Positions 1 through 64,000 of a DNA stretch of 64,000 bases are shown one piece after another. Positions within the stretch are counted from its first letter, which is position 1. The number at the start of each line of letters is the position of its first letter. The DNA comes from a virus: positions 124,001 through 188,000 of IMG/VR virus record IMGVR_UViG_3300042540_001822. One strand, given 5' to 3'. The notes below the pieces were generated by a model. The model had not been told where the DNA came from and did no database searches. It was given only the letters and a program-made list of their open reading frames with translations. The translations under genes and the position numbers were made by a program.

Positions 1-1126
1 TAGATAACGGCATTTTTATGCTTGGGTGGGATTGATAATTCTCCAATTTCCAGAAATCTGGTTTAAATTGTTCGATCTTTTGAGAAAATGGTATATCCAG
101 ATCCATCAAATAATGGTACTCGTCTTTCCCTAACATTTGTGGTAAAGAATAAGGCTTTCTTGTTAGCTGATCTTTAACCCCATCTATTTGATTCAAGTAA
201 ATGTGACAGTCTCCCATATTTGAAATGAGTTCATATGGTACCATACCAACCTCTTTAGCTATAATTGTTAATAATAGCCCATAAGATGCCAAATTAAAAG
301 GGGTCCCTAGTGGAACATCTTGACTTCTGGCATTGCACATTAAAGAGATTGCTCTGGTTGGGATATTAGATTTAGAAAGTTCAATGTGTATTTCATGCTC
401 GTTCATGTTTTCTGAATTTGAAGTGCAGTCAAAAAACTCTTCAAAGTAACTTAATCGTTCTTTAACGCTCAACTCTCTTGTATAAACTTGAAATCCATAA
501 TGACAAGGTGGAAGAGTCATCGAATCCAATTCACCTACATTCCAAGCTGAAACCATCAATCGTCTTGAGTCTGGGTTTGTTTTGAGTTCGTTGATTAGGT
601 TTTGGATTTGGTCTATTTTATTGTTTGGCCAAAATAAAGGTAGTTTATTTGGTCCAAAGTCATCTTGCCAACTTCTCCACTGCTTACCATAGATTGGACC
701 TAAATCACCCCACTTCTTAGCAAACTCATCATCTGTTTTAATTTTGTTGATAAATTCTTCTTTTGGATAAATTAGTTGTTTTTCTAATATCTGTATTGAT
801 ATCTCACTTCTGTCACCCTCAGTCCTGATAGCATGTTTATGTTTCTTTACATATGCTTTGTAACAATCACCATCCCAAATATGACAATCATTATCAACAA
901 GGTATTTAATATTTGTTTCTCCTCTTAAAAACCAAAGTAACTCAGTTACAATTGACTTCCAATGCATTTTTTTGGTTGTGAGTAATGGAAACCCCTCACT
1001 CATTTTATGACGGATTTGTCTACCAAATACTGAAATAGTACCAGTACCCGTTCTATCTTTCTTTTCCACTCCATTATCTAATATATCTTGGAGTAGTGAT
1101 TGATATTGTTTGTCTAAATTATTCAT
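1..1126 (-). CDS. thyA: Thymidylate synthase ThyA (3' end off the window)
   Basis: Methylates dUMP to dTMP using methylene-tetrahydrofolate. The reading frame starts with ATG at 1126 (MNNLDKQYQSLLQ) and runs off the left edge after HPSIKMPLS, which matches the usual last residues of ThyA, so only a few codons are missing. Visible family motifs in order are RTGTGT, ELLWFLRG, WGDLGPIYGKQWR, SRRLMVSAWN, the catalytic cysteine in LPPCHYGFQ, RSQDVPLGTPFN and GDCHIYLN. An extra stretch of about 40 residues lies between the catalytic Cys and the RSQD motif, as in some phage enzymes. The segment KEEFINKIKTDDEFAKKWG resembles a motif found in the small proteins downstream. Its start overlaps the 3' end of the gene at 1119. 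Confidence 0.95.
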   Translation of the reverse strand, partial: MNNLDKQYQSLLQDILDNGVEKKDRTGTGTISVFGRQIRHKMSEGFPLLTTKKMHWKSIVTELLWFLRGETNIKYLVDNDCHIWDGDCYKAYVKKHKHAIRTEGDRSEISIQILEKQLIYPKEEFINKIKTDDEFAKKWGDLGPIYGKQWRSWQDDFGPNKLPLFWPNNKIDQIQNLINELKTNPDSRRLMVSAWNVGELDSMTLPPCHYGFQVYTRELSVKERLSYFEEFFDCTSNSENMNEHEIHIELSKSNIPTRAISLMCNARSQDVPLGTPFNLASYGLLLTIIAKEVGMVPYELISNMGDCHIYLNQIDGVKDQLTRKPYSLPQMLGKDEYHYLMDLDIPFSQKIEQFKPDFWKLENYQSHPSIKMPLS

Positions 1127-1418
1127 CTGTCAATTCTTTAACGTATTCTTTTACAATGTAATCAGGTGCTGGTAAAATATCAAGTCGGTGTGCTATTTCT
1201 GTCAAACCAAATTCTTCATCTACCATCAATTCTTCTCTTAATGAATCTGCATCTTTCTTTGTTGGTTTATCCCAATACCCAACAAAGTGAAGTATGTTTA
1301 TCATATCACCTTCTTGGGTTGGATCAATAACTATCAATCCGTATTTAATGTCTTTTAGGTCTGGATCTTTATTCATAATCTTTGTTAAAGGAGGTATTGG
1401 TTTATCTAAATTATTCAT
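1119..1418 (-). CDS. Small conserved phage-type protein, 99 aa
   Basis: Function not recognised. The protein is acidic and soluble and shows the segment ILHFVGYWDKP followed by LREELMVDEEFGL, a pattern I associate with small phage proteins of unknown role. Its last codons overlap the start of thyA by 8 bases, so the two are probably translated together. Confidence 0.7.
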   Translation of the reverse strand: MNNLDKPIPPLTKIMNKDPDLKDIKYGLIVIDPTQEGDMINILHFVGYWDKPTKKDADSLREELMVDEEFGLTEIAHRLDILPAPDYIVKEYVKELTDE

Positions 1419-1420
1419 CT

Positions 1421-1639
1421 TTACCTAAATTTTTTTAATCTCTCTACAATATTATTATTGATCCCAGTACAAAAATCACGTTCAAATATATTCATTAGTG
1501 CTTGTTCAGCATCAACACCGCATTCATTTGTTGCCAATGCTATACATTCATCATCTGTCTTATTGTGCCAGAATGATAAATGTTTCAAAAACCAAGCACC
1601 GTCTTCTATTATTATTTTTCTTGGTCCTTCGTTATTCAT
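1421..1639 (-). CDS. Small hypothetical protein, 72 aa
   Basis: No family recognised. It starts MNNEGPRKIIIEDG, sharing the MNN opening common in this operon. It lies 2 bases from the next gene and overlaps the upstream gene by 8 bases, as expected for a tightly packed operon member. Confidence 0.6.
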   Translation of the reverse strand: MNNEGPRKIIIEDGAWFLKHLSFWHNKTDDECIALATNECGVDAEQALMNIFERDFCTGINNNIVERLKKFR

Positions 1640-1817
1640 AATGTTCTAATTGTTGTTCGTTAAAAATGTGTAATAATCCATATTCATCCATTTCGGCTAC
1701 TAATCTAATTTCACCTTTTATTGTTGTGAATACGGATACAATTGTGCAAGGAAATTTATATCCTTTCGGTTTCCACGCTTTGTCTCCTACTTTAAATTTT
1801 GTGTTATTCATTTTCAT
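1632..1817 (-). CDS. Small hypothetical protein, 61 aa (parent of a duplicated fragment)
   Basis: A short protein of about 60 residues beginning MKMNNTKFKVGDKAWK, which looks like a small beta-barrel domain (KVGDKAW...FPCTIVSV...EIRLVAEMDEYGLLHIF). Function unknown. The last third of this gene (1644-1719) is repeated almost exactly at 2772-2847, where it is no longer attached to an intact gene. An alternative ATG lies two codons downstream. Confidence 0.6.
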   Translation of the reverse strand: MKMNNTKFKVGDKAWKPKGYKFPCTIVSVFTTIKGEIRLVAEMDEYGLLHIFNEQQLEHYE

Positions 1818-2091
1818 ATTTGTTAATTGTATCTTCCATCTGGTGGAACATTTGTTTAATTCTCATCCCAAGTTCATATGGGTCGGCGTACTTAACCCCT
1901 TCTAGTGTTATTGTTTGGTTGGCTTTGAACCATTGTGGTATTTTAGACCATTTCTCTTGACCCCAAAGTCCTTTATATTTTTTATACCCCACATCATGCA
2001 TTGTAACCAAACAATCAAATTTGATTTCACATACTCGTTGTGTATTTGCAACAACTTCGGGTACAGGTGTTATTTCAATTTCTTTATTCAT
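1804..2091 (-). CDS. Small hypothetical protein, 95 aa
   Basis: No family recognised. The sequence is Trp- and Lys-rich (KKYKGLWGQEKWSKIPQWF) with a C-terminal helix (YELGMRIKQMFHQMEDTI). It starts at ATG 2091, which overlaps the TGA of the short upstream gene in an ATGA arrangement, suggesting translational coupling. Confidence 0.65.
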   Translation of the reverse strand: MNKEIEITPVPEVVANTQRVCEIKFDCLVTMHDVGYKKYKGLWGQEKWSKIPQWFKANQTITLEGVKYADPYELGMRIKQMFHQMEDTINKYENE

Positions 2092-2213
2092 AAACTTCTA
2101 TGTTCTAAATGTTTTTTCCAAATGGTTACTACCGCTTCTGTTATTGGGCCTTTTAGTTTTGACCAACGATTAATCCAGTGTTGAATTTCTTCTTTGTCAA
2201 TAAGTTTGTTCAT
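2088..2213 (-). CDS. Very small hypothetical protein, 41 aa
   Basis: A reading frame of 41 codons (MNKLIDKEEIQHW...HLEHRSL). It fills an otherwise unexplained gap and overlaps both neighbours by a few bases at its start and stop, which is the operon's normal spacing. The composition (WINRWSKLKG...TIWKKHLEH) suggests a basic helical peptide. Function unknown. Confidence 0.55.
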   Translation of the reverse strand: MNKLIDKEEIQHWINRWSKLKGPITEAVVTIWKKHLEHRSL

Positions 2214-2443
2214 CTTGGTAATTTGTTGTATTTATTTACGAACCAATCAATTCGAGTTATTCGCCACAAATAATAAAGAATAATCTTTTTCTTATTATTT
2301 GTCCATATTTTACTAGTCCCATTTTTATCCGAGAGGATTATATAAGGTGTCTCCACAACAATCCAAGGAGTATGAATAACTTTTCCTTTTACCTCTATGG
2401 TTTCTAACTTTAAGTCTATTGTTGGTATTTCTTCTTTACTCAT
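2210..2443 (-). CDS. Small hypothetical protein, 77 aa
   Basis: Begins MSKEEIPTIDLKLETIEVKG and ends in a basic, aromatic segment (LYYLWRITRIDWFVNKYNKLPR). No family recognised. The start MSKEEIPT resembles that of the protein at 3114-3356 (MSKEIPVKY). Confidence 0.6.
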   Translation of the reverse strand: MSKEEIPTIDLKLETIEVKGKVIHTPWIVVETPYIILSDKNGTSKIWTNNKKKIILYYLWRITRIDWFVNKYNKLPR

Positions 2444-2449
2444 AACTTT

Positions 2450-2767
2450 CTATTGTTTAGTTGGTAATATCGTTATTCTACATTCTATAAAATCTACCGA
2501 TTTATTTAGTCGATGATAAATGTTAATCTCTTTTATTGGAGTCCCATCATCCAAACTCAACTCTCTTTCCTCAATCCGTAATCCCCATGTTTCGGGGAAC
2601 TCAGAATCGGTTTTACATTTGTTGATAAACTCTTGTTTTTTTAATTGTCTGTAATTTTTTTTGCCATCTCCATCATCTAACCAATTTTCTTCGGGATGAT
2701 ATACCATTTTTTCTAAATAATTTTCATACGCCTCATCAATCATCTGATTCATTTTTTCGTTATTCAT
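2450..2767 (-). CDS. Early-region cassette family protein, 105 aa
   Basis: Member of a local paralogous family. The N-terminus MNNEKMNQMIDEAYENYL is followed by QEFINKCKTDSEFPETWGL and IEERELSL. The same blocks recur at 3349-3711, 5847-6155 and 6547-6933. The central block resembles the EFINKIKTDDEFAKKWG stretch of the nearby thymidylate synthase. Function unknown. The family looks like recently shuffled small phage accessory genes. Confidence 0.7.
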   Translation of the reverse strand: MNNEKMNQMIDEAYENYLEKMVYHPEENWLDDGDGKKNYRQLKKQEFINKCKTDSEFPETWGLRIEERELSLDDGTPIKEINIYHRLNKSVDFIECRITILPTKQ

Positions 2768-2771
2768 AACT

Positions 2772-2847
2772 TTCTAATTGTTGTTCGTTAAAAATGTGTA
2801 ACAATCCATATTCATCCATTTCGGCTACTAATCTAATTTCACCTTTT
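2772..2847 (-). pseudogene. Orphan copy of the 3' end of the 1632-1817 gene
   Basis: These 76 bases match 1644-1719 at all but about one position. Read in the old frame they encode the tail EIRLVAEMDEYGLLHIF and end with a stop overlapping the ATG of the 2450-2767 gene. No full gene precedes them; the stop of the 2839-3075 gene lies at the junction. This is a duplication remnant. A 19-codon peptide starting at the internal ATG is possible but unlikely to be a gene. Confidence 0.75.
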
Positions 2848-3075
2848 TTTCTTTTGAACGATATCAATATATTCTTTTAATATATTCGCAGCCCTCTGAC
2901 TCGGTTTTCCATTCTCAACCGTGAACAAATACTTCTCAAAGAAATACCTCAGCGCTTCCACGTCCGATAGTTTTGCACCTGGCAATGTTTCCTTGTTCGA
3001 TTCCATACATTCTCCTGTGCAAGATTCTCCACAACTGTAAAGACATCCTTGCGTTCCTGAATAACCTATTCCCAT
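2839..3075 (-). CDS. Small Cys-rich hypothetical protein, 78 aa
   Basis: The N-terminal part contains five cysteines in CLYSCGESCTGECME, which could bind a metal. The C-terminal half (ALRYFFEKYLF...ANILKEYIDIVQKKKR) looks helical and basic. No family recognised. The stop codon lies inside the duplicated block starting at 2772, so the current C-terminus may have been set by that recombination. Confidence 0.55.
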   Translation of the reverse strand: MGIGYSGTQGCLYSCGESCTGECMESNKETLPGAKLSDVEALRYFFEKYLFTVENGKPSQRAANILKEYIDIVQKKKR

Positions 3076-3113
3076 ACTTTATCCTTTATGTGTTTTTTGT
3101 TATACATAATCTT

Positions 3114-3356
3114 CTATTGTTTCGTTGTATTTCCAAAGTGTGATATGTCATAGGACATTTTCTCTGTTTCTTCAACAGTATTATCATCTTTTATTTTACC
3201 AATACTTCTAGATGACACCCAAACAGTTTGATTTTGAGTAAGTAGTTTATTCACTTTTTTTGATGACTCACCATCATTAAATTGAATGGTCTTTCCTTCG
3301 TCTGTCGTGTATCCGACAATTTCACCATTATATTTTACAGGGATTTCTTTACTCAT
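3114..3356 (-). CDS. Small hypothetical protein, 80 aa
   Basis: Begins MSKEIPVKYNGEIVGYTTDEGKT. Predicted mainly beta, soluble. The N-terminal half reads like a small tail- or DNA-associated beta domain, but no family is recognised. Confidence 0.6.
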   Translation of the reverse strand: MSKEIPVKYNGEIVGYTTDEGKTIQFNDGESSKKVNKLLTQNQTVWVSSRSIGKIKDDNTVEETEKMSYDISHFGNTTKQ

Positions 3357-3711
3357 AACTTTCTATTTTAGTTCCGTTGTATGTTATTGTGATTAGTTTG
3401 GTTGGGATGTTATCATTATTTAATTCTTCTTCAAGTTGTTTTCGTTTTATGTTTAAATAATATAAACCTCTAACATTGTGAGAATACTCAAATCGTTCTT
3501 CAAAACTCAACTCTCTTTCCTCAATCTTCAATCCCCATTTTTTTGAGAACTCAGAATCGGTTTTACATTTGTTTATGAACTCTTCTTTTGTTAATCTAAA
3601 TCCCAACTCTAACATTTTTTCTTTTGACATATTAGGTAAGATTCTGGCATCTTCAATTAAGTAATTCTCATACACCTCATCAATAATCTGATTGTATTTT
3701 TCGTTATTCAT
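3349..3711 (-). CDS. Early-region cassette family protein, 120 aa
   Basis: Paralogue of the protein at 2450-2767. It opens MNNEKYNQIIDEVYENYL and has the central block KEEFINKCKTDSEFSKKWGL plus KIEERELSFEER. It ends in the tail PTKLITITYNGTKIESYE that is shared with the next gene upstream. The tail codons merge with the start of the following cassette (TATGAATAACG), so gene borders in this region are themselves repeats. Function unknown. Confidence 0.7.
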   Translation of the reverse strand: MNNEKYNQIIDEVYENYLIEDARILPNMSKEKMLELGFRLTKEEFINKCKTDSEFSKKWGLKIEERELSFEERFEYSHNVRGLYYLNIKRKQLEEELNNDNIPTKLITITYNGTKIESYE

Positions 3712-4156
3712 ACCTTTCTATTTTAGTTCCGTTGTATGTTATTGTGATTAGTTTGGTTGGGATATTATGTTCATCACATAATTTGTTACAATAATCAAAC
3801 TCGGTCATATTAGGAGTTAAACCCGCCATCAACCATCTTTCCATCATGTCCAATTCTCTTTCCTCAATCTTTAATCCACCACCCACTTTAAAAAATGAAC
3901 GATTTGTAAGTTGAGTAAATCTTTGTTTACCATCTTTATCTGAAAATTTCACCATATACACTTTGTTTTCATCACGTTCATTTTCAGTTGATGGTACAAC
4001 ATATCTTATTTCACCAATTTCACCTTTGTCAATAGAATATCCATATTCACCATCATCTTCATTCTTTTCAATATCATATTTTAGTTCTACCAAATCACCT
4101 TTTAAGTAGTTCTCATACGCCTCATCAATAATTTGATTCATTTTTTCGTTATTCAT
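3704..4156 (-). CDS. Early-region cassette family protein, 150 aa
   Basis: Keeps the family N-terminus (MNNEKMNQIIDEAYENYL), the GLKIEEREL segment and the tail PTKLITITYNGTKIERYE, but the EEFINKCKTDSEF block is replaced. A different, beta-rich middle takes its place (EIRYVVPSTENERDENKVYMV...RFTQLTNRSFF). Residues from WLMAGLTPNMTEFDYCNKL to the tail are nearly identical to the protein at 6547-6933. This mosaic points to module swapping. Function unknown. Confidence 0.7.
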   Translation of the reverse strand: MNNEKMNQIIDEAYENYLKGDLVELKYDIEKNEDDGEYGYSIDKGEIGEIRYVVPSTENERDENKVYMVKFSDKDGKQRFTQLTNRSFFKVGGGLKIEERELDMMERWLMAGLTPNMTEFDYCNKLCDEHNIPTKLITITYNGTKIERYE

Positions 4157-4484
4157 GTATCCTTTTTAGTTTTTCATATTCAGGTCGAATACATTCAAAA
4201 ATTATTTCATCTGCCACCATCTGTGCTAACTGAGGAGAGCCTCCCATAGCATTCCAACCCATATCTTCGGCTATGGAATTTCTGAGAAAAAGTTTGACTG
4301 GCTTCATGTCTACACTAGGTATTTTAATTTCAACATCACATCCCAATGCACCTGCTGGTGCATCCTCGGAAGGAGCTAATCGATAGGCTTCACTGACAAT
4401 TTGAACATCGGTTCCTCCAAATGATCTTTTCATAAATTCAACTGCTATTGGAATTGCAGGAGGAACTTCTTTAATGTTTTCCAT
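4149..4484 (-). CDS. Hypothetical protein, 111 aa
   Basis: No family recognised. Contains EFMKRSFGGTDVQIVSEAYRLAPS and a C-terminal helical part. Base composition is somewhat less AT-rich than the cassette genes around it. Overlaps the upstream gene by 14 bases. Confidence 0.6.
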   Translation of the reverse strand: MENIKEVPPAIPIAVEFMKRSFGGTDVQIVSEAYRLAPSEDAPAGALGCDVEIKIPSVDMKPVKLFLRNSIAEDMGWNAMGGSPQLAQMVADEIIFECIRPEYEKLKRIHE

Positions 4485-4725
4485 TTTCTTTTATTAGTTT
4501 GTATAGAATAGATCTATCAATATGTTTAGATAGACAAGCTGCATTTATGTCTGGGTATTTTTCCTGAACGCCTTCATTTAGACAAAATTGGTAGCTCTCT
4601 TTATCGAATTGCGCCAATTCTTCATCTGTCATTTTATTCATCCATTCTTCATTGAATTCGTTTCTGATGATTGGTCTTTGCAGCAATTCTTGTATTGTTA
4701 TTGAATAATTGTTATTCTGTTCCAT
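4471..4725 (-). CDS. Small hypothetical protein, 84 aa
   Basis: Begins MEQNNNYSITIQELLQRPI and ends HIDRSILYKLIKENGKH. Predicted mostly helical. The C-terminal half (DINAACLSKHIDRSILYKLIKENG) resembles a helix-turn-helix in spacing, but this is only a suggestion. It overlaps both neighbours by 14 bases. Confidence 0.6.
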   Translation of the reverse strand: MEQNNNYSITIQELLQRPIIRNEFNEEWMNKMTDEELAQFDKESYQFCLNEGVQEKYPDINAACLSKHIDRSILYKLIKENGKH

Positions 4726-5275
4726 ATTCTCCTTTTACGATTCTACCTCGATCGATGTCGAGTTGAATCTCATTAGTGATAAAGTCGATCTCTTTTTGGA
4801 TCTCAGCTTCAACGTCCATTCCTTCTCGAAGTCGAAGCATTCCCGGATAGAAGAGAAATCCCTTCATAATCTTGTCGTTGACTGCTAGACGTTCTCCTCG
4901 GCTCATTTCCACTCGGTAACCAGGAAATCTTTCCTGTAGGCCTTTGAGGATCCGCCAGAAAGGACGACATTTCTCACCCAGTGCATTGTACTGTTCGGGG
5001 TCTTGAGAGGCAAACACCATTCCGCCGGATTCGTTGACGATGAAGTAACCTTGTCCGAATGAGTGTCCGTAAGATCCGTAGAGGTGAACTGATTCGTAAG
5101 AATGCACACTAATTCTTCCGCTTTCGTACTCGGTAACATGGTCTCCCATGTGGTTTCGATATTTACGTTTGATGGGTTGAGGTTCCATCGAAGGCTGAAA
5201 GCCTCGAATTTGATCTGCGATGGTGGTAGCCGCTACTTGTTTGACTATCGGGAATTTCAAGTTTTCGAATGACAT
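4712..5275 (-). CDS. Hypothetical protein, 187 aa
   Basis: No family recognised. Rich in Tyr, Ser and Gly in the middle (SVHSYESVHLYGSYGHSFGQGYF), with a helical C-terminus (AEIQKEIDFITNEIQLDIDRG). Codon use is visibly richer in G and C than in the flanking cassette genes, which may mean a different origin. Confidence 0.65.
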   Translation of the reverse strand: MSFENLKFPIVKQVAATTIADQIRGFQPSMEPQPIKRKYRNHMGDHVTEYESGRISVHSYESVHLYGSYGHSFGQGYFIVNESGGMVFASQDPEQYNALGEKCRPFWRILKGLQERFPGYRVEMSRGERLAVNDKIMKGFLFYPGMLRLREGMDVEAEIQKEIDFITNEIQLDIDRGRIVKGEYGTE

Positions 5276-5332
5276 TTTTAGTATGTTTTGAAAGGAGGTT
5301 TTGGCATGTTTTTCATTCTAATTAAATGGTGC

Positions 5333-5476
5333 TTATAGTTTCAGTTTTTTGATAAATTCTTCGCCAATTTCGGGGTTAAACAAAAGAGAAACCAAAATCA
5401 CCCCCGTGAAGATTATAAAAAACAGTGCAAACAAGGACGAGAGGAAGATGAAAATAAAATTAAGCAGGCTACTCAT
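5333..5476 (-). CDS. Very small membrane protein, 47 aa
   Basis: Frame MSSLLNFIFIFLSSLFALFF followed by IIFTGVILVSLLF and a charged tail PEIGEEFIKKLKL. One or two hydrophobic segments cover most of the length, so it is probably an inner-membrane peptide. It fills the gap between 5276 and 5512 (5276-5332 holds nothing else I can support). Function unknown. Confidence 0.5.
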   Translation of the reverse strand: MSSLLNFIFIFLSSLFALFFIIFTGVILVSLLFNPEIGEEFIKKLKL

Positions 5477-5520
5477 AGATTTCTATTGTTCCGTTTTTAT
5501 ATGTTATTGTGATTAGTTTG
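5471..5520 (-). pseudogene. Orphan copy of the shared C-terminal tail
   Basis: Read in the correct frame, these bases encode TKLITITYKNGTIEIYE plus a stop. This is a variant of the tail PTKLITITYNGTKIESYE that ends the proteins at 3349-3711 and 3704-4156. The gene at 5513-5854 stops in another frame just before it, so either that gene acquired a frameshift or a cassette was inserted upstream of the tail. Confidence 0.6.
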
Positions 5521-5854
5521 GTATTAATCCAAATCTAAAATAAGGTTTACCATAAGTTGCATTTGTAACTATAATCCCTTCAGATTCATTTATTTCTCTC
5601 ACATCAGATTCAGTTAATTCACTTCTGCATCGTAAGGGGATGAAGATATTGTTATCAACAGTTAATTCTAGATTCCCATTACCATCATCAACTAATTCAA
5701 GTGCATCTGGTTGGTATTTGCCACCAACAAGACATTTTCGTGTTTTTGACCAAATAACAAGAGATGGTGATTCTGTTGCTATTATTTTGGTTTGGTAAAC
5801 ACCTTTATTGATAAACCTAGTTACCGTTTCTTGTATTGTTTCTTCTTTATTCAT
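5513..5854 (-). CDS. Hypothetical protein, 113 aa
   Basis: Begins MNKEETIQETVTRFINKGVYQTK and appears beta-rich with the segment LELVDDGNGNLELTVDNNIFI. No family recognised. Its 3' end abuts the orphan tail at 5471-5520 in a different frame, so the C-terminus may be shortened compared with its ancestor. Confidence 0.6.
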   Translation of the reverse strand: MNKEETIQETVTRFINKGVYQTKIIATESPSLVIWSKTRKCLVGGKYQPDALELVDDGNGNLELTVDNNIFIPLRCRSELTESDVREINESEGIIVTNATYGKPYFRFGLIPN

Positions 5855-6155
5855 AAACTTCTATTATTTCGTTTTTATAAACAACAATCAATTTATTTTT
5901 TCTTTTTGATGTTGTAATTATAACATCACCAAAATCTTCTGTATGTGGAATCAAGTCGTAAGTTTCTTTTATTAACAATCCCCACCTTTCAGAGAACTCT
6001 GAATCGGTTTTACATTTGTTTATGAAATCTTGTTTTGTTAGCGTGGGTAATTTAATTGAAGTTGGGCCAAATCCATCATATTGAGAGGTTTTAATACTAT
6101 CCCAATATCTCTCATACACCTCATCAATCATCTGATTGATTTTTTCGTTATTCAT
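5847..6155 (-). CDS. Early-region cassette family protein, 102 aa
   Basis: Starts MNNEKINQMIDEVYERYW and contains TKQDFINKCKTDSEFSERWGLLI, the family's central block, but then diverges (KETYDLIPHTEDFGDVIITTSKRK). It ends with NEIIEVYE, a relative of the common tail. Function unknown. Confidence 0.7.
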   Translation of the reverse strand: MNNEKINQMIDEVYERYWDSIKTSQYDGFGPTSIKLPTLTKQDFINKCKTDSEFSERWGLLIKETYDLIPHTEDFGDVIITTSKRKNKLIVVYKNEIIEVYE

Positions 6156-6158
6156 GTC

Positions 6159-6560
6159 TTAATATTTGTAATAATTACCATCGTTCTCCTTATCAGTTAA
6201 AAAATAAACTTTAAATCCTTTCAGTACTGACATTGCTCTGTTCATACAGGTTTCAATAGAATCAAATTCACCCCAATTTTCAACTCTTAAAGAAAGTTCT
6301 TCATACGTCCTTAAAGATATGGGAGATGTGGTAGTTAATTTATATTTTTTATTGATAGGTGTAATAGTAAAACTTAATGGAAATTTGGAGTTATTAATCT
6401 TTCCAATAATGTATTCCTTATTTTCCATATTTAAGTGGGTTAAATCTTGACTTTCAGATTCAAAAGATATTAGACCTACTGTCGAATACCCGTTTGATGT
6501 AAATGGATTTGATAAACCTCTACTTTCAATATAATGTTTTTTCCAATTAATTATCAACAT
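6159..6560 (-). CDS. Hypothetical protein, 133 aa
   Basis: No family recognised. Soluble, mixed alpha/beta, with a C-terminal segment ETCMNRAMSVLKGFKVYFLTDKEN. It sits between two cassette family members. ATG is at 6560, with the upstream gene overlapping by 14 bases. Confidence 0.6.
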   Translation of the reverse strand: MLIINWKKHYIESRGLSNPFTSNGYSTVGLISFESESQDLTHLNMENKEYIIGKINNSKFPLSFTITPINKKYKLTTTSPISLRTYEELSLRVENWGEFDSIETCMNRAMSVLKGFKVYFLTDKENDGNYYKY

Positions 6561-6933
6561 AACTTTCTACTATTTCGTTGTTATATGTTATTGTGATTAG
6601 TTTGGTTGGTACATTATGTTCATCACATAATTTGTTGCAATAATCAAACTCGGTCATATTAGGAGTTAAATCAGCCATTTTCCATCTTTCTTCCATAAAT
6701 AACTCTCTTTCTTCAATCTTTAGTCCCCACATTTCAGAGAACTCTGAATCGGTTTTACATTTGTTGATAAACTCTTCTTTTGTTAAGAGATTTATAAGAG
6801 CAACTCTAACTTTTTTTCCTTGTGAACGAAGTCTTTCGACTTCTTTCTTTTGAATGTCTCGTTGCGTCTCAATGTGCTTTTTATATTTCTCATACGCCTC
6901 ATCAATCATCTGATTCATTTTTTCGTTATTCAT
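6547..6933 (-). CDS. Early-region cassette family protein, 128 aa
   Basis: Paralogue with MNNEKMNQMIDEAYEKYKKHIE, the central block KEEFINKCKTDSEFSEMWGL, KIEERELFMEER and the tail PTKLITITYNNEIVESY. The start at ATG 6933 is preferred over a GTG at 6948 because MNNEKMN is the family's start and the ATG overlaps the upstream stop. Its C-terminal third nearly copies the protein at 3704-4156. Confidence 0.7.
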   Translation of the reverse strand: MNNEKMNQMIDEAYEKYKKHIETQRDIQKKEVERLRSQGKKVRVALINLLTKEEFINKCKTDSEFSEMWGLKIEERELFMEERWKMADLTPNMTEFDYCNKLCDEHNVPTKLITITYNNEIVESYVDN

Positions 6934-7687
6934 TATCTTTTTTTTCACGTCTAAACCAATTAATCATTCCATCATAAAAAACACTACCATGATTTATTGA
7001 ACCATAATCTTTGTGTTCTGCAAAATGTTCAGCATCCAACAAATCATCTTCGTTTTGTGTTGAGTTTGGTGGTTCTATATTTGATTTTCTTTTTTCTAAC
7101 TCATCCCACCATTCATCCGATGTCATATAACTCAAATCGGGATTAATCCTAATTTCTCCGGGTTCATACCCTAGTAAGATTGTTGCGGGTAATCCATAAT
7201 ACCATATTTTTCGCCCAATCTCTTCTTTCGGATTTAGAAAATTAAAAGGATGTTCTGATATTTTGCTTATCACATGCTGTGCTTCTGCTAATGACCCACC
7301 TAAATCTCCCCAATGAAATTTATAAACTTCCTTACCATTTGCTTTAATGGTGCATATCCCACCATTTCTAATGCTCCATTCATCCCACTTATATTTGGTT
7401 GAATTAAATTGTGCATAATTTACTTCCCAACAAACTCTATGAACCCCTTTATCAATGTATGGGATAAGCTCTCTTATAGTTGGTACTTCATCATCATTAT
7501 CCGAATGATAAACTGAATAGTCCAACCACCAAGTATCAGGACACCCATTCCATTTACCTAAATTGTGTTCATATCCTTCAATTGAATAAACTGGATAAAG
7601 TTTTTCTCTTATTAGAATATCAAATATTTTACGAGGTTTTCCAAATTTTTCGGTGGCCTGTTGTAATGTGTAATTTTGTTGTTCCAT
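6926..7687 (-). CDS. Hypothetical protein, 253 aa
   Basis: Function not recognised. The N-terminus reads like a short helical domain (MEQQNYTLQQATEKFGKPRK) followed by a long Trp-rich region (GKWNGCPDTWWLDYSVY, EVNYAQFNSTKYKWDEW). The C-terminus is acidic then basic (HGSVFYDGMINWFRREKKDNE). No clear domain boundaries or signal peptide. Confidence 0.65.
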   Translation of the reverse strand: MEQQNYTLQQATEKFGKPRKIFDILIREKLYPVYSIEGYEHNLGKWNGCPDTWWLDYSVYHSDNDDEVPTIRELIPYIDKGVHRVCWEVNYAQFNSTKYKWDEWSIRNGGICTIKANGKEVYKFHWGDLGGSLAEAQHVISKISEHPFNFLNPKEEIGRKIWYYGLPATILLGYEPGEIRINPDLSYMTSDEWWDELEKRKSNIEPPNSTQNEDDLLDAEHFAEHKDYGSINHGSVFYDGMINWFRREKKDNE

Positions 7688-7690
7688 AAC

Positions 7691-7993
7691 TTATTTTTCA
7701 AATTTTTTTAATTCATCGTATAAATCTTGATTTAACTCTTTGAGTTTATTTCCCAGTTCTAAAAGAGTGTGTTCGCTCCAATATCCTTTTCCATCTTCGG
7801 GTTCAAAATAGTAAAATCCATCAACGTCAGGAACAAAATAACCTATCAATTTTCCACCATGTTTCTTGGTGGTGATTTTAAAACTATTGTTTGATAGTTC
7901 GTAGTTTAACATTGAGTTTGTAGCTTTGTAAAGTACATGTCCATTAGGATAACTGGAGTAAAATTCTATCTTCTTTTTTAAAACATTCCCCAT
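7691..7993 (-). CDS. Hypothetical protein, 100 aa
   Basis: Begins MGNVLKKKIEFYSSYPNGHVLY. Beta-rich N-terminal part and helical C-terminus (LLELGNKLKELNQDLYDELKKFEK). The first 50 bases overlap the 3' end of the upstream gene in another frame; a later start is possible but no better in-frame ATG is close by. Confidence 0.55.
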   Translation of the reverse strand: MGNVLKKKIEFYSSYPNGHVLYKATNSMLNYELSNNSFKITTKKHGGKLIGYFVPDVDGFYYFEPEDGKGYWSEHTLLELGNKLKELNQDLYDELKKFEK

Positions 7994-8399
7994 TTATTAT
8001 CATATCCCCACTTTCATTTCTTTCAGTTTCAACGGTACAATAAATCCATCTGAGTTGTTGAAGGTGAGATACAACGCTAGATATTTTACACCATTTAGGT
8101 TTAAACATATCACTTGCCGTGTCTATATCATCTAACAACTTAAACATAAATTCAAGTTTATGTGTTAATGTTGCAATATTAATACCTCTACGTTGTGATA
8201 AATCAATAGCATAAGTATCTTCAATCATTTTAACTAATTCATCATCAACAGAGTGAGCCTCTTTTGCTTTGTTATAGCAATACTTCACATAATTTTTATT
8301 ACCTTCTATCCCTTCATACCCTTCGAGAATATCTTCAATTGATGATAACACATCTCTTAATTTGTTTGCTGAATATAGCATTTTGTCTTTGTCATTCAT
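7944..8399 (-). CDS. Hypothetical protein, 151 aa
   Basis: Predicted helical, soluble (KMLYSANKLRDVLSSIEDILEGYEGI...KLEFMFKLLDDIDTASDMF). No family recognised. It begins immediately after a junction sequence (CATAACTTTCTATT on the plus strand) shared by many genes in this block. Confidence 0.6.
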   Translation of the reverse strand: MNDKDKMLYSANKLRDVLSSIEDILEGYEGIEGNKNYVKYCYNKAKEAHSVDDELVKMIEDTYAIDLSQRRGINIATLTHKLEFMFKLLDDIDTASDMFKPKWCKISSVVSHLQQLRWIYCTVETERNESGDMIINGECFKKEDRILLQLS

Positions 8400-8419
8400 A
8401 ACTTTCTATTGTTTACAGT

Positions 8420-9001
8420 TCAATTAGGATTAACAAGAAAATCAGGTTTTTTGTAATACTCCCATACTTCATCTAATTGTTTTGGGTCTTTCACCCACAT
8501 AATCCAATCATCTTTTTTAATTTCTTCCTCCAACACATCAATGTAAAATGTTTTCGGTGTAAATGGAAATCCTTTAATTTCCAAAATACTGCGAAATGGG
8601 TTTGTATTGTTGATAGCATCTTCTCGGGTCATATAAATAGTTCCCGACCAAGTTGTTCCATTAGGACATCTTTTGATAATAGCGTCATTATATGTAACCT
8701 TACCATCGTTATCCTTAAACAATCCACTTTCTCTTTTATTTTGATACCAGGGTTCACCTGCTATATCACTAATATCTCCCCACTCTTCATCTTTACCTGT
8801 AATAGGCCCCAGTGGTTTGTAGTTAGCTAATTTGTGAAATAACGATGCTACAATCGGGGCTGAACCACCTGAGTGTCCTTGCTTTGCGAAGACTTCCATT
8901 AGTTCCATAACCGCCTCTCCGATTGCTCCTCCATAGTCAGAATCTTCATCAAAGAAGCCTGCTAATTCTAATTCAAATTTTGCGTGTGATGTTGTGCTCA
9001 T
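8420..9001 (-). CDS. Conserved phage protein of unknown function, 193 aa
   Basis: Contains the pattern KPLGPITGKDEEWGDI...YQNKRESGLFKD followed by a Gly/Thr-rich stretch. I recognise this as a recurrent phage protein type (PLTPITGxDDEW...QNKRCSxVF) with no known function. It starts MSTTSHAKFELELAGFFDED. Its position in the small-gene operon suggests a non-essential accessory role. Confidence 0.65.
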   Translation of the reverse strand: MSTTSHAKFELELAGFFDEDSDYGGAIGEAVMELMEVFAKQGHSGGSAPIVASLFHKLANYKPLGPITGKDEEWGDISDIAGEPWYQNKRESGLFKDNDGKVTYNDAIIKRCPNGTTWSGTIYMTREDAINNTNPFRSILEIKGFPFTPKTFYIDVLEEEIKKDDWIMWVKDPKQLDEVWEYYKKPDFLVNPN

Positions 9002-9005
9002 AGTT

Positions 9006-9626
9006 TTATTTTAAATTTGTAAAGTTTACTTCTCCGTTGGGCATACCAATGTTGATGTCAGTAGTAGTATTAGTCCACCTTATTCCAGTTCCATATTTTT
9101 TTGGATTAGGGACCATCTTATTACCCATAATACAACCACATATACCACTTCCACCATTTGTTGGATTACAAGAGCAAATACTTCCATAAGGGACTTCATC
9201 GGGTTCTGAACTTAGACTGAATCCACCTGGATGACTTTTGTCCCAAGTTGGAATATTTGGGATAGTTTCATCGTGTGGAATAGATCTATCATCTTGAATT
9301 TTTTCAAGAGTATCCAATTGTTTTTTGAATGCCTCTCTTTCAGTTTCTAAAACTAAAATATCCCTATCAAGTGATTTTCTTTCAGTTTCTAAAACTAAAA
9401 TATCCATATCAAGTGATTTGATATGTGATTTGATATCACTAATTGCTCTTTCAATTTTGTTCATAGTATTTGTTTTTTCAGTTTTGTAAAAACCAAGACC
9501 TACAACTTCTTCCCAAAGTTGCTTCATAGTTGTTCTAATGGAGTCTTTTTGATTTTGGTCTAATAAACCAAAATCGTGCCTATATCTCATCGCCATAGAG
9601 TCAATCAGTTTTGGGTCTGGTTTCAT
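9006..9626 (-). CDS. Coiled-coil protein, 206 aa
   Basis: The N-terminal part (DSMAMRYRHDFGLLDQNQ...MKQLWEEVVGLGFYK) is a phage motif of unknown role. A heptad-rich segment follows, containing two tandem copies of a 14-residue unit (SLDMDILVLETERK and SLDRDILVLETERE) encoded by an adjacent 42-bp direct repeat. The C-terminal half contains Cys pairs (GSICSC...SGICGC) that may bind metal. Confidence 0.7.
   Translation of the reverse strand: MKPDPKLIDSMAMRYRHDFGLLDQNQKDSIRTTMKQLWEEVVGLGFYKTEKTNTMNKIERAISDIKSHIKSLDMDILVLETERKSLDRDILVLETEREAFKKQLDTLEKIQDDRSIPHDETIPNIPTWDKSHPGGFSLSSEPDEVPYGSICSCNPTNGGSGICGCIMGNKMVPNPKKYGTGIRWTNTTTDINIGMPNGEVNFTNLK
9337..9420. repeat. 42-bp tandem direct repeat (two copies)
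   Basis: Copy one covers 9337-9378 and copy two 9379-9420, differing at about two positions. It lies inside the 9006-9626 coding region and encodes the repeated LVLETER unit of a coiled coil. Confidence 0.85.
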
Positions 9627-9628
9627 AA

Positions 9629-9916
9629 TTAATATAGTTGGGAAATTTTTATTTCTCTTTCTACTTCTATCAAAAAATTACTTTTCGGATGATTAGCCCA
9701 ATAAGCAGTTTGGGATTCATCATCATCTTCCCTCATAAACTGAAATATTTCTTTCACAACAGTCAATGCACATTCTTTGTAGTAAATGTTCGTTGGGATA
9801 GGTTTCATTGTGCCATCAGAAAAATCATTTGATTGATTTTTACTGAACATAACTGAATCTATCAGTTGTTCGGCTTTTTCTCTTGGTGTAATCGTGATTG
9901 GTTTGTATTTAGGCAT
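9629..9916 (-). CDS. Conserved phage small protein, 95 aa (paralogue A)
   Basis: Opens MPKYKPITITPREKAEQLIDSV and contains YYKECALTVVKEIFQFM then YWANHPKSNFLIEVEREIK. This pattern (KPIxxTPxEKA...ECALxxVxEI...YW...VxxEI) is common in phage genomes but of unknown function. A second copy about three-quarters identical lies at 13593-13877, with the order of neighbouring genes not conserved. Confidence 0.75.
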   Translation of the reverse strand: MPKYKPITITPREKAEQLIDSVMFSKNQSNDFSDGTMKPIPTNIYYKECALTVVKEIFQFMREDDDESQTAYWANHPKSNFLIEVEREIKISQLY

Positions 9917-9927
9917 ACATTTGTTTT

Positions 9928-10293
9928 TTATCGGTCGAAGGTTTGTATTTTTGCATCAACCTCTCTTAATTCAGACCAGGTTCCCAGATAAGTTACCGCT
10001 CTGACTTTTCTATTATCAATCCAAACGTACTCTTGGCCATCCTTAATTGTTGGTTTGTCCATAATTAATCCGTGATATTTGAATCCATTTAAACTCAACC
10101 ATTCTTCTGTGACCATTCTGTCTTTTGATTCTCGAGCAGTGAAAAAGGTTATTATGTTTCCTTCATCAAACCACTTGTTGATGATCTTTTGTGCATCCAT
10201 AAAAGGTTTGGCACTCGAATACAAATGTGAATCTTCATTCGAAATATCATCACAGATAGTTCCATCAATGTCAATCAAAAAAATTCTGTTCAT
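9928..10293 (-). CDS. HAD-superfamily phosphatase, 121 aa
   Basis: Hydrolyses phosphate esters through an aspartyl-phosphate intermediate. Motif I is LIDIDGTICDD near the N-terminus, motif II is TFFTAR, and the late acidic motif is WIDNR. The small size without a cap domain fits phage-type nucleotide or sugar phosphatases. The substrate is unknown. The start is MNRIFLIDIDG. Confidence 0.8.
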   Translation of the reverse strand: MNRIFLIDIDGTICDDISNEDSHLYSSAKPFMDAQKIINKWFDEGNIITFFTARESKDRMVTEEWLSLNGFKYHGLIMDKPTIKDGQEYVWIDNRKVRAVTYLGTWSELREVDAKIQTFDR

Positions 10294-10311
10294 TTTTAAT
10301 CCATTTAAAGT

Positions 10312-10635
10312 TTAAACCTCCAACCAATTGAATATTTGGGCAAAGTCTGAATCTGATTTTACCCTTTCCCAAAATTCATCTTCTGTCATTATCCTGGTAC
10401 AATTTTGATTTGGATCATCAATTAGGTACCTGTAATTAACTTCCTCTAATGAAGAAGCAAAATCAAGATATCTGTTGTACATTATCGAAATACCATTGGG
10501 ATCTATATAGGATTCTTCCATCGAAGAAAGATCATCCCCTGTGTCTAATGGATGTTCCGATTTCATTCGTTCTTTTCCCCTTACCCATAGGAAGGCTAAC
10601 ACTAAAGAAACAATAAAAATTACAGTTAGAATCAT
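10312..10635 (-). CDS. Membrane-anchored small protein, 107 aa
   Basis: Starts with one hydrophobic segment (MILTVIFIVSLVLAFLWV) followed by a charged cytoplasm- or periplasm-facing domain. The C-terminal end, MTEDEFWERVKSDSDFAQIF, has the same spacing as the EEFINKCKTDSEF block of the early cassette proteins. Function unknown. Confidence 0.65.
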   Translation of the reverse strand: MILTVIFIVSLVLAFLWVRGKERMKSEHPLDTGDDLSSMEESYIDPNGISIMYNRYLDFASSLEEVNYRYLIDDPNQNCTRIMTEDEFWERVKSDSDFAQIFNWLEV

Positions 10636-10667
10636 AATTTAATTTTGAATAAAAGTAATTGAAAAAA

Positions 10668-10889
10668 TCAATCATCCTCAAGACCGTCTAACAAAGTTAC
10701 ATCCCAATCGGAAAATTCCGTGCCCAACCCCGAAAGGTCGGGAGACTCCTTCAAAATTTTGTCTTTAATCCAAGACTCATAACTTGGAATTTCATCTTCA
10801 CTTTTGAAGCTACCACTATCTTTCGACTGCTGGATAAAGTTATGATATTGTGTTTTTAAATTTATCATGTTCTTTAATTTAAACCTCAT
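10668..10889 (-). CDS. Small acidic protein, 73 aa
   Basis: Contains TQYHNFIQQSKDSG...YESWIKDKIL followed by an acidic tail (SDWDVTLLDGLEDD). The Y..F.....S......SWIK layout resembles the protein next door at 10879. Function unknown. Confidence 0.6.
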   Translation of the reverse strand: MRFKLKNMINLKTQYHNFIQQSKDSGSFKSEDEIPSYESWIKDKILKESPDLSGLGTEFSDWDVTLLDGLEDD

Positions 10890-11118
10890 CTGGATCGTCG
10901 TTTTCCCAAGAATCTCTAAATTTAGGTTTCGGCTTCAAGTCAACCTCATCCTCTGAATAAAATTCTCCAAAATAGAAAGATCCATCTGGACCAATTTGAA
11001 AATCATCATTCATTTGGTTGGGAGAAAATGAAACCTTCTTTTTCCATTCCTCAAAGTTCAAATTAGATCCTGGATTTTTATCCAAAAATTCCTGATATGA
11101 ATTTTGGGAAAATTTCAT
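10879..11118 (-). CDS. Small acidic protein, 79 aa
   Basis: Layout NSYQEFLDKNPGSNLNFEEWKKKVSF followed by an acidic C-terminus (SWENDDPDEV). It resembles the neighbour at 10668-10889 in outline. No family recognised. Confidence 0.6.
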   Translation of the reverse strand: MKFSQNSYQEFLDKNPGSNLNFEEWKKKVSFSPNQMNDDFQIGPDGSFYFGEFYSEDEVDLKPKPKFRDSWENDDPDEV

Positions 11119-11405
11119 TGTTTACTTGGCAAAAAAGAAAAAGTAAGTAAGAAAAGTAAACATCCCAAATAAATCAAAAGTTCTGCTTTCCAAAAAGACA
11201 AATCCCCAGCTCTTCGATTTCTAAAATTTAAAAGATTAAAAGATTTTATGTAATTACCTTCTATCCAAAGCTCTTCGGATTTAGAGAAATCTATTGTTAC
11301 CGAAGATCCCATAGCTCTAAAATAGAAAAAAAATCCCAATAACCATCCTTCAGCTTGTACGTGAAAGATTCCACAGGGTTTATATTTCCATTTGAACATA
11401 ATCAA
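11115..11405 (-). CDS. Membrane protein, 96 aa
   Basis: Two hydrophobic stretches are visible (GWLLGFFFYFRAMGSSVTI and LLIYLGCLLFLLTFSFL). Probably an integral membrane protein. The first ATG gives MIMFKWKYKPCG. A sequence TATAAAATT lies in the AT-rich leader (11406-11477), but I do not call a promoter there. Confidence 0.55.
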   Translation of the reverse strand: MIMFKWKYKPCGIFHVQAEGWLLGFFFYFRAMGSSVTIDFSKSEELWIEGNYIKSFNLLNFRNRRAGDLSFWKAELLIYLGCLLFLLTFSFLPSKQ

Positions 11406-11477
11406 TTGATTTTGAATATAAAACCAATTTTATACGAATAAAAAATAAAATAATTTCGATTTTTTTGGGTAAAAATC

Positions 11478-11711
11478 TTAAAGATCGGATGAAATCTTTT
11501 TCAAGATTCTCCAATCCTGAACGAAAGAATCTTTCGAATATCTATTGGAGGTTCCTAAATTAGAAGAATCTAATTCCTCCACCAGAATGGTTGTGGGTGT
11601 TTTCTCTATAACCTTGATTTTCATGTAGCTAGAAAAAAATTGAATCTCCTCGTTGGTTTCGGAATTCGGACCCAACAAATAAATTTCTCCCGGGATTAAA
11701 TCAAACCACAT
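11478..11711 (-). CDS. Small hypothetical protein, 77 aa
   Basis: Begins MWFDLIPGEIYLLGPNSET and ends in a basic-acidic mix. Beta-rich opening; no family recognised. It abuts the RpiB stop codon. Confidence 0.55.
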   Translation of the reverse strand: MWFDLIPGEIYLLGPNSETNEEIQFFSSYMKIKVIEKTPTTILVEELDSSNLGTSNRYSKDSFVQDWRILKKISSDL

Positions 11712-12149
11712 TTAGCAGTGAATTTTTTGAATCCTTTTAAGATGTCTACCCCCTTCAAAATCAGTTTTTAAAAAAATTTCTATTGATTTTATTGCCTCGA
11801 ACGTAGAAATAAATCTGGCAGGCAAACAAAGTAGATTTGCGTCGTTGTGTTTTCTTGAAAGAGCAGTAATATCAGAGTTCCAGCACAATGCTGCTCTAAC
11901 ATTTGGCCATTTGTTTGCAGTTATTGCAACCCCATTACCAGATCCGCAAATTAAAATTCCAATTCTGTCCGTGTCAATCAATCCTGCAACCCGGTGTGCA
12001 TAGTCTGGATAGTCTGTTGATTCTTGGTGGTAGGTACCTACGTCAATTACCTCATAATCATTTTCGCAAAACCAATCCAAGATTTTTGTTTTCAATTCAA
12101 ATCCTGCATGGTCTGAGCCTATTATGATGGTTTGGATATGATTTGACAT
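11712..12149 (-). CDS. rpiB: Ribose-5-phosphate isomerase B (RpiB-like)
   Basis: Interconverts ribose-5-phosphate and ribulose-5-phosphate, or a similar sugar phosphate. The motifs TIIIGSDHAGFELK, DVGTY, DYPDYAH and ILICGSGNGVAITANK identify the RpiB/LacAB family. ATG at 12149 (MSNHIQTIIIGSD) is chosen over a TTG at 12200 because RpiB proteins start just before this motif. In a phage it would feed host sugar phosphates toward nucleotide synthesis. Confidence 0.85.
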   Translation of the reverse strand: MSNHIQTIIIGSDHAGFELKTKILDWFCENDYEVIDVGTYHQESTDYPDYAHRVAGLIDTDRIGILICGSGNGVAITANKWPNVRAALCWNSDITALSRKHNDANLLCLPARFISTFEAIKSIEIFLKTDFEGGRHLKRIQKIHC

Positions 12150-12243
12150 GGAAGAAGAATAGATTTTTTTTCTTAATTTTCCATTCTTATATTTAAACAA
12201 TTACGAAATTGTTCCAGAAAAACCAATTTTTTTGAAAATAATT

Positions 12244-12969
12244 TTATCCAATATTAGAAAAAAAATTCGTCAGTAAATTTTTTCTTTCCTCTTCTGTCAT
12301 TTTTCGGGGAAGATCATAGTCTGATTTAGAATTTTCCTCAAGCCATTCATGTAAATCTTCGATAGTTTCACACAGTACATTTCCAGAAGAATCTGTCATA
12401 CGCAAATCTTTTCTCGTTCCCCATCCTTTTTCGTAACACCACCAATTGAAAGTTTCTAAACCTTCTTTTCCGTAGATGCTTCCGATTAACATGGAAACAA
12501 CACTTTGGAGTTCATCCTCAAAATTTCCCAAATCAATCCCATAATAACAAACTGCCCGGAATCTTTCTTGAGAGGATTTAAGTTTAAAAATAATTTCTTT
12601 AAAAACTTCGAAATTAATTTTATGTGAAAACATACTTTTTTTCATCTTTTGAATTAAAGGATGAAGATCCAAATGAGAAAATTCCTTATAAGGCAAGAAA
12701 ATTTTTTCCTTGTACTTCAAACCATGTTTCACAGCATTAACACCGTGAATAACAGTTGAATGATCCCTTCCAATTAAAGTTCCAATTTTACCGAAAGAAA
12801 ATATGTGACCAAATTTTTCTCTCAAAACGAACATGAGAAGGTGACGTGCTGCAACCAGGTGTTGGGTCTTTTTTTTGTTTTTAAGTTCGTCCAGACTGAA
12901 TCCAAAAACCCTATTTACCTCATTAACGTAGTGGTCAAAAATTAAAAGCTCTAACGTTGAATGGTACAT
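12244..12969 (-). CDS. DnaA domain IV-like DNA-binding protein, 241 aa
   Basis: Residues about 15-90 look like the C-terminal DNA-binding domain of bacterial DnaA: LVAARHLLMFVLRE, then SFGKIGTLIGRDHSTVIHG, the signature that contacts DnaA boxes. The AAA+ ATPase part is absent. A second half of about 130 residues (NFEVFKEIIFKLKSSQERFRAV...TFNWWCYEKGWG) has no recognised family. ATG at 12969 (MYHSTLELL) is preferred; the longer frame starts at a TTG. Inference: it may bind the phage or host origin, or compete with DnaA. Confidence 0.75.
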   Translation of the reverse strand: MYHSTLELLIFDHYVNEVNRVFGFSLDELKNKKKTQHLVAARHLLMFVLREKFGHIFSFGKIGTLIGRDHSTVIHGVNAVKHGLKYKEKIFLPYKEFSHLDLHPLIQKMKKSMFSHKINFEVFKEIIFKLKSSQERFRAVCYYGIDLGNFEDELQSVVSMLIGSIYGKEGLETFNWWCYEKGWGTRKDLRMTDSSGNVLCETIEDLHEWLEENSKSDYDLPRKMTEEERKNLLTNFFSNIG

Positions 12970-12989
12970 TTTAAAAAAGATATGGATTA

Positions 12990-13562
12990 CTATGGACGAA
13001 TGGCTAAACAATCAAAACCCCAGGGTCCCAGGCCGTAAGTAACTGAGAAACCTAGGGGTTCAAGAAATGAAATTAATTTTAGATTGTTAATGTGAACTGA
13101 CTCGTAATAAATTTGTTTGATGTCAAATTTTCTCCAGTCCAAACTGTAAAGAATTTGATCGTCGATTCCTTCGGCATCTAACATTAAATAATCTAAATGA
13201 TACAAATCAAATTCTTCTAAAATAGAAGAAAGAGTTCTTGCTGGAACGGAGATCTGAACCACTCTTTCTTTTTGGAGTAATCCGTGTCTTGGCTGGAAAA
13301 AATGATCTTGTGAAATAGATGATAAAGGATAATGTGGTCCATCATCCATGTGAAAAAAGAAAGAAGTTTTTCCCGTTGGTGTTGGATCTGGGACCACTGC
13401 ACAGTCCAAAATAACATGAGGAATTCCAAAATAAGCCTGTGAAATAATCCCGTGGTGAATTTTCAAAGGCTCTGCTAAAACAACTAATTCGGCATTATTT
13501 TCTTTAGCCAATTTAGGTAAATGGTCTTCAGCAGTAGAAGTTCCAACTTGTAAAATTTTCAT
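12990..13562 (-). CDS. FkbM-type methyltransferase-like protein
   Basis: Short Rossmann-type protein: MKILQVGTSTAEDHLPKLAK opens it, VVLAEPLKIHH follows the second strand, and YHLDYLMLDAEGIDDQIL matches the FkbM motif ID.LKIDxEGxExxIL. The S-adenosylmethionine-binding glycine motif is weak (QVGTSTAEDH), so activity is uncertain. Substrate unknown. Confidence 0.6.
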   Translation of the reverse strand: MKILQVGTSTAEDHLPKLAKENNAELVVLAEPLKIHHGIISQAYFGIPHVILDCAVVPDPTPTGKTSFFFHMDDGPHYPLSSISQDHFFQPRHGLLQKERVVQISVPARTLSSILEEFDLYHLDYLMLDAEGIDDQILYSLDWRKFDIKQIYYESVHINNLKLISFLEPLGFSVTYGLGPWGFDCLAIRP

Positions 13563-13592
13563 TTTGTGAAAAGGGTTATTAAATTTGGGATT

Positions 13593-13877
13593 TTATGGAT
13601 TATAATCTTTAATTTCTCTTTCAACTTCCACCCAAAAATTACTTTTAGGATGGTTAGCCCAATAAGCAGTTTCGGATTCATCGTCATCTTCTCTCATGAA
13701 TTGAAGTATTTCTTTCACGATTGCCAAGGCACATTCTTTGTGGTAAATGTTTGTTGGGAGAGGTTTCATTATACCATCATAGTAATCTATCGATTGGTTT
13801 GTGCTAAAAGCCACCGATTCTATCAGTTGTTTTGCTTTTTCTTTAGGAGTTATTTCAATGGGTTTGTACTTAGACAT
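13593..13877 (-). CDS. Conserved phage small protein, 94 aa (paralogue B)
   Basis: Close copy of the protein at 9629-9916: KYKPIEITPKEKAKQLIESV, YHKECALAIVKEILQFM and YWANHPKSNFWVEVEREIK. Duplication of this gene within 4 kb, with unrelated genes in between, is one of several signs of recent rearrangement in this region. Function unknown. Confidence 0.75.
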   Translation of the reverse strand: MSKYKPIEITPKEKAKQLIESVAFSTNQSIDYYDGIMKPLPTNIYHKECALAIVKEILQFMREDDDESETAYWANHPKSNFWVEVEREIKDYNP

Positions 13878-14390
13878 TTATTTCCAGTCAATTTTAGGAC
13901 AATACTTGTAATAGGTTGCTTTAACCATTTCAACAGTAATATTAGAACTTTTTTCTTCTTTCGGTAGATTTTTCCTCCCCCATTTTCTTTCTTTTCTTTC
14001 TTTTATTTTATCTTGGATGTATTCAATAAACCAAGCACAACCCCAAGTCAAACCTACCGCCCATACAAAAAAACCGTAAATAATTAAATTTTCTAAAATA
14101 GATCCTTTATGTGGTGTGTGCCAAAATAACATAATGGGACTGAGAGCTGCAATTAAAAGCAAAAGTATAAACCAAGAAATGAAACTTATCCAAATTCTAT
14201 TACCAAGTGATTCGTTATACGTATCTTTATCTATAATAACATAAGGAAGGGAAAAAATAAATAGTGGGATTGCGAATACATAAGCTATTACCAATTTCCA
14301 AAAGTATGGACATAAGTTGGTTGGAAGTTCACTTGTTCTGTAAAACCAACGGAAGAGTTTTGCTGAGATTGAGTTTTTGTTGAGTTTCAT
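13878..14390 (-). CDS. Multi-pass membrane protein, 170 aa
   Basis: About three hydrophobic segments (residues 30-55, 72-95, 105-125) in a 170-residue protein starting MKLNKNSISAKLFRWF, with a basic cytoplasmic tail (KERKERKWGRKNLPK). No family recognised. The start overlaps the upstream repeat gene's stop by 4 bases, as in the array. Confidence 0.65.
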   Translation of the reverse strand: MKLNKNSISAKLFRWFYRTSELPTNLCPYFWKLVIAYVFAIPLFIFSLPYVIIDKDTYNESLGNRIWISFISWFILLLLIAALSPIMLFWHTPHKGSILENLIIYGFFVWAVGLTWGCAWFIEYIQDKIKERKERKWGRKNLPKEEKSSNITVEMVKATYYKYCPKIDWK

Positions 14391-14761
14391 ACTTTTACAA
14401 GTTTAAATTTTTCACCACCAATTACAATTTCTTTACCTTCGCAAGATTTGGGTCGGTTGTCTTTGATTATACCTTTTGAATTCTCAAAGTAGATTAGATT
14501 ACCTTGAGAATCCCATTCCTGCTTTAACCAATACCCAGTTGAATCCTCAAAGTAGATTCTATTACCTTGAGAATCCCATTCCTTCTTTGCCCAATATTTC
14601 TTTGAATTCTCATAGTAGATTTCATTACCTTGAGAATCGTATTCACTCTTTACCCAACGTTTATTTGAATTCTCAAAGTAGATTTTTTTGCCATTCGTGT
14701 CTAGGATTACCAATGTACCATTGGTCTTGAAATCCCATTTAATTTGTTGTGCGATTGTCAT
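14387..14761 (-). CDS. Array I repeat protein 1 (124 aa, three 21-residue units)
   Basis: Member of a 12-gene family in two arrays. All members share the N-terminus MTIAQQIKWDFKTNG...IxDxNGKxIYFENS, internal 21-residue units of the form GYWxKxEWDSQGNxIYxENS, and a C-terminal block ending RPKSC...EKFKLVKV. This copy has about three units. The pattern is reminiscent of YD/RHS or MORN-type repeats. Function unknown. It overlaps the next copy by 4 bases. Confidence 0.8.
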   Translation of the reverse strand: MTIAQQIKWDFKTNGTLVILDTNGKKIYFENSNKRWVKSEYDSQGNEIYYENSKKYWAKKEWDSQGNRIYFEDSTGYWLKQEWDSQGNLIYFENSKGIIKDNRPKSCEGKEIVIGGEKFKLVKV

Positions 14762-15069
14762 ACTTTTACAAGTTTAAATTTTTCACCATCGATTTCTACT
14801 ACTTTATTTTCGCAAGATTTAGGTCGGTTGTCTATGATTTTACCATTTGAATTCTCATAGTAGATTCTATTACCTTGAGAATCCCATTCTCGTTTTGACC
14901 AATATCCATCTGAATCATGATAGTAGGTTTGGTTACCTTGAGAATCGTATTCACACTTTCCCCAATATCCATCTGAATTCTCATAGTAGATTCTATTACC
15001 ATTCTTGTCTTTAATTTCCAAGTAACCGTTGGTCTCAAAGTCCCAGTTGATTTGTTGTCCTATTGTCAT
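14758..15069 (-). CDS. Array I repeat protein 2 (103 aa, two units)
   Basis: Starts MTIGQQINWDFETNG, with units ending YYENSDGYWGKCEYDSQGNQ and YYHDSDGYWSKREWDSQGNR. It ends KVVEIDGEKFKLVKV. The ATGA overlaps with its neighbours indicate translational coupling through the array. Confidence 0.8.
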   Translation of the reverse strand: MTIGQQINWDFETNGYLEIKDKNGNRIYYENSDGYWGKCEYDSQGNQTYYHDSDGYWSKREWDSQGNRIYYENSNGKIIDNRPKSCENKVVEIDGEKFKLVKV

Positions 15070-15314
15070 ACTTTTACAAGTTTAAATTTTTCACCATCGA
15101 TTTCTACTACTTTGTTTTCACAAGACTTGGGTCGGTTGTCTCTGATTACGCCATATGAATTCTCATAGTAGATTTCTTTTCCTTGGGAATCCCACTCCTT
15201 CTTTGACCAATGTCCATTTGAATTCTCCCAGTAGATTTCTTTACCATTCTTGTCTTTAATTTCCAAGTTACCGTTGGCCTTGAAATCCCATTTGATTTGT
15301 TGTGCGATTGTCAT
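15066..15314 (-). CDS. Array I repeat protein 3 (82 aa, one unit)
   Basis: Short form with one full 21-residue unit between the conserved N-terminal and C-terminal blocks (HWSKKEWDSQGKEIYYENS). It shows that unit number varies between copies, which implies gain and loss of 63-bp repeats by recombination. Confidence 0.8.
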   Translation of the reverse strand: MTIAQQIKWDFKANGNLEIKDKNGKEIYWENSNGHWSKKEWDSQGKEIYYENSYGVIRDNRPKSCENKVVEIDGEKFKLVKV

Positions 15315-15622
15315 ACTTTTACAAGTTTAAATTTTTCACCATCAATTACGATTTCTTTATTTTCACAAGGCTTGGGTCGGTTGTCTTTGATTACACCACG
15401 TGAATTCTCAAGGTAGATTTCATTCCCTTCAGAATCCCATTCCTCCTTTACCCAATCTCCCTTTGAATCCCCAGAGTAGATACAATAGCCATTAGAATCG
15501 TATTCTTGTTTTGTCCAATACCCATATGAAGCCTCTCGGTAGATTTCTTTACCATTCTTGTCTTTGATTACCAAGGAACCATTGGTTTCAAAGTCCCATT
15601 TGATTTGTTGTGCTATTGTCAT
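15311..15622 (-). CDS. Array I repeat protein 4 (103 aa, two units)
   Basis: Divergent copy: the first unit is YGYWTKQEYDSNGYCIYSGDS, and the second carries WVKEEWDSEGNEIYLENS. The terminal blocks are preserved, so selection seems to act on the ends. Confidence 0.8.
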   Translation of the reverse strand: MTIAQQIKWDFETNGSLVIKDKNGKEIYREASYGYWTKQEYDSNGYCIYSGDSKGDWVKEEWDSEGNEIYLENSRGVIKDNRPKPCENKEIVIDGEKFKLVKV

Positions 15623-15996
15623 ACTTTTACAAGTTTAAATTTTTCACCACCAATTACAATTTCTTTGTTTTCACAGGATTTGGGTCGGTAGTCTACGATT
15701 GCACCATCTGAATCCTCGTGGTAGATTATATTACCTTTAGAATCGTATTCCCACTTTCTCCAATCTCCCTTTGAATTCTCCCAGTAGATTAATTTACCTT
15801 GAGAATCGTATTCACACTTTACCCAAAATCCATCTGAATTCTCATAGTAGATTAGATTGCCTTGAGAATCCATTTCATACTTTCTCCAAGTCCCATGTGA
15901 ATCCTCAAAGTAGATTAGGTTGTCATTCTTGTCTCGGATTATCAAGTCACCATTGGTCTTGAAATCCCATTTGATTTGTCGTGCTATTGTTTCCAT
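15619..15996 (-). CDS. Array I repeat protein 5 (125 aa, three units)
   Basis: First gene of array I in transcription order. ATG at 15996 gives METIARQIKWDF, matching the other members; the longer frame would use TTG. Three units (TWRKYEMDSQGNLIYYENS, FWVKCEYDSQGKLIYWENS, DWRKWEYDSKGNIIYHEDS) precede the conserved C-terminal block. Confidence 0.8.
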   Translation of the reverse strand: METIARQIKWDFKTNGDLIIRDKNDNLIYFEDSHGTWRKYEMDSQGNLIYYENSDGFWVKCEYDSQGKLIYWENSKGDWRKWEYDSKGNIIYHEDSDGAIVDYRPKSCENKEIVIGGEKFKLVKV

Positions 15997-16003
15997 AATT
16001 TTT

Positions 16004-16540
16004 TTAATCTTCAAACAGATTTTCTAAATATCGACACATTTCCCCGAGTTGATGAGCTTGTCCTTCAACAAATCCAAGACTAGTTAAGAAATGGTCATTT
16101 TCTTTTTTATACATGTCAAACATACGGCTACCAGTCATTTTAGAGTATTGAACATTAGCTATTCTATCACAAAGTTTAACAAACACAGCTTCTTTGAAGT
16201 TACGAATTCCCTCGTAGTATTTGTCATTTGCACGTTCCTTACGGTTCTTACCCTTTTCATTGGTACATGCATATATGATATCCGCTGTAAATAGTCCAAG
16301 ATTTTCCTTTACATCATTATAAGAAACTCTTGTGTCTTCGATTAAATCGTGACCGTATGCGGCTAGTAGAACCATATCTCTCCATGCTGTTTCTCCATCA
16401 TTTAAATTGGGGATTAATTCTATGAACTTCTCTGCCACCTTAGCAACCATTCGCAGATGGAACTCATAAGGCAAATATGCGTCGTACATATGGTTTGTAG
16501 ATTCGTGTTGCTTAAGAATCCATTTGATTTTTTCATTCAT
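16004..16540 (-). CDS. HD-domain (p)ppGpp hydrolase-like protein
   Basis: Resembles RelA/SpoT-type HD hydrolases that cleave the stringent-response alarmone ppGpp (MESH1-like size). Visible motifs are HLRMVAKVAEK, AAYGHDLIEDT (the HD pair) and VKLCDRIANVQYSK, a typical later segment of this group. It lacks a synthetase domain. The protein is 178 aa. Inference: it could dampen the host starvation response during infection. It lies directly upstream of array I in the same transcription unit. Confidence 0.75.
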   Translation of the reverse strand: MNEKIKWILKQHESTNHMYDAYLPYEFHLRMVAKVAEKFIELIPNLNDGETAWRDMVLLAAYGHDLIEDTRVSYNDVKENLGLFTADIIYACTNEKGKNRKERANDKYYEGIRNFKEAVFVKLCDRIANVQYSKMTGSRMFDMYKKENDHFLTSLGFVEGQAHQLGEMCRYLENLFED

Positions 16541-16593
16541 ATATTCGATTTCTTTTGTGAAATTAAAATTAAGGTAGGACGTTATTATTATTG

Positions 16594-18036
16594 TTAACCC
16601 TCTGATTTTTTGCTACTAGCCAAACCGTTCAACATTGATAAAATGTTTTTACCCTCCTCAGTTTGTTTTAGTCCTTCGAGTAAACCGTTAATTTGTGAAG
16701 CTCCTTTGGACGTGAAAAGGTCTGAAAGCTTTCCAATGCCGGATTGTACGTCTCCACTGTTAATGAGAAGCTTGAGATCAGCTGCGGATAAGGCTTTTGC
16801 CATAGATTCGTACTGTGCAACCCCGACCACTTGGCTCACCTCCACCTCTTTTACCCGAATCAAGTACTCTTGATAAGGTTTGTTTTCCCCGATCTCTTTG
16901 GCCAAAGTGGTCTGTGCAGAAACGCTGGCCAATTCCATCGCCTTTCTTGATTCAGCCTCTGATATACCTTTGGCCTTAATAACATCTGCCTCTGCAGAAC
17001 CAACAGTTTTGGTAGCCTCTGCCTCTTTACGTTTTGCTTCCAGTGCAGCTGATGCTTCTGTTTCAATACGGTATTTTTCGGCCATAGCACGAATTTCTGT
17101 CTTCTGTTTTTCTTGTTCTGCAGTGATGATCTCACGTTCTCTGTCGATCTCGGCTTGCTTGACTTGATTTACCTTTATAACTTCCATCTCTTGCTCGGCA
17201 GTCATTCTTTGTGATTTTGCGATCTCCGAGATAGATTCTTGTTCTGCAATTCCTGTGCGTTTCTTTGACTCTGCTTTGGCTATTCCGATGGCCTGTTGAG
17301 ATTGAGCCTGTGCCTCCCCTGCGATCTTTTCTGTTTCTGCAGTGGTGACGTCAATTTCTTTTCTGGCCTCTAGCTCTGCTTGTTTTGCCATCTTGTTGTT
17401 TTTCGCAACTTCAGTTCTTGATTCCATGTCTATGGCTGACATTCTTTTTGCCATGATTTGGTGGATGACCTGGGATCCGTCTGCGTCTCTTACGTCCATC
17501 AATTCAATGCTTTTGATAGCTTCTACCCCCCAGTTTTGCAAATCATTGTTGACCGCCTCTGTGAACTGCTTACCGAAAATGGATCTTTCCTCCATGATTT
17601 CTTCCAATTTTGATTTGGCCAAAATCGAACGGACTGCTCCTTGAACTACATTTTCTAACTGTCCTTTAAGTTCTTCAAATGATTCAACCTTTTGTGCTGC
17701 AACGTTTGTGTCAGATATATGAAAGAAAGCCTTTACGTCAACCACGAAAGGAACACGATCTTTATCATAGGCCTCATATCGTTTTAAATCGATGTCGAAG
17801 TTGCTAACTGGCAAAACACGTTTTGATACACCGAAGAAAGGAAGCCAACTTGGCCATTCATAGTATACGTTGGATTGTTTATTGGTTCCATATGAGACCG
17901 TCTGTTTTCCACGTTGAACAATGTGTACCACGTTGGTCGGCACGATTCGGCGAAGTGAAACAACGTAAATCAGAATGGAAATCCCGATGATGGTTGGTAA
18001 CGATAGAGCTACCATGGAGAGAATTGATAGAAACAT
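16594..18036 (-). CDS. Flotillin-like SPFH/band 7 membrane protein
   Basis: An N-terminal transmembrane segment (residues about 1-25) is followed by an SPFH domain and a long Ala/Glu/Lys-rich coiled coil with many KAESK and AEAxATK-type repeats typical of flotillins. Length 480 aa fits the family. Flotillins form membrane-bound oligomers. A phage-encoded copy may organise the host membrane or a phage complex; the exact role is unknown. Confidence 0.85.
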   Translation of the reverse strand: MFLSILSMVALSLPTIIGISILIYVVSLRRIVPTNVVHIVQRGKQTVSYGTNKQSNVYYEWPSWLPFFGVSKRVLPVSNFDIDLKRYEAYDKDRVPFVVDVKAFFHISDTNVAAQKVESFEELKGQLENVVQGAVRSILAKSKLEEIMEERSIFGKQFTEAVNNDLQNWGVEAIKSIELMDVRDADGSQVIHQIMAKRMSAIDMESRTEVAKNNKMAKQAELEARKEIDVTTAETEKIAGEAQAQSQQAIGIAKAESKKRTGIAEQESISEIAKSQRMTAEQEMEVIKVNQVKQAEIDREREIITAEQEKQKTEIRAMAEKYRIETEASAALEAKRKEAEATKTVGSAEADVIKAKGISEAESRKAMELASVSAQTTLAKEIGENKPYQEYLIRVKEVEVSQVVGVAQYESMAKALSAADLKLLINSGDVQSGIGKLSDLFTSKGASQINGLLEGLKQTEEGKNILSMLNGLASSKKSEG

Positions 18037-18091
18037 TTTTTTTGGGTTTAAATTGGTTTATGAAATTGGTTTTTGGATTTTAAAATTTAAA

Positions 18092-18739
18092 TTAAGAAAG
18101 AGAATTTGGAAGGTATAACAGAGTTGGATTCTTCTTTTGAATGTCGATATCTGGATACTTTTTTTTAAATTCCATCACATCAAACTTTTTTGTTATTAAA
18201 TGATGGCCGTTTTTCGTTGGAATAATTGCTTCTATCTTCGGACCCACTTTATGACCGATAGGAAATCCAGCTTCATCAAAGTCAACTTTGGTAATGGGTT
18301 GACAGGAATACTCCAGATGTGCCATCATAAGGGGGGATGGTGTTTGTGATCCATCTACATCCACAATCCATCTTTTCTCATGAGTTTGCATTTGACCAAC
18401 AACAGAATCAAAAAGATTTTTTTGGTTTGGTTGACCATTTCGAATTCTTTCAGCCAAGGAAACCATCATGTTTAAAGAAACATCTTTGTGATTTTGTTTC
18501 TGAACATGAATATAAGCTCTTGCTTTGAACATCTCGCACAATTGTTTTATCTCTTCATATCTTTGGTCGAGATGGTCAACACTTTCTATACAGTAGGTCT
18601 TGATTGTTCTGACCGACTGGTGGTTGTCTTTTTCACCCTCTGGTTGGTCTTTCTTCCTTTTGAAAACATACAACATGTAGAAATCTCCAGATTTCTCAAA
18701 ATTAAGAAGAGGTTTGATTAGAGGAAGATTGTCTATCAT
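18092..18739 (-). CDS. Hypothetical protein, 215 aa
   Basis: Start chosen at ATG 18739 (MIDNLPLIKPLLN), because the longer frame would run through the terminator and tRNA-like RNA. Contains KRWIVDVDG and AIIPTKNGHHLITKKFD, a layout seen in some phage primase-like (primpol-type) proteins, but no catalytic motif is certain. A strong host-type promoter lies just upstream. Confidence 0.5.
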   Translation of the reverse strand: MIDNLPLIKPLLNFEKSGDFYMLYVFKRKKDQPEGEKDNHQSVRTIKTYCIESVDHLDQRYEEIKQLCEMFKARAYIHVQKQNHKDVSLNMMVSLAERIRNGQPNQKNLFDSVVGQMQTHEKRWIVDVDGSQTPSPLMMAHLEYSCQPITKVDFDEAGFPIGHKVGPKIEAIIPTKNGHHLITKKFDVMEFKKKYPDIDIQKKNPTLLYLPNSLS

Positions 18740-18755
18740 TTGCTGTAAGTTGTAG

Positions 18756-18789
18756 CAAATATACGAAAAAGGATTCGATAAAAAACAAA
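18756..18789 (-). promoter_or_regulatory. Bacteroidetes-type promoter for the 18092-18739 gene
   Basis: On the minus strand, TTTG (plus 18786-18789) is followed after 22 bases by TATATTTG (plus 18756-18763). This matches the host consensus TTTG-N19-23-TAnnTTTG closely and lies just upstream of ATG 18739. Confidence 0.6.
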
Positions 18790-18818
18790 AACCCAAATTT
18801 TTTTTGGGTTTTTTGTTA
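18781..18818 (-). terminator. Rho-independent terminator after the tRNA-like RNA
   Basis: A stem of about 10 bp (AAACCCAAA paired with TTTGGGTTT) with a poly-T tract on each side. In minus-strand orientation it ends transcription downstream of the tRNA-like element; the opposite T-tract could make it bidirectional. Confidence 0.7.
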
Positions 18819-18824
18819 TCTTTG

Positions 18825-18946
18825 CCAGAAGGGCGGGGTTCGAACCCGCGGCTCGCCATTACCTCGACCTTAGCGTGCATTCGATCTCGACTTTGCTTGC
18901 GCTTTCAGTGGGTTTCCTTGTAGCACGTTGTTACCCACACCTCCTG
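18825..18946 (-). ncRNA. tRNA-like RNA with acceptor and T arm but no standard anticodon arm
   Basis: Minus strand. A 7-bp acceptor stem pairs CAGGAGG (18946 downward) with CCTTCTG (18832-18826), and a perfect T arm GCGGG-TTCGAAC-CCCGC lies before it. The 122-nt length is too long for a tRNA, and I cannot draw a normal D arm or anticodon loop. A 6-bp stem GTGGGT...ACCCAC occupies the 5' side. It could be a tRNA with an insertion, a degenerate tRNA, or a distinct tRNA-like RNA. A terminator follows it. The T arm plus matched acceptor make a tRNA-related origin likely. Confidence 0.5.
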
Positions 18947-18950
18947 TTTT

Positions 18951-19178
18951 TTAGTCGTCGTTTCTTTCTCTGATTGAACCTGATGTTGAATCCGGAGGGA
19001 TTGCACCCCAAATTTTTGCAAAATTTTTGTCTTCTATTACACGGGCAATGAAGTCAGATTTTGAAAGCGGATCATTGGTTGTCATCATCCAGGCGTTGTA
19101 ATATTTCTGGTAAACAAGATCAATGTTAGATTTTTCTTCTCCGAAAGAAATTTGTTGTTTTTGTGAATTTGAAATCAT
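18951..19178 (-). CDS. Small hypothetical protein, 75 aa
   Basis: Contains LVYQKYYNAWMMTTNDPLSKSDFIARVIEDKNFAKIWG, whose layout parallels the N-terminus plus EEFINKCKTDSEFSExWG block of the early cassette proteins. Probably a distant member of that family. Function unknown. Confidence 0.6.
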   Translation of the reverse strand: MISNSQKQQISFGEEKSNIDLVYQKYYNAWMMTTNDPLSKSDFIARVIEDKNFAKIWGAIPPDSTSGSIRERNDD

Positions 19179-19191
19179 AAGAATTTTTTAT

Positions 19192-19929
19192 TTAAGAAAT
19201 TTCTCCTACAGATAGTTTTCCTTTAACATCAATAAGAAATTTACCAATTTCTAAAGCATCTGCCAAATAATATTTTCCACCCATATACTTTCTCATGTGA
19301 CCAAGATTTAAATCCTTAACTTGGGTGTGACCCACAATTTGAATAAAATTCTTTTTGATCCAATAATTTGAATCTGACCTCCTCTTTTTATTCGAAGCTA
19401 GTAGAGCGGGTATACGAATCCAAACAGGAGATTGTGTTACATCATTACCGTAAGAATTCCAACCAGAGAAACAAAAAGCTTTAGGTCGGAATACGAACAT
19501 TTCGTTTATCTTTTCAACCAGATTCCAACAATCCCAGCCATTTATTCCAAATGTATTTTCCATCCAAATGTGGCTGACCCCTGCGTGTGTACAAAGATAT
19601 CTATCGAAAGAGAATGACATTTGGAATTGAGGTAAGTTTTCGGACAGAACTGTGGAAATATCGAATTGTAAACCCGGTTGAAACCCTGAGTATGTTTCAC
19701 CAACGTGCATATAGTGAAGGTCGTGATTACCTACGAGTAAAACTACTTCCTTGTCACTTGACTTTTTAAATTCAACTATTTCCTTGAAGTTGTGTAATTG
19801 GTCTATGCCAGGAATATCAAAAGAATCAAAGTAATCCCCTAAGAATACAATTCTATCTGGATCCTCCTGCTGAATAATTTTTTTCCAGATGGATCTTCCG
19901 TGAATATCACCTATAAAAACTGTTTTCAT
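19192..19929 (-). CDS. Calcineurin-like metallophosphoesterase
   Basis: Protein phosphatase-type fold with metal-binding motifs FIGDIHGR, FLGDYFDSF, VLLVGNHD and late histidines in CTHAGVSH and IVGHTQV. The 245-aa length is close to the lambda-type phosphatase family. Substrate could be phospho-protein or a nucleic acid terminus. In this neighbourhood a role in RNA end healing before the ligase at 20431 is possible. Confidence 0.8.
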   Translation of the reverse strand: MKTVFIGDIHGRSIWKKIIQQEDPDRIVFLGDYFDSFDIPGIDQLHNFKEIVEFKKSSDKEVVLLVGNHDLHYMHVGETYSGFQPGLQFDISTVLSENLPQFQMSFSFDRYLCTHAGVSHIWMENTFGINGWDCWNLVEKINEMFVFRPKAFCFSGWNSYGNDVTQSPVWIRIPALLASNKKRRSDSNYWIKKNFIQIVGHTQVKDLNLGHMRKYMGGKYYLADALEIGKFLIDVKGKLSVGEIS

Positions 19930-19970
19930 TTAATTGTAAATGTGAATAATTATGGTTCTGTTATTTCTCA

Positions 19971-20429
19971 TTATGATTCTATTAGTTGTGCAACGATGTT
20001 CTTAACAGTTCCAATATCTGCTCTTCCTTGGAATCTTTTATTGAACTCACCGATAGTTTTTCCTTGAAGAGCTTGCGGATTTTTGATTGTATCGCTGAAT
20101 CCTTTCATGATCTCGATAAGAGAATCTGCGATTTCTTGGTCTGACATTTGAGCAGGCATGTACCTTCTTAAGACACACGCTTCATCACATTCTTTGCGGG
20201 CAAGTTCATCTCGTCCAGCATCCTCAAAGATCTTTTGAGATTCTTCTCTCTGCTTGATGGCTTTCACCAAAACTTTAACGACTTCTTCATCTTTTAAGTT
20301 TTGCGAAAACCCCGCTTTCTCGGCCTCGGTGATTTTTGCTTTTAAGCTGCTTAAAGCAGACTTCGCATTTTCATCTTTGGCTTTCATAGCCACCACGAAA
20401 TCTTTTTGAATTTGTTCTTTGAGTGTCAT
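19971..20429 (-). CDS. GatB/YqeY-like protein
   Basis: Resembles the YqeY family (GatB tail domain, tRNA-amidotransferase related). It shows LKEQIQKDFVVAMKAKDENAKSALSSLKAKI, a central helical part with AIKQREESQKIFEDAGR, then RRYMPAQMSDQEI and KTIGEFNKRF. The role of YqeY in bacteria is not settled; a phage copy next to RNA-repair genes fits an RNA- or tRNA-linked function. Length is normal. Confidence 0.8.
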   Translation of the reverse strand: MTLKEQIQKDFVVAMKAKDENAKSALSSLKAKITEAEKAGFSQNLKDEEVVKVLVKAIKQREESQKIFEDAGRDELARKECDEACVLRRYMPAQMSDQEIADSLIEIMKGFSDTIKNPQALQGKTIGEFNKRFQGRADIGTVKNIVAQLIES

Positions 20430-20430
20430 A

Positions 20431-21531
20431 CTATTTTTCGTTTTTAAGAAGGAACTTGTTGCTAATTGCCTTGAAAGAAATGGTAGTGTCCATACTACGA
20501 ATGACCACTCCTTCCCGTTCAGTATTGGGATTTAGAACTGATTTTCCTTCTGCTTGTTGTAGAAGTTCTTCGATGGTGTCTGGTAGAAGAAACTCAATCC
20601 CGAGAATTGGCACGGTTTCGAATCCCAATAACTTCATTATGTTGATAAAATCTCGAAGGTTTAGTCTTTCCTGCTTATCAATGTCAAAAGCATTGTAGAA
20701 ACGAACGGTATGACCTTTGAGCTTGTAAGGATTCTTTTGAATTCCTTCTCCGATCAATTCTCCTTGGATGCAAATGTTAAGACCGGTTGCTAGTAACTTT
20801 TTCTTAATGTCCATTTCACGAGCTACTTTCCAGAAAGTGTTTTCCTGCTTCGGTCTTTCCAAGCCATCTTCACACATTACAGTGCCAGGTACAAAATCTC
20901 CGGGGTCAGCAAGTTCCAGGTTGCGAGAGCAGACCCCAAATTCACCGTCCTTGATGTAGAATGTAGCAGAACTCCCATCCAACTTTTCAGTTGCATAGAA
21001 CTGGTGTTTGCTGGAGAACTTCCATTCCTCGTATTCCTTGGTTAGATTCTGCACCCTCTCTTCATCGGTCTTACGGATAAAAGATGGGAAGTAGCCTTTG
21101 ACCTTGCCGGCCAGCTCGGCAGGAACTGGCGGCTCGTACTTGACAATGTTCAACATTTCTGTAACATCTAGTCCTTCGAACCAGCCCATATCCAGGTTAG
21201 GAGTGCTACGTTTGTAGATCGCATAGGAATCTGCCAATGGTAGGATGAGACCTTGTGATACTTGCCCGCGAAGTTTGATCGTCTTCAATCGAAATCCTTC
21301 AGATCCGTCAGACATTTTTTTATACGAGCTCTTCCGAAGAAACTCAAACTCTGGCTCAATTGGCAAGTAAGAGTCGATCTCGCAATAGACTACAAGATCT
21401 CCCTCTTTGTGGCCTACGTTTTTGCCAACCACCACTTGCCAGGAATTGATGATTGCCAGTTCAATGGAGTCTGCTCCTTCGATTGGTCGAATCTCACGGA
21501 TTCTTTGTATGCTTGCTAATTTTCTTTCCAT
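20431..21531 (-). CDS. Rnl5-like RNA ligase (DRB0094 family), 366 aa
   Basis: ATP-dependent RNA ligase that seals 3'-OH/5'-P breaks, in this family typically nicked RNA or RNA-DNA duplexes. An N-terminal OB-type domain (residues about 1-130) precedes the nucleotidyltransferase domain. The active-site lysine is in ATEKLDGSS (about residue 183), with later motifs IQGELIGEGIQ, EGVVIRS and SFKAISNKFLL. It starts MERKLASIQRIREIRPI. It sits between the YqeY protein and other RNA-repair-type genes, so tRNA or other RNA repair during infection is likely. Confidence 0.85.
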   Translation of the reverse strand: MERKLASIQRIREIRPIEGADSIELAIINSWQVVVGKNVGHKEGDLVVYCEIDSYLPIEPEFEFLRKSSYKKMSDGSEGFRLKTIKLRGQVSQGLILPLADSYAIYKRSTPNLDMGWFEGLDVTEMLNIVKYEPPVPAELAGKVKGYFPSFIRKTDEERVQNLTKEYEEWKFSSKHQFYATEKLDGSSATFYIKDGEFGVCSRNLELADPGDFVPGTVMCEDGLERPKQENTFWKVAREMDIKKKLLATGLNICIQGELIGEGIQKNPYKLKGHTVRFYNAFDIDKQERLNLRDFINIMKLLGFETVPILGIEFLLPDTIEELLQQAEGKSVLNPNTEREGVVIRSMDTTISFKAISNKFLLKNEK

Positions 21532-21533
21532 GG

Positions 21534-21791
21534 TTAAATTGGATTTGTTAGTTGTCTTGTTACAATTCGGCTATCTTCATCAGGACGGGACTCGATTCCC
21601 AAAGAAACGGACTTCCCGTAACATTTGGCAACAACAATTGGGTCTCCGTATATGGGGTCAAAATCTGATCTAAAGGAGACGAACCCGGCACCATCACATT
21701 TTCGATTATATCCTACCATATCCTTGTGTTGAATTGCCGCAGAAAAAACTATTGCGCTTCCGTCCACAATTACGTATTTTGCTTCGTACAT
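21534..21791 (-). CDS. Conserved small phage protein, 85 aa
   Basis: Pattern KYVIVDGSAIVFSAAIQHKDM...DGAGFVSF followed by VAKCYGKSVSLGIESRPDED. I recognise this as a widespread phage protein of unknown function. It starts MYEAKYVIVD. Confidence 0.65.
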   Translation of the reverse strand: MYEAKYVIVDGSAIVFSAAIQHKDMVGYNRKCDGAGFVSFRSDFDPIYGDPIVVAKCYGKSVSLGIESRPDEDSRIVTRQLTNPI

Positions 21792-21867
21792 AAATATTTA
21801 AATTTTATTAGAACAACAATAATTTCATATTCTTATTGAACGCTAAATTAATAATTTATTTCCAATT

Positions 21868-22281
21868 TCATTCGAATTTTTCCCGAAAATTGTGAATTTT
21901 TTCAAAGTAAAATTGTACAGGTGTACCAGTTTCAATAACCAATCCATAACGTTTGGCAAACTTGTATTGGGTGCTATATTCATTGAGAGAATTCACGAAT
22001 TGCTTGATATTTGACCTGAACTCTTCCACAGTAAATGAGTTCTTTTGGATATTACAACTGGGGCAGGCTGGATTAAAATTTTCTAAAATTTCATTTTCTG
22101 GATTCCTACATGTTCCCTTGTTTACAAACTTACCTTTTTTTCTGTCCCATTTACTATCTCTGACAATTGGTTGAACATGGTCTGCATGCCAACTTTTTGT
22201 TAAATTACATCCACAATATGCACATTTCCCGCCATACTTCTCAAAAATTTTGATCCTATCAGATTTTTTCATCCATTTCAA
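21868..22281 (-). CDS. HNH endonuclease
   Basis: Shows the HNH zinc/metal motif: GGKCAYCGCNL, WHADHVQPI with the catalytic His region, and NPACPSCNIQKNS. 137 aa. HNH enzymes cut DNA; a free-standing one in a phage may be a homing endonuclease or help DNA packaging or recombination. No intron is seen next to it. Confidence 0.85.
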   Translation of the reverse strand: MKWMKKSDRIKIFEKYGGKCAYCGCNLTKSWHADHVQPIVRDSKWDRKKGKFVNKGTCRNPENEILENFNPACPSCNIQKNSFTVEEFRSNIKQFVNSLNEYSTQYKFAKRYGLVIETGTPVQFYFEKIHNFREKFE

Positions 22282-22633
22282 TCTGTCTGATTTTGTGAAT
22301 GGCCTCCATAGGCATTGTCTTCACACAATATTCAACGATATGTTTGAATTCTTCCATAGGAAAAACTAGAAGTTCTAAGGAGAAGACTTTTGAATCTCGA
22401 TGTTCTTCTACCTGTAGGTGTTTACTAACCTTACCTACGATCTGTTCGGACAATCGTTGGGTTATTTCTTTGTATACAATTTTCTCAAAATCCACAGACG
22501 AATGTTCCAAGATATCTTTGGACAAAGTATGTTGACATTTGTGATGTGCATTTTCTAACATTAACGCTTGTTTGGCGGTTTGTAGAGATCTGACGAGTTC
22601 TCTAGAAACATGATCGAAATCTTGTGTGTTCAT
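22259..22633 (-). CDS. Hypothetical protein, 124 aa
   Basis: Helical, soluble protein (RELVRSLQTAKQALMLENAHHKCQ...YKEITQRLSEQIVGKVSKHLQVE). No family recognised. It overlaps the start of the HNH gene by 23 bases. Confidence 0.6.
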   Translation of the reverse strand: MNTQDFDHVSRELVRSLQTAKQALMLENAHHKCQHTLSKDILEHSSVDFEKIVYKEITQRLSEQIVGKVSKHLQVEEHRDSKVFSLELLVFPMEEFKHIVEYCVKTMPMEAIHKIRQIEMDEKI

Positions 22634-22637
22634 TTTT

Positions 22638-23339
22638 TTAGGAATTTATTTGAACGTCAAATATGGTATTTTTGTGGTAATCTGATACATAACAACCCAT
22701 AACGAGCAAAAATGTTTTTTCTCCGGGTATTCCAAAAAAACACCTCGAATCATTGGCGGAAAAGATTTCCAATTCAGATATTCCAACGAACAAAAGATTA
22801 TCAATCAATTCCCTTGTAGTCTTCATAGATAAGTAAACTCCATCCACATTAAAGTAATGATTTTCTGGTAAGTGGTAATGTCCAGTTTCCTCCGTGCCTG
22901 AGGGTATTTCACCTTCACCATCACATTTTTCACAATCAGATTCCGAACCACAACAGTCACACTCAATAGTTCCAAATCCATCACACTCAGAGCATTCTAT
23001 GTATTTTTCCGAAAATTCTGGAATTAATTTGATTTTTTCAAAAACTTCTTCAAAATCCTTGATTTTAATTCTACCGATAGGTCGGGGAACACCCTCGTAA
23101 AATTCGGAGAATTTCTCAACAACTGGAAGTGCCTTGATCCCTTCTGTATCCGAATAAATGTATCTGTTTTCAAAATTTTTATAATCAGGATCGTAGGTCC
23201 AAATTAATTTGTAAGAATCCGTAGCACAGACCCATCCATCGTCAAAACAGGTTGGTTTCAACATTTGTGTTCTAAGGATGCTATCCTTAGAACACCAGGA
23301 TTCAATGAACGTTTGATATTTTGGATGTTCTCTAAGCAT
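22638..23339 (-). CDS. Zinc-ribbon-containing hypothetical protein, 233 aa
   Basis: The middle carries paired CxxC motifs in a DnaJ-like layout (CSECDGFGTIECDCCGSESDC then CEKCDGEGE), likely a zinc-binding site. The flanking sequence is not recognised. It is not a DnaJ, since no J domain is present. Confidence 0.65.
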   Translation of the reverse strand: MLREHPKYQTFIESWCSKDSILRTQMLKPTCFDDGWVCATDSYKLIWTYDPDYKNFENRYIYSDTEGIKALPVVEKFSEFYEGVPRPIGRIKIKDFEEVFEKIKLIPEFSEKYIECSECDGFGTIECDCCGSESDCEKCDGEGEIPSGTEETGHYHLPENHYFNVDGVYLSMKTTRELIDNLLFVGISELEIFSANDSRCFFGIPGEKTFLLVMGCYVSDYHKNTIFDVQINS

Positions 23340-23505
23340 TATTTTTTTTATTTAGAAAAGAAACTAAGAAAAAAATACCGAAGAAAATGGTAAAACCCCA
23401 TCGGTGAGGTTCAATAGGACTATTGAACTTAAACTGACTAGTTGCGTAGGCGCCTAGCATTAAACTACAAATAAAGAATAGGAACAAGAAGAAGTATTTT
23501 TTCAT
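23332..23505 (-). CDS. Very small membrane protein, 57 aa
   Basis: Frame MKKYFFLFLFFICSLMLGAY followed by a short loop, a second hydrophobic segment FTIFFGIFFLVSFL and a stop overlapping the start of the 22638-23339 gene (ATGCTTAG). Two membrane segments. It fills the only plausible coding gap here. Function unknown. Confidence 0.55.
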   Translation of the reverse strand: MKKYFFLFLFFICSLMLGAYATSQFKFNSPIEPHRWGFTIFFGIFFLVSFLNKKNNA

Positions 23506-23535
23506 TGGTTTTTTTTACAAATATACAGATAAATC

Positions 23536-23991
23536 TCAAACAAAGTGTGGAATATTCACTCGAACACAAGATTGTGGTTGACCCTCGTTCATCCAAAAAT
23601 TGTTAATGTAGCCCATAATGTTGGCGGATCCAATTGGGTTGGCCGAATGGGTGTAAACTAAGGGAAAAACGATACCAGATGATTTTTTTTCTGACCTACT
23701 TTCTTGAGTAATGTAATTGTCAAGATAGTGATTGACCAACCACTTAGCACAATCCATTCCCGTCTTTTCAAGGATGTTATTGTAATCCAATTTGTAGTTT
23801 GGACTCACGTTATTGAAATATTCATTCATCGCTGTATCATCCAAATCGTGATCCAAAGAAATAAGTTCAATATTTTCCAAACCCGTATTCGTGACAGTTT
23901 CCACGAATTGTTCGTAGTTCCTAACAACCACCCAATTTTCATCTTTGGGTGTCCTAACGTCATCTAAGTAAATTTGTTTTTTCATTTTCAA
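23536..23991 (-). CDS. cREC-like receiver domain (cyclic-phosphate processing)
   Basis: YLDDVRTPKDENWVVVRNYEQF, LISLDHDLDDT, DCAKWLV and THSANPIGSANIMGY match the cREC receiver-like family associated with RNA cyclic-phosphate processing in RNA-repair systems. 151 aa; starts MKMKKQIYLDDVRTP. The context of an RNA ligase and phosphatases supports an RNA-repair role. The reaction is inferred, not seen. Confidence 0.7.
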   Translation of the reverse strand: MKMKKQIYLDDVRTPKDENWVVVRNYEQFVETVTNTGLENIELISLDHDLDDTAMNEYFNNVSPNYKLDYNNILEKTGMDCAKWLVNHYLDNYITQESRSEKKSSGIVFPLVYTHSANPIGSANIMGYINNFWMNEGQPQSCVRVNIPHFV

Positions 23992-23997
23992 TTTTTT

Positions 23998-24240
23998 TTA
24001 AAGCCACTTCACGACGGATCCCCAAACGGAATCTATAGAGTTAAAGAAAACTCGGTGATTTCCATTTCCTAGGGTTTGGGGTATGAACTCGAATTTAAAA
24101 AACCCCCTTATATAGAGGAATCCGATTTGTTTGTGCATATAGAAACCTCCCTGAGTGAATTGTGGGGTTTCAATTTCAACATATGATCGACCTAGGATAA
24201 AATCGTACAATTTAGAAAAAAACAGCAAGAATAATTTCAT
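23998..24240 (-). CDS. Small hypothetical protein with hydrophobic N-terminus, 80 aa
   Basis: Begins MKLFLLFFSKLYDFILGRSYVEI, a hydrophobic but short segment that could be a signal anchor, then a mixed beta part. No family recognised. Overlaps the upstream gene by 4 bases. Confidence 0.5.
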   Translation of the reverse strand: MKLFLLFFSKLYDFILGRSYVEIETPQFTQGGFYMHKQIGFLYIRGFFKFEFIPQTLGNGNHRVFFNSIDSVWGSVVKWL

Positions 24241-24485
24241 AGATTGATGTAAGTTGTTTTTTTGATGCTCTCTCCTATTTTTTCTTTTTGATTTTCTTTA
24301 AAAAGTTCAATTACATCTTCGGCTTGTTTTTGGGTGGGGTATATGTGTCTAGACTTATCACTTGTTGATGTTGTGTGAGAATCCGAAATTATATTTTCCC
24401 ATGATTCCCATTCCCAAAATTTAACTTGTGGAGTATATCCCATCTCGCCAGAGTTTTTTTCCTCTACCATAATTCTGTATTTCAT
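24237..24485 (-). CDS. Small hypothetical protein, 82 aa
   Basis: Begins MKYRIMVEEKNSGEMGYTPQVKF, then a C-terminal segment HIYPTQKQAEDVIELFKENQKEK. No family recognised. Probably a small soluble domain. Confidence 0.55.
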   Translation of the reverse strand: MKYRIMVEEKNSGEMGYTPQVKFWEWESWENIISDSHTTSTSDKSRHIYPTQKQAEDVIELFKENQKEKIGESIKKTTYINL

Positions 24486-25117
24486 TGTTTAGTTTGTTTG
24501 ATTAAAGTTCTATTCAATTTTCCATAGTTTGATTCACCGTCAAAAGCTCTACCAATACGGTACAAATGTTTAGGTGATAATCCAAAGTAACCATCACAAT
24601 GATAAAATTTATCCATTTGTTCTGGAAGCATATCAGAGTCATCATCTAAAATTGCATAATCCTCAACTTCAGGATTTTTATCTAACCATTGCTGTATTTC
24701 TTCTCCCCTCATACCAAACCCCCTTCCAGTAATCCCAACAAAAGTTCCCTCATTAAATCCAAAATGTACCAAAGCATCTTCCCACCACTCTGGAATTAAT
24801 TCTTTTTTCTTACCAAAATGATGTCTCCAAACAGATGAAACACAAATTTTAGTTCCAGTTTCATTACAAAAATTAGAAAGCCATTTCCATTTTTGTGGAC
24901 AAGTTTCTCCAATCAACCTTTTAAGCTGAAATTCGTAGGTGTAGTAAATATCGGGTGTTTTGTGATTTGCATAACTCACAGGTTTTGATTTGATACCTAA
25001 AAACTTTCTGATTAAGTAGTAGTAAGTCCTGGGTTTCAACCACCTTTTTTTGTGTCGGTTCTCGTAAAAAACTTCAGAGTTCATAACCCCATCAATATCT
25101 AAAAATATAACTTTCAT
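24482..25117 (-). CDS. HAD phosphatase of the RNA-repair (SAK) type
   Basis: Motif I KVIFLDIDGVMNSEV, motif II VSSVWRHHF and the late acidic motif YAILDDDSDM. The layout (FLDIDGVxN...) fits the HAD group linked to Swiss Army Knife RNA-repair proteins. 211 aa, cytoplasmic. It overlaps the start of array II by 4 bases in the same direction. A role in healing 5' or 3' RNA ends is inferred from context. Confidence 0.65.
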   Translation of the reverse strand: MKVIFLDIDGVMNSEVFYENRHKKRWLKPRTYYYLIRKFLGIKSKPVSYANHKTPDIYYTYEFQLKRLIGETCPQKWKWLSNFCNETGTKICVSSVWRHHFGKKKELIPEWWEDALVHFGFNEGTFVGITGRGFGMRGEEIQQWLDKNPEVEDYAILDDDSDMLPEQMDKFYHCDGYFGLSPKHLYRIGRAFDGESNYGKLNRTLIKQTKQ

Positions 25118-25425
25118 ACTTTTACAAGTTTAAAATTTTCGCCATCGATTAGGATTTCTTTGTTTTCGCAAGACTTAGGTCGGTTGTCTATGATTAGACC
25201 ACCTGAATCCTCAAAGTAGATTTTATTACCTTGAGAATCGTATTCTCGTTTAGCCCAAACTCCATCTGAATCCTCAACGTAGATTAGATTGCCTTGAGAA
25301 TCATATTCACACTTTTCCCAATATCCATTTAAATGCTCATAATAGATTTCATTACCATTCTTGTCTCGGATTACCAAGAGACCATTGGTCTTGAAGTTCC
25401 ATTTAATTTTTTGTGCGATTGTCAT
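25114..25425 (-). CDS. Array II repeat protein 1 (103 aa, two units)
   Basis: N-terminus MTIAQKIKWNFKTNG, units GYWEKCEYDSQGNLIYVEDS and VWAKREYDSQGNKIYFEDS, and a C-terminal block with RPKSCENKEIL. It is coupled to the HAD gene downstream (4-base overlap). Confidence 0.8.
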   Translation of the reverse strand: MTIAQKIKWNFKTNGLLVIRDKNGNEIYYEHLNGYWEKCEYDSQGNLIYVEDSDGVWAKREYDSQGNKIYFEDSGGLIIDNRPKSCENKEILIDGENFKLVKV

Positions 25426-25874
25426 ACTTTCACGAGTTTAAATTTTTCACCACCAATTAGGATTTCTTTGTTTTCACAAGGCTTGGGTCGGTAGTCTATG
25501 ATTTCACCATATGAATTCTCATAGTAGATTACATTACCATTCTTGTCTTTGATTTCCTTTAAGTTACCGTTGGCCTTGAAGTTCCATTTGACACTGGCCT
25601 TGAAGTTCCATTTGGCACAGGGTTTAGGTCGATCGTCTCTGATTTGGCCAACTGAATTTTCAAAGTAGATTACATTGCCTTGAGAATCCCATTCTCGTTT
25701 TGACCAATACCCATTTGAATCCTCCAAGTAGATTTGATTACCTTGAGAATCCCGTTCATACTTTTCCCAAAACCTATTTGAATCCTCAAAGTAGATTAGA
25801 TTATCATTCTTGTCTTGGATGTTCAAGCATCCATTGGTCTCAAAATCCCATTTGATTTGTTGTGCTATTGTCAT
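25422..25874 (-). CDS. Array II repeat protein 2 (150 aa, internally duplicated)
   Basis: Longest copy. After two units and one RPKPC block, the N-terminal consensus reappears twice in shortened form (KWNFKASVKWNFKANGNLKE), so this gene looks like a fusion of two array members. This is direct evidence of unequal recombination within the array. Confidence 0.8.
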   Translation of the reverse strand: MTIAQQIKWDFETNGCLNIQDKNDNLIYFEDSNRFWEKYERDSQGNQIYLEDSNGYWSKREWDSQGNVIYFENSVGQIRDDRPKPCAKWNFKASVKWNFKANGNLKEIKDKNGNVIYYENSYGEIIDYRPKPCENKEILIGGEKFKLVKV

Positions 25875-26185
25875 ACTTTCACGAGTTTAAATTTTTCACC
25901 ATCGATTTCTACTACTTTGTTTTCACAGGGTTTGGGTCGTTTGTCTTTGATTACACCTTTTGAATTCTCATAGTAGATTTCTTTACCTTGAGAATCCCAT
26001 TCTTGTTTTTCCCAATATCCATCTGAATTCTCATAGTAGATTAATTTTTCTTCAGAATTGTATTCATGCCTGTCCCAACCTCCCGTATTTTCAAAGTAGA
26101 TTAGATTACCATTCTTGTCTCGGATTTCCAAGACACCGTTGGTCTTGAAATCCCATTTGATTTGTTGTGCTATTGTCTGTATCAT
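25871..26185 (-). CDS. Array II repeat protein 3 (104 aa, two units)
   Basis: Starts MIQTIAQQIKWDF and has a degenerate first unit (WDRHEYNSEEKLIYYENS) followed by YWEKQEWDSQGKEIYYENS and the C-terminal block ending EKFKLVKV. Confidence 0.8.
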   Translation of the reverse strand: MIQTIAQQIKWDFKTNGVLEIRDKNGNLIYFENTGGWDRHEYNSEEKLIYYENSDGYWEKQEWDSQGKEIYYENSKGVIKDKRPKPCENKVVEIDGEKFKLVKV

Positions 26186-26523
26186 ACTTTTACAAGTTTA
26201 TATTTTCCACCAGGTGCAAACATAGAAAAAAGACCTAAGCCTTTAAATTCTACTACTTTACCTTCACAGGGCTTGGGTCGGCTGTCTATGATTTCACCAT
26301 ATGAATTCTCATAGTAGATTACTTTTCCTTCAGAATCCAGTTCCCACTTTCTCCAAGTCCCATGTGAATACTCCAAGTAGATCAATTTACCTTGAGAATC
26401 CCATTCATACTTTTCCCAAACTCCATCTGAATTCTCCAGGTAGATTGGTTTACCATTCTTGTCTCGGATTACCAAGAGACCATTGGTCTTGAAATCCCAT
26501 TTGATTTGCTGTGCTATCGTCAT
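26182..26523 (-). CDS. Array II repeat protein 4 (113 aa, altered C-terminus)
   Basis: Two units (VWEKYEWDSQGKLIYLEYS, TWRKWELDSEGKVIYYENS). The C-terminal block carries an extra 12 or so residues (FKGLGLFSMFAPGG) before the usual YKLVKV, unlike all other copies. Confidence 0.8.
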   Translation of the reverse strand: MTIAQQIKWDFKTNGLLVIRDKNGKPIYLENSDGVWEKYEWDSQGKLIYLEYSHGTWRKWELDSEGKVIYYENSYGEIIDSRPKPCEGKVVEFKGLGLFSMFAPGGKYKLVKV

Positions 26524-26828
26524 ACTTTCACGAGTTTAAATTTTTCACCACCAAATTCTACTATCTTACCTTCACAAGACTTAGGTCGTTTGTCTTTAAT
26601 TAGACCATCTGAATTCTCATAATAGATTTCATTGCCTTCAGAATCGTATTCATGCTTTCTCCAATATCCCATTGAATTCTCACAGTAGATTTCTTTGCCT
26701 TTAGAATTCCGTTCCCACTTTGCCCAATATCCATCTAAATCCTCAAAGTAGATTATTTTACCATTCTTGTCTAGGATATCCAAGTCACCATTAGTGAAGT
26801 CCCATTTGATTTGTTGTGCTATTGTCAT
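26520..26828 (-). CDS. Array II repeat protein 5 (102 aa, two units)
   Basis: Starts MTIAQQIKWDFTNGD with one residue less than the family norm in the N-terminal block. Units YWAKWERNSKGKEIYCENS and YWRKHEYDSEGNEIYYENS. Confidence 0.8.
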   Translation of the reverse strand: MTIAQQIKWDFTNGDLDILDKNGKIIYFEDLDGYWAKWERNSKGKEIYCENSMGYWRKHEYDSEGNEIYYENSDGLIKDKRPKSCEGKIVEFGGEKFKLVKV

Positions 26829-27076
26829 ACTTTCACTAGTTTATATTTTTCACCTTCAAATTCTACTATCTTACCTTCACAGGGCTTGGGTCGTTTGTCT
26901 ATGATTCTACCAAATGAATTCTCCCTGTAGATTAGATTGCCTTGAGAATCGTATTCGCTCTTTTCCCAAACCCTATTTGAATCCTCCCAGTAGATTAGTT
27001 TACCATTATTGTCTTTGATTCTCAATTCATCATTGGTCCTGAAATCCCATTTGATTTGTTGTGCTACTGTTTTCAT
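26825..27076 (-). CDS. Array II repeat protein 6 (83 aa, one unit)
   Basis: Short form: MKTVAQQIKWDFRTND, one unit (VWEKSEYDSQGNLIYRENS) and the C-terminal block. It begins with MKT instead of MTI, the same kind of variation seen in the first gene of array I. Confidence 0.8.
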   Translation of the reverse strand: MKTVAQQIKWDFRTNDELRIKDNNGKLIYWEDSNRVWEKSEYDSQGNLIYRENSFGRIIDKRPKPCEGKIVEFEGEKYKLVKV

Positions 27077-27384
27077 ACTTTTACAAGTTTAAATTTTTCA
27101 CCACCGATTAGGATTTCTTTGTTTTCACAAGATTTGGGTCGTTTGTCTGCGATTACACCATTTGAATCCTCACAGTAGATTACATTACCTTGAGAATCGA
27201 ATTCATACTTTGCCCAAAGTCCTTTTGAATCCTCCATGTAGATTAGATTGTCTTGAGAATCGTATTCACGCTTTGCCCAAAATCCACTTGAAGTCTCAAA
27301 GTAGATTAGGGAATCATTCTTGTCTCGGATTTGCAAGACGCCATTGGTCTTGAAATCCCACTTGATTTGTTGTGCTATTGTCAT
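27073..27384 (-). CDS. Array II repeat protein 7 (103 aa, two units)
   Basis: First gene of array II in transcription order: MTIAQQIKWDFKTNG, units FWAKREYDSQDNLIYMEDS and LWAKYEFDSQGNVIYCEDS, C-terminal block RPKSCENKEILI. Confidence 0.8.
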   Translation of the reverse strand: MTIAQQIKWDFKTNGVLQIRDKNDSLIYFETSSGFWAKREYDSQDNLIYMEDSKGLWAKYEFDSQGNVIYCEDSNGVIADKRPKSCENKEILIGGEKFKLVKV

Positions 27385-27388
27385 ACTT

Positions 27389-28000
27389 TCATTTTTTATT
27401 TTGTAATTCTTCTAAATAATCCTGAAGATCTGATGAGGTCATATATGTTTTACTAAAATCAGGTTCAATTTTCTTAATTTGTTTAATTGTGTCTTCTTTT
27501 TTACCAAGTCTGTAATAATGAGCCTCAATAGCATCTGCTAAGTCTTGAATATATTTTGGTGCAGCAACCGAGATTCTTAAATCATACCAAGACCATTTTG
27601 TTTTATAGTCTGTGAATGTTATTCCTTTGGTTAGTTTTCTATGCAAATTATGTAGTGTTCTATTACGAACTCTTACAATTGATTTATCATTACCAAATAC
27701 CTGAAGAAATCTAAGAAACCAACGAGGACACCACCAAGGTTTTGCTTCATAATCCATGGCCAAAACTAATGGGACCATAGCTTTATTATAGTATTTGTCA
27801 TCAGGTACAGAACCTAAATAACCATACTTTTGGGAAAAGTTTTTGGGAAAGAATATGAAACAAATATCACTCCACTTTAAATCACGAGTATAAATTATTC
27901 CTTTCTTTCTTCCTTTCCAAAATAGTAGAGATTGTCCAAAGTCTTTGACTTTATCAATAAGCGGACGATTGTCCTTAATGTAAAATTTACTTTTTTTCAT
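27389..28000 (-). CDS. Hypothetical protein, 203 aa
   Basis: Basic, Trp-rich protein (KPWWCPRWFLRFLQVFGNDK, YKTKWSWYDLRIS) with a helical C-terminus. It may be a conserved phage protein, but no function is known. It starts MKKSKFYIKDNRPL. It sits directly upstream of array II in the same transcription direction. Confidence 0.6.
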   Translation of the reverse strand: MKKSKFYIKDNRPLIDKVKDFGQSLLFWKGRKKGIIYTRDLKWSDICFIFFPKNFSQKYGYLGSVPDDKYYNKAMVPLVLAMDYEAKPWWCPRWFLRFLQVFGNDKSIVRVRNRTLHNLHRKLTKGITFTDYKTKWSWYDLRISVAAPKYIQDLADAIEAHYYRLGKKEDTIKQIKKIEPDFSKTYMTSSDLQDYLEELQNKK

Positions 28001-28011
28001 TTTTTGTAATT

Positions 28012-28128
28012 TTATGAAAGCATATCTTCAATTAACATGTACATTCCATAAAGGAAAAAAACCAAGATGGCAAATAAAATTAAATTAGAGATGAATGAGA
28101 AAATTGGGTTTATTTTTTGGGTTGACAT
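28012..28128 (-). CDS. Very small membrane protein, 38 aa
   Basis: Frame MSTQKINPIFSFISNLILFA followed by ILVFFLYGMYMLIEDMLS. One hydrophobic segment of about 20 residues. It fills the gap between 28001 and 28134. Confidence 0.5.
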   Translation of the reverse strand: MSTQKINPIFSFISNLILFAILVFFLYGMYMLIEDMLS

Positions 28129-28134
28129 ATAAAA

Positions 28135-28461
28135 TTAATTTGAATCCGGGGAAGAATTAGAAATGGGTAAAGAATCAGGTTCACAGTGATTTCTGGTACA
28201 AATCTGTTGAATTTTTTCTATTACAATAATTGTGTCTTTTGTAGGAAGTTCTTCTACAATTTCCACTGGGGAATCCATAACTTTTGGTGAGGAAATCTCC
28301 GTTTTCACTGATTTAATTTGTAAGTGGATTAACCTTTGAAGCGGTTCTAAAATTTGAAAAACCAATCCTAGAATTAAAACACAAGTGACTAAAGTCATAA
28401 GCAACCCGGCCCAAAAGGCAATTTGGAATCCATAATTTCTAGGCTTTTTGTTCGAGCTCAT
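28135..28461 (-). CDS. Single-pass membrane protein, 108 aa
   Basis: The transmembrane segment spans residues about 13-35 (FWAGLLMTLVTCVLILGLVF) and is followed by an extended Ser/Pro/Asp-rich C-terminus (EPDSLPISNSSPDSN). Location next to the GH19 enzyme hints at an envelope or lysis role, but no family is recognised. Confidence 0.55.
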   Translation of the reverse strand: MSSNKKPRNYGFQIAFWAGLLMTLVTCVLILGLVFQILEPLQRLIHLQIKSVKTEISSPKVMDSPVEIVEELPTKDTIIVIEKIQQICTRNHCEPDSLPISNSSPDSN

Positions 28462-28876
28462 CTAAAATTGTTTTGAGTGAGTGTTTTATGTTAGAGGTTA
28501 TTTCCATTTCAAATCCAAGTCTCCGTTCTTCCATTTCAACATTGTAAAAGTCAATGAGTCTTTTCCAACTTCGATGACTGAGAGAAACTGAGTAAGAATG
28601 GACGTTGTTGATAATTTGAACGTGTTGGTTCTGCATGATGACATAGATCTCAAGTCTTTGATTTTTAATGTACCTCTTGTCTGTTAGAGGGGTCATTAAA
28701 ATGACAGAGTCTTTCATTTTGACTAGTTTTTTGCACAAAACTACACAGTCTCCCTCATGGGGAAGAAGCTCTGACCTATTGGAATAATCTATGTCGAATT
28801 TTCGTACAATCCAAATGTAAATTTTTTGGATCTTTCTTCGCAAGGAGTGTGAATTGAAGGGTTTATTAGTTATCAT
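28439..28876 (-). CDS. Hypothetical protein, 145 aa
   Basis: Start at ATG 28876 (MITNKPFNSHSLRRK); the longer frame would use TTG. Basic N-terminus, mixed middle (VVLCKKLVKMKDSVILMTPL), helical C-terminus. No family recognised. Confidence 0.55.
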   Translation of the reverse strand: MITNKPFNSHSLRRKIQKIYIWIVRKFDIDYSNRSELLPHEGDCVVLCKKLVKMKDSVILMTPLTDKRYIKNQRLEIYVIMQNQHVQIINNVHSYSVSLSHRSWKRLIDFYNVEMEERRLGFEMEITSNIKHSLKTILDELEQKA

Positions 28877-28952
28877 TTGAATTGATTTACTACCCAAAAT
28901 TACAAAAAGATTTCCACAAATAAAAATAAAAAGGGTAAAATATTTTGTGCTT

Positions 28953-29837
28953 TTATGCCTTTTTTAAATTGTCCAGGTCAAGGTTTCGGGCAAAAGCAAG
29001 TGCTTTTTGTGTTCCCTCCCTGGGAATACCCTTGTCAATATTTGTAGCTGGTCCAGCATTGGCATTAGATACCGCCTTTGTTGCATTTTCTAGGTTGCTA
29101 AAATCGTTGTGGTCTTTATTGCCGTATTTGCGTTTAATTGTGGGATTATTGAGCATATCTCTAAAATAAAGGGCAACCACATCTGCTGCAACCTTAGAAT
29201 CACGATCTAATATTTCTGGATCAGAAACCAAATTTACATTAGATCCAATTGACTTTAAAAGGTCCGTATATCTTTGATAGTTGGATTTGAATGTTAGCCC
29301 ATTGTATCCCCTACCTCTATACTTCCATCCATCTCCTGGTGAAGTGTTCCCGTACCCTTGTGATGTACCACTTGGATCATCTTTTCCATAAACACGATCC
29401 CAAAATTTAGAATCATCTTTTTTTAGAGCATCTAATTCCGAATCTGAAAGTTCTTTGACCCTGGATCCAAAGATTTCTCTAATTCTAGAATTCGGAGTGG
29501 TTTTATAGGACATCTCCGCTCTCTTGTGATTGAAAGAGCTTTCTTTTGAAATTACACCAAGAACTCCCGCTTGAACATATGGATTTGTAATGCCTGCCTT
29601 TTTCAGAGAATCGATAATTTCCCCCATCGCCTCCTTAACATTGACCGGGGAAGAATCCAATTTTATTTCTCCTGAAACGGGTGAAGTTGAATTTTTTCCA
29701 TCCAAACCTTTTTCTATTTCTGATGCTAAACTGCTTACACTTTGTGTAGAATACACCCCCATCGCTTCTTTTCTTTGATTAACAAGCCATTTTTTGAAAT
29801 CATCTACACCAGATGAATTTTCTTTATCTTCGTTCAT
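28953..29837 (-). CDS. GH19-type peptidoglycan hydrolase (endolysin-like)
   Basis: Residues about 70-290 resemble the glycoside hydrolase family 19 chitinase/lysozyme fold: YVQAGVLGVISKESSF with the likely catalytic Glu, then GWKYRGRGYNGLTFKSNYQRYT and VAALYF-like helices. The N-terminal 70 residues are Ser-rich and variable. No signal peptide, so export would need a holin, or it acts as a virion enzyme. A GGATATATAA motif lies 13 bases upstream of the start, suggesting late expression. Confidence 0.8.
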   Translation of the reverse strand: MNEDKENSSGVDDFKKWLVNQRKEAMGVYSTQSVSSLASEIEKGLDGKNSTSPVSGEIKLDSSPVNVKEAMGEIIDSLKKAGITNPYVQAGVLGVISKESSFNHKRAEMSYKTTPNSRIREIFGSRVKELSDSELDALKKDDSKFWDRVYGKDDPSGTSQGYGNTSPGDGWKYRGRGYNGLTFKSNYQRYTDLLKSIGSNVNLVSDPEILDRDSKVAADVVALYFRDMLNNPTIKRKYGNKDHNDFSNLENATKAVSNANAGPATNIDKGIPREGTQKALAFARNLDLDNLKKA

Positions 29838-29850
29838 AATTTGGTTTTAT

Positions 29851-29860
29851 TTATATATCC
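29851..29860 (-). promoter_or_regulatory. GGATATATAA motif, candidate late promoter
   Basis: Minus-strand GGATATATAA, 13 bases upstream of the GH19 gene start. The same 10-mer occurs at 36021-36030 and 47590-47599. Confidence 0.4.
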
Positions 29861-29861
29861 C

Positions 29862-30638
29862 TCACCAATTTGGAATAGATTGGTAATAAGAATCTGAATC
29901 TATAAATTGAAAGAGGTTTGAATTTTCGGCAACTCTAATTTCCATGTTTCTTACTTTTTGTTTGTGGTCAGAGAAAGACAAAAATTCTCGAGAAATCATG
30001 GGCCAAATGGTGTAATTCTGGATAGGAACTTTTTCTGACGTTATGAAGTGGTCAAAGTCTGGGAATTCTTTAGATTTTTGAATATTTTGTTCCACTTTTG
30101 AAATGATCGTGTTTCTATAAACCACAAAGTTAATTGTTGAGGCGTACCCTATCGGTTTGGAAAGATTCTCTGTTAGAATTTGCATTTCTCCAAAAAAATA
30201 ATGGTTTCCAATTAGACAATCCCAATCATAAGGCAAATCGTTGAATGCCAATTTCAACTTAGATAAGGCACCAGGTACCAAATAAGCGTCGTCCTCCATA
30301 ACAACTATACATTCTTCTTCTGATAGTCCTTGTTTGAGACAAGAAAAATGTGATTCAAAAATTGCAGACTGTCTGTCTTCTTTCTCAATTGCAGAAAATC
30401 TTGAAACTTCAAAGTTATCGAATAAATCGAAATTTCTGGATTTAAATTCATCCCATCGATCTGATCTTCTATCTAAATTTATAACATAAGCTTTGGAAGG
30501 GAATTTACATGGATTCAATTTCCGTAATTCACCAGAATCTATGGATTTCTTAATTCTTGATAAATTTTCTTCCTTGTTACTTTTGGAGACAGCTCTAAAA
30601 TAACCATGGCCCCCAGATGAACGTAAAGGATCATTCAT
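29862..30638 (-). CDS. GT25-family glycosyltransferase
   Basis: AYVINLDRRSDRWDEF, AIEKEDRQSAIFESHFSCLKQGL and IVVMEDDAYL identify the LPS-type GT25 glycosyltransferase family, which adds sugars in surface glycans. ATG at 30638 (MNDPLRSSGGHG) is preferred over a 30689 start, because the shorter one overlaps the upstream stop in ATGAATGA. 258 aa with that start. Confidence 0.75.
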   Translation of the reverse strand: MNDPLRSSGGHGYFRAVSKSNKEENLSRIKKSIDSGELRKLNPCKFPSKAYVINLDRRSDRWDEFKSRNFDLFDNFEVSRFSAIEKEDRQSAIFESHFSCLKQGLSEEECIVVMEDDAYLVPGALSKLKLAFNDLPYDWDCLIGNHYFFGEMQILTENLSKPIGYASTINFVVYRNTIISKVEQNIQKSKEFPDFDHFITSEKVPIQNYTIWPMISREFLSFSDHKQKVRNMEIRVAENSNLFQFIDSDSYYQSIPNW

Positions 30639-31032
30639 CGTCCCAAAGATCAAAGTCTTCTTGTTCTTCGTAGGGATTTGTTTCTTCAAAAATCAACTCC
30701 CATCCATCAGATTCTTTCTTCCAAACTTTTGAAGAATAGGGGAGATCTACAGTCCAGGAATAATTTGATCCTTGATCAAATTCAACAAAGATTGATTCTA
30801 GAGATGCAATTAAATTCGAGAATTCTTCGTCCCCTAAAATTTCAACTCCATCCTCCTCCAAGAAAATCTCCCAAACCCCAATTTTTCCCACCTCGACACT
30901 TGATGAGATTTTTTCCAAAAGAACTTTATTGTAATTTAATTTTAGAATTTCGGATTGAATGAATTCTAATTTAGTTTTGTCTGCTTTTTCAGATGAGATC
31001 AAGTCGATCTGAAAAGATCCATAGTCGGACAT
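30631..31032 (-). CDS. Hypothetical protein, 133 aa
   Basis: Soluble, acidic at the C-terminus (NPYEEQEDFDLWDDE). It contains SSKVWKKESDGWELIFEE and a middle part with SASLESIFVEFDQG-like text, not recognised as a family. Expressed with the GT25 gene. Confidence 0.6.
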   Translation of the reverse strand: MSDYGSFQIDLISSEKADKTKLEFIQSEILKLNYNKVLLEKISSSVEVGKIGVWEIFLEEDGVEILGDEEFSNLIASLESIFVEFDQGSNYSWTVDLPYSSKVWKKESDGWELIFEETNPYEEQEDFDLWDDE

Positions 31033-31051
31033 GTTTTTTATTTTTTTTATA

Positions 31052-31648
31052 TTATTTTCTCAGACACCAAACAAATTGGTTTTCATATAAGTTTACCTGG
31101 TTTGGTGTAAAAATGGGTAAACTCAGAAATTCATCTACAGCTTGAACAACGCTAGGCCATTTAGGATTATAGTCATGACCTGCTATAAATCCTCCAATTT
31201 TGATTTTTGGGAACCAAGAAGTTATGTCTTCTTTAACATTTTCATATGAATGTCCGGCATCTATGAACACAAAATCTAAAGATCGATCATCATAATCAAA
31301 AGAGGCCAGATTGGATTTTTTGCGGACCGGATTGATAATTTCTTGAACAGGACTTACGTTTTTTAAAAACTCTTCATAAAGCCAATTTGGATCTTCAAGA
31401 ATTTTAGGGTTGAACGCGTATGAATTTGGATCGATGTGTTCATCAGATCCATCCCATGTATCAACACAATCAAATCTTATTTTTTTCTTTGAATTTATAA
31501 TTTCAACTGCCATATAGGATGAACTTCTTCCCTTCCATGACCCAACTTCGACAAAATGAGATCCATCTACAAAATGTGAAACCATTTGAGAATAAAAATC
31601 CGGATATGTAAACCAGTTTTCTCCTAGATTTTGATAAAAATGATCCAT
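31052..31648 (-). CDS. Class I SAM-dependent methyltransferase
   Basis: Rossmann methyltransferase: FVEVGSWKGRSSSYMAVE gives the SAM-binding glycine motif, FDCVDTWDGSDEH the acidic loop, and LDFVFIDAGHSYENVKED the strand-4 motif. It resembles Methyltransf_24-type enzymes. Acceptor unknown, possibly a sugar. Confidence 0.8.
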   Translation of the reverse strand: MDHFYQNLGENWFTYPDFYSQMVSHFVDGSHFVEVGSWKGRSSSYMAVEIINSKKKIRFDCVDTWDGSDEHIDPNSYAFNPKILEDPNWLYEEFLKNVSPVQEIINPVRKKSNLASFDYDDRSLDFVFIDAGHSYENVKEDITSWFPKIKIGGFIAGHDYNPKWPSVVQAVDEFLSLPIFTPNQVNLYENQFVWCLRK

Positions 31649-31650
31649 TG

Positions 31651-33186
31651 TTATACGTTGGCCATTAAGGTGACTTTCAAACCTTTTGAAGGATGAATAA
31701 GATAACCGTGTAATGCCCGTGTAGATCCTTCATATCCATGGTTGTGGTGCCATCGATCTGATCCAGAAAGACTAGGCATTTGAAATACCTTTACTCCCTT
31801 ATAATCTTTTACCATTTCGTGGTGGAGGTGTCCAGTAAAAAAGCTTCTGTGTTTAGTTCTGGCCCAAGCTTCTTGCGCTTCGTTGGCCATAAGATAAGGA
31901 AGTTCTTGGAGTTTGGTTCCGTCTCCGTGTGTGAAGCCCAGCAGATTCTCCCCGTACTCAAAATACTGTCTGAATTTGTGGCACCGAATAACATTCACGT
32001 CCGAGCAGTTCCGATAATATGCACCCAGATATTGTAAGAGCACGTGTGAAAGTTTGAAATCGTGATTACCTGCGGTCAGAAGAATTTCAACAGGAGCTAT
32101 CTGTCTTAGTGTGTCAATAAATTCAACCATGAGCTGCTGACCTTCCACCATAATTTGGATGAATGTTCCGTCACAATCTTGAGGAGTACCTTTGGTGGTA
32201 GTACCACCTAAAGTATCAACATGGAAAAAATCAGATCCTACTGGAACTACAATTTTTTCCACATTGTAATGAACCACATCAGCTAAAATTTCTGCAGTCT
32301 TTGTCATTAACAGATCTTTCGCCATTTGCCTGCTATATGCTTCTCTGACTTCCCCAGACCAAGAATATTTTCCGTAGTGAAGATCGAAGGGAGAAATTAC
32401 CAAAGAATGAGGATCTCCATCGGGCAATTTCAATTTGGGTACCTCATACTGGGCAAAAACCTGGGAAAGTTTTTCAACTAAAGGGTTAATGATCAGTCCT
32501 CTAAATGCCCACCAATTGCTGGCCGCTTCTTTAATCATTTTTTCCTCTTCCCTAGTATATTTTTGAAAGAAAGAAAATTTTCTTTTTTGTAAAGCATCCG
32601 CCACCATTTCCTCCTCTTCTCTCATGAACATTTCCTCGTCGGTGAAAGGCTCAGAATCGTGGGTCCATCCCAGAATTGTCTTCAAAGCGACAAAGATGTT
32701 TCGAGGGATTTCAAAATTGCGGCAAATTTCGTTGATTGTCTCGGGTGATCCTGTTAAAGCAGAATATCTGCTTTTCATATCACGGATGATTGTACCTGTA
32801 AATTTGTAAGCTTTATTTTTGATGTAGACTATGTATAGATCTTTGGTCTCGTCATAGTAATAATCCGTGCTGTGTTTGTACTTTTTAAAAGCAGATCTAG
32901 CAGCAGATTCTTCCTCCTGGATCATTTGGTCCAAATCTTCATCGGTCACCTCCTCAGTTTTAAATTTTTCCTGGATGTGTTCCGTCACTTCCGATTCAGA
33001 ATCAGGTTCGGCCAAACGGGAAGAAATTGCTCGACGAAACGAATCCAATTGGGAAGAGCCTAAAGTTATGTTCTTGTCCTCGACAATTTTTTTTGCAATC
33101 TCCGTTTTGCTGAGACCAGATTGGTGCAACTGTCTAATTTCTTCTTCATACTTTAAAACTAAATCTCTAAGGGAAAATGAACTCAT
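31651..33186 (-). CDS. Metallophosphoesterase with N-terminal DNA-binding-like region, 511 aa
   Basis: The C-terminal two-thirds shows SPFDLHYGKYSWSGE, VPVGSDFFHVD, LTAGNHD, GFTHGDGTK and FFTGHLHHE, all metallophosphatase motifs in order. The N-terminal 110 residues look helical with an HTH-like LSKTEIAKKIVEDKNI. It could act on nucleic acids; substrate unknown. Start MSSFSLRDLVLKYEEE at 33186; a TATAAAATT element lies about 15 bases upstream. Confidence 0.75.
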   Translation of the reverse strand: MSSFSLRDLVLKYEEEIRQLHQSGLSKTEIAKKIVEDKNITLGSSQLDSFRRAISSRLAEPDSESEVTEHIQEKFKTEEVTDEDLDQMIQEEESAARSAFKKYKHSTDYYYDETKDLYIVYIKNKAYKFTGTIIRDMKSRYSALTGSPETINEICRNFEIPRNIFVALKTILGWTHDSEPFTDEEMFMREEEEMVADALQKRKFSFFQKYTREEEKMIKEAASNWWAFRGLIINPLVEKLSQVFAQYEVPKLKLPDGDPHSLVISPFDLHYGKYSWSGEVREAYSRQMAKDLLMTKTAEILADVVHYNVEKIVVPVGSDFFHVDTLGGTTTKGTPQDCDGTFIQIMVEGQQLMVEFIDTLRQIAPVEILLTAGNHDFKLSHVLLQYLGAYYRNCSDVNVIRCHKFRQYFEYGENLLGFTHGDGTKLQELPYLMANEAQEAWARTKHRSFFTGHLHHEMVKDYKGVKVFQMPSLSGSDRWHHNHGYEGSTRALHGYLIHPSKGLKVTLMANV

Positions 33187-33269
33187 ATTGGGTTTGAATT
33201 TTATACCGAAACGGATTTTGCTATATACTTTAGAAGTGTTGAAAAATTTCGAATTCTAAAAAATTAATT

Positions 33270-33530
33270 TTAAGATTCTAAATTTTTTTGTTCTACGGAT
33301 TTTACAATCGATTCGATAAGGAGGTCTTTTTCTAATTTCGAAAAGAAATCAGTTACGTATTTACATTTCTCATATTCTTCCGTCGATTCGTAATAAATCA
33401 ACAAGGAAGTTTTAATGACATCTCTTCTTTGTATAAGATGAGGATGCATTAATGCACGAGATCCCATTTTCTCCATTCTTTGGAGAGCGCTCTCATAAAT
33501 ATTCCGATCCAGTTTTGGTTCGTTTTGCAA
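33270..33530 (-). CDS. Small protein with UVR-like helix, 86 aa
   Basis: Contains YYESTEEYEKCKYVTDFFSKLEKDL, a segment resembling the UVR helical hairpin motif and repeated in three other small genes (33540, 33989, 57469). Helical, soluble. Function unknown. Confidence 0.6.
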   Translation of the reverse strand: MQNEPKLDRNIYESALQRMEKMGSRALMHPHLIQRRDVIKTSLLIYYESTEEYEKCKYVTDFFSKLEKDLLIESIVKSVEQKNLES

Positions 33531-33539
33531 TTTATTTTT

Positions 33540-33743
33540 TTATTTTGAGTTGTTTCTCGGATCTTTTTTTTTGGTTAAAATCCTGTATAATTCTTCACAC
33601 TTTTCATATTCTTCAAAAGATTCCAAAATTTTTAAACAAGATTCACTTTGTGTCCAAAGAGAACTTCTTTCTCCATATTTTACCAGCTCCGAGTAAATTT
33701 GAAGTGCCCAATTAAGATCTTCGATTGATTTGGGGTTAGACAT
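33540..33743 (-). CDS. Small protein with UVR-like helix, 67 aa
   Basis: SFEEYEKCEELYRILTKK near the C-terminus is the shared helical motif. N-terminus MSNPKSIEDLNWALQIYSEL. A hairpin and a GAATATATAA motif sit immediately upstream. Confidence 0.65.
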   Translation of the reverse strand: MSNPKSIEDLNWALQIYSELVKYGERSSLWTQSESCLKILESFEEYEKCEELYRILTKKKDPRNNSK

Positions 33744-33773
33744 AAGTGAATCTGTAAATTCACTTATATATTC
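33744..33773 (-). promoter_or_regulatory. Inverted repeat plus GAATATATAA motif at a start codon
   Basis: AAGTGAAT (33744-33751) pairs with ATTCACTT (33758-33765), directly against the ATG of the 33540-33743 gene. GAATATATAA on the minus strand covers 33764-33773. The hairpin could control translation or the promoter. Confidence 0.4.
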
Positions 33774-33788
33774 ATAACAACAGATAAA

Positions 33789-34013
33789 TCAGTTTAAAAA
33801 TTGAAAAGAATCAGCAGGTTTTTGGAATGGTAAACCAAATTCCCCAGGTGCGTTATATTCAACCTGTAGAAGAGATTCATTTTGTTTGTTTTTATATACG
33901 TTCAAAACCTTGACAGTTTTTTTTGTAGAAGATTCTCTCAGTATATCTCCTTTTTCTACTCTCATTCCATGTACGTATGTAGAGCTGGCTAATTTGTAGT
34001 CTTTAAGTTCCAT
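33789..34013 (-). CDS. Small hypothetical protein, 74 aa
   Basis: ATG at 34013 (MELKDYKLASSTYVHGMRV) is preferred because the longer frame starts in an unusual context and overlaps the upstream gene by 64 bases. Beta-rich domain (KKTVKVLNVYKNKQNESLLQV). No family recognised. Confidence 0.55.
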   Translation of the reverse strand: MELKDYKLASSTYVHGMRVEKGDILRESSTKKTVKVLNVYKNKQNESLLQVEYNAPGEFGLPFQKPADSFQFLN

Positions 34014-34297
34014 TTTTTTAATTTTTGTATTTGTTTTTTTACTTCTGCACAAATTTCATACCGTTCCAATTCTTCACACCAAAGAAGAAAATTTTTGAGA
34101 AAAAGATCAAAATTTTGTCTTTCGATGATAATGGAATACCCTTCTCCACCGACCTCTTGATCGTCTATTTGAAAAATGATTGTGTAATCCTGTTTTTTTG
34201 TGATGGCTTTTGAAACCTGTGCATAGATGATGGACCAGAATTTATCCTTCTCCTCGAAAGAAAGATCGTCACTGAACGAAAAATTTGAGTTTTTCAC
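33989..34297 (-). CDS. Small protein with UVR-like tail, 102 aa
   Basis: The C-terminal half (FLLWCEELERYEICAEVKKQIQKLKKW) carries the shared YExC helix. The N-terminal half looks alpha/beta (SFEEKDKFWSIIYAQVSK). Its stop overlaps the next gene by 25 bases. Function unknown. Confidence 0.6.
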   Translation of the reverse strand: MKNSNFSFSDDLSFEEKDKFWSIIYAQVSKAITKKQDYTIIFQIDDQEVGGEGYSIIIERQNFDLFLKNFLLWCEELERYEICAEVKKQIQKLKKWNLKTTN

Positions 34298-34307
34298 TAT
34301 TCAAATT

Positions 34308-35369
34308 TTATTTCGGGAGAATTGAATTTATAACACCAGAAAGATAATTGGTGATTTTATAAGGATCTGCATTTGAACCTGGCCTCCTGTCTTCTAGATA
34401 TCCTTTCCATGTTTGAGAGGTAGACAATGGAATTCTAATAGAAGCACCTCTGTCGCTAACTCCCCAGCTGAATTTATCAATGCTTTGGGTCTCATGCTTG
34501 CCTGTCAATCTCATTCGATTGTCAGAGCCGTAAAGAGAAATGGCGGTTTCGTGAGTTTTACCCAATTCCTCACAAATTTGTTCGAAGTATTCTTTGCCTC
34601 CAGATTCTCTCATTTCGAAGGTTGAGAAATTGGTGTGCATGCCAGAGCCATTCCAGTCCTCATGCTCGCCCATGGGCTTTGGATGAAAATCAACTTTTAT
34701 TTTATATGACTCTGCAATTCGAACCAGAAGAAATCTTGAAATCCATAGGTCGTCTGCCGCTGCCTTTTCTCCTTGACCAAAAATTTGGTATTCCCATTGG
34801 CCTAACATTACTTCTGCATTAGTTCCAGTGATGTTGATTCCACAAGACAAACAAGCTTCTAGATGTTGTTCCGAAATTTCTCTTCCTGCAGAATATGGGT
34901 GTCCAATTGAACAATAATATTTACCTTGTTCTTCCGGTACACGGAAATTTTCGAATCCTACAGGAAGAGTTTTGTCTTTATTAAACCATCGAAGAACATA
35001 TTCTTGTTCGAAGCCGAACCAAGTGTTGAAATCCTCATCGTTTATTTTAGCTCTAAAATTCGAGGTGTGTGGGGAATAATCTGAATTTAAAACTTCACAT
35101 AACACAATGAATGAAAATCCACCTTTGAGAGGGTCCGCATACATTTTCACGGGTTTTAAAATACAATCTGAAAGTTTTCCATCCGCTTGTCTAGTAGAAC
35201 TACCGTCAAAATTCCATTCTGGTATTTTCGAAAAGTGATTTCTTGCCCAGTGCATCGGAGAAAATGAACTTTCCCCTTCAAAGGGAACATCCAACACTTT
35301 AATTTTCGATCTTAGATTCGGCTCTGGTTCATATCCATCCAACCAGACATATTCCAATTTTATTTTCAT
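34308..35369 (-). CDS. Glutamine synthetase, type II (GSII)
   Basis: Makes glutamine from glutamate and ammonia with ATP. Motifs in order: WNFDGSSTRQADG, a FIVLCEV stretch, NTWFGFEQEY, KPMGEHEDWNGSGMHTNFS, TGKHETQSIDKFSWG and RGASIRIP. Length 353 aa fits type II enzymes, which are eukaryote-like and common in Bacteroidetes. A phage copy is unusual and likely boosts nitrogen flow to nucleotide and amino acid synthesis. Confidence 0.85.
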   Translation of the reverse strand: MKIKLEYVWLDGYEPEPNLRSKIKVLDVPFEGESSFSPMHWARNHFSKIPEWNFDGSSTRQADGKLSDCILKPVKMYADPLKGGFSFIVLCEVLNSDYSPHTSNFRAKINDEDFNTWFGFEQEYVLRWFNKDKTLPVGFENFRVPEEQGKYYCSIGHPYSAGREISEQHLEACLSCGINITGTNAEVMLGQWEYQIFGQGEKAAADDLWISRFLLVRIAESYKIKVDFHPKPMGEHEDWNGSGMHTNFSTFEMRESGGKEYFEQICEELGKTHETAISLYGSDNRMRLTGKHETQSIDKFSWGVSDRGASIRIPLSTSQTWKGYLEDRRPGSNADPYKITNYLSGVINSILPK

Positions 35370-35437
35370 ATGGGAATTTTAATTTTGATGTTGTTTATAC
35401 ATCAAATTTTAAAAAAATTTCCAATACAGAAATGAAA

Positions 35438-35614
35438 TTATTTAGATTGAAATCCAGTAAATGTTTTCTTGAAATCTTCGAATCCCATCAACTTTCCTAC
35501 AGTTGAATGTTTCAAACCTAAGGAACCTTGCTTTGTTCCAAAAATCTTTTGGTCGTACCACTTAATGAAATTATCTGGCGTGGTGTATTTTGCTTGTGGG
35601 GTAACTGTTTTCAT
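35438..35614 (-). CDS. Small basic protein, 58 aa
   Basis: Frame MKTVTPQAKYTTPDNFIKWY followed by GTKQGSLGLKHSTVGKLMGF and a basic tail. A possible DNA-binding or structural peptide; no family recognised. It occupies the gap between 35370 and 35617. Confidence 0.5.
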   Translation of the reverse strand: MKTVTPQAKYTTPDNFIKWYDQKIFGTKQGSLGLKHSTVGKLMGFEDFKKTFTGFQSK

Positions 35615-35617
35615 AAT

Positions 35618-36013
35618 TTAGGGGGTTTCCGATAGGAAAAATATTTTTGCCAGAATTCCAACCAGGGATGTAAAGAAAATCCAAAGAGCCTTGTTGACTC
35701 CAGATTTCCACTTTACTAAATCAGAGTGTTCTAAAACCATCTTTTGGTAGGCAGCATCCTCTCTTTCTTGCTTTCTTTCGAATTCTGCACGAAATCTGGT
35801 ATTTTCGTTTACTTTTACGATAACACCATCGTCTGGATCTAACAATTTGCGTTTAATGTCTGATAACTCTCTTTTCATTTCGGCTTGAGAGTTTTTAAGA
35901 TCCTCCATAGCCATCTGAATAATTCTAAGATCGCTAGAAGGAATTCCTCTCATGTTAGAAAGTTCTTCGTGAAGAATTGCACGGATAGTTTCGGCGAGTG
36001 GGGTAGGTTCCAT
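35618..36013 (-). CDS. Holin/XhlA-like membrane protein, 131 aa
   Basis: A helical N-terminal region (AETIRAILHEELSNM, KNSQAEMKRELSDIKRKL) with LDPDDGVIVKVNENTRF is followed by a C-terminal hydrophobic segment (ALWIFFTSLVGILAKIFFL). This resembles haemolysin XhlA-like or holin-associated proteins; a spanin is less likely. It carries a late-type motif upstream, as does the GH19 enzyme. Confidence 0.6.
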   Translation of the reverse strand: MEPTPLAETIRAILHEELSNMRGIPSSDLRIIQMAMEDLKNSQAEMKRELSDIKRKLLDPDDGVIVKVNENTRFRAEFERKQEREDAAYQKMVLEHSDLVKWKSGVNKALWIFFTSLVGILAKIFFLSETP

Positions 36014-36014
36014 G

Positions 36015-36033
36015 GTTGGATTATATATCCAAC
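36015..36033 (-). promoter_or_regulatory. GGATATATAA motif inside an inverted repeat
   Basis: The minus-strand GGATATATAA (36021-36030) lies in a 7-bp inverted repeat (GTTGGAT at 36015-36021, ATCCAAC at 36027-36033) directly upstream of the holin-like gene's ATG. Confidence 0.45.
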
Positions 36034-36048
36034 ATAAACCTGAAATTT

Positions 36049-36252
36049 TTAGGAATTAGATTCCCAGCATACACTTGTTTCGGAGGCAATAATGAAAGAA
36101 TCCACAGTTTCTGGATCGGTATCTATCACGAACATCCCATAATATTCACCGTTTAAAATTTTCGATTCAATTATAAGAGATTCGTGCATATTAATTAGGG
36201 TGCAAACTTCCAAATGTGATTTTGCACTTTTTGTTTTAATTGTTGTTATCAT
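36049..36252 (-). CDS. Small hypothetical protein, 67 aa
   Basis: MITTIKTKSAKSHLEVCTLI..., mixed alpha/beta, ending TSVCWESNS. No family recognised. Overlaps the next gene by 4 bases. Confidence 0.55.
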   Translation of the reverse strand: MITTIKTKSAKSHLEVCTLINMHESLIIESKILNGEYYGMFVIDTDPETVDSFIIASETSVCWESNS

Positions 36253-36524
36253 GATTCATCAATCTTTAAAATTATATTGTTGACTCTTGGAGAATCTACT
36301 ATGAAAAATTTGCTTTTATCAACTTCTTCAATTATAAATTCTGTGGGATTTATACTTCCTCTCAACCAATATTTGGTTTTTCCAATTTTGAATTCGGTAT
36401 CCAAATGATCTGGGGTTAACTTTGAAAGTCTTATCCATTTGCTTTGATTTCTGATAAACTGGGTTCGATAGTATTCCAACAAAGAATCCGTTGGTTTTTT
36501 TATTTCTCTAAAAATTTGGGCCAT
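36249..36524 (-). CDS. Hypothetical protein, 91 aa
   Basis: Start at ATG 36524 (MAQIFREIKKPTDSLLEYYRTQF), preferred because a start at 36719 would overlap the glycosyltransferase gene by 124 bases. Contains LDTEFKIGKTKYWLRGSINPTEF. No family recognised. If the long form is real it would be 156 aa. Confidence 0.5.
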   Translation of the reverse strand: MAQIFREIKKPTDSLLEYYRTQFIRNQSKWIRLSKLTPDHLDTEFKIGKTKYWLRGSINPTEFIIEEVDKSKFFIVDSPRVNNIILKIDES

Positions 36525-36595
36525 TAATTTGTTTTTTCCTTGAGTTATACAACCAATTGGAAAAATAATTTCCCCGGTTGAATTTGAATTTTTAC

Positions 36596-37339
36596 TTACG
36601 ATTGTTGTGGTGTTTGCATTTGTAATCTCAAACTTGTTAGATCGTCCATAATAGGACCAAGAATGAAAAATTCCTTTGACTCTTTTCCCATCTCGCAAAC
36701 TCCAGGTTGGCAGTACCAATAAATGTTATAGTGAAAATGATTGTGATCCCCCGAAGACATTCTCTTCGATCCATTGACCTCGTTGGTCCAAGGATCCTCT
36801 CCATCGACCAGATGTTTTAAAAGATAATTTCTATCCCAAATGGTGGCATTGTGGGAGTGTAAATAATTTTCTCCATCCGAGTACTTTAGAATTTGTTTTT
36901 TGTTTATTTCAAATGGGGTTGGCTCCAATTTATAGGATTCATAGTAGTGCAATTTGGTGTGGATTTTGATTGAGTTTGCATTGTGTAACTCAACAAAAGA
37001 AACCAATTCTTCTAAAACTTCATCCCCGGGATATGAAAAAGGCCACATATCTTCTTGGATGTAAATTACCCACTTAGAAGGAATACGTTCTAATGCCAAT
37101 CTCATCCTGGTAGAAAAACCATTTTTGTCTGTCAACCCTGTTAAAATTGGTGTAATACCGGGATTCACGGTATATGGAAGATTACGACAAGACAAATTGA
37201 TGTCATGTACATTTTTTTCCTCTGAAGCCCAATAGACCGGTACCTTTTCAAAATTCCAATTGAAGTCAAGACCATAAAGCATACCAAACCAATATTGTTG
37301 GTATGAATCACAGGTGTGAACGAGCAAAGAAAGATCCAT
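36596..37339 (-). CDS. Glycosyltransferase-like protein, 247 aa
   Basis: DLSLLVHTCDSYQQYWFGML, AFSTRMRLALERIPSKWVIYIQEDMWPFSY-type text and NATIWDRNYL suggest a nucleotide-sugar glycosyltransferase (GT-A-like, with ED and W motifs), but the family is uncertain. It belongs to the sugar cluster starting here. Confidence 0.55.
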   Translation of the reverse strand: MDLSLLVHTCDSYQQYWFGMLYGLDFNWNFEKVPVYWASEEKNVHDINLSCRNLPYTVNPGITPILTGLTDKNGFSTRMRLALERIPSKWVIYIQEDMWPFSYPGDEVLEELVSFVELHNANSIKIHTKLHYYESYKLEPTPFEINKKQILKYSDGENYLHSHNATIWDRNYLLKHLVDGEDPWTNEVNGSKRMSSGDHNHFHYNIYWYCQPGVCEMGKESKEFFILGPIMDDLTSLRLQMQTPQQS

Positions 37340-37340
37340 T

Positions 37341-38324
37341 TTAAAAATTTTGGAAATAATTCGATTTTTGAAGCTTTTCTAGATAATCTGTAATTTTAGA
37401 ACACTCTGATTCTCTCTTTTCCCCGTGTAAAACTTTGATCGATCTTTTTTCTTCCGGAATTTTATAAAAGCATAAAGAAGGATCTGGATTTTCCTCGGTC
37501 ATCCACGATGAAAATCCAGGTTGACCCTGTTCATAAAAATGTACGGTTGTCTCTAAACCATCTCTTAAATTAATGTAACACAAAGGCAAACCCTCGTTCG
37601 TTTTTTTCCAGGACAAAACATTGTAAATGGTTTCCTCGTGATAGGCAGCATAATAATTCAAATCTAAATTGAGTTTTGGTAACATAAAACAAAGCTCACG
37701 CCACATTTTCACAAAAGATAAACAATCTGGTGTGGCTAATATCACGTTAGTTGTTCTGTAGGTACCCCTCGAATCTGGAAACATCTGTAGAAATTGCATT
37801 AAAGGCCATTCTAAAGTTTTTGTGTGATCTGCCATGGGCCAACATCCTTCAAATGGATTACCTCTTTCTTTTCCAGATTCAATCATAATCATGTACTGAT
37901 GTATGCCTTCTGAACAGAGAGGATAGTTCTTAACAAGCGGAATCCAATCGAACAACTCGTCAACAATAGGAGTTCCTAAACAATCTGAATCTAGATAGCA
38001 AACCTCTTCGACACCAGACTCCAAAGCTTTTTCGATGGCAACAGTTTTGGCACAAAGGATTTGATAAATTCTTGGGCTTTTTCTTTCGATATAAAAATTT
38101 CCATCTGATTGTGTTCCAAAATCTTCAGGTCTCAAAGAATCGATAGGTAAATCAATATGAATTAGATGAACTTCCGTAATATCTTCGAAAGGATTGACGT
38201 TTTCCCGACAATTTATTCCATAAATTAGAATAGGAATGTCGGAAAATTTACGAATAGATAAAGCCAGATTTCTAGCGACCTGAAAATAATTTTCAGTCAC
38301 ATGGGTAATGTATGCTCTTTTCAT
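37341..38324 (-). CDS. GT8-like glycosyltransferase
   Basis: EEVCYLDSDCLGTPIVDELFDW shows the DxD metal-binding motif; the N-terminal YITHVTENYFQVARNLALSIRK is the typical nucleotide-sugar entry. ATG at 38324 (MKRAYITHV) forms TTATGA with the stop of the 38-codon upstream gene, so coupling supports it over a 38336 start. Likely an LPS- or surface-glycan transferase. Confidence 0.7.
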   Translation of the reverse strand: MKRAYITHVTENYFQVARNLALSIRKFSDIPILIYGINCRENVNPFEDITEVHLIHIDLPIDSLRPEDFGTQSDGNFYIERKSPRIYQILCAKTVAIEKALESGVEEVCYLDSDCLGTPIVDELFDWIPLVKNYPLCSEGIHQYMIMIESGKERGNPFEGCWPMADHTKTLEWPLMQFLQMFPDSRGTYRTTNVILATPDCLSFVKMWRELCFMLPKLNLDLNYYAAYHEETIYNVLSWKKTNEGLPLCYINLRDGLETTVHFYEQGQPGFSSWMTEENPDPSLCFYKIPEEKRSIKVLHGEKRESECSKITDYLEKLQKSNYFQNF

Positions 38325-38437
38325 AAGAACTCCCATCCTCCACCTGGAAATTTTTCTTCTTGGACTAAAACATTAAAATTTTTTAGTTGTTCATTAAAAT
38401 AACAAATGTAATTAATGTACAGGTCTTGTAGTTTCAT
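38321..38437 (-). CDS. Very small hypothetical protein, 38 aa
   Basis: Frame MKLQDLYINYICYFNEQLKN ending PGGGWEFL; it overlaps the glycosyltransferase start by ATGA. It may be a leader or a small factor; no family recognised. Confidence 0.4.
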   Translation of the reverse strand: MKLQDLYINYICYFNEQLKNFNVLVQEEKFPGGGWEFL

Positions 38438-38443
38438 GGGTTA

Positions 38444-39175
38444 TTAATTAATTGATTTTATTTGATCAATGTTTCTTTTAGTATATCCTTCTTCTGGGAC
38501 ATTTACCAAAATCTTATTGATAAAAACCGACCTAAGGCTATTGCTTACCATATACTCACGAACACGCTCCCATAAATCACAATCACTTGGTGATACATTT
38601 CCAGTTTCCTCGTAAACATCCCGAAATAAAAGGGGTATTTTCACAAAATTCATGCAAACTGTTTGTGTTAATAAACGTGTGCAATGAGGGTAAATTTCGT
38701 GATAATCCTTGTCGCTCGGCAAACTATATAAAGGAAATTCCTGTCCATTTGTGAAATATCCTTTGGCAAAAACAAAGTCAGCCCCCGTTATCTTGATGCA
38801 CCGATTAACTTCCTCTAAATAAGTTGGATAGTAAAAATCATCATGGTTCTGCAAACATATAAAACTATGACCATCTCTCTTTGCCAACTCAATACCAGTA
38901 TTTATTGCATTTGCTCCGCCCGAACTCCAAAGCTTATCTCCATCTTCATATTTATCCCTCTCCTTGGCGTGAGGTAAATTTACAGCTTTGATTCTATGGT
39001 CGTAACTCTTGGCGATCTGGCCGAATTGTTCTTGGTCTGAGTATTTGTCACCAATCATGTAAACTTCAAAATCTTGGTGAGATTGAGCATAAATACTATC
39101 CAAAAGCCTGCGAATGTAAAATTCGCTTAGGCCATCGGGGCGTTGGTAAGTCGGAAATACTATTGGGAATGTCAT
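38444..39175 (-). CDS. GT2-family glycosyltransferase
   Basis: PIVFPTYQRPDGLSEFYIRRLLDSI, a DFEVYMIGDKYSD stretch and QNHDDFYYPTYLEE are GT2-type (NDP-sugar, DxD-like) motifs. ATG at 39175 (MTFPIVFPTYQR) is the usual GT2 start; a longer form would overlap PhyH. Adds a sugar to a surface or virion glycan. Confidence 0.75.
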   Translation of the reverse strand: MTFPIVFPTYQRPDGLSEFYIRRLLDSIYAQSHQDFEVYMIGDKYSDQEQFGQIAKSYDHRIKAVNLPHAKERDKYEDGDKLWSSGGANAINTGIELAKRDGHSFICLQNHDDFYYPTYLEEVNRCIKITGADFVFAKGYFTNGQEFPLYSLPSDKDYHEIYPHCTRLLTQTVCMNFVKIPLLFRDVYEETGNVSPSDCDLWERVREYMVSNSLRSVFINKILVNVPEEGYTKRNIDQIKSIN

Positions 39176-39218
39176 ATCTTTATTTTTTAATAATCCGGAA
39201 TCTAATGTTTGTTTCACA

Positions 39219-40004
39219 TTAATCTTGATTTTTTTTATAAAAACGTTTATTTTCTGGTTGATACCATTCATCTAATGAAGCTGGGACTCTTGAATGGTAA
39301 CCTAAAAATTGTTGCATTTCATAAGTAAACGAATTCATTCTTTCATATCCTAAAGCTCTAGGATAATCTAATAATTGTTTCATAAATGATTTACTTATAG
39401 TAAAAGGAATAGCTCTTCTATTATTCTGGGTTTTATTAGGAGCTGAAGAATGCCACACATTAGAATTGAATATTAATATATCTCCTCTTTTTCCTGTTGC
39501 TTGGTGGGCATTGTTAAAAAACTCTTCATCGGTTGGTTTTCTTTCTTCTAAATGGGAACCGGTAAGAAGATAAGTCCCGCCATTCTCAATAGTAAAATCA
39601 TCTATCATAATTAAACAATTAAGCATTATAGGAAATTCTCCAGAATAAAATCTTAGATCACGATGTACTATGGATGAAAAATTAGGTTGGTTAGGTAAAT
39701 TATTTAAAGCACTAAATGAATTTAAAATACATTTACTATGGAAAAAATTATCTTGTAATGATTGAATAAACCCATTTTTAAGTAAAGTTTGTAAAAATTC
39801 TATAAATACCGGACTACTTAATAAAACATGAAGGGCAACCCCCATTGAATTAATATCATTATTATTATATAATTGAATATTTCTATGTTCTAAAAATGCT
39901 TTATCTATTTCACTAGATAGTATATCTAACCATTTTTTAGTTATTTGATTACGAACAATTACATAACCTTTTTCTTTTAATTCTTGGGATTGCTGTATTA
40001 TCAT
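39219..40004 (-). CDS. PhyH-family (phytanoyl-CoA) dioxygenase
   Basis: Fe(II)/2-oxoglutarate enzyme fold: VHRDLRFYSGEFP gives the HxD metal pair, GTYLLTGSHLEE follows, then WHSSAPNKTQNNRRAIPF provides the later His and Arg. 261 aa; strongly AT-rich codon use. Probable role: oxidation of a sugar or lipid in the glycan pathway. Confidence 0.75.
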   Translation of the reverse strand: MIIQQSQELKEKGYVIVRNQITKKWLDILSSEIDKAFLEHRNIQLYNNNDINSMGVALHVLLSSPVFIEFLQTLLKNGFIQSLQDNFFHSKCILNSFSALNNLPNQPNFSSIVHRDLRFYSGEFPIMLNCLIMIDDFTIENGGTYLLTGSHLEERKPTDEEFFNNAHQATGKRGDILIFNSNVWHSSAPNKTQNNRRAIPFTISKSFMKQLLDYPRALGYERMNSFTYEMQQFLGYHSRVPASLDEWYQPENKRFYKKNQD

Positions 40005-40666
40005 TTTAAAAATTTTTCTCCTTCAACTCTATTTTTAATTATTTTAGCAGGGTTGCCGTATGCTAGTACATTTGATGGGATAGATTTAGTAACTAAACTA
40101 CCTGAGCCTATTACTGTGTTTTCTCCTATTTCTAATCTATCCATTATAGTTACCCCTAATGTAATAGCCGAAAATTTTCCAATTTTAACATATCCCCCTG
40201 TTAAGGATCCCGCAGATATACTAGCAAAATCTTCTATTTCATTATCATGTTCTACTTGTGCCCCTGTAGCAAAAAAAGTAAAATTACCTATTTTAGCTTT
40301 AGGATTAAAAATACATCCAGCCATTGCTACAATCCCTATTCCTAATTCAGTAGTATTTCCTATAATAACTGAGGGGTGAATAGCATTCACAAATTTAAAA
40401 TTAGGTATTAATTCATGTATTTGATTATAAACATAATACCTACTCCAATTATCTCCTATAGAAATTACTCCCCCATATATGTCATTTTGATTAATAATTT
40501 CTTTCAAATTTTCTTGACGACCTAAAATAGAATAACCAAATCTTTTACTTCCTATCTCATGGATTGAGTCAACAATACCAATAATATTATATTTTTTTTC
40601 TTTTTCAATAATATCTATAGTATAATGAGCTTGGTTACCTCCTCCTATTAAAATTATATTTTTCAC
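40001..40666 (-). CDS. NeuD-family sugar O-acyltransferase
   Basis: An N-terminal Rossmann-like start (MKNIILIGGGNQAHYTIDII) precedes a left-handed beta-helix of hexapeptide repeats (IGNTTELGIGIVAMAG, KIGNFTFFATGAQVEHD, IGENTVIGSGSLVTKSI). This is the NeuD/sialic-acid O-acetyltransferase type, which acetylates activated sugars or sialic acid. AT-rich like PhyH and overlapping it by 4 bases. Confidence 0.8.
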   Translation of the reverse strand: MKNIILIGGGNQAHYTIDIIEKEKKYNIIGIVDSIHEIGSKRFGYSILGRQENLKEIINQNDIYGGVISIGDNWSRYYVYNQIHELIPNFKFVNAIHPSVIIGNTTELGIGIVAMAGCIFNPKAKIGNFTFFATGAQVEHDNEIEDFASISAGSLTGGYVKIGKFSAITLGVTIMDRLEIGENTVIGSGSLVTKSIPSNVLAYGNPAKIIKNRVEGEKFLK

Positions 40667-41289
40667 TTTGTATAAATTTTAAATTTAGATAAGTTGGGGT
40701 ATGGAAGCTCCAAATCAGCGTTATGCTTTTTGCTACCATCGGTGTTGTAAAATTGATTCATTAACAACAAGCCCCTCGTTGCAAGTTCGGGCATCATATA
40801 GAAATTCCATCCGAGCATATCAAAATGATCATCGTGATAACTGCACTCTCTCCTACCGCTATACCTTGCTCTTTTAAACCACAAATAAGCCTGATGATCA
40901 TCGGTAAGTATTGCTCCTCCCTTGGATAACTTAAAATGCTTGTACGGACCTGTAAACGATATGCACATATGGGTATTGGGAAGATACATATCAGCCGTAA
41001 ACCTTAAAGCACTATCCCAAACCCGGCTCGGTTTGAGTTGGTATGCGCCCTTCAATGTCGTTCCTTCAACTTCTTCAAAATCCACCCTTGCCCCTGCGTG
41101 GATGATTTCGCAAGGCACGGATGGGTATGTTCGTTCCGGGATAGTAATTGTTGTGCCTCCAACTTTCTCGTACATCAATGCTAAAAACAGTCCATTGGAT
41201 TGGTTGTCTAAGCACACTGCATAAGGAGCGCCGGTGTAGTCCGCAAGGCGTTTTTCAAATTCGTTGGTAATGTCATAAACAGTTTTCAT
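40663..41289 (-). CDS. DegT/DnrJ/StrS-like aminotransferase, short form (208 aa)
   Basis: DegT family (PLP sugar aminotransferase): ADYTGAPYAVCLDNQSNGLFLAL, VWDSALRF and TGPYKHFKLSKGGAILTDD. A lysine in the PLP region (PYKHFKLSKGG) is present. At 208 aa it is about half the normal length, lacking the C-terminal domain, so it may work as a partner or be reduced. More GC-rich than the flanking AT-rich genes. Confidence 0.7.
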   Translation of the reverse strand: MKTVYDITNEFEKRLADYTGAPYAVCLDNQSNGLFLALMYEKVGGTTITIPERTYPSVPCEIIHAGARVDFEEVEGTTLKGAYQLKPSRVWDSALRFTADMYLPNTHMCISFTGPYKHFKLSKGGAILTDDHQAYLWFKRARYSGRRECSYHDDHFDMLGWNFYMMPELATRGLLLMNQFYNTDGSKKHNADLELPYPNLSKFKIYTK

Positions 41290-41324
41290 CCAGATAATTT
41301 TTTTTCTTCTTGGTGAATAAAATT

Positions 41325-41966
41325 TTAAATTTTGATTTTTTTTAAATAACCATTAGGGTTGAAAGTAACATTGTAACCATAAAAATCACACCATTTTCTA
41401 TCTATTTCGAATTGTGGATTTTGGGGCAAAAATTCTCCTATTGCTCTAAGAGGACCTCCGTCATAGTTTTTTTCGATGCCCATCCAATTCACAGTTCCAT
41501 CTTCAACGATCATATAGGAATCTTCGCTGATTAAATCTTTGAATTTATTCATCACAGACAAAACATCGTTATATTTGTGTGACCCGTCTTCAATCAACAT
41601 AATTTTTTCAAATGAGGATGCATAATCCAAGTTGTATTCTTGATAACCTCCCAAGAATCTCTGAATTCTTGGATGTCGATTAATCAAACCCCTCTTTTCT
41701 TCGGAATTTGATAAAAAAGTTTCATCCTGAATATCCACAGTATGAACCATACCTTTACCTATATTATTTAAAATATCACCCAAATACAGGCAGGATCCTC
41801 CATAATTAGTCCCTATCTCTATTATCAAATCGGGTTTTATTTCATTAATTATCATTTGATACATTACGTAATCAAATGGGGATTTTTCAGTTATGATTCC
41901 TCTATATAAAGTTTTTAGATGTCCATCCATGATACCATCTAAATTTAAGTTGTATGAATTGTTCAT
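41325..41966 (-). CDS. CmcI-type cephalosporin hydroxylase/methyltransferase-like
   Basis: KPDLIIEIGTNYGGSCLYLGDIL, MVHTVDIQDETF, LIEDGSHKYNDV and SYMIVEDGTVNW match the CmcI-like SAM-dependent family. The acceptor is probably a sugar or polyketide-like group here. 213 aa. Confidence 0.75.
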   Translation of the reverse strand: MNNSYNLNLDGIMDGHLKTLYRGIITEKSPFDYVMYQMIINEIKPDLIIEIGTNYGGSCLYLGDILNNIGKGMVHTVDIQDETFLSNSEEKRGLINRHPRIQRFLGGYQEYNLDYASSFEKIMLIEDGSHKYNDVLSVMNKFKDLISEDSYMIVEDGTVNWMGIEKNYDGGPLRAIGEFLPQNPQFEIDRKWCDFYGYNVTFNPNGYLKKIKI

Positions 41967-41975
41967 TTTTTTATT

Positions 41976-42380
41976 TTAAAGATCCACTCTCATAGTATTG
42001 CACTCCCTGAAAAATCCACATCTTTCATAGAAATTTATTCTCTCATCAAAACAGGATAGAATAACCTTATAACATCCAAGATATCTTGCTTTTTCCAATG
42101 CTTTTTGAACTAATAAATAACCAATTTTATTACCTCTAAATTTTTCTTTTACTGCTACATCCTCAATATACCCAGCTATTCCCCCGTTCCTTATTAATTT
42201 TTTTTGAATATGAAGGGTAATTGTTCCTATAATTTCTTCCCCTTCAACCGCTACAAAGTTATGATTGTTAAGCATCCACTGGTCTAAATTGTGAATTTCA
42301 ATTTCTGTAATCCACCATGTTTCACTAAGGACTTTCAATAAACCTAGTTCATCTCCTTTTTGAAATTCTCGAATAATCAT
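41976..42380 (-). CDS. GNAT acetyltransferase
   Basis: Contains the acetyl-CoA loop EDVAVKEKFRGNKIGYLLVQKAL and a following YKVILSCFDERINFYERCGF. 134 aa; likely acetylates a sugar amine made by the aminotransferase next door. Confidence 0.8.
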   Translation of the reverse strand: MIIREFQKGDELGLLKVLSETWWITEIEIHNLDQWMLNNHNFVAVEGEEIIGTITLHIQKKLIRNGGIAGYIEDVAVKEKFRGNKIGYLLVQKALEKARYLGCYKVILSCFDERINFYERCGFFRECNTMRVDL

Positions 42381-42385
42381 GATAT

Positions 42386-43546
42386 TTATTTTTGAGATTC
42401 TAAAACTCGATCAATTACAAATTCAATTTCTTCGTCTCTTAAATAAAGATGCAAAGGAAGACTGATGATTTTTTCGCTTGAAATTAAAGAATTGGGGTTT
42501 AGCCCAAATTGAGATTTATACATCTCATAATTAGTATTGTCTCTATAATGAACCCCGGGATAGATTCCGTTCATATTCAAGTATTCCATAGTTTTATTTC
42601 TTTCCTCTACAATTATTTGGTACAAATGTCTGGAAGAGATTTCCGTATAAGGAGAAACTTTAACTGATTTAATGCCAGATGATTCAAAAGCAGTTTCATA
42701 AATTTTGCAGATCTCCCTCCTTCTTTCATTATCTTCTTCCAAATATTTGAGACCTACCAAAGCCATAGAAGCCATCATAGAATTTCCATGGTATTTAAAT
42801 CCGACATCTACCAGATCATATTCCCATTTATAACTCCCTTTATCATGGGATCTCTGGTAAGTGTCTTTTGAAATTCCAAGCCAAGATAATTTTCTAGCTA
42901 AAGCGTCGTAATCCTCGTTTTTAAAACAGATCATTCCTGAATCAGCGGTAGGGAGGTTTTTAACAGCCTGAAAACTAAAAATGGAAACATCAGCATCTAA
43001 ACCAACATGGTCTTTCGAGTATCCAACCCCAATCTCTGTTTTGTTTTTGACCCAGGTTCCGGCCATATGTGCGGCGTCTAAAATAATTTTTAGGCCTTTT
43101 TTTTTGCAAAGTTTTACTATTTCATCAAACCTACCGGCATTACCACCAATACCAACAAATAAAACAGCTTTGGTTTTTTTAGTAATTTTTGATTCAACTG
43201 ACTTAGGATCTAAGCAAAGAAATTCATCCACGTCCGCAAAAATTGGTTTCAACCTTTCGTACAAAATCGCATGATTCGAAGAAACGAAAGTTAGAGGAGA
43301 CGTGATAACCTCATCTCCATCTTTCCATTTATTTGCATCTTTCAAAATTTTCAAGGCAAGATGTAAACCTGATGTGTTAGAATTTATAAAATGCGAATGG
43401 TTGAATCCAGTGTACTTTTTCCATTCTTCTTCAATCTGCTGAGTTTTAAAACCTAAACCAGTCCAGCCCATTTCCATACATTCCTCCATTATTTCGAAAA
43501 TTTCGGAAGTTCTAAATTTAGGTTTAAATAATTGAATATTTTTCAC
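42386..43546 (-). CDS. DegT/DnrJ/EryC1/StrS aminotransferase, full length
   Basis: 386 aa. INSNTSGLHLALKILKD, DEVITSPLTFVSSNHAI, LDAAHMAGTWVKN and DVSIFSFQAVKNLPTADSGM with the PLP lysine (QAVKNLP) are all visible. Makes an amino sugar by transamination of a 4-keto sugar. Confidence 0.8.
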   Translation of the reverse strand: MKNIQLFKPKFRTSEIFEIMEECMEMGWTGLGFKTQQIEEEWKKYTGFNHSHFINSNTSGLHLALKILKDANKWKDGDEVITSPLTFVSSNHAILYERLKPIFADVDEFLCLDPKSVESKITKKTKAVLFVGIGGNAGRFDEIVKLCKKKGLKIILDAAHMAGTWVKNKTEIGVGYSKDHVGLDADVSIFSFQAVKNLPTADSGMICFKNEDYDALARKLSWLGISKDTYQRSHDKGSYKWEYDLVDVGFKYHGNSMMASMALVGLKYLEEDNERRREICKIYETAFESSGIKSVKVSPYTEISSRHLYQIIVEERNKTMEYLNMNGIYPGVHYRDNTNYEMYKSQFGLNPNSLISSEKIISLPLHLYLRDEEIEFVIDRVLESQK

Positions 43547-44649
43547 AACAAATAATAATTTTTTACTAGAGCATACTTAGACAAGTTTTCTCTTTTAATT
43601 TTTATAGAATCTGTGAATTGACATGTTTCATCTCCTATATTCTGTAATTTTTTTGTAAAAACTACAGAATCCCCATCTACAAACAAATCATTCAATTTTT
43701 CTTTGTACCAAGTTCCTTTTCTCAAAATAATTTCTCGTTTATAAAATAATTCGCCATTTTCATTTTCAATCTGAATTTCGAATTTTATTTCTTCCCCGAA
43801 AAAACCGTAGTCTACTTCCAAAAGCAATGAACATTCACTAAGATCTTCTTTCCAAAATATCGAAGAAGTTGTTTGGGAATGTAAAGAACTAGGTCCTGGT
43901 TGTATAACTGAACTTTTTAAGTTCCAATTCCCAATTCCAAAAAAATTATCTAATTCTTCATAATTGCAAATTAAATTGTCGTCTTGAACAAAAAGTTGTA
44001 AAATTACATCTTCACCAGAGCAATTAGGAAAATGTTTTTGATAAACTGAATTATCAGAAAAATCTATATTTGGAATTCTGTTTATTAAAATTTCATCAAC
44101 GCTGAATCCGAAAAAGAATCCAGAAAACCAACTGCTAAAATTTGGGCTATTTCTAATAAAGAAATTCCTTTTTTTTCCTAGGTCATTAAAAACCTGATTA
44201 AATTTTTCTAGGATATTATCTGGGCATTTAAAATCACCTACAAAATAAAAAGAAAAATCATAACCTTTAGAATGAACAAATTTTATAGAGTTAAAAAATT
44301 GGGACATAATAGCAACAGACCAACCAGTGATTACTACATAATCTCTAAACATCTCGTTTCCAATAGTCATAAATTTCATATAAATTGGATTCGATATACC
44401 TTGTAAATTGTAATTTAAAATGTCGGAATCAAGGAAATGGTAATTGTTTTTCTTTTCAAAAATAAAATAAGTCGAGTTTTCAATTATTTCTGGAGTACAC
44501 GGGTGATGGCTGGTAAGTAAAACATCTATGTTATTTAATTTGAATTTTTTTAAGTTCTCTAATAGAATTTTCTGTTCATCTTCTGTTTGAGGATAAGCAT
44601 CAATAATAACACAAAATTTTTTTTCTGTGTAATTTTTTTTGGAGTCCAT
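43543..44649 (-). CDS. Virion/glycan-associated protein, GT-like N-terminus, 368 aa
   Basis: The N-terminal half (FCVIIDAYPQTEDEQKILLENL...DVLLTSHHPCTPEI) parallels the 50458-51390 protein ([21 protein letters not shown]...[15 protein letters not shown]), so they are paralogues. The C-terminal part looks like an all-beta domain. It may be a glycosyltransferase-like protein; the DxD motif is unclear. Confidence 0.5.
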   Translation of the reverse strand: MDSKKNYTEKKFCVIIDAYPQTEDEQKILLENLKKFKLNNIDVLLTSHHPCTPEIIENSTYFIFEKKNNYHFLDSDILNYNLQGISNPIYMKFMTIGNEMFRDYVVITGWSVAIMSQFFNSIKFVHSKGYDFSFYFVGDFKCPDNILEKFNQVFNDLGKKRNFFIRNSPNFSSWFSGFFFGFSVDEILINRIPNIDFSDNSVYQKHFPNCSGEDVILQLFVQDDNLICNYEELDNFFGIGNWNLKSSVIQPGPSSLHSQTTSSIFWKEDLSECSLLLEVDYGFFGEEIKFEIQIENENGELFYKREIILRKGTWYKEKLNDLFVDGDSVVFTKKLQNIGDETCQFTDSIKIKRENLSKYALVKNYYLL

Positions 44650-44683
44650 TCTTTAAAAAATATTTAATTTTTCTTCCAAATTA

Positions 44684-45598
44684 TCAATTTTTCCAAGCCC
44701 ATATCATGTTTCCAGTGTGGTGTGTTTGGAATCCATTTTCTGAAAAGATAAGCAACAATTGATCCGGAGGATGAATATGATATTCTAAAACTATCTTTGG
44801 TATAGACTTTAAAAATTCAGAGCTTAAGTAAGGCAAAATTTCCCATTCACATCCTTCACAGTCGATTTTCAAAAAATCTATTTTTACTCCAGATTCTCTA
44901 GCCCATTCTTCCAGAACAACTCCTTGGCAAGAAACACTTTCATCAGTATGATCAAACGAAAAAGAAACTGAATTCAAAACACTAAAGTCATGTATGTTTA
45001 ATCTTAAATCTTTTTTTTCAGACCACACGGCTGAATTGTTAACATGAATTGGTAAATCCCCAAAATTTGTTTGTATAAAGTTTGATAATTTGGGATCTGG
45101 TTCAAAAGAGTGAACTTTAGAAGCACCTTGTGTAATTGAAAAATAAGTGAATAAACCAATATTAGCCCCAATATCAACAACAACATCTCCAGGTTCTACT
45201 TTACAACGATCGTGGTTATATTCACCGTTAAGAAAAATCTCCCAAAGTACCAATCCGGTTGATAAGTCTTTTTTTGAAAGATTACTCCCTATATTTTTCA
45301 ACTTGTTTTTTTGGTCTAAATTTCTTACATCATGTTGAAAAACATCCGAGTAATCACAAACTTGAAGTAGGATTTCTTCAGTTTTAGAATCTTCCACTAC
45401 AAAAGTCATTAATTTTGTAATTCTACCGTCATAAGATGCCCAGTAGGAACATTTTGGAAGGACTTTCATTGTTTCCCCCCTGAAAATTAAACTAGTATAT
45501 GAATCAATGAACTTAATTACAATTTCTTTTTCTTCATCAAAATGACTTGTAAAATCTATTCCGTTTCTATCTGGTAAAATGTGATTCAATGAGATCAT
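44684..45598 (-). CDS. FkbM-family methyltransferase
   Basis: PGDVVVDIGANIGLFTYFS, VHSFEPDPKLSNF, FLKIDCEGCEWEIL and PKIVLEYHIHP mark FkbM. 304 aa with an N-terminal extension of about 120 residues. Probably O-methylates a sugar. Confidence 0.8.
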   Translation of the reverse strand: MISLNHILPDRNGIDFTSHFDEEKEIVIKFIDSYTSLIFRGETMKVLPKCSYWASYDGRITKLMTFVVEDSKTEEILLQVCDYSDVFQHDVRNLDQKNKLKNIGSNLSKKDLSTGLVLWEIFLNGEYNHDRCKVEPGDVVVDIGANIGLFTYFSITQGASKVHSFEPDPKLSNFIQTNFGDLPIHVNNSAVWSEKKDLRLNIHDFSVLNSVSFSFDHTDESVSCQGVVLEEWARESGVKIDFLKIDCEGCEWEILPYLSSEFLKSIPKIVLEYHIHPPDQLLLIFSENGFQTHHTGNMIWAWKN

Positions 45599-45604
45599 AA
45601 TTTA

Positions 45605-46381
45605 TTATTTGTTGTTTTGTTTAAGAACTTCTTTTTCTTTATTGAAGCAATGTAAAGAAGTGATGTGCATGGTAAAAAGTCCAGGTTTTACATTTTCCCA
45701 AGATTCGGGACTTCTCTCTTTCAATTTTTCTAGAACCCAAAAAACTTTGCGGCAAGCCATGTAAATATCGTCCCTGAAATGGCGGAGGTAGTCGCAAGAC
45801 CTTATGTAATACACGATGTGTAAATAATCTGCTCTTCTCATAAAATGATAACCGATTGTACAAGGAACTCGTTCACCGTGAACAGAACCAGTGTCTTCAG
45901 GGAACCACAAAGGAAGAAATGCCTGCCTTGTAAAAGGTTCTCTTTGTAGCAAATCGATCACATCCCCAAAGTCACCATAATGGTACCTGATACCAAACAT
46001 GGTAGATTTGGGTTCTTCCGATGCAAATTTAGGCCAGAGCCTTTCGGGATAAGTGTGAGAAAATTTCTCCTCGATTTTAAACTGGGCGTTCTTCTTTTGG
46101 TTGAAAGGCCACCATTCGTTCGAAGGTGGTGGATTTAAAGGTTGGCCCCCTATTCTTTCTTCAAAATGATCGTCCGCCCAGGGAAGATTAGGTCTGACCT
46201 CCTCGCGTAGCTCCTGAAGTGTACCTGGCACAAACATAGAGAAAGATGTATTTAAAGTTTCCCACATGTCGTCGGGAGAAGTTATACCCTGCCATCTCTC
46301 GGTCTGTACAACATATCCATAGTCGATCAATTTTTCCTTAGCCCACTTGATGGCTTGTGAGGGCTTTTGAAATGTTTTCAA
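45605..46381 (-). CDS. Thymidylate synthase superfamily protein (nucleotide-modifying?)
   Basis: Has the TS/dCMP hydroxymethylase layout: FGIRYHYGDFGDVIDLLQREPFTRQAFLPLWFPED (TRQ replacing SRR), the reactive cysteine in ERVPCTIGYHFM, and YIRSCDYLRHFRDDIYM (the RSxD equivalent). It ends FTMHITSLHCF. 258 aa. It is distinct from thyA at the left edge. Likely dUMP or dCMP hydroxymethylation or another pyrimidine modification; substrate not determinable. Confidence 0.6.
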   Translation of the reverse strand: MKTFQKPSQAIKWAKEKLIDYGYVVQTERWQGITSPDDMWETLNTSFSMFVPGTLQELREEVRPNLPWADDHFEERIGGQPLNPPPSNEWWPFNQKKNAQFKIEEKFSHTYPERLWPKFASEEPKSTMFGIRYHYGDFGDVIDLLQREPFTRQAFLPLWFPEDTGSVHGERVPCTIGYHFMRRADYLHIVYYIRSCDYLRHFRDDIYMACRKVFWVLEKLKERSPESWENVKPGLFTMHITSLHCFNKEKEVLKQNNK

Positions 46382-46410
46382 TTGAAATAAATTTTGAAAA
46401 TTATACAGAT

Positions 46411-46429
46411 CAGAAACTATAAGTTTCTG
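46411..46429. repeat. 8-bp inverted repeat upstream of the TS-like gene
   Basis: CAGAAACT (46411-46418) pairs with AGTTTCTG (46422-46429), loop of 3. The region 46382-46455 holds no gene. No strong poly-T follows in the minus direction, so an operator or RNA hairpin is as likely as a terminator. Confidence 0.45.
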
Positions 46430-46455
46430 TTTGATTTTATTTTATCTCAAAAATT

Positions 46456-47109
46456 TTATTGGTTCAACCAAAAAAATAATTCTTCATTACCAATCAAATT
46501 TAAATCCCTAACTCTATTTTTTTGAAAAACTTTATATTCGAAATATGGGTTGTCAAAGGGAACGAGCTCTTGTCTTCCTCTTTTAATAAGACCAACTCCC
46601 TCATCGATATTAAGAGTACAAATATTTAAGTCAGATCTAGTTGCCTTTAATTTATAAATCGTTTTCCAAACCGTTCCGTTCCATGGCTGTCCCCAATTAT
46701 CCTCAACTAATCTGGTATAATTTTCTTCATACATAAATGGGTCACAATCATGCAAAACAATAACACCATTTTCTGATAAGTGATTCAAAGAATTCAATAT
46801 GTCTTTTTCCACCTGATAAGAAAGATGTAATCCATCAATAAAAATTAGGTCCCACTTATAATCAGGAGGTAAATCCAACAAATTATTTTCTAGCCTAATA
46901 AAGAATTCATCCGATGTGTATTGGTATTTAACTGGATTTTCCTGGTACTCTAAACCTGGATCTACCCCGGATTTTTCTGGACATTGAATTAAATCGAAAC
47001 AATCCCACGGGAATCTAACTCCTATTTCTAAATAGGTATTAAAATTTTTTGTTTGAATGATTTGGTTGATTACTTCAGATCTGTGCATGAATATAAACTT
47101 GTTTACCAA
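46456..47109 (-). CDS. Class I methyltransferase, Methyltransf_24-like
   Basis: FNTYLEIGVRFPWDCFDLI, WDLIFIDGLHLSYQVEKDI and GVIVLHDCDPFMYEEN match SAM-dependent O-methyltransferases. 217 aa. Probably methylates a sugar. Confidence 0.75.
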   Translation of the reverse strand: MVNKFIFMHRSEVINQIIQTKNFNTYLEIGVRFPWDCFDLIQCPEKSGVDPGLEYQENPVKYQYTSDEFFIRLENNLLDLPPDYKWDLIFIDGLHLSYQVEKDILNSLNHLSENGVIVLHDCDPFMYEENYTRLVEDNWGQPWNGTVWKTIYKLKATRSDLNICTLNIDEGVGLIKRGRQELVPFDNPYFEYKVFQKNRVRDLNLIGNEELFFWLNQ

Positions 47110-47172
47110 TTGTACTGAATTGATAATTAAAGTTTCTTGGATACAAAAAATAGCAGGATTTAATCCTATAAA

Positions 47173-47583
47173 TTATCTATTCTTACTGCTCATTTTCCGG
47201 TACAACTTGTATTCTGGTGTTTCCTCAATGGAATCTAATTCGAATCTCTGGAAATTTCCGAACCTCATAGGTCCATTTAAATTAAACCTTTTGTGTGGTT
47301 CGACTGAATCCTCGTAAAATTGACAAATTTGCTCGTGATATTCGGAATCTTTTTCAATAAAATATTCTTCTGGGTTGTGATAGTAGTCAAAAAGATACTC
47401 TGCCCATTCGGAGGGATTCTTTCCTCCTCCAAATTGTTCGACAAATTTTTCCATTTGGATTTCTTCATCCGTCATGCTTATACCCAAATTTTGGAAACCT
47501 GAAATCAAATCATCTAGATCTGACCCAATATCATTATTTTCATTCAAAATTGAGAACACCCAAAAGGATTTTAAATTATTCAT
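47173..47583 (-). CDS. Hypothetical protein, 136 aa
   Basis: Acidic, soluble (NENNDIGSDLDDLISGFQNLG, GNFQRFELDSIEETPEY). No family recognised. Just upstream of its ATG is the GGATATATAA motif at 47590-47599. Confidence 0.6.
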   Translation of the reverse strand: MNNLKSFWVFSILNENNDIGSDLDDLISGFQNLGISMTDEEIQMEKFVEQFGGGKNPSEWAEYLFDYYHNPEEYFIEKDSEYHEQICQFYEDSVEPHKRFNLNGPMRFGNFQRFELDSIEETPEYKLYRKMSSKNR

Positions 47584-47589
47584 GATAAA

Positions 47590-47599
47590 TTATATATCC
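47590..47599 (-). promoter_or_regulatory. GGATATATAA motif, candidate late promoter
   Basis: Same 10-mer as 29851-29860 and 36021-36030. It lies 6 bases upstream of the 47173-47583 gene. Confidence 0.45.
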
Positions 47600-47611
47600 A
47601 TTTTTTTGCCC

Positions 47612-47645
47612 ACAAAAAACCCGACCTGAATTGGGTCGGGTTTTA
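47612..47645. terminator. Bidirectional rho-independent terminator
   Basis: AAAACCCGACC and GGTCGGGTTTT form an 11-bp stem with a 7-base loop and A/T runs on both sides. It separates the lipoprotein gene from the 47173-47583 gene. Confidence 0.8.
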
Positions 47646-47658
47646 AGCTTGTCCGGAA

Positions 47659-47817
47659 TTACTGAACTGCCGTGGTTGAATCTACAGAGGTAGTGTCCGC
47701 AGATTCAACTACTGTAGAATCCACTGTTGTCTCCTCGGAAGGAGCAGTTTCTTCTGTTGGTGTAGCACATGAGCTCAGAATCAAAGCTGAGACAAGCAAG
47801 AAAAACAAATTTTTCAT
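47659..47817 (-). CDS. Small lipoprotein, 52 aa
   Basis: Frame MKNLFFLLVSALILSSCATP with a lipobox (LILSSC) and a short Thr/Ser/Glu/Val-rich tail (STVVESADTTSVDSTTAVQ), a common Bacteroidetes-style small lipoprotein. Likely lipid-anchored to the outer side of a membrane; role in lysis or superinfection blocking is a guess. Confidence 0.7.
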   Translation of the reverse strand: MKNLFFLLVSALILSSCATPTEETAPSEETTVDSTVVESADTTSVDSTTAVQ

Positions 47818-47839
47818 TTTTTTGGTTTTGAATTTTAAA

Positions 47840-47849
47840 TTATATATTC
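47840..47849 (-). promoter_or_regulatory. GAATATATAA motif upstream of the lipoprotein
   Basis: Late-promoter-like motif variant, 22 bases upstream of the lipoprotein ATG. The same variant occurs at 33764-33773. Confidence 0.4.
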
Positions 47850-47887
47850 ATTTCGAAGAATGTTTCAATGAATTCAATATTTTTTAT

Positions 47888-48133
47888 TCAAATAGAAGAA
47901 GATCCATATTCCATTTCGAGGTAAGACATCTCTATTTCTGCTTTTTTCTGGTCATATCCAAATTCATTCTGAATTAAATTTACACCATATTGTCTCCATT
48001 CCAAAAGCGTTTCCCCCTTCAAAGGAAAATTCAAATTCCAATAGGGATCTTTATTTAAAACTTCTTGTTTCAGATCAAGATAAATTCTGTGTCTCTCTTT
48101 TAGAGCGGCAAAAATTTTGTTTTTGTTTTTCAT
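47888..48133 (-). CDS. Small hypothetical protein, 81 aa
   Basis: Basic N-terminus (KNKNKIFAALKERHRIYLDLK) and an acidic C-terminus. Contains WRQYGVNLIQNEFGYDQKKAEIEM. No family recognised. Confidence 0.55.
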   Translation of the reverse strand: MKNKNKIFAALKERHRIYLDLKQEVLNKDPYWNLNFPLKGETLLEWRQYGVNLIQNEFGYDQKKAEIEMSYLEMEYGSSSI

Positions 48134-48149
48134 TTAATTTTTGATTTTA

Positions 48150-48938
48150 TTAAAATTTTGAGGATTCGAGATATTGTCTTTTTCTTTCATTCAGTGTTTT
48201 TCTTCCTTCCGATAACCAATTTTCCTGTGCGTTTGAATTTTCATCTTTAGTTTCTGATGGATAAGTTAATGAATTAGGATGAACACGATAAACATAACTG
48301 GGATATTGAAGATATTCAATTTTTCCTCTTAGAGAAAGCTCAAAGTTCATCGGCCAGTCGGAATAAGGAAATTCTTCCATATATTTTTGAAATAAATCAG
48401 GATAATTCACAAAAAATCTAGAAGATGAAGTAACACAGTTGTGTTGATTAGCAATAAAATCCGAAGAAGTATATTCCTCTTTTTGTAAGTGTTCAGGAGG
48501 CCCAAAAAAATAATTTCCTGTTCTTAGAGGTTCGAATTTTTTTTCATTCTCGTTGTATATTATGTAAGCCGTGAAACACATTGATAAATCTTTATTATTT
48601 TCCATAATTTCATACTGATTTTGGAGTTTGTTCGGATCTATCCAATAGTCATCAGCATCTAAATAAGCTATGTAATCACCGGTTGCCTGTTCAAGTAAAA
48701 ATTTTGTATTTTGTATTTCTCCGGAATTAGATCTAGAAAAATAGCGAAACGAAAATTTATGTCCTGGAAGTATATTTTTAAAGTACTCTAAAACTTCTAA
48801 ACTTTGATCCGTAGATCCATCATCCGAAACCAGAATTTCTACGGGGAAAGAAGTTTGTTGACATAAAACGGAAAATAAACAGGTGTCCAAAAATCTACCA
48901 TAATTATAATTAGGTATAATGACCGTTACTTTTTTCAT
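48150..48938 (-). CDS. GT2-family glycosyltransferase
   Basis: VTVIIPNYNYGRFLDTCLFSV, EILVSDDGSTDQSLEVL and YIAYLDADDYWIDP are classic GT2 motifs. 262 aa. Part of the surface-glycan cluster. Confidence 0.85.
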   Translation of the reverse strand: MKKVTVIIPNYNYGRFLDTCLFSVLCQQTSFPVEILVSDDGSTDQSLEVLEYFKNILPGHKFSFRYFSRSNSGEIQNTKFLLEQATGDYIAYLDADDYWIDPNKLQNQYEIMENNKDLSMCFTAYIIYNENEKKFEPLRTGNYFFGPPEHLQKEEYTSSDFIANQHNCVTSSSRFFVNYPDLFQKYMEEFPYSDWPMNFELSLRGKIEYLQYPSYVYRVHPNSLTYPSETKDENSNAQENWLSEGRKTLNERKRQYLESSKF

Positions 48939-48948
48939 TTTTAAAAAA

Positions 48949-49629
48949 TTATTGATTTACAAAATAAAACATTGTTTGATGTTCCCCGTTATTATTTACA
49001 TCCCAATAAAAAGAATGTCTAACTTTTCCTGGAATAAAAAAAGTTTCATTAAGAATAGGATCGTGTGTTTCTACTGCTATTTTATTTATTTTATTTAAAA
49101 TTGATTCATCCAAGTTTTGGAATAAATCATATTCTCCACCTTCAATGTCACACTTCAAAAAGTCAATTTTTTCCAAATTGAAAATTTTGAAAACATCCTC
49201 CATTTGCAAATAAAGGGGGTTGTGTTTTGGTGACCATAAGTGTGTTGGATGTAGGGATTTTCCCAAAACAGAAGCATTCAAATATTTTACATTGTTGTGT
49301 TCTTTTGTATTTTCTATAAGACAAGAAAAAACTTCATAACCTCCATCTATAGCTATTATTTCTTTACATTTTTTTGCTGCCAAGTGAGTAAAGAAACCAA
49401 CATTTGCCCCCAAATCAACCACCACATCTTCTGGATTAAGTTTGCAATCCCACATTTCATAAATGCAATTAGTTTCAGAGAATTCCCAGCCATAAATTTC
49501 CTTGAAGAGAAATTCATAACCAAAAAAAGAATTGGAACTTAAAACAAAATCAAGATTTTGATTCCAATAATGGTTATTCTTGTCTGAAAAAAGTTTCCAA
49601 TTTTTTCCTGTCATTTTATTTATATTCAT
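48949..49629 (-). CDS. FkbM-family methyltransferase
   Basis: VVVDLGANVGFFTHLAAKK, IIAIDGGYEVFSCLIEN and IDFLKCDIEGGEYDLF identify FkbM. 226 aa. Starts MNINKMTGKNWKLFS. Confidence 0.8.
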   Translation of the reverse strand: MNINKMTGKNWKLFSDKNNHYWNQNLDFVLSSNSFFGYEFLFKEIYGWEFSETNCIYEMWDCKLNPEDVVVDLGANVGFFTHLAAKKCKEIIAIDGGYEVFSCLIENTKEHNNVKYLNASVLGKSLHPTHLWSPKHNPLYLQMEDVFKIFNLEKIDFLKCDIEGGEYDLFQNLDESILNKINKIAVETHDPILNETFFIPGKVRHSFYWDVNNNGEHQTMFYFVNQ

Positions 49630-50055
49630 TTATTTTTGGCTATCACCTTTCGAAACCCGATAAGAATCTGACTCAATGTGGTGAGTTGAAACTTCAAAGA
49701 TTATACCCTCTGTTATTGCTTCCAGTTGATGTGGTGTTCCTGGCTTTTGTCTCACACAGTCACCTTTTTTTAAGGTTGTCTCAACTACATCTGCATTCCT
49801 GGTGTCGATGAATCTATAAATGAAAGTTCCTTCCTGAACATACCACGTTTCATCCTTAATCAAATGGTAGTGCATAGAAAATTTGGCTCCGGCTTTGAAG
49901 CAAAGAAGTTTCCCACAATACAATTCGTTGTTTTCGAAAACAATCTCTTGCCCCCACCCTTTTGGTATATTACAACTGGGGCATTCCAAAGCATTGTAAA
50001 TATGTGAAAGGTTGATTTCAATCATTTCAATTGGAGGATTTGGCAAATAGGACAT
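49630..50055 (-). CDS. Cupin-domain protein
   Basis: AKFSMHYHLIKDETWYVQEGTF and a second half with KKGDCVRQKPGTPHQLE are the two cupin metal-binding motifs. 141 aa. Probably a sugar isomerase or epimerase in the glycan pathway. Confidence 0.75.
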   Translation of the reverse strand: MSYLPNPPIEMIEINLSHIYNALECPSCNIPKGWGQEIVFENNELYCGKLLCFKAGAKFSMHYHLIKDETWYVQEGTFIYRFIDTRNADVVETTLKKGDCVRQKPGTPHQLEAITEGIIFEVSTHHIESDSYRVSKGDSQK

Positions 50056-50082
50056 TTTAATTCGATATATAATTTTATGGAA

Positions 50083-50118
50083 TTTGAATAAAAGTTTTCG
50101 AATTTTGGTTTATATTTG
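50083..50118 (+). promoter_or_regulatory. TTTG/TATATTTG promoter-like site, plus strand
   Basis: TTTG at 50083-50086 and TATATTTG at 50111-50118, with a 24-base spacer, just above the usual 19-23. It is 17 bases upstream of the plus-strand gene at 50136. CGATATATAA also lies at 50063-50072. Confidence 0.4.
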
Positions 50119-50135
50119 TAAATAATTAATTAATA

Positions 50136-50342
50136 ATGGAAATTGATAAAATAATCAATTCGATCAAAAATCACCTGCTGAGCATCGAGCTTTCATCTGA
50201 TGGGGAAGATAAAAAAAATCATTTGATTGTAATTAAGCAGGAAGTTGAAAACTTATCTGTGGAATATCAAAAATTAAAAGAAACACACGATACAATCATT
50301 TCTCAGTTGAAACAGGAAATTTCTAGATTGAATAGGCTTTGA
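50136..50342 (+). CDS. Small coiled-coil protein, plus strand, 68 aa
   Basis: One of only two convincing plus-strand genes in the window. MEIDKIINSIKNHLLSIELS then VEYQKLKETHDTIISQLKQEISRLN, a likely coiled coil. Function unknown. Confidence 0.6.
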   Translation: MEIDKIINSIKNHLLSIELSSDGEDKKNHLIVIKQEVENLSVEYQKLKETHDTIISQLKQEISRLNRL

Positions 50343-50364
50343 TTTCAATTATTTAAAATTTTTG

Positions 50365-50449
50365 CGGAGAGGGAGGGATTCGAACCCCCGGATCCTTGCG
50401 GATCGGCTGTTTTCAAGACAGCTCTCGTAAACCACTTGAGTACCTCTCC
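50365..50449 (-). tRNA. trnS-UGA: tRNA-Ser (anticodon UGA)
   Basis: Acceptor GGAGAGG pairs with CCTCTCC, D arm CTCAAGTGGTTTACGAG, anticodon loop CTTGAAA giving anticodon TGA, a long variable arm (type II, Ser-like) and T arm GGGGGTTCGAATCCCTC. The CCA is not encoded. 85 nt. It sits close to the tmRNA. Confidence 0.9.
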
Positions 50450-50457
50450 AATTTTTA

Positions 50458-51390
50458 TCAAACGAAAAATTCTAACAAACCTCTTTGGTTGTATTTGACC
50501 TTATTTTCTTCATTCAAAACAAATTTTTTTGTAAGGATAAATTCTTTATCTTGTATTTTAACTTCTGTTAATTCTTCAGAAGGATAATACCAATACGTTC
50601 CAGGGTATAGATCAAAACTTTTACCATTCACTTCACACTGTAAACCATAATCTTTATTGTTCATAATATACAAATAATAGCCTTGATCAGAAGGAATAGT
50701 TTCACAGATTATTTCAATCCCGGAAATTCTATTAATATAACTGTTTTCGAAACCTTGAATAGAATTAAATCCATCACACGATTTTATCAAAAATAATTCC
50801 TCTTCTGGATAAAAAAAATTATAAAAATCATCTTCTAAATATCCACTTAAATTTTTGATGTCTGGACTTTCTTTAGTAATTGGAAATCTAAAATTCCTAA
50901 CGAAAAAATCAATATTTCCACCAAACAATAAAGTATGATAGCCATAACTTGATTCAGTTGGATATTTGTGAAAAATCAATTTTTTATTTTCTTTCAACAT
51001 CTCTGAAAGATGTAAATCAAATGTTTGTAAATCAATATCACCAATTAGATTGTCACACTCAGTGAAAAAAAAGTTGACAAATCCCAAACGTTGACCTAGT
51101 GAAATTCCATTGATCATATTTCTTAAAATAGCGATAGAGTGACCTGGATTTGAGATAGAAACTCTAAATTGGGAGTTAGCGAACCAAAACCAAGATGTAG
51201 ATTCTAACATGATGTTTTCCGAATCATAAACACAATAATCAACCATTTTTTGAATTTCTTCTGGTATTGGGAGGTGTGAGCACACCATCAATTTGTAATT
51301 TGTTTTTTTCAATCTGGTCAAACAATCTTTTAAAATATCCAAATGATATTGACTAGAGTGATAAGAATTGACAATAATTATCTTTTCCAT
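50458..51390 (-). CDS. Paralogue of the 43543-44649 protein, 310 aa
   Basis: The N-terminus [20 protein letters not shown] and [19 protein letters not shown] parallel the 43543 gene. GT-like fold is possible ([11 protein letters not shown] has an acidic pair). C-terminal beta-rich segment. Function unknown. Confidence 0.5.
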
Positions 51391-51392
51391 AA

Positions 51393-51842
51393 AAAGGCGT
51401 AGTTCTGCGATTTTATCCCTCTGTCTGGGAATTTTTTTTGTTTGAAATATCGTTGAACCTCATTTGGCTCAACTCGTAATTTGCGTTGACCTGAGCCCAG
51501 AGTTTATCACATCTGGAATCCAATTGTTTCTGTAATGATTCAAATAGTTCTTTTTCAGCTCTTATTCTCGAGTCTTCTCGTTTGCCGATTTCATCTGTAA
51601 CTTCATCGATTCTACTGTGGATGTAAGAATCATCAGAATGTAGGTTTCCCCTTGTAATTTCAATCTCTTTCCAAACCGATTCAATGCGGTCAGAGATTTT
51701 GTTTGTGATTTTTCGGTCTAAATCCGAATTCATCTTAAACACGCCCACCACAGTGACCAAGACCACCACGGTAAGCGCACCTAAAAGAAAATAAAGTGTT
51801 TCCATAATTTTTAAATTTTTTTTGAAGCAGAACTACGCCTTT
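51393..51842. repeat. 16-bp perfect inverted repeat flanking the 51413-51805 gene
   Basis: AAAGGCGTAGTTCTGC (51393-51408) and its exact reverse complement GCAGAACTACGCCTTT (51827-51842) lie about 420 bases apart, on the two sides of a single gene. The arms may delimit a mobile or invertible cassette or form a long-range RNA stem. Confidence 0.7.
51413..51805 (-). CDS. Membrane-anchored coiled-coil protein, 130 aa
   Basis: A hydrophobic segment (FLLGALTVVVLVTVVGVFK) at the N-terminus is followed by heptad-like helices (ESVWKEIEITRGNL, SLQKQLDSRCDKLWAQV). Single-pass membrane protein with an extended cytoplasmic or periplasmic coil. It lies between the arms of a 16-bp inverted repeat. Confidence 0.65.
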   Translation of the reverse strand: METLYFLLGALTVVVLVTVVGVFKMNSDLDRKITNKISDRIESVWKEIEITRGNLHSDDSYIHSRIDEVTDEIGKREDSRIRAEKELFESLQKQLDSRCDKLWAQVNANYELSQMRFNDISNKKNSQTEG

Positions 51843-51882
51843 GGGATTTGTATATGAAATTCCACAAAAGTTTCCAAAAAAA

Positions 51883-51906
51883 AAAGTTTGTCCGAAGACA
51901 AACTTT
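51883..51906 (-). terminator. Terminator of the tmRNA
   Basis: Read on the minus strand, AAAGTTTGTC-TTCG-GACAAACTTT forms a 10-bp stem with a stable UUCG tetraloop, followed by a run of T. It starts only a few bases after the tmRNA 3' end. Confidence 0.85.
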
Positions 51907-51910
51907 GTTG

Positions 51911-52347
51911 TGGAGCTGGGCGGATTCGAACCGCCGTCCTGTTAGGTAGATCTTGGAAACTCATTCACAGGCTTAGTCTATTTTTATAAACAGACAAATC
52001 TTTACCTCCTAGTTTTTGACTGTGATAGGAGATAATCCACAGCGTCTTCCCTTACAGCGATCTGAAGGGTATTGGGCCGGAGCCCGCAGGGTTACTGAGG
52101 GTCGACGAATTTTGTGGTACTATTAACCCTTTTTCCCACAATTGTGACTTTCTGTTCCTGGGCGTCACCTCCCGGTGTTTAGGCTGCCAAGGCAACTTCA
52201 ACCGACTCCACTGAACCTAGTCCAGCAAGAGCAAAAAATGGATTTTCGCCATTTGAAAAGTACTTAGGATATTTAGGTGCTTCCAAAGCTAGCACCGCCT
52301 GCATCATGTCAAAGAACTTGTTCCTCCAGTCGATTCCTGTCAGCCCC
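51911..52347 (-). ncRNA. ssrA: tmRNA (transfer-messenger RNA)
   Basis: The 5' end GGGGCTG and 3' end CAGCTCC(A) form the acceptor stem. A T arm GGCGG-TTCGAAT-CCGCC and a 5' stretch GGAATCGACTGGAGG match tmRNA. About 437 nt, a little longer than usual. The tag frame lies at 52250-52179: resume codon GGC, tag start GENPFFALA, tag end VEVALAA followed by TAA (23 residues). No CCA is encoded. Releases ribosomes stalled on broken mRNA and tags the protein for proteolysis. Confidence 0.9.
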
Positions 52348-52357
52348 GAAGTTGTGT

Positions 52358-52367
52358 TTATATATGT
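52358..52367 (-). promoter_or_regulatory. ATATATAA motif upstream of the tmRNA
   Basis: ACATATATAA on the minus strand, about 10 bases upstream of the mature tmRNA 5' end. This is consistent with the late-promoter-like motif seen before other genes. Confidence 0.4.
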
Positions 52368-52382
52368 ACGAAAAAAAAAGTT

Positions 52383-52775
52383 TCATAATTTGACCTCAAA
52401 TCTTTTCGCCATAGCATCTAACTTGTCAGAAGGAACTCCGTGAACATTTTCACCCATGTGTCGGTTTTCTACGATCGCGGTGGAAACCAGATAACCGAAT
52501 TTTTCGGCCATTTGAAAATAAGGTTCCATTTCCCATTCCTGTGTAAATGTATTTGATACGATAATTAAAGGGTGGTCCAAAAACATCCAATCTTTAACCA
52601 TTGTTTGGCACCACTCGTGAGCCTGCTTTAATTTGTCACCTTGGAATTTATATTCTCCATCTACCATGAAAAATTGGTCAGCTTCAACGTGAAAAACCCC
52701 ATAACCTCCTAACCTTTTGGCCAAAGTTGATTTACCAGATCCGGGCAAACCCCGGAGTAAAAGAAGTGTATTCAT
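52383..52775 (-). CDS. P-loop (AAA-type) nucleotide kinase
   Basis: LLLRGLPGSGKSTLAKRLGG is the Walker A motif. 130 aa; SNTFTQEWEMEPYFQMAEK and RHMGENVHGVPSDKL resemble polynucleotide or zeta-type kinases. It sits between tmRNA and clpP, so a role in RNA end processing is possible but unproven. Confidence 0.7.
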   Translation of the reverse strand: MNTLLLLRGLPGSGKSTLAKRLGGYGVFHVEADQFFMVDGEYKFQGDKLKQAHEWCQTMVKDWMFLDHPLIIVSNTFTQEWEMEPYFQMAEKFGYLVSTAIVENRHMGENVHGVPSDKLDAMAKRFEVKL

Positions 52776-52788
52776 GATTTAAATTTGT

Positions 52789-53463
52789 TTAATTGGTTTT
52801 CTTTGTGATTACCCCATCGATGATTCCATAGGCCTTGGCTTCCTCGGCATCGAGCCAAAAATCACGGGTTGCGTCCTCCTGAACCTTTGCCGGATCCTTA
52901 CCACAAAAATCACCAAGTAGTTCAAATAGGATTTTATTCACCTTTTCCCATTCTTGAAAGTCAATTTTTGCGTCCTGGATGTTTCCTTCGAAGCCTCCAG
53001 AAGATTGGTGCAACATCACCTTAGAGAAGCGAAGAGAAAATCTTTTTCCCTTGGTCCCAGCACCTAATAGCACAGATCCCATAGAAGCTGCCATGCCCGT
53101 GTTGATTGTGGAGATGTCAGATTTAATGTACTGCATGACATCCACCATTGAAAGTCCAGATTTAACCGATCCCCCTGGTGAATCGATGTGCATTGTGATG
53201 TCCCTTTCATCAACGGAATCTAAAAACATCAGCTGTGCCTGAACTACTGTCGACATGGAATCACGGACCGGACCTGCCACCCATAAAATTCTGTCCATCA
53301 TGAGTCTTGAAAAAATGTCCAATTGTGTCACCCGAAGTTCTCTTTCTTCTAGAATGTAGGGGGTTAGTGAGCTTTGAACTTGTTTTTCATAGTAGTCCAA
53401 AGTGGAGGAACTAATTCCTTGAGATAGGGAGAATTTTTGAAATTCCGAAAAAAGTTTTGACAT
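52789..53463 (-). CDS. clpP: ClpP serine protease
   Basis: Proteolytic subunit of the Clp protease. Catalytic triad S127 (in NTGMAASMGS), H152 (in VMLHQSSGG) and D201 (in DATRDFWLD). Ser environment and motifs MHIDSPGGSVKSG are typical. 224 aa, no ClpX/ClpA here, so it would rely on the host ATPase. It is one gene away from the tmRNA and may degrade tagged proteins. Confidence 0.9.
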   Translation of the reverse strand: MSKLFSEFQKFSLSQGISSSTLDYYEKQVQSSLTPYILEERELRVTQLDIFSRLMMDRILWVAGPVRDSMSTVVQAQLMFLDSVDERDITMHIDSPGGSVKSGLSMVDVMQYIKSDISTINTGMAASMGSVLLGAGTKGKRFSLRFSKVMLHQSSGGFEGNIQDAKIDFQEWEKVNKILFELLGDFCGKDPAKVQEDATRDFWLDAEEAKAYGIIDGVITKKTN

Positions 53464-53544
53464 GGTTTTAATTTAAAATGTAAAATTTTCTAACCCAAAT
53501 ATACGAACAAGAGAACTTAAAATTCCCTTACTTGTGATAATTAA

Positions 53545-53652
53545 TTAACCTTTGATGATTCCTTTTAAAAAGGTTTCTTTAGCAATACACTCATCCTCAA
53601 ATTCGTTCAAAAGCATGAACATGAAACCAAACAAAAATATGGCCCAAAACAT
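53545..53652 (-). CDS. Very small membrane protein, 35 aa
   Basis: Frame MFWAIFLFGFMFMLLNEFED followed by ECIAKETFLKGIIKG. One hydrophobic segment. It fills the gap between clpP and the next gene. A TATATTTG element lies at 53496-53503. Confidence 0.45.
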   Translation of the reverse strand: MFWAIFLFGFMFMLLNEFEDECIAKETFLKGIIKG

Positions 53653-53662
53653 GCTATGAAAT

Positions 53663-53974
53663 TTAAATCAAAGAGGTGTTTACTGTTCTATTTGCAACCC
53701 CGGCTATTCCTGGAAAAGAAGAAAAAACGTTGGTCATATCTTTAATCGTCGTGTCCCAAGGAGAATGGCTTTCGTTAAATCTGACCATAGGATAAAATAC
53801 TGGTGATTCGTAATTTCCACCCCGGATTGGCATTTTGCACCTGACTGGCGGGTGACTAACCGCCTGTAAATAAAAAACTGCAGATCCATCTGGAGTAAAT
53901 CGAATTTCGGACACCTCAATGTCACTTCTCTCTTTTCCAGTGAGAAAATTTTTTAACTCGTCTCTGAAGTTCAT
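53663..53974 (-). CDS. Small hypothetical protein, 103 aa
   Basis: Beta-rich (DGSAVFYLQAVSHPPVRCKM, GGNYESPVFYPMVRF). No family recognised; begins MNFRDELKNFLTG. Coupled to the thioredoxin gene by a 4-base overlap. Confidence 0.55.
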   Translation of the reverse strand: MNFRDELKNFLTGKERSDIEVSEIRFTPDGSAVFYLQAVSHPPVRCKMPIRGGNYESPVFYPMVRFNESHSPWDTTIKDMTNVFSSFPGIAGVANRTVNTSLI

Positions 53975-54255
53975 AATTCTGAAGTGTGTTTTTGAATGAG
54001 ATCCTGATAAAAACCTTCGGGTTTCAAACCTTTAACGTTTTCTAAAACTGAATTTTCTTTCATAAATAAAACCGTAGGCAAAGATCTAATTCCAAATTCC
54101 GCTGTTCTTTCCTTATTTTCATCAACGTTAATTTTCACAATTTCAACGTTTGGATTTTTTGATTTTAAATTTTCTAAAATTGGATTAAGCATACGGCAGG
54201 GTCCACACCATTCGGCATAAAAATCTAAAATTGTAAGTGGAGTAGGGTTTGACAT
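53971..54255 (-). CDS. Thioredoxin
   Basis: DFYAEWCGPCRML contains the WCGPC active site (residues about 16-20), and RSLPTVLFMKE follows. 94 aa. Reduces disulfides, for example for ribonucleotide reductase or for virion assembly. Confidence 0.85.
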   Translation of the reverse strand: MSNPTPLTILDFYAEWCGPCRMLNPILENLKSKNPNVEIVKINVDENKERTAEFGIRSLPTVLFMKENSVLENVKGLKPEGFYQDLIQKHTSEL

Positions 54256-54300
54256 AAAAGTTTTTAAAATATTAGATAAAATAGAAAAAATTGTTTCTTT

Positions 54301-54621
54301 TCAATAAACAATAGTTTGTGTCATATCTGGATTTGTTCTGTAAATTACCTCGGGACCAGGTGACATGATAACTGAAAGTTCATCTGACAGTGTTTGCAAA
54401 CTTTGGATAAAATTTTGAACGTCGTCTTTTTTGGAAGCGGGAAAATTAAAATGAGTCATAACATCATTAGTCAGGGACTCAATAGAATCATCAAATTGCC
54501 CGGCATCATGAAAATCCATGTCCTTTTCATATTTTGAAACGAAGTCTTTGATTTCGTCCTGTTCTACCTGTGACAAAGAAAGATTCGACACAAAATCATC
54601 AAATTCTAGAATTCTTTTCAT
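54301..54621 (-). CDS. Hypothetical protein, 106 aa
   Basis: Contains RILEFDDFVSNLSLSQVEQDE, where EFDDFV resembles the F-x-x-F motif seen in several other phage proteins here. Mostly helical. Function unknown. Confidence 0.55.
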   Translation of the reverse strand: MKRILEFDDFVSNLSLSQVEQDEIKDFVSKYEKDMDFHDAGQFDDSIESLTNDVMTHFNFPASKKDDVQNFIQSLQTLSDELSVIMSPGPEVIYRTNPDMTQTIVY

Positions 54622-54669
54622 ATGACAAATTTTTTTGATATATATATATTATAACCAAATAAATACAAA
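54622..54669. promoter_or_regulatory. AT-rich divergent intergenic region
   Basis: 48 bases of almost pure A/T with TTGATATATATATATTATAACC, between divergently transcribed genes (minus at 54621, plus at 54670). It likely carries promoters for both; ATATAT runs prevent assigning a single site. Confidence 0.45.
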
Positions 54670-55116
54670 ATGGAAAAACATGATAAGGATAAAGATTTCT
54701 TGATCCAAGATTCGACAGAAGAATTTGAAACAACTGATTTGGATTCAAATGATGAATTCACCCTTGAAGAGGAGGATTTTGACGAAGAGCCAGCAGAAGA
54801 TATCGTAATTCAACCCCAAGAAGATAAAGACGAGGATGAAGATGATGATGATGAGGAAGATGATGACGAAGATCAGAAATCATCTGACACCGAAGATGAA
54901 ATTTCCATGCAATATTACATGGATGATGAACCAGGAAAACCGGAGTTTAAAAAATCTAATAAAGAAGAAGATGATGGGGAAGATGATGAGGATGATGAAG
55001 ATGAATATATTTCTTTAAGTCACTCAGGGGAAGAACACAAAACCCCACAGAAATCCTCAAAAGGAACAAAGATACTTTCATTTGAAGATTTTGTAGATGG
55101 TCTGGACGAGGATTAA
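54670..55116 (+). CDS. Extremely acidic protein, plus strand, 148 aa
   Basis: Asp/Glu-rich throughout (DEDEDDDDEEDDDEDQ), with a C-terminal KILSFEDFVDGLDED that matches the F-x-x-F motif. One of only two convincing plus-strand genes. Possibly a DNA mimic, chaperone or capsid-interior protein. Its stop overlaps the stop of the minus-strand gene at 55113. Confidence 0.65.
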   Translation: MEKHDKDKDFLIQDSTEEFETTDLDSNDEFTLEEEDFDEEPAEDIVIQPQEDKDEDEDDDDEEDDDEDQKSSDTEDEISMQYYMDDEPGKPEFKKSNKEEDDGEDDEDDEDEYISLSHSGEEHKTPQKSSKGTKILSFEDFVDGLDED

Positions 55117-55295
55117 TCCTCTGAAGTAGTACTTCTTCCAAGATCTCTACGGATCAGTTTTCTGACATAGTGAGAAATAGAAACTGGGGGATCACCTTTA
55201 GTTAAAGCTTGTTTCGAGATTTTTTTCCCAAGTTCTTCTAGATCTTCGCTAGAAAGCAACACTTGGATTTTTTCGGATTTTTCTTCTTTTGCCAT
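55113..55295 (-). CDS. Ribbon-helix-helix-like small protein, 60 aa
   Basis: Basic, with IQVLLSSEDLEELGKKISKQ and SISHYVRKLIRRDLGR, a possible RHH DNA-binding layout. Its stop overlaps that of the plus-strand acidic gene by 2 bases. Confidence 0.5.
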   Translation of the reverse strand: MAKEEKSEKIQVLLSSEDLEELGKKISKQALTKGDPPVSISHYVRKLIRRDLGRSTTSED

Positions 55296-55308
55296 GATTG
55301 ATTTTTTT

Positions 55309-56781
55309 TTAAATTGATTCGAATTTTATACCTCCATGAGGCATTCCTTTTGTTTTAAGTGGTCTGTAACCTTTCATTTCGTCTGTAACTACGAATGCCT
55401 TATGAGGATTAACCATTACCCCCATTCTTTTCATTAAACCTCTATTTGCCAAAAAAGGAGTGCTTTTTTGAATTCTGTCAGTAGGTGCAACCTTAACATC
55501 GGAAATTTTAACTCCATTGAGCATCAAATCCAATGATATAATAGGTCTTTTTTCTTTTTCCCTTCCAATTTCAGTGTTTGTGTAACCTATAATTTCATCT
55601 GCGAAAGTATTTTCACCTATTTTCCAATATAGAACTCCATTTTTTTCCTCCAATTCATCAGCGTGAATCGAAGAGGCTGAAGATCCATTACCAGTGTCAA
55701 ATTTTGCCACCATTTTACCAATTCTGGGAATATCTAAAGTTTCTAAATAGCCAACCTCCATTTTGCTATAGCTCCAATTATTCTTGTCTATAACATAGTC
55801 AATAACATCTCCAACAATAGGTCTTCCAATTGCCTGAGAAATACCTTCTGTTCCAGGAGAAGAATTGACCTCCAAAATGTAGGGTTTACCCGATTCAGCA
55901 TCAATCATGATGTCTACTCCACACCAGTGGCTTCCGACTGCATTAGCGGCTTCACAAGCGAGAGCTGCTGTTTCTTCGTCGATATCATAGGATGAAACCT
56001 GCCCTCCCAAAGAGTAATTAGTTCTAAAGTCTTTTTCAACAGCTTCTCTTTTCATGGAACCGAGAATGGTGTAATTTCCTTTTTTTGAAATAAGTGGATC
56101 GAATCTTTTAACGATTACCTGAATTCTAAGATCAAAATTAGAATTAATCTTTTCTTGTATCAAAATTTCCTTTTCCGGGTCTAGCTTTGCTATGGTCTGA
56201 TAAACCGACTTTAAAGAAGCATAAGAATCAACAATCGAAACTCCAATTCCCTGGGTCCCAGACAGTAATTTCATAACGACAGGAAATTTACCTCCAATCT
56301 GCTCCAAAGCGGAATCTAGATTGTCTTCCCCGTTGACTAATGCGTATCTAGGAACGGGTAAACCCTCACCCTCCAAAATCCGGGAGGTAAGAAATTTGCT
56401 TTCACAAATCTCAATTGATTCTAAAGAGTTAACGCAAAAATATCTAGATGCCTCCAAATCTCTCATGATTTGTTTGGTGTAGGAGTTGGTAATAACTCCT
56501 CTCCGAGGAATAATTGCAGTTTTATCTGGTTTAATTAGAATTTCTTTGCCATCTTTTTTTCCTTCACGAACCATGTGTCCGTTGTAAATTTTTTCCAACG
56601 TTATGTTGTTTATGTCCACCACGTTGCAGACGATTCCCCGATTTTCACACTCGGCCATAAAAGATTTAGAGGTAGGGCTGGGTTTGGCGGTACCGGACAG
56701 GATAAGAATTTCTACCCCATCTGAGGACTCGGATTCATTCAAGAAGGTTGAAAAATTAACAACAGAAGGAGCAAAGGACAT
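55309..56781 (-). CDS. RimK-type ATP-grasp enzyme fused to retropepsin-like domain
   Basis: The N-terminal part (residues about 1-300) has RimK motifs PVPRYALVNGEDN, KFPVVMKLLSGTQGIGVSI, ILIQEKIN and GVDIMIDAESGKPYILEVNSSPG. The C-terminal part has PRIGKMVAKFDTGNGSSASS, the aspartyl-type DTG motif of the RimB-like retropepsin domain. The fusion is unusual. ATG at 56781 (MSFAPSVVNFSTFL) fits, with a TGATATATAA motif upstream; a longer start at 56814 would read through it. It may ligate residues to a protein or act as a protease. Confidence 0.8.
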   Translation of the reverse strand: MSFAPSVVNFSTFLNESESSDGVEILILSGTAKPSPTSKSFMAECENRGIVCNVVDINNITLEKIYNGHMVREGKKDGKEILIKPDKTAIIPRRGVITNSYTKQIMRDLEASRYFCVNSLESIEICESKFLTSRILEGEGLPVPRYALVNGEDNLDSALEQIGGKFPVVMKLLSGTQGIGVSIVDSYASLKSVYQTIAKLDPEKEILIQEKINSNFDLRIQVIVKRFDPLISKKGNYTILGSMKREAVEKDFRTNYSLGGQVSSYDIDEETAALACEAANAVGSHWCGVDIMIDAESGKPYILEVNSSPGTEGISQAIGRPIVGDVIDYVIDKNNWSYSKMEVGYLETLDIPRIGKMVAKFDTGNGSSASSIHADELEEKNGVLYWKIGENTFADEIIGYTNTEIGREKEKRPIISLDLMLNGVKISDVKVAPTDRIQKSTPFLANRGLMKRMGVMVNPHKAFVVTDEMKGYRPLKTKGMPHGGIKFESI

Positions 56782-56803
56782 GAAAGTGGGAAGAAATTTT
56801 TCC

Positions 56804-56813
56804 TTATATATCA
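56804..56813 (-). promoter_or_regulatory. TGATATATAA motif, candidate late promoter
   Basis: Located 22 bases upstream of the RimK-like gene start at 56781. Closely related to the GGATATATAA motif. Confidence 0.4.
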
Positions 56814-57440
56814 CTTTTTTTCAACAAACTCTGTAAAATAATGTTGATCTGTCTCGAAATTTGTTTTATTTTCTACCGAATAAACATTCATATCAATTTT
56901 GTAACCAGGATTTTTTTCTATCCTCTTAAATGTCCACGCATTATCCATCCAAATTATTCTATTATTTGGATAGATGAAATAATTTCCATTGTCCATCTTG
57001 AAAACGTGTCCACATTTGTGTTCTGGTGTTTCTGAAAAATTGGTATCTAATAAGGATCTATTTTCAAAAGACCAATCAAGAGTAAAAAGGTAAATCCCCT
57101 GTCTTTTTAAACCCGAAATTGAAATTAAATCTGCTCTTAATCCGCTCATTCTTGCCCTCACCTGAACATCGATGTACGAGCTAAAGCAATCCCAATAAAT
57201 ATGCTCGCTTAAAGGCAATAATTCAGCATCCTTTTTCCAACAAAAAGCGTTAATGGGTCTTCTTGTCCAATTGACCCCATTTTCCAAAAAAGCTTCAAAT
57301 AATGGAACTCTTTTTTCAATCGAAGCAACCGAATGAACATCTGCTAAGGTAAAATCACCGTGTCCTTTTTCGTGGTTAAATAAAAATTCATTTCTGATGA
57401 AACAGGTCAGAGTTGGGATGTTGTGATTTAGATAGGGCAT
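56811..57440 (-). CDS. Conserved phage protein, 209 aa
   Basis: Contains TCFIRNEFLFNHEKGHGDFTLADVHS, WDCFSSYIDVQVRARMSGLR and a C-terminal aromatic part (HVFKMDNGNYFIYPNNRIIW). It may be a large-phage protein of unknown function that occurs next to RimK-like genes. Its start is MPYLNHNIPTLTC. Confidence 0.6.
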   Translation of the reverse strand: MPYLNHNIPTLTCFIRNEFLFNHEKGHGDFTLADVHSVASIEKRVPLFEAFLENGVNWTRRPINAFCWKKDAELLPLSEHIYWDCFSSYIDVQVRARMSGLRADLISISGLKRQGIYLFTLDWSFENRSLLDTNFSETPEHKCGHVFKMDNGNYFIYPNNRIIWMDNAWTFKRIEKNPGYKIDMNVYSVENKTNFETDQHYFTEFVEKK

Positions 57441-57468
57441 TTTTTGGAATTAAAATCGATTTTCGAAT

Positions 57469-57732
57469 TTAAATATCAAGCAAATATTGGATTTCTACTG
57501 CATTCTTGATTTTAAGAAGTTCTGCACACTGTGTGTAATTTTCTTCTAACAACAAAAAATCGATTATTTCCTGAACTCTCTCGCACTTAAATCCGGAGGT
57601 AAAGGTGGGGTCAGAAATAAATTCAAATTTGTATTTCAAAATTTGGTTGGCATTTTCAAACATGAATTGCCTGTAATCTTCAAATTCTTGGTCAATCTCG
57701 TCCAGAAGTGGGGTTGTCGTTTCTTTTTTCAT
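57469..57732 (-). CDS. Small protein with UVR-like helix, 87 aa
   Basis: Contains LLLEENYTQCAELLKIKN and EIDQEFEDYRQFMFE, the shared helical motif found in three small genes near 33.5 kb. Function unknown. Confidence 0.55.
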   Translation of the reverse strand: MKKETTTPLLDEIDQEFEDYRQFMFENANQILKYKFEFISDPTFTSGFKCERVQEIIDFLLLEENYTQCAELLKIKNAVEIQYLLDI

Positions 57733-57892
57733 TTTGAATTAATTGTTTCATATAAGACATAGATTCTTCGGGTCCAGTCAAAGCGTCGGGCTTGTGCCAA
57801 TACAGTTTCATGAATCTTTGGTCATCTGCCATTCTTTCCCTAATAAGAATTAGTTCCTCTACAGAAGGTAAAGTGCGTCGGTGGAATCCCAT
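57692..57892 (-). CDS. Small hypothetical protein, 66 aa
   Basis: Begins MGFHRRTLPSVEELILIRER and ends TSGRD-like text; overlaps the 57469 gene by about 41 bases. Only weakly supported by position between genes. Confidence 0.5.
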   Translation of the reverse strand: MGFHRRTLPSVEELILIRERMADDQRFMKLYWHKPDALTGPEESMSYMKQLIQNEKRNDNPTSGRD

Positions 57893-57893
57893 T

Positions 57894-59048
57894 TTAAAAA
57901 AGAGTATTAATCATGAAAAGGTTGGGAGAAATCGGGTGGTGACCCATTACTTCTATGAAGCGGTTGATTGGATCTAAAATTGTTTTGGTGAACTGTTGGT
58001 CTAAATCCACCGGAGGAGCATACTCGTAAGGGTAATTTCCTTGAGAATAGGCAAAAACATTGTTTTCCTGTGGATTATTGGTTTTAACAAAGTAAAATCT
58101 AACTTTTTCTCCGCTTCCTAACAGGGGATATTTGTCCTTGTACTTCGAGTTGTTTAGTATGTAATTATGATAGCCAGAAGCTCTGACGTGAATAGGGGTA
58201 GCCTTGGCAAATTCGAAACCTGTGGTGTCGTTTAAAATGAACTTCTCGTAGTTGTTAACCGAAATAGCCAAGGCGATCCGTTCTGGTTCCTGGGCTTTAA
58301 AATCTTTCTTGATTGATTTTAACTCTGTAACGAACTCCCTAATGTTGAAAGACCTACCTTTCGTTAAAATAAACTTAGTTAAGTACATTAGCTTCTCACG
58401 AACAAAGGCAGGTGTGCCTCCTTTTATCATCTCAACTCCAGTGGTTTTGATGTTGCTTAGAGGTTCGAACTCCACACCATCTGAGTAAACTGTGTTCGTA
58501 ACATATTTTTTCTTGCCAAGAAAGATGGCATTAATCGACAAGGTCTCAAGTTCGAAATCCTGATAGTTTTCCGTGTTCCATTTTTTGGCGTAAATCTCAA
58601 AGCACTTTTTAAGATAACCTTTTAATCTAAATTCATTGATTTTTAAAATCAATTCCTTTGGATCTCCTTGCCAGTTACAAGACGCCACGACTTCCTGAAA
58701 TGTTACATAATTGGAGTCAGTATCACCATAGATAGTTAAGGGCCGGTGTACCTTCTTGACATCGGTGACTCCTAGTTTTTCATGAAGATCGACATCATCG
58801 TGCCAGAAATCGTGAAAGTATCTATGAATAATTTTTTCTGAATACTTGATTAAATCCTGTCCCTGAAGAGTAACTGCTTCTGCAACGTCTGTATTAAAGC
58901 AAGCAAAGAAATTATTTCCTACCGCTCCATAGATGGAGTTCATCGTTAACTTTACGGCTTGTTCCTCGTTCTTGAGCTCATTCTTTAGGGAGGTGAGCTC
59001 TTCTATTTTTAATTTTAGTTCTTTCGCATTTAGATTATGTGGTTCCAT
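57894..59048 (-). CDS. DNA polymerase B family, C-terminal half (split polymerase)
   Basis: Starts just before motif B: VKLTMNSIYGAVGNN, then motif C YGDTDSNYV and the KKKY thumb-type motif. It ends SPNLFMINTLF, a possible clamp-binding tail. The N-terminal exonuclease and motif A are absent and no sequence upstream in this frame can supply them, since the clamp gene's stop precedes. ATG at 59048 is used. The missing half must be encoded elsewhere in the genome. T4-like polymerases are normally a single gene. Confidence 0.8.
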   Translation of the reverse strand: MEPHNLNAKELKLKIEELTSLKNELKNEEQAVKLTMNSIYGAVGNNFFACFNTDVAEAVTLQGQDLIKYSEKIIHRYFHDFWHDDVDLHEKLGVTDVKKVHRPLTIYGDTDSNYVTFQEVVASCNWQGDPKELILKINEFRLKGYLKKCFEIYAKKWNTENYQDFELETLSINAIFLGKKKYVTNTVYSDGVEFEPLSNIKTTGVEMIKGGTPAFVREKLMYLTKFILTKGRSFNIREFVTELKSIKKDFKAQEPERIALAISVNNYEKFILNDTTGFEFAKATPIHVRASGYHNYILNNSKYKDKYPLLGSGEKVRFYFVKTNNPQENNVFAYSQGNYPYEYAPPVDLDQQFTKTILDPINRFIEVMGHHPISPNLFMINTLF

Positions 59049-59066
59049 TCTTGTTCCCAATCTAAT

Positions 59067-59828
59067 TTATTTCTCGATGATTCCAATCGCAGTGGAAGTT
59101 TTTGTCTGCTCTGAACAGAAAACGATGCGATTATCGTGAACATAACAGTGGGATGATTCAGAGTCTACATAATTCAAATGCGATTTGTAAATTGAGGAAT
59201 CCATTTTACCTGACCCCTTGATTTCTGAAGTTCCAATGTTTAATTTAAAGTCAAAAGAATCTCCGGTTACCCTAACGTTGTCTTTTTCAATTCGGAAAAC
59301 AAGAAGTTCCTCTGCGTTGGACTCCATGCCACACAAAGAAGATAAAGAAGAAAAATCGGAAGAATACAATTTGAAGTTTGCTTCTGAATCTTCTTTCGAA
59401 TGAACCATTTCTCCAATTGAATCCTCGACATAAGACAGCAAAGAAAGATCTGCACACTTAATCTTAATTTTCAGCGAGTTTGAAATGACATTGAGTTCGG
59501 TAGCCACACAAGATCCATCCAATTTAGAAATCTCAAGATTCAAAAAGATTTCTTCTTCTGCACGGTAGTACCTGAAGCAGTCTATCAATCTAACGACATC
59601 GATCAAACCAATTTTAATTCTTTCGCACTTCAATTTTGCGAATCCTTCGAGTGGTTCGAAAATTTGATCTACTGGAATCGATGCAAATTTCATAACAGAT
59701 TTATCTGGTGTGTGAATTTTGCAAAAAAGTTCAGTTTCATTCAATTCCAATAGAACGCTTCGATCTACAACCTTTAATTTCTTCAGAAATGCGATTAAGT
59801 TGGTGGTACTTAAAACCCTAATTTTCAT
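59067..59828 (-). CDS. Sliding-clamp-like protein (gp45-like), 253 aa
   Basis: Located directly upstream of the polymerase fragment, with a beta-rich sequence (MKIRVLSTTNLIAFLKKLKVV...FDFKLNIGTSEIKGSG) and a fold consistent with T4 gp45/PCNA-like clamps. Sequence identity to gp45 is low by eye, so the call rests on context and size. Confidence 0.6.
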   Translation of the reverse strand: MKIRVLSTTNLIAFLKKLKVVDRSVLLELNETELFCKIHTPDKSVMKFASIPVDQIFEPLEGFAKLKCERIKIGLIDVVRLIDCFRYYRAEEEIFLNLEISKLDGSCVATELNVISNSLKIKIKCADLSLLSYVEDSIGEMVHSKEDSEANFKLYSSDFSSLSSLCGMESNAEELLVFRIEKDNVRVTGDSFDFKLNIGTSEIKGSGKMDSSIYKSHLNYVDSESSHCYVHDNRIVFCSEQTKTSTAIGIIEK

Positions 59829-59892
59829 GTGTTTAAATTTTTATGTTTATTGTATGTCGGGCCCGAGATTTGTTTTCGTCTTTGCCCAAAAT

Positions 59893-61278
59893 TTATTCTT
59901 CTTCTTGTTCTTCGGTTGGTGTTTCTTCTTCTACCTCGAAAATTTGAATGTCGGAATCCAAATTTCTGACGGAAGGTTGTGAAGAGGTAACAAGTAAGGT
60001 GGCAGAAGTCTTTTTAACCGGAATCACCTCGAGAAGTTTTACGACCTTTTCTTGTGCTTTAATAGCCACCTGTGTTGTCTTTATTTGTTGTTTGATGGAT
60101 TTAATTTCCTCTTGAATTTCAACAATGTGATTGGTAGAAAGCTTTACTAGTTGAATCGATGAAAGACGTCCAGAGATGGATTTATTAAACTGGGTCAGGA
60201 ATTCCAAAATCTCTTCGTTTTTCCTTTTGCTTCCGCTCATGTAAATTAAAAATTTCAATTTTGCCTCCAGAAATTCCATTTCGTTGGTCAAATCCTGAAC
60301 ATCCCGATTTAATCTTTTAAGTTTAACATATTCAAGATGAGATTTGAATTCTTCGAGATAGGACTTTACAGAATCAAACTGCCTGACCCCTCCATCTTTG
60401 ATAAAAACAATGTCCTCCTTAACCAAAATTTGAGTTAGCTTTTTTACTGTCTGTGTTAAAGATGTAAACTCGGCAGAGGTGCTTTTATAAAACCAAAGGG
60501 TAATGTCACACTTGCTTTGTGAGTTATTGTTTAACTTGTAGTCGACGCCCAGATTTTCCAATTTTCTGACAATTTTTTCCATAAAGGAATCAAATCTCAT
60601 CACTGGGGGAAGATCAAAAATACGTATGGATTTTTTTTGTTGGTTAGCCTCAAACCCGCTCTCCAATAACCACACATTTTCGTGATCTTCGTATTTGTAA
60701 ATTTTACCGGAGAAATCTTTAAAGTAGGGCTTTAATACCTTGTTCTTTCCCTGTAAAAATTCAACAATGTCCTCAAGCTTACGTGGCAAGATATTGGTTC
60801 GATATCCTACTGCTATGCCAATGATATGGGTTAGCAATCCGATGGGTATTTCCACGTTAAGCCAGTCGTGGCCTCCCTCTTCGTTCTGCTCATTCAAATC
60901 GGAATGCCGAGTAATGATATCTTTCACACCACGGTTTATTCTCACCGAAGTGTATCTTGGAGCGGATGGATTTGGATTGACCGGTGATCCAAAAAATCCA
61001 TCTCCTTCTAAAATGGAGAAGGAACATCCAAAGGGTCTGGCCAATTTTGAAATAGCTCCGGCCAAAGAAGAATCTCCGTGGTGATATAAACCAGTTCTGA
61101 TGACCTCTCCAACTAAACCAATTGTTTTGTGAAAAGTAGACGGACTATTTTCTAAAATAATTCTTTGAACTGGGGTTAGAGAATCGTAGAAATTTGGAAT
61201 ACCTCTGGACTGAAGAACATAAAGAGCATAATCCCTATATTGGGTATTAATTTGGTCTGTAATCGAAATAAAGTTCAA
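59893..61278 (-). CDS. Type II DNA topoisomerase, GyrA/gp52-like subunit
   Basis: GIPNFYDSLTPVQRIILENSP is the start of the breakage-reunion domain, and SAPRYTSVRINRGVKDII carries the active-site Tyr (RYTSVR). A C-terminal coiled coil and acid tail (EVEEETPTEEQEEE) follow. 461 aa. The ATPase subunit is not in this window. Relaxes supercoils during phage replication. Confidence 0.85.
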   Translation of the reverse strand: MNFISITDQINTQYRDYALYVLQSRGIPNFYDSLTPVQRIILENSPSTFHKTIGLVGEVIRTGLYHHGDSSLAGAISKLARPFGCSFSILEGDGFFGSPVNPNPSAPRYTSVRINRGVKDIITRHSDLNEQNEEGGHDWLNVEIPIGLLTHIIGIAVGYRTNILPRKLEDIVEFLQGKNKVLKPYFKDFSGKIYKYEDHENVWLLESGFEANQQKKSIRIFDLPPVMRFDSFMEKIVRKLENLGVDYKLNNNSQSKCDITLWFYKSTSAEFTSLTQTVKKLTQILVKEDIVFIKDGGVRQFDSVKSYLEEFKSHLEYVKLKRLNRDVQDLTNEMEFLEAKLKFLIYMSGSKRKNEEILEFLTQFNKSISGRLSSIQLVKLSTNHIVEIQEEIKSIKQQIKTTQVAIKAQEKVVKLLEVIPVKKTSATLLVTSSQPSVRNLDSDIQIFEVEEETPTEEQEEE

Positions 61279-61377
61279 TTTTCAAATTTTTAATTATAGC
61301 AACAAGAAAAGCTCAATGTTTCTCATTTTAAAATTTAAACGAGTAAACAAAAGATGTGATTTGAAATTAGTGAATGG

Positions 61378-62517
61378 TTAAGAGGTAGACTTATCGCCCT
61401 CGCCTTTAATTGCAGAAGCCAGAACAGGAGCTGGAACATCGTCCATTTCTACCAAAACAAAGTCAATTTGATTCTGGTTTTCCTTCCTCATTTCTTGAAG
61501 AACTTTTTGTAAATCGGTTGCATTTTTGAAAACGATACATCCAGCTGAATACCAACCTATTTCTTCTGTGGTGCCTGTTTTATTTCCTCTGTGAATGTTG
61601 ATTCCATAATTTCCAGTTTCCGCATTTCCAGGAGAAAAGGTGGTGAACTTGGCCTTATTCACATCATCGACAATTGGGAATCTTTCTACCTTTACAGGTC
61701 CAGCCTGTACCAAAGCATCATAATCATTATGTTTACCAATTTTGTAAGGATATACCCCTGGCCGTAAAATTGCCAATCCATCTGGATTAAGAGCTTCTTT
61801 GCTTTTGGCGAACCAATAATTTCTCAATTTAGAAATTAGAAAACTAGCACCTGGAACCGTGGTTCCTTGCATGATGGACAAAGATTTTTCATTTTCTGGA
61901 CTCATCAAAATCAAAGCATCAATAAATCTATTGGGATAATTCTTTTTAACCGAAAGGTAATTTCTAAGACCAACCAGGTTATATTTTTTAAAGTTCATTT
62001 CCCTGGCCAAACCTTTTTTTTCTAAAATGTATTTTAATCCTTCCCAAGACAAATCTTTAACGTCGTCAAATTTGTAATCTCCAGATTTTAATTCTTTGAA
62101 AATTTCTTTTGTTTCAGCCTCATCTGCAGTGGAAACCCCGGCAGAATTTAAAGCCTCAATGTCTTTTTCGGTTGTATCTTTAGAATTAGAAGATTGATCA
62201 CCGGATGTCCAATCCTGAGGGAGAATCCCCTTTTTTTTCAAAGCATCGAGTAATTCTTTATTTTCGTCCTTATGGAATTCCCCGGCAATTTTTTTGCCAA
62301 TTTCGGTTCCATAAAAAAGGTCTGCAACGGAGATCGAGCTTTTACCCAGAGAGGTTGATTTGGACGTACTAGAACTATCCTCAGATGAAGATTTTGTTTC
62401 TTTTGTTGCTTGTTTTAAAATAGATTCACTGGAATCTTCCTGAATTTTGGTGTAGCTATTAGAATTCAGAATAACGAAAAATTCAGAAAATTTCAAAATG
62501 TTTTGTGACACAGACAA
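61378..62517 (-). CDS. L,D-transpeptidase-like protein, 379 aa
   Basis: The C-terminal part shows GNYGINIHRGNKTG and GWYSAGCIVF, matching the HxG...SxGC core of L,D-transpeptidase (YkuD) enzymes that act on peptidoglycan. The first 90 residues are Ser/Thr-rich and disordered, with an F-x-x-F motif (NILKFSEFF) at the N-terminus. Could be a virion-associated muralytic enzyme. Confidence 0.6.
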   Translation of the reverse strand: MSVSQNILKFSEFFVILNSNSYTKIQEDSSESILKQATKETKSSSEDSSSTSKSTSLGKSSISVADLFYGTEIGKKIAGEFHKDENKELLDALKKKGILPQDWTSGDQSSNSKDTTEKDIEALNSAGVSTADEAETKEIFKELKSGDYKFDDVKDLSWEGLKYILEKKGLAREMNFKKYNLVGLRNYLSVKKNYPNRFIDALILMSPENEKSLSIMQGTTVPGASFLISKLRNYWFAKSKEALNPDGLAILRPGVYPYKIGKHNDYDALVQAGPVKVERFPIVDDVNKAKFTTFSPGNAETGNYGINIHRGNKTGTTEEIGWYSAGCIVFKNATDLQKVLQEMRKENQNQIDFVLVEMDDVPAPVLASAIKGEGDKSTS

Positions 62518-62526
62518 GAATTTTTT

Positions 62527-62880
62527 TTAGATTTCTCCATCTGTATATATCTTTCCTGGACTATTTTTTATTAGATAAACAATTAGGGTATTAATAATGA
62601 CACTTGCCCCGCTAATCCAAAATCCAGAAAAAAGTATTGTTAGAATTTGGTAAAAATACCCATCATATTCCAATAAAAACATGAAAGGATTAACCATCTG
62701 ATTGGCGGAAATCAGCAAACCAAATAAGATTCCCACCCAAAAGCCAGAACACTGCATACAGGTCAATAATTTTCCCAAAGTTGGGTACATTACCTGCAAA
62801 TAAATTCTGAGAGGATCAAATATGGAACCATTGACTAAAATACTGGTGATGGCCCAACCTAAAAAACTAAATTCAATCAT
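62527..62880 (-). CDS. DUF1360-like membrane protein, 117 aa
   Basis: The motif LLTCMQCSGFWVGILFGLL (CxxCxGFWxG) is typical of the DUF1360 membrane protein family seen in phages. Several hydrophobic segments. Overlaps the DnaJ gene stop by 4 bases. Function unknown. Confidence 0.7.
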   Translation of the reverse strand: MIEFSFLGWAITSILVNGSIFDPLRIYLQVMYPTLGKLLTCMQCSGFWVGILFGLLISANQMVNPFMFLLEYDGYFYQILTILFSGFWISGASVIINTLIVYLIKNSPGKIYTDGEI

Positions 62881-63914
62881 GACGGAAAGATTTTCTTGTA
62901 AGTAGACAAGAAATCCCTTTGTGTTTCATTTAATTCTTTAGGAATTCTTAATTTTAATCTGATTAATATGTCTCCTCTGAAATCAGAGTTAAATTCAGGA
63001 ATTCCCTTTCCTGCTAACCGGAGAATCTTTCCTGGATCTGATCCAGGAGGTATTGAAATTTTATATTCTCCGTCTGGAATTTCTAAATTTGGAATTTTAA
63101 CCTCTGCACCCATACAGGCATCATAAAAATCAACATCCATATCACAATACAAATTCAGGGAATCACGTTTGTAAAAATGATGTTGAATATCCTCTACAGA
63201 CACAATTAAGTCTCCAGGATCACATGGGGATTTTTCAAAATCTCCACCTCCGTCGATCTTGAAATTTATACCCGTAACTGAACCTTTAGGAACCGTAATG
63301 TCTACCTGTGTTGTCTGTCTTATGGTTCCAGAACCAGAACAAGAATGGCAAGGTGTTTTGGCAGTTTCTCCAAATCCACCACAGGAAAAACACGTTCCAT
63401 CCACAGCCATTTGACCAAACCCTGTATTTACAATTTTTCTATTTACTCCTGTTCCATTACACTGAACACAAAAAACGACCTCAGCATTATGTGCTCCTGT
63501 CCCTTTGCACGGTTCACAAGGAAATCTTTTGAATAGTGTTACCTTTTTCTGTGCTCCCTTTAGTACATCCGCTAGATTAATTTGCAATCTGGCGTTTATA
63601 TTTTTCCCCTTTCGAATTTGTGTTTTATGTTGATGCCAGGAGTTTGCTGAATTGAAATTATTAAAAAAATCTGCAAATGGACTTCCCCAGTTTGCTTGAT
63701 TAGGTCCGCTCCACTTCGGAGAATCATATGCTTTCTTTTTTGAAGGATCCCCTAAAGTTTCGTAGGCTTCGTTTATTTGTTTAAATTTTGCCTCTGCAGA
63801 GGTGTCTCCTGGATTTTTATCTGGATGATATTTTAAGGCCAATCTCCTGTAACTTTTTTTTATTGCATCAGAAGACGCTTCTCTTCCAACTTCTAAAATT
63901 TGATAAAAGTCCAT
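62877..63914 (-). CDS. dnaJ: DnaJ chaperone, full length
   Basis: J domain with YHPDKNPG (HPD near residue 30), a G/F-rich linker, four CxxCxGxG zinc motifs (CEPCKGTG, CVQCNGTG, CFSCGGFG, CHSCSGSG) and C-terminal domains. 345 aa, normal length. Works with Hsp70 to fold or disassemble proteins; likely assists phage assembly or replication. Confidence 0.9.
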   Translation of the reverse strand: MDFYQILEVGREASSDAIKKSYRRLALKYHPDKNPGDTSAEAKFKQINEAYETLGDPSKKKAYDSPKWSGPNQANWGSPFADFFNNFNSANSWHQHKTQIRKGKNINARLQINLADVLKGAQKKVTLFKRFPCEPCKGTGAHNAEVVFCVQCNGTGVNRKIVNTGFGQMAVDGTCFSCGGFGETAKTPCHSCSGSGTIRQTTQVDITVPKGSVTGINFKIDGGGDFEKSPCDPGDLIVSVEDIQHHFYKRDSLNLYCDMDVDFYDACMGAEVKIPNLEIPDGEYKISIPPGSDPGKILRLAGKGIPEFNSDFRGDILIRLKLRIPKELNETQRDFLSTYKKIFPS

Positions 63915-63922
63915 TTGGGATT

Positions 63923-64000
63923 TTAAAATGTGGATTTAAGCCATGATCTAAGTTGATCGATCTTGGTTTTTTTCTTTTTAGGAAGGGATTTCCATTTTTG
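63923..64000 (-). CDS. C-terminus of an upstream gene (partial)
   Basis: Reads KWKSLPKKKKTKIDQLRSWL to a TAA at 63923-63925. Basic tail; start lies beyond the right edge. The family cannot be told. Confidence 0.45.
   Translation of the reverse strand, partial: QKWKSLPKKKKTKIDQLRSWLKSTF

Follow-up and report, generated by a model that had tools for sequence, protein, structure and literature searches.

The virus record from which the analysed stretch derives (219,475 bases; the 64,000-nucleotide stretch is hereafter the window) codes on its minus strand for a one-piece tmRNA whose 23-codon tag frame runs through a helix-5-like hairpin and ends before pseudoknot PK2. It belongs to a family of phage tmRNAs with comparably long tags, which, judged by their codon differences, are under selection at the peptide level. 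We consider it probable that the phage encodes a working tmRNA which by trans-translation marks proteins for proteolysis by Clp, its tag combining the normal C-terminal degron with an added N-terminal module.

That the window contains a genuine phage tmRNA of 437 nt, as the original prediction held without naming the strand, is confirmed. The segment 52347-51908 on the minus strand matches the full length of the Rfam model RF00023 (model positions 1-374; 67.2 bits, E 5e-24), above its curated cut-off of 47 bits, and ARAGORN finds a gene at the same place. In the alignment to the covariance model, the GGC at 52250 falls on the position of the resume codon, as had been proposed. The gene extends from the 5' G at 52347 to the discriminator A at 51911. 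Its 3' end reads GCTCCA-CAA, the CAA following the discriminator, which bears out the remark that CCA is not encoded; ACCA occurs at the 3' end in just 7 of 41 distinct relatives, and an un-encoded CCA is thus common among them. The alanine identity pair is present in the window as G3 (52345) and U70 (51914) and in all 41 of the distinct relatives for which both ends were found, these ends having been located by requiring at least six of the seven acceptor pairs and a GG start, but not the G3-U70 pair itself. All seven acceptor positions are paired, across 13 different acceptor sequences. The UUCG terminator noticed at the outset also stands, as a TTCG-loop hairpin with a T-run (Table 1).

Table 1. 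Features of the tmRNA locus in the window (window coordinates).
Feature	Position	Strand	Basis
tmRNA gene (ssrA), one-piece, 437 nt without CCA	51911-52347	-	Rfam RF00023, 67.2 bits; ARAGORN; sequence
T arm and 3' acceptor strand	51911-51935	-	sequence
Intrinsic terminator, TTCG-loop hairpin and T-run	51883-51906	-	sequence
PK1 stem, 52296-52291 pairing with 52281-52276	52276-52296	-	comparative pairs
Tag frame GENPFFALAGLGSVESVEVALAA, 23 codons, resume codon GGC 52250-52248	52182-52250	-	translation; kept in relatives; synonymous changes concentrated in frame
Helix-5-like hairpin inside the tag frame	52205-52230	-	Rfam H5 alignment; RNAalifold for type A, with types B and F in agreement
Tag stop UAA, just upstream of PK2 rather than in the helix-5 loop	52179-52181	-	
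PK2 directly after the stop, GTGAC 52168-52164 pairing with GTCAC 52148-52144	52144-52173	-	comparative pairs
Small kinase/AAA_33 ATPase between ClpP and tmRNA	52383-52775	-	Pfam PF13671; PHROG 2071
ClpP-type protease subunit, upstream neighbour one gene from the tmRNA	52789-53463	-	Pfam CLP_protease, 198 bits; PDB ClpP chains, E 3e-48
130-aa gene downstream of the tmRNA, same place in G048/G049, synteny marker	51413-51805	-	

A search of IMG/VR with a 5' tmRNA motif lying in PK1, from which the tag was excluded, recovered 60 stretches. Together with other loci these yielded 34 distinct tags, all of 23-34 residues, as read by a script that took only tags of at least eight residues ending in A or V, a filter passed by all loci with enough sequence. 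The tags fall into several types. Type A, that of the window, ends throughout in ALAA or close variants and comprises homologous tags of 23-24 residues read in the same frame from other IMG/VR contigs (GENPFFALAGLGSAEPVEVALAA, GENPFFVLAGLGSVETAEVALAA, GENPFYILAGLAPVEEAEVALAA, a VALVA version of GENPFYILAGLAPVEEAEVALAA, and GENPFFILAGLVPQKEAEVALAVA); the pattern GENPF[FY]xLAGL....EVAL[AV]A is kept across these relatives, as is the VALAA with which the window tag terminates. Type B tags have 25 residues of the form G[KN]xxVW[DE]xIN.FG[AT]PV.EVE[YLF]A[VY]AA, type F tags have 23 residues of the form D[EN]KST[WF]TFEDAMSFVGADLAVAA with an Asp resume codon, and type G reads ANVELSTWTFEDAMAFADGEFAMAA; further long tags of the 5'-motif lineage reach 28-34 residues. 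The length, 23 or 25, is nearly constant within tag types. Other huge-phage tmRNAs, found by Rfam or a 3' motif, have tag types of 21, 24 and about 29 residues, plus a few of 10-15, the shorter ones being seen in some related phages (L129, L255, L258). Long tags are the rule in the 5'-motif lineage; outside it they are common, not universal. The bacterial control, 33 mostly verrucomicrobial tmRNAs read by ARAGORN, gave 9 residues in 27 cases, 10 in five and a doubtful 20 in one. Ten is also the commonest length in a database of 97,179 tmRNAs (PMC11915505), in agreement with the early observation that the window tag is longer than usual, and as known tags span 8-35 residues (PMC3968760), its length by itself lies inside the known range. 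This breadth of the lineage was not part of the original prediction, nor was the ClpP gene described below.

Other long frames were also encountered. Blastn against INPHARED with the window tmRNA gave no match, and with a type-B tmRNA a sole match, LR745206 (634 kb); a search of plasmids was likewise empty. LR745206 carries a divergent tmRNA-like gene missed by Rfam (L290, 1221-1610), with the tag GNVNEVVTREDLVAALQNNMLLVEEPATV and a non-AA end. It exemplifies a type H, seen in about 20 contigs, whose tags end in SLV or ATV, not AA, so that not all long tags are ClpX degrons. Another group of phage tmRNAs (L003, L005, L006 and L007) has a very long open frame, GDNSL.GLVIDWHLA....PTYAYA, of about 38-41 residues, of which ARAGORN gives just the last 11 codons in L005 and L006.

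The 23-residue tag with its resume codon at 52250, as originally predicted, is upheld by the relatives, in which the frame is kept. ARAGORN, while locating the gene, assigns the window a different tag, VPQNSSTLSNPAGSGPIPFRSL (VPQNSS...), which we rule out since it is not conserved in relatives and the program fails on most of the family: of 41 distinct members it tagged 7 correctly and 17 wrongly, and it called nothing in the remaining 17. In one relative (L032), ARAGORN itself reads GENPFYILAGLAPVEEAEVALAA. The codon differences, which are descriptive figures because sequence pairs are not independent, separate the frames clearly in two types: among pairwise comparisons of the six distinct 23-codon type A tags, 63/130 differences are synonymous in the tag frame versus 10/131 and 4/133 in the other two, and in type F 176/317 versus 29/311 and 1/333, while the type B frames are poorly separated (268/865 versus 246/898 and 57/875). 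The pN/pS of the tag is 0.39 in type A, 0.57 in type B and 0.31 in type F, and in type A third codon positions are more variable than first and second ones both in codons 1-10 and beyond. This pattern of substitution argues that selection acts on the tag as a peptide. The same figures bear on a reading with the true resume codon one base later, which would give the 10-residue tag AKIHFLLLLD, of canonical length and with a UAG stop placed, in the ordinary way, in the loop of helix 5. However, that peptide is not kept in relatives (AKIHFSFWQD, AKIHFTSLQD, AKTHFISLQD), its frame is the one with 10/131 synonymous differences, nearly all being non-synonymous, it does not end in AA, and a matching stop is missing from the loop in the frames of types B and F. 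We reject this +1-frame tag on the codon statistics and give it next to no chance of being the true one.

The architecture around the 23-codon frame is supported by comparative pairs. In PK1, 204/204 pairs are standard ones in 34 distinct relatives, with three of the six pairs changed on both sides, and PK2 shows standard pairs throughout the six type-A sequences, with compensatory changes. Between them, types A, B and F all have a hairpin in the RNAalifold prediction, with its loop at frame nucleotides 29-34, after codon 10, and Rfam H5 aligns at the same place in the window. An early idea that helix 5 is missing was dropped on the strength of this in-frame hairpin. In type A the hairpin is only moderately supported. 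Some sequences show mismatches in it, and window positions 52260-52100 folded as a single sequence do no better than shuffles (z 0.37), which hence is no evidence, the evidence being the comparative pairs; for both reasons we call the hairpin helix-5-like. In ordinary tmRNAs it is helix H5 that holds the stop codon (PMC3968760). In the phage tmRNA the stop lies 3' of the hairpin, and the sole stop in the apical loop (52220-52216), a UAG at 52219-52217 seen in type A, is out of frame.

Two pairs of relatives are informative about the downstream part of the molecule. Over the stretch reaching from the 5' end to the end of the tag, the identity between L004 (6771-7188) and L098 is 99%, and in the downstream pseudoknot region it is 51%; L095 and L108 are 95% identical over the same 5' part, with unrelated downstream pseudoknot domains (51-52% identity across both pairs). 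From these alignments, tag and pseudoknot domains are exchanged independently, at least two pseudoknot modules having been swapped between phage tmRNAs. The L004/L098 exchange is consistent with the reported interchangeability of PK2-PK4 (PMC3968760).

The geometry of the hairpin lends some substance to the original suggestion that an internal ALA in the tag is the former end of a normal tag: codon 10 of the tag is followed by the hairpin loop, the ordinary place of the stop, and type A has its out-of-frame UAG there. In the homologous long tags of other phage types, WDAIN or TFEDA stands where the ALA would be, so that the former end is a conjecture; even in type A just L-A is invariant (ALA, VLA, ILA), and the peptide reads LAG rather than an LAA end. 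The extension of the tag may thus be older than the ALA. These same features are open to the reading that the tag was lengthened without function, by a frame shift or the loss of a stop in the helix-5 loop, with only the EVALAA degron and the needed hairpin pairing under selection and the middle acting as a spacer. This is the chief rival to our preferred interpretation; it draws on the ordinary stop site after codon 10 with its out-of-frame UAG, on the C-terminal AA being the most general feature of tags, and on the greater variability of the later part of type B (with the highest pN/pS of the three types). Yet the N-terminal residues are kept, with synonymous changes within codons 1-10 (changes at codon positions 1, 2 and 3 number 2, 2 and 5 in type A and 1, 2 and 6 in type F), and the near-constant length within types also counts against a plain spacer. 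We regard it as rather unlikely. That the extension alters degradation, as was first surmised, is plausible.

The GEN- or GET-type start of the tag resembles the tags of Bacteroidota, and the phage tag could merely resemble that of its host, belonging to a lineage with long tags, without any phage-specific event. Long tags are indeed known in some bacteria (8-35 residues; PMC3968760). Against this, the type-A pattern GENPF[FY]xLA gave nine matches in 84,980 bacterial and archaeal species genomes, among which Bacteroidota were not sampled directly, and none of the nine lies in a tmRNA; the ordinary bacteria of the control have tags of 9-10 residues. A host-derived long tag is accordingly improbable.

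The gene neighborhood connects the tmRNA with proteolysis. The upstream protease gene scores 249 bits with the NCBIfam ClpP model, below that model's own curated cut-off of 361, versus 66 with the head-maturation protease model (Clp_rel_HeadMat), and 120 bits to its family in PHROGs, which lists mostly head proteases. The Ser (GMAASM), His (MLHQ) and Asp (DATRDFW) can be read from its sequence. This neighbor thus classes as a cellular-type ClpP rather than a ClpP-like head maturation protease. The phages with the nearest tag, G048 and G049, have the gene order of the window to either side of the tmRNA, and no ClpP was found in either; in G048, an 821-aa double-AAA+ Clp ATPase (ClpA/ClpC-like) adjoins the tmRNA on the opposite strand, and its KAIGFLV motif may be the IGF loop that docks on ClpP. 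In three phages with type-B tags (G001, G004 and G028; L316, L317 and L318), ClpP and SmpB genes are adjacent, with a 1-base overlap or within about 7 bases and SmpB second, which suggests a two-gene rescue/proteolysis operon in huge phages. SmpB occurs in 14/34 kin records and a Clp ATPase domain in 20/34; ClpP was found in 16/49 tmRNA-bearing records, many of them fragments, some of the matches being weakly ClpP-like only. The tag is thus not dependent on a phage ClpP, which many phages with such tmRNAs lack. Co-occurrence of tmRNA and ClpP is frequent, not obligatory, and adjacency and replacement are the stronger signs. No SspB-type adaptor was found in 25 records. These Clp genes adjoining window-type tmRNAs, and the ALAA-like ends of type A, count against a further reading in which the tag, instead of marking proteins for Clp, shields them or sends them elsewhere, or in which competition between the phage and host tmRNAs lets stalled products evade the quality control of the host. 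It finds encouragement in family members ending in SLV, ATV or ELV, which are poor ClpX ends, and in a tag-less tmRNA-like RNA of phage DS6A reported to inhibit the endogenous tmRNA (PMC11915505); we judge it quite improbable for the window phage.

The window further codes, at 55309-56814, for a RimK-type ATP-grasp protein that has an additional region at its C terminus and is syntenic in G048. Downstream of the tmRNA lies a long block of genes (36596-51390) which by eye resemble those for glycosyltransferases, methyltransferases and sugar aminotransferases, and a glutamine synthetase-like gene, likewise recognized by eye, occurs at 34308-35369 of this phage genome. A family of small proteins (MTIAQQIKWDF...DSQGNLIYFENSDGYW...CENKEILIGGEKFKLVKV) is present in about ten tandem copies at 14387-16014 and 25114-27384, and several paralogues starting MNNEKMNQMIDEAYENYL are found at 2450-6948. 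Other phage genes of the record match PHROGs for an endolysin, an RNA ligase and an exonuclease; no terminase of the PF03237 type was found in it.

Under the degradative function that we favor, the phage tmRNA would be expressed after infection, charged with alanine and, together with SmpB, enter stalled ribosomes. In the window phage the SmpB would be that of the host, since none was found in its 219-kb record (which may be incomplete), while an SmpB gene is present in other family members. The stalled product would receive a 24-residue tag, A+GENPFFALAGLGSVESVEVALAA, whose VALAA end would act as an ordinary ClpX/ClpA-type degron and so direct tagged proteins to Clp proteolysis, for which the window phage would supply its own ClpP. 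The first ten codons take up the room of an ordinary tag as far as the helix-5-like loop, beyond which the frame continues to a new stop before PK2; the product would be a two-part tag in which a hinge joins a hydrophobic N-terminal module to the degron. Through its N-terminal module the tag would, we suppose, make a further contact, with the protease machine or with an adaptor; most likely, the added length serves delivery to, or recognition by, a phage-modified Clp machine. In a more specific version, which we put forward only tentatively, huge phages would run a degradation pathway of their own, the N-terminal module of the read-through tag docking specifically on the phage-modified Clp machine (the phage ClpP in some, the phage ClpA/ClpC-like ATPase in syntenic kin, or a phage SmpB in others) and steering the products of stalled ribosomes to a phage-controlled protease.

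The usual view of the tmRNA tag has been that of a short degron which stops in helix 5. The present family is an entire lineage of virus tmRNAs, most of which the standard finder overlooks or reads with a wrong tag. Their doubled tags are under peptide-level selection, and their genomes frequently encode ClpP, Clp ATPases or SmpB as well, in some cases as adjacent genes. This makes it a testable question whether phages take over protein quality control and whether an extra tag module chooses the protease, and it is a reason to re-annotate phage tmRNAs. In the searchable literature, which leaves aside subscription papers, we found no report of the tag family, of helix-5 read-through or of the links to ClpP, SmpB or Clp ATPases, and nothing relevant that connects the tags of phage tmRNAs with either ClpP or SmpB; the low yield of correct tags from ARAGORN may be why the family went unseen. 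A report on huge phages, with the same kind of genome as the window phage, described tmRNA and SmpB in them and assigned the tmRNAs with ARAGORN; its tmRNA passages give no description of tags, and ClpP goes unmentioned in the main text (Al-Shayeb et al. 2020, PMC7162821).

With the standard one-piece bacterial tmRNA (RF00023) the phage molecule shares the acceptor stem and T arm with G3-U70, PK1, the resume codon, the downstream pseudoknots and the C-terminal ALAA. It differs in having a tag of 23 rather than about 10 codons, a length of 437 nt as against mostly about 350-360 nt in the controls, a score of 67 bits where the controls reach 122-190 with the same model, and a frame that reads through the helix-5-like hairpin to a stop before PK2. 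The tmRNA of the mycobacteriophage Bxz1 type is also phage-borne and has a tag of about 25 residues, comparable in length to the one described here, with a different sequence and a non-AA end. The extended alpha-proteobacterial tag of Caulobacter, at 14 residues shorter than the phage tag, combines an adaptor-binding N-terminal part with a ClpX-binding end. It is served by the adaptor SspB (which we did not find in these phages), and it offers a two-part model for what the N-terminal module of the phage tag could do.

Follow-up and report, generated by a model that had tools for sequence, protein, structure and literature searches.

A phage tmRNA gene with an extended tag lying close to a clpP gene in a large-phage genome

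The tmRNA and clpP locus

The window, that is, the whole stretch of 64,000 nucleotides that was analyzed, corresponds to positions 124001-188000 of the 219,475-bp virus record IMGVR_UViG_3300042540_001822, which may be incomplete. The virus is a large phage of Bacteroidota-type bacteria, this host group being presumed. The locus is a minus-strand series comprising thioredoxin, ORF103, ClpP, a P-loop kinase, the tmRNA, and an intrinsic terminator (Table 1). A sequence-only reading of this DNA had placed the tmRNA, kinase, and ClpP within 1.6 kb on the same strand, and the ARAGORN, Rfam, PF13671, and PF00574 results confirm it; 441 nt separate the tmRNA and clpP genes. The thioredoxin described there as nearby is also present, while the DnaJ is real but "nearby" is generous for it, because it lies 9.4 kb from clpP.

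Table 1. Features of the locus, in window coordinates.
Feature	Position	Strand	Evidence and remarks
ORF130, neighbor downstream of tmRNA	51413..51805	-	also in unfoldase-bearing sister phages, 86% identity
Intrinsic terminator directly 3' of tmRNA	51883..51906	-	10-bp stem, UUCG loop, U-run
tmRNA (ssrA) gene	51910..52347	-	ARAGORN and Rfam RF00023; acceptor stem G3-U70; CCA not encoded
Tag reading frame	52179..52250	-	resume codon GGC, 23 codons GENPFFALAGLGSVESVEVALAA, stop TAA
Pseudoknot PK1	52262..52296	-	11 nt 5' of resume codon; covariation-supported
P-loop (polynucleotide-kinase-like) ATPase	52383..52775	-	PF13671, 47 bits; phrog_2071
ClpP peptidase	52789..53463	-	PF00574, 198 bits; triad S127/H152/D201; docking strand DITMHIDSPGG
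ORF103, no assigned function	53663..53974	-	conserved neighbor upstream of clpP
Thioredoxin	53971..54255	-	PF00085; conserved upstream of clpP in clade (synteny)
DnaJ	62877..63914	-	J domain, zinc-finger and C-terminal domains

The tmRNA matches Rfam RF00023 over its full length (67.2 bits, E 5.4e-24) and has a tRNA-like domain with a T arm and the G3-U70 pair of the acceptor stem, the alanine determinant. This pair is present in 25 of 25 phage tmRNAs examined, while the remaining acceptor pairs vary in a compensatory manner. Upstream of the tag lies PK1, both helices of which covary across 17 phage tmRNAs, with 96.6% of cells paired and two-sided changes in 7 of 12 pairs; not one of 500 shuffles did equally well, and every slid register was far worse. 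Minimum free energy folding was uninformative (z -1.25), as expected because tmRNA is a pseudoknotted RNA. Judged from these features, the phage tmRNA is intact.

The tag was defined from the pseudoknot, the homologues, and the codon pattern. The GGC codon that follows PK1 opens a frame that runs to a stop and encodes 23 residues, GENPFFALAGLGSVESVEVALAA, the last of which are small (ALAA); its GEN start would fit derivation from a Bacteroidota tmRNA. ARAGORN proposed a different tag for the window, VPQNSSTLSNPAGSGPIPFRSL (VPQNSS...), which we rejected as wrong because it lies far downstream of PK1 and has no counterpart in relatives; for a close relative, the same program gives GENPFYILAGLAPVEEAEVALAA. 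ARAGORN also missed several other phage tmRNA genes, and in a Flavobacteriaceae MAG (L162) it apparently misreads a bacterial tag, giving VNRKFKPRFS for GEGNYALAA.

The alignment shows an intact Ser-His-Asp triad in the window ClpP, its best PDB matches are all ClpP (168 bits), and it has an N-terminal extension similar to the one in Bacteroidota ClpP. By these comparisons, it is a true, full cellular-type ClpP. The unfoldase-docking strand reads DITMHID in the window against DIQIYIN in Bacteroidota and DI-T/I-MH in the aligned phage members, so that the aromatic docking residues, at what we take to be the positions of E. coli ClpP Tyr60 and Tyr62, are replaced by Thr and His. The His is found in all aligned members of the phage family and the Thr in all but one (L064). 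The docking of the phage ClpP may therefore differ from that of the host enzyme; as read from the alignment, the change weakens the notion that it docks on any ClpX, not its identity as a ClpP. Two contigs deposited as Prochlorococcus and Magasanikbacteria (L134 and L143) also carry a phage-type clpP (65-66%) and are probably phage contigs within single-cell or metagenome assemblies.

Several other genes were recorded on the minus strand of the window. They include a RimK-like ATP-grasp ligase of 501 residues (55309-56814), upstream of clpP and conserved in the clade; a glutamine-synthetase-like protein (PF00120, PF03951; 34308-35369), here phage-encoded; two genes (11712-12200 and 12244-13011) for an RpiB-type ribose isomerase and a product bearing the DnaA C-terminal DNA-binding domain; and a Band 7/flotillin-like protein of 480 residues (16594-18036). 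Two arrays on this strand (14387-16014 and 25114-27384) consist of tandem paralogues that start with MTIAQQIKWDF and have repeated IYxENS-like units; the members of a second paralogue family in the window (2450-6948) start with MNNEKMNQMIDEAYENY.

Extended tags in related phages

Our comparison covers 49 ClpP-bearing records, 25 of which have a tmRNA (23 above the Rfam cut-off and two slightly below it); the tag set consists of the tags of these tmRNA-bearing records plus further copies found by DNA pattern. It holds 24 distinct long tags of 21-31 residues, which come from nearly all the tmRNA-bearing relatives and the window. The types are GENPF[FY]xLAGLx...EVAL-type (23-24 residues), G[KNE]x[NS]VW[DE]xIN[AS]FGxP... 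(the NVW type, 25 residues, 11 of the 24 distinct tags), GNT[NT]FWSLVN...TEELLAA (24 residues), GETFAxL...EEVYAA or EEVTVA (21 residues), and ANVYNSED...ELAVAA (31 residues). A short tag, ADNAELAMAA, was found in one phage only. Common to the long tags are an aromatic first half and a C-terminal end of small, Clp-type residues, mostly A-x-A-A; the first half (VW, IN, and FG; PFF or PFY and LAGL) and the C-terminus are conserved to roughly the same degree. Substitutions are most frequent at third codon positions (93 vs 46 and 50; 293 vs 204 and 135, counted over non-independent pairs). From these patterns, the long tags appear as a phage-specific family under coding constraint.

In the Bacteroidota genomes with the nearest cellular ClpPs, the tags are nine residues long (for example, GENNYAMAA). 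Both kinds occur in one Bacteroidetes MAG, where the host-type tag (read as EANYAMAA by ARAGORN and as GEANYAMAA by eye) and the phage-type GNTTFWSLVNETVNTPVTEELLAA lie on different contigs. This family of tags, set against the nine-residue tags of the presumed hosts, raises a testable question, namely, what reads the extra half. Matches to tmRNA were also obtained in Lak phages and in LR756508, with tags that are not confidently placeable; in the latter, a published 484-kb huge phage (L181, LR756508.1 92434-92880), the tmRNA frame could yield a tag of about 36 residues, and the tag given by ARAGORN (GRRKPLSW) is doubtful.

Neighborhoods and partner genes in relatives

Of the 25 records with both genes, the window is the sole one to have tmRNA and clpP less than 5 kb apart; treating contigs as linear, the gap is at least 5.4 kb in the other 24, so the gaps in these records reject conserved adjacency as a general rule. 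In the clade of the window, defined by GENPF tags, the gap is 0.4-16 kb, and the tmRNA is downstream on the same strand in all six phages having clpP; outside this clade, it is at least 20 kb, again with contigs treated as linear. The closest tmRNA relatives (G049-G051) share the genes downstream of the tmRNA with the window (ORF130, ORF310, and a cupin), and clpP was not found in their records. Its place is taken by a divergent gene for an 821-residue unfoldase with two AAA domains and an IGF loop, which adjoins the tmRNA.

Other neighbors of clpP recur. Across 45 distinct loci, a ClpC-like unfoldase lies on the same strand within 2.5 kb upstream of clpP in 11 (18 nt away in L021), and SmpB lies within 0.9 kb downstream on the same strand in seven, at 18-45 nt in six of them. 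A P-loop kinase is often a close neighbor and is more usual there than the tmRNA. One locus (L025, 6765-8213) has a 482-residue DUF2828/DUF7788 protein directly after clpP, between it and the tmRNA; the motif PVVDVSGSMS suggests a vWA domain, and the protein may be a Ro-like one acting in RNA quality.

The 219-kb record of the window gave no match to SmpB, AAA_2 unfoldase, or ClpS and thus has neither a tmRNA and SmpB pair nor a ClpP and AAA+ unfoldase pair; the host must therefore provide these partners, unless the record is incomplete. SmpB is present in 13 of the 24 relatives bearing both tmRNA and ClpP and tracks the tmRNA, being found in 13 of 25 tmRNA-positive versus 1 of 23 tmRNA-negative ClpP records (Fisher p 3e-4, in a test that ignores phage kinship and with several of the tmRNA-negative records being short fragments). 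The AAA_2 unfoldase was found in 9 of 24 tmRNA-positive and 14 of 23 tmRNA-negative ClpP relatives searched, and the ClpS adaptor in none of 21 records searched. The unfoldases of five relatives have two AAA domains, a UVR match in three of the five, and, by eye, an (I/V/M)GF loop; Clp_N is absent among the Pfam matches listed for them.

Interpretation and known systems

The idea that the phage brings its own rescue-and-degrade unit holds at the level of the group, in which tmRNA, SmpB, ClpC-like unfoldase, and ClpP recur, the tag has a Clp-type end (ALAA), and ClpC-ClpP, ClpP-SmpB, and unfoldase-tmRNA neighbors occur in related phages; it does not hold as a compact unit, the 1.6-kb adjacency being limited to the window and its record carrying two of the four genes, tmRNA and ClpP. 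The most economical reading is that a proteostasis set is carried partly or wholly and re-clustered variously, the 441-nt spacing being one local arrangement. With somewhat better than even confidence, we favor a loosely clustered phage set for trans-translation and Clp proteolysis with a phage-specific extended tag, in which tmRNA and clpP would act jointly. Against the set reading stand the adjacency that no relative shares, the closest tmRNA relatives without clpP, the partners missing from the window record, and the further presence of long tags in 250-340-kb records that gave no phage unfoldase match. The recurrent neighbors suggest that large phages unite ribosome rescue and proteolysis.

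In the proposed mechanism, the phage would make its own tmRNA, which, having kept G3-U70, would be charged by the host alanyl-tRNA synthetase and would enter stalled ribosomes with the host SmpB (or, in many relatives, possibly a phage SmpB). The 23-residue phage-type tag would be added in place of the nine-residue one of the host, and since it ends in ALAA, the tagged fragments are proposed to go to Clp proteolysis. The adjoining phage ClpP would supply or alter the peptidase, docking on a host unfoldase here and, in relatives, on one that is phage-encoded and ClpC-like; the genes would have been assembled in differing orders from one relative to another. Alanylation, tagging, and degradation of the tagged protein are what we infer from knowledge of the family.

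Two alternatives concern the nature of the genes themselves. The Rfam score of the window tmRNA, below the 118-150 bits of bacterial tmRNA genes, would suit a host-derived copy undergoing decay, yet the compensatory changes in PK1 and the acceptor stem already contradict decay, the substitutions in the tag are of the coding type, and a tmRNA recurs in 25 of the 49 ClpP-bearing records, which makes this explanation extremely improbable. It is also very unlikely that the ClpP is the protease of phage head maturation, a role that such enzymes have in many siphophages, the lambdoid ones included. Its PHROGs matches are mostly to head-maturation ClpP-like proteases, but it is of the full cellular type with proteostasis genes as recurrent neighbors, and a prohead role is doubtful because relatives have a prohead protease of the T4 type (Peptidase S77) as a distinct gene, detected in 9 of 14 relatives searched, including the ClpP-bearing G007, G016, G017, G019, G023, G024, G037, and G047; the search for S77 gave no match in G000 itself.

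The alternative of greatest weight, which we regard as possible but not probable, is that the two genes are chance neighbors with independent functions, the tmRNA relying on the SmpB and ClpXP of the host and the phage ClpP being employed elsewhere, for example, in removing host or defense proteins together with an unfoldase of phage or host origin. The gaps between the two genes, the lack of a tmRNA match in 24 of the 49 ClpP records (of which many are fragments), the sister phages with tmRNA and no clpP, and the kinase as the usual close neighbor of clpP all agree with it; the clpP-smpB and unfoldase-tmRNA neighbors, the enrichment of SmpB in tmRNA-positive records, and the constant clpP-to-tmRNA order on one strand throughout the clade of the window speak for the set instead. 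As for the tag, the conservation of its N-terminal half across the 24 distinct tags would be expected if it were not, or not only, a degron, with the aromatic half targeting an adaptor, membrane, or aggregate, or just lengthening the tail for unfoldase engagement; we find this improbable, since the small-residue C-terminus is kept and points to Clp recognition. A further proposal, rather unlikely and advanced tentatively, is a private degron system, in which the aromatic half of a two-part tag would be read by a phage-specific partner (a ClpP/ClpC complex or an adaptor), diverting stalled-ribosome proteins from the host Clp route to a phage-controlled one.

The sequence-only reading had called phage tmRNAs uncommon, which is too strong for huge phages, given that tmRNA and SmpB genes were reported in phages larger than 200 kb (Al-Shayeb et al. 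2020, PMC7162821). The tmRNAs in that study were assigned with ARAGORN; its passages on tmRNA are silent on tag length, and a term search of its main text gave no mention of Clp. Ten phage ssrA genes were listed in 2014, nine of them from mycobacteriophages (PMC4131195), and those of the Bxz1-type mycobacteriophages and Bacillus phage G are phage-borne, like that of the window. ClpP, ClpA, ClpX, and ClpS of jumbo phages have been described and read as serving host-directed proteolysis or assembly (PMC7824862); the Clp components are phage-encoded, as here, whereas tmRNA and trans-translation are absent from the main text of that work. Both tmRNA and ClpX have been reported from a single jumbo phage (PMC11242549). 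In the open-access literature searched, subscription papers being outside its scope, we found no report of a phage tmRNA linked to ClpP, of tmRNA or SmpB clustering with clp genes, or of long phage tags, and no discussion of phage tmRNA tags.

Compared with the bacterial tmRNA-SmpB system and its ClpXP/ClpAP proteases, the window shares the tRNA-like domain with G3-U70, PK1, the resume codon 11 nt after it, the ALAA end, and ClpP; it differs in a tag of 23 rather than nine residues (GENNYAMAA in the presumed host group) and in that the set is phage-borne, with SmpB and the unfoldase not in the record. The ssrA tags of Mycoplasma and Mesoplasma are long and are read by Lon. They are an earlier case of long ssrA tags whose protease partner has changed, although their sequence differs and a Clp-type C-terminus is retained in the phage tags.
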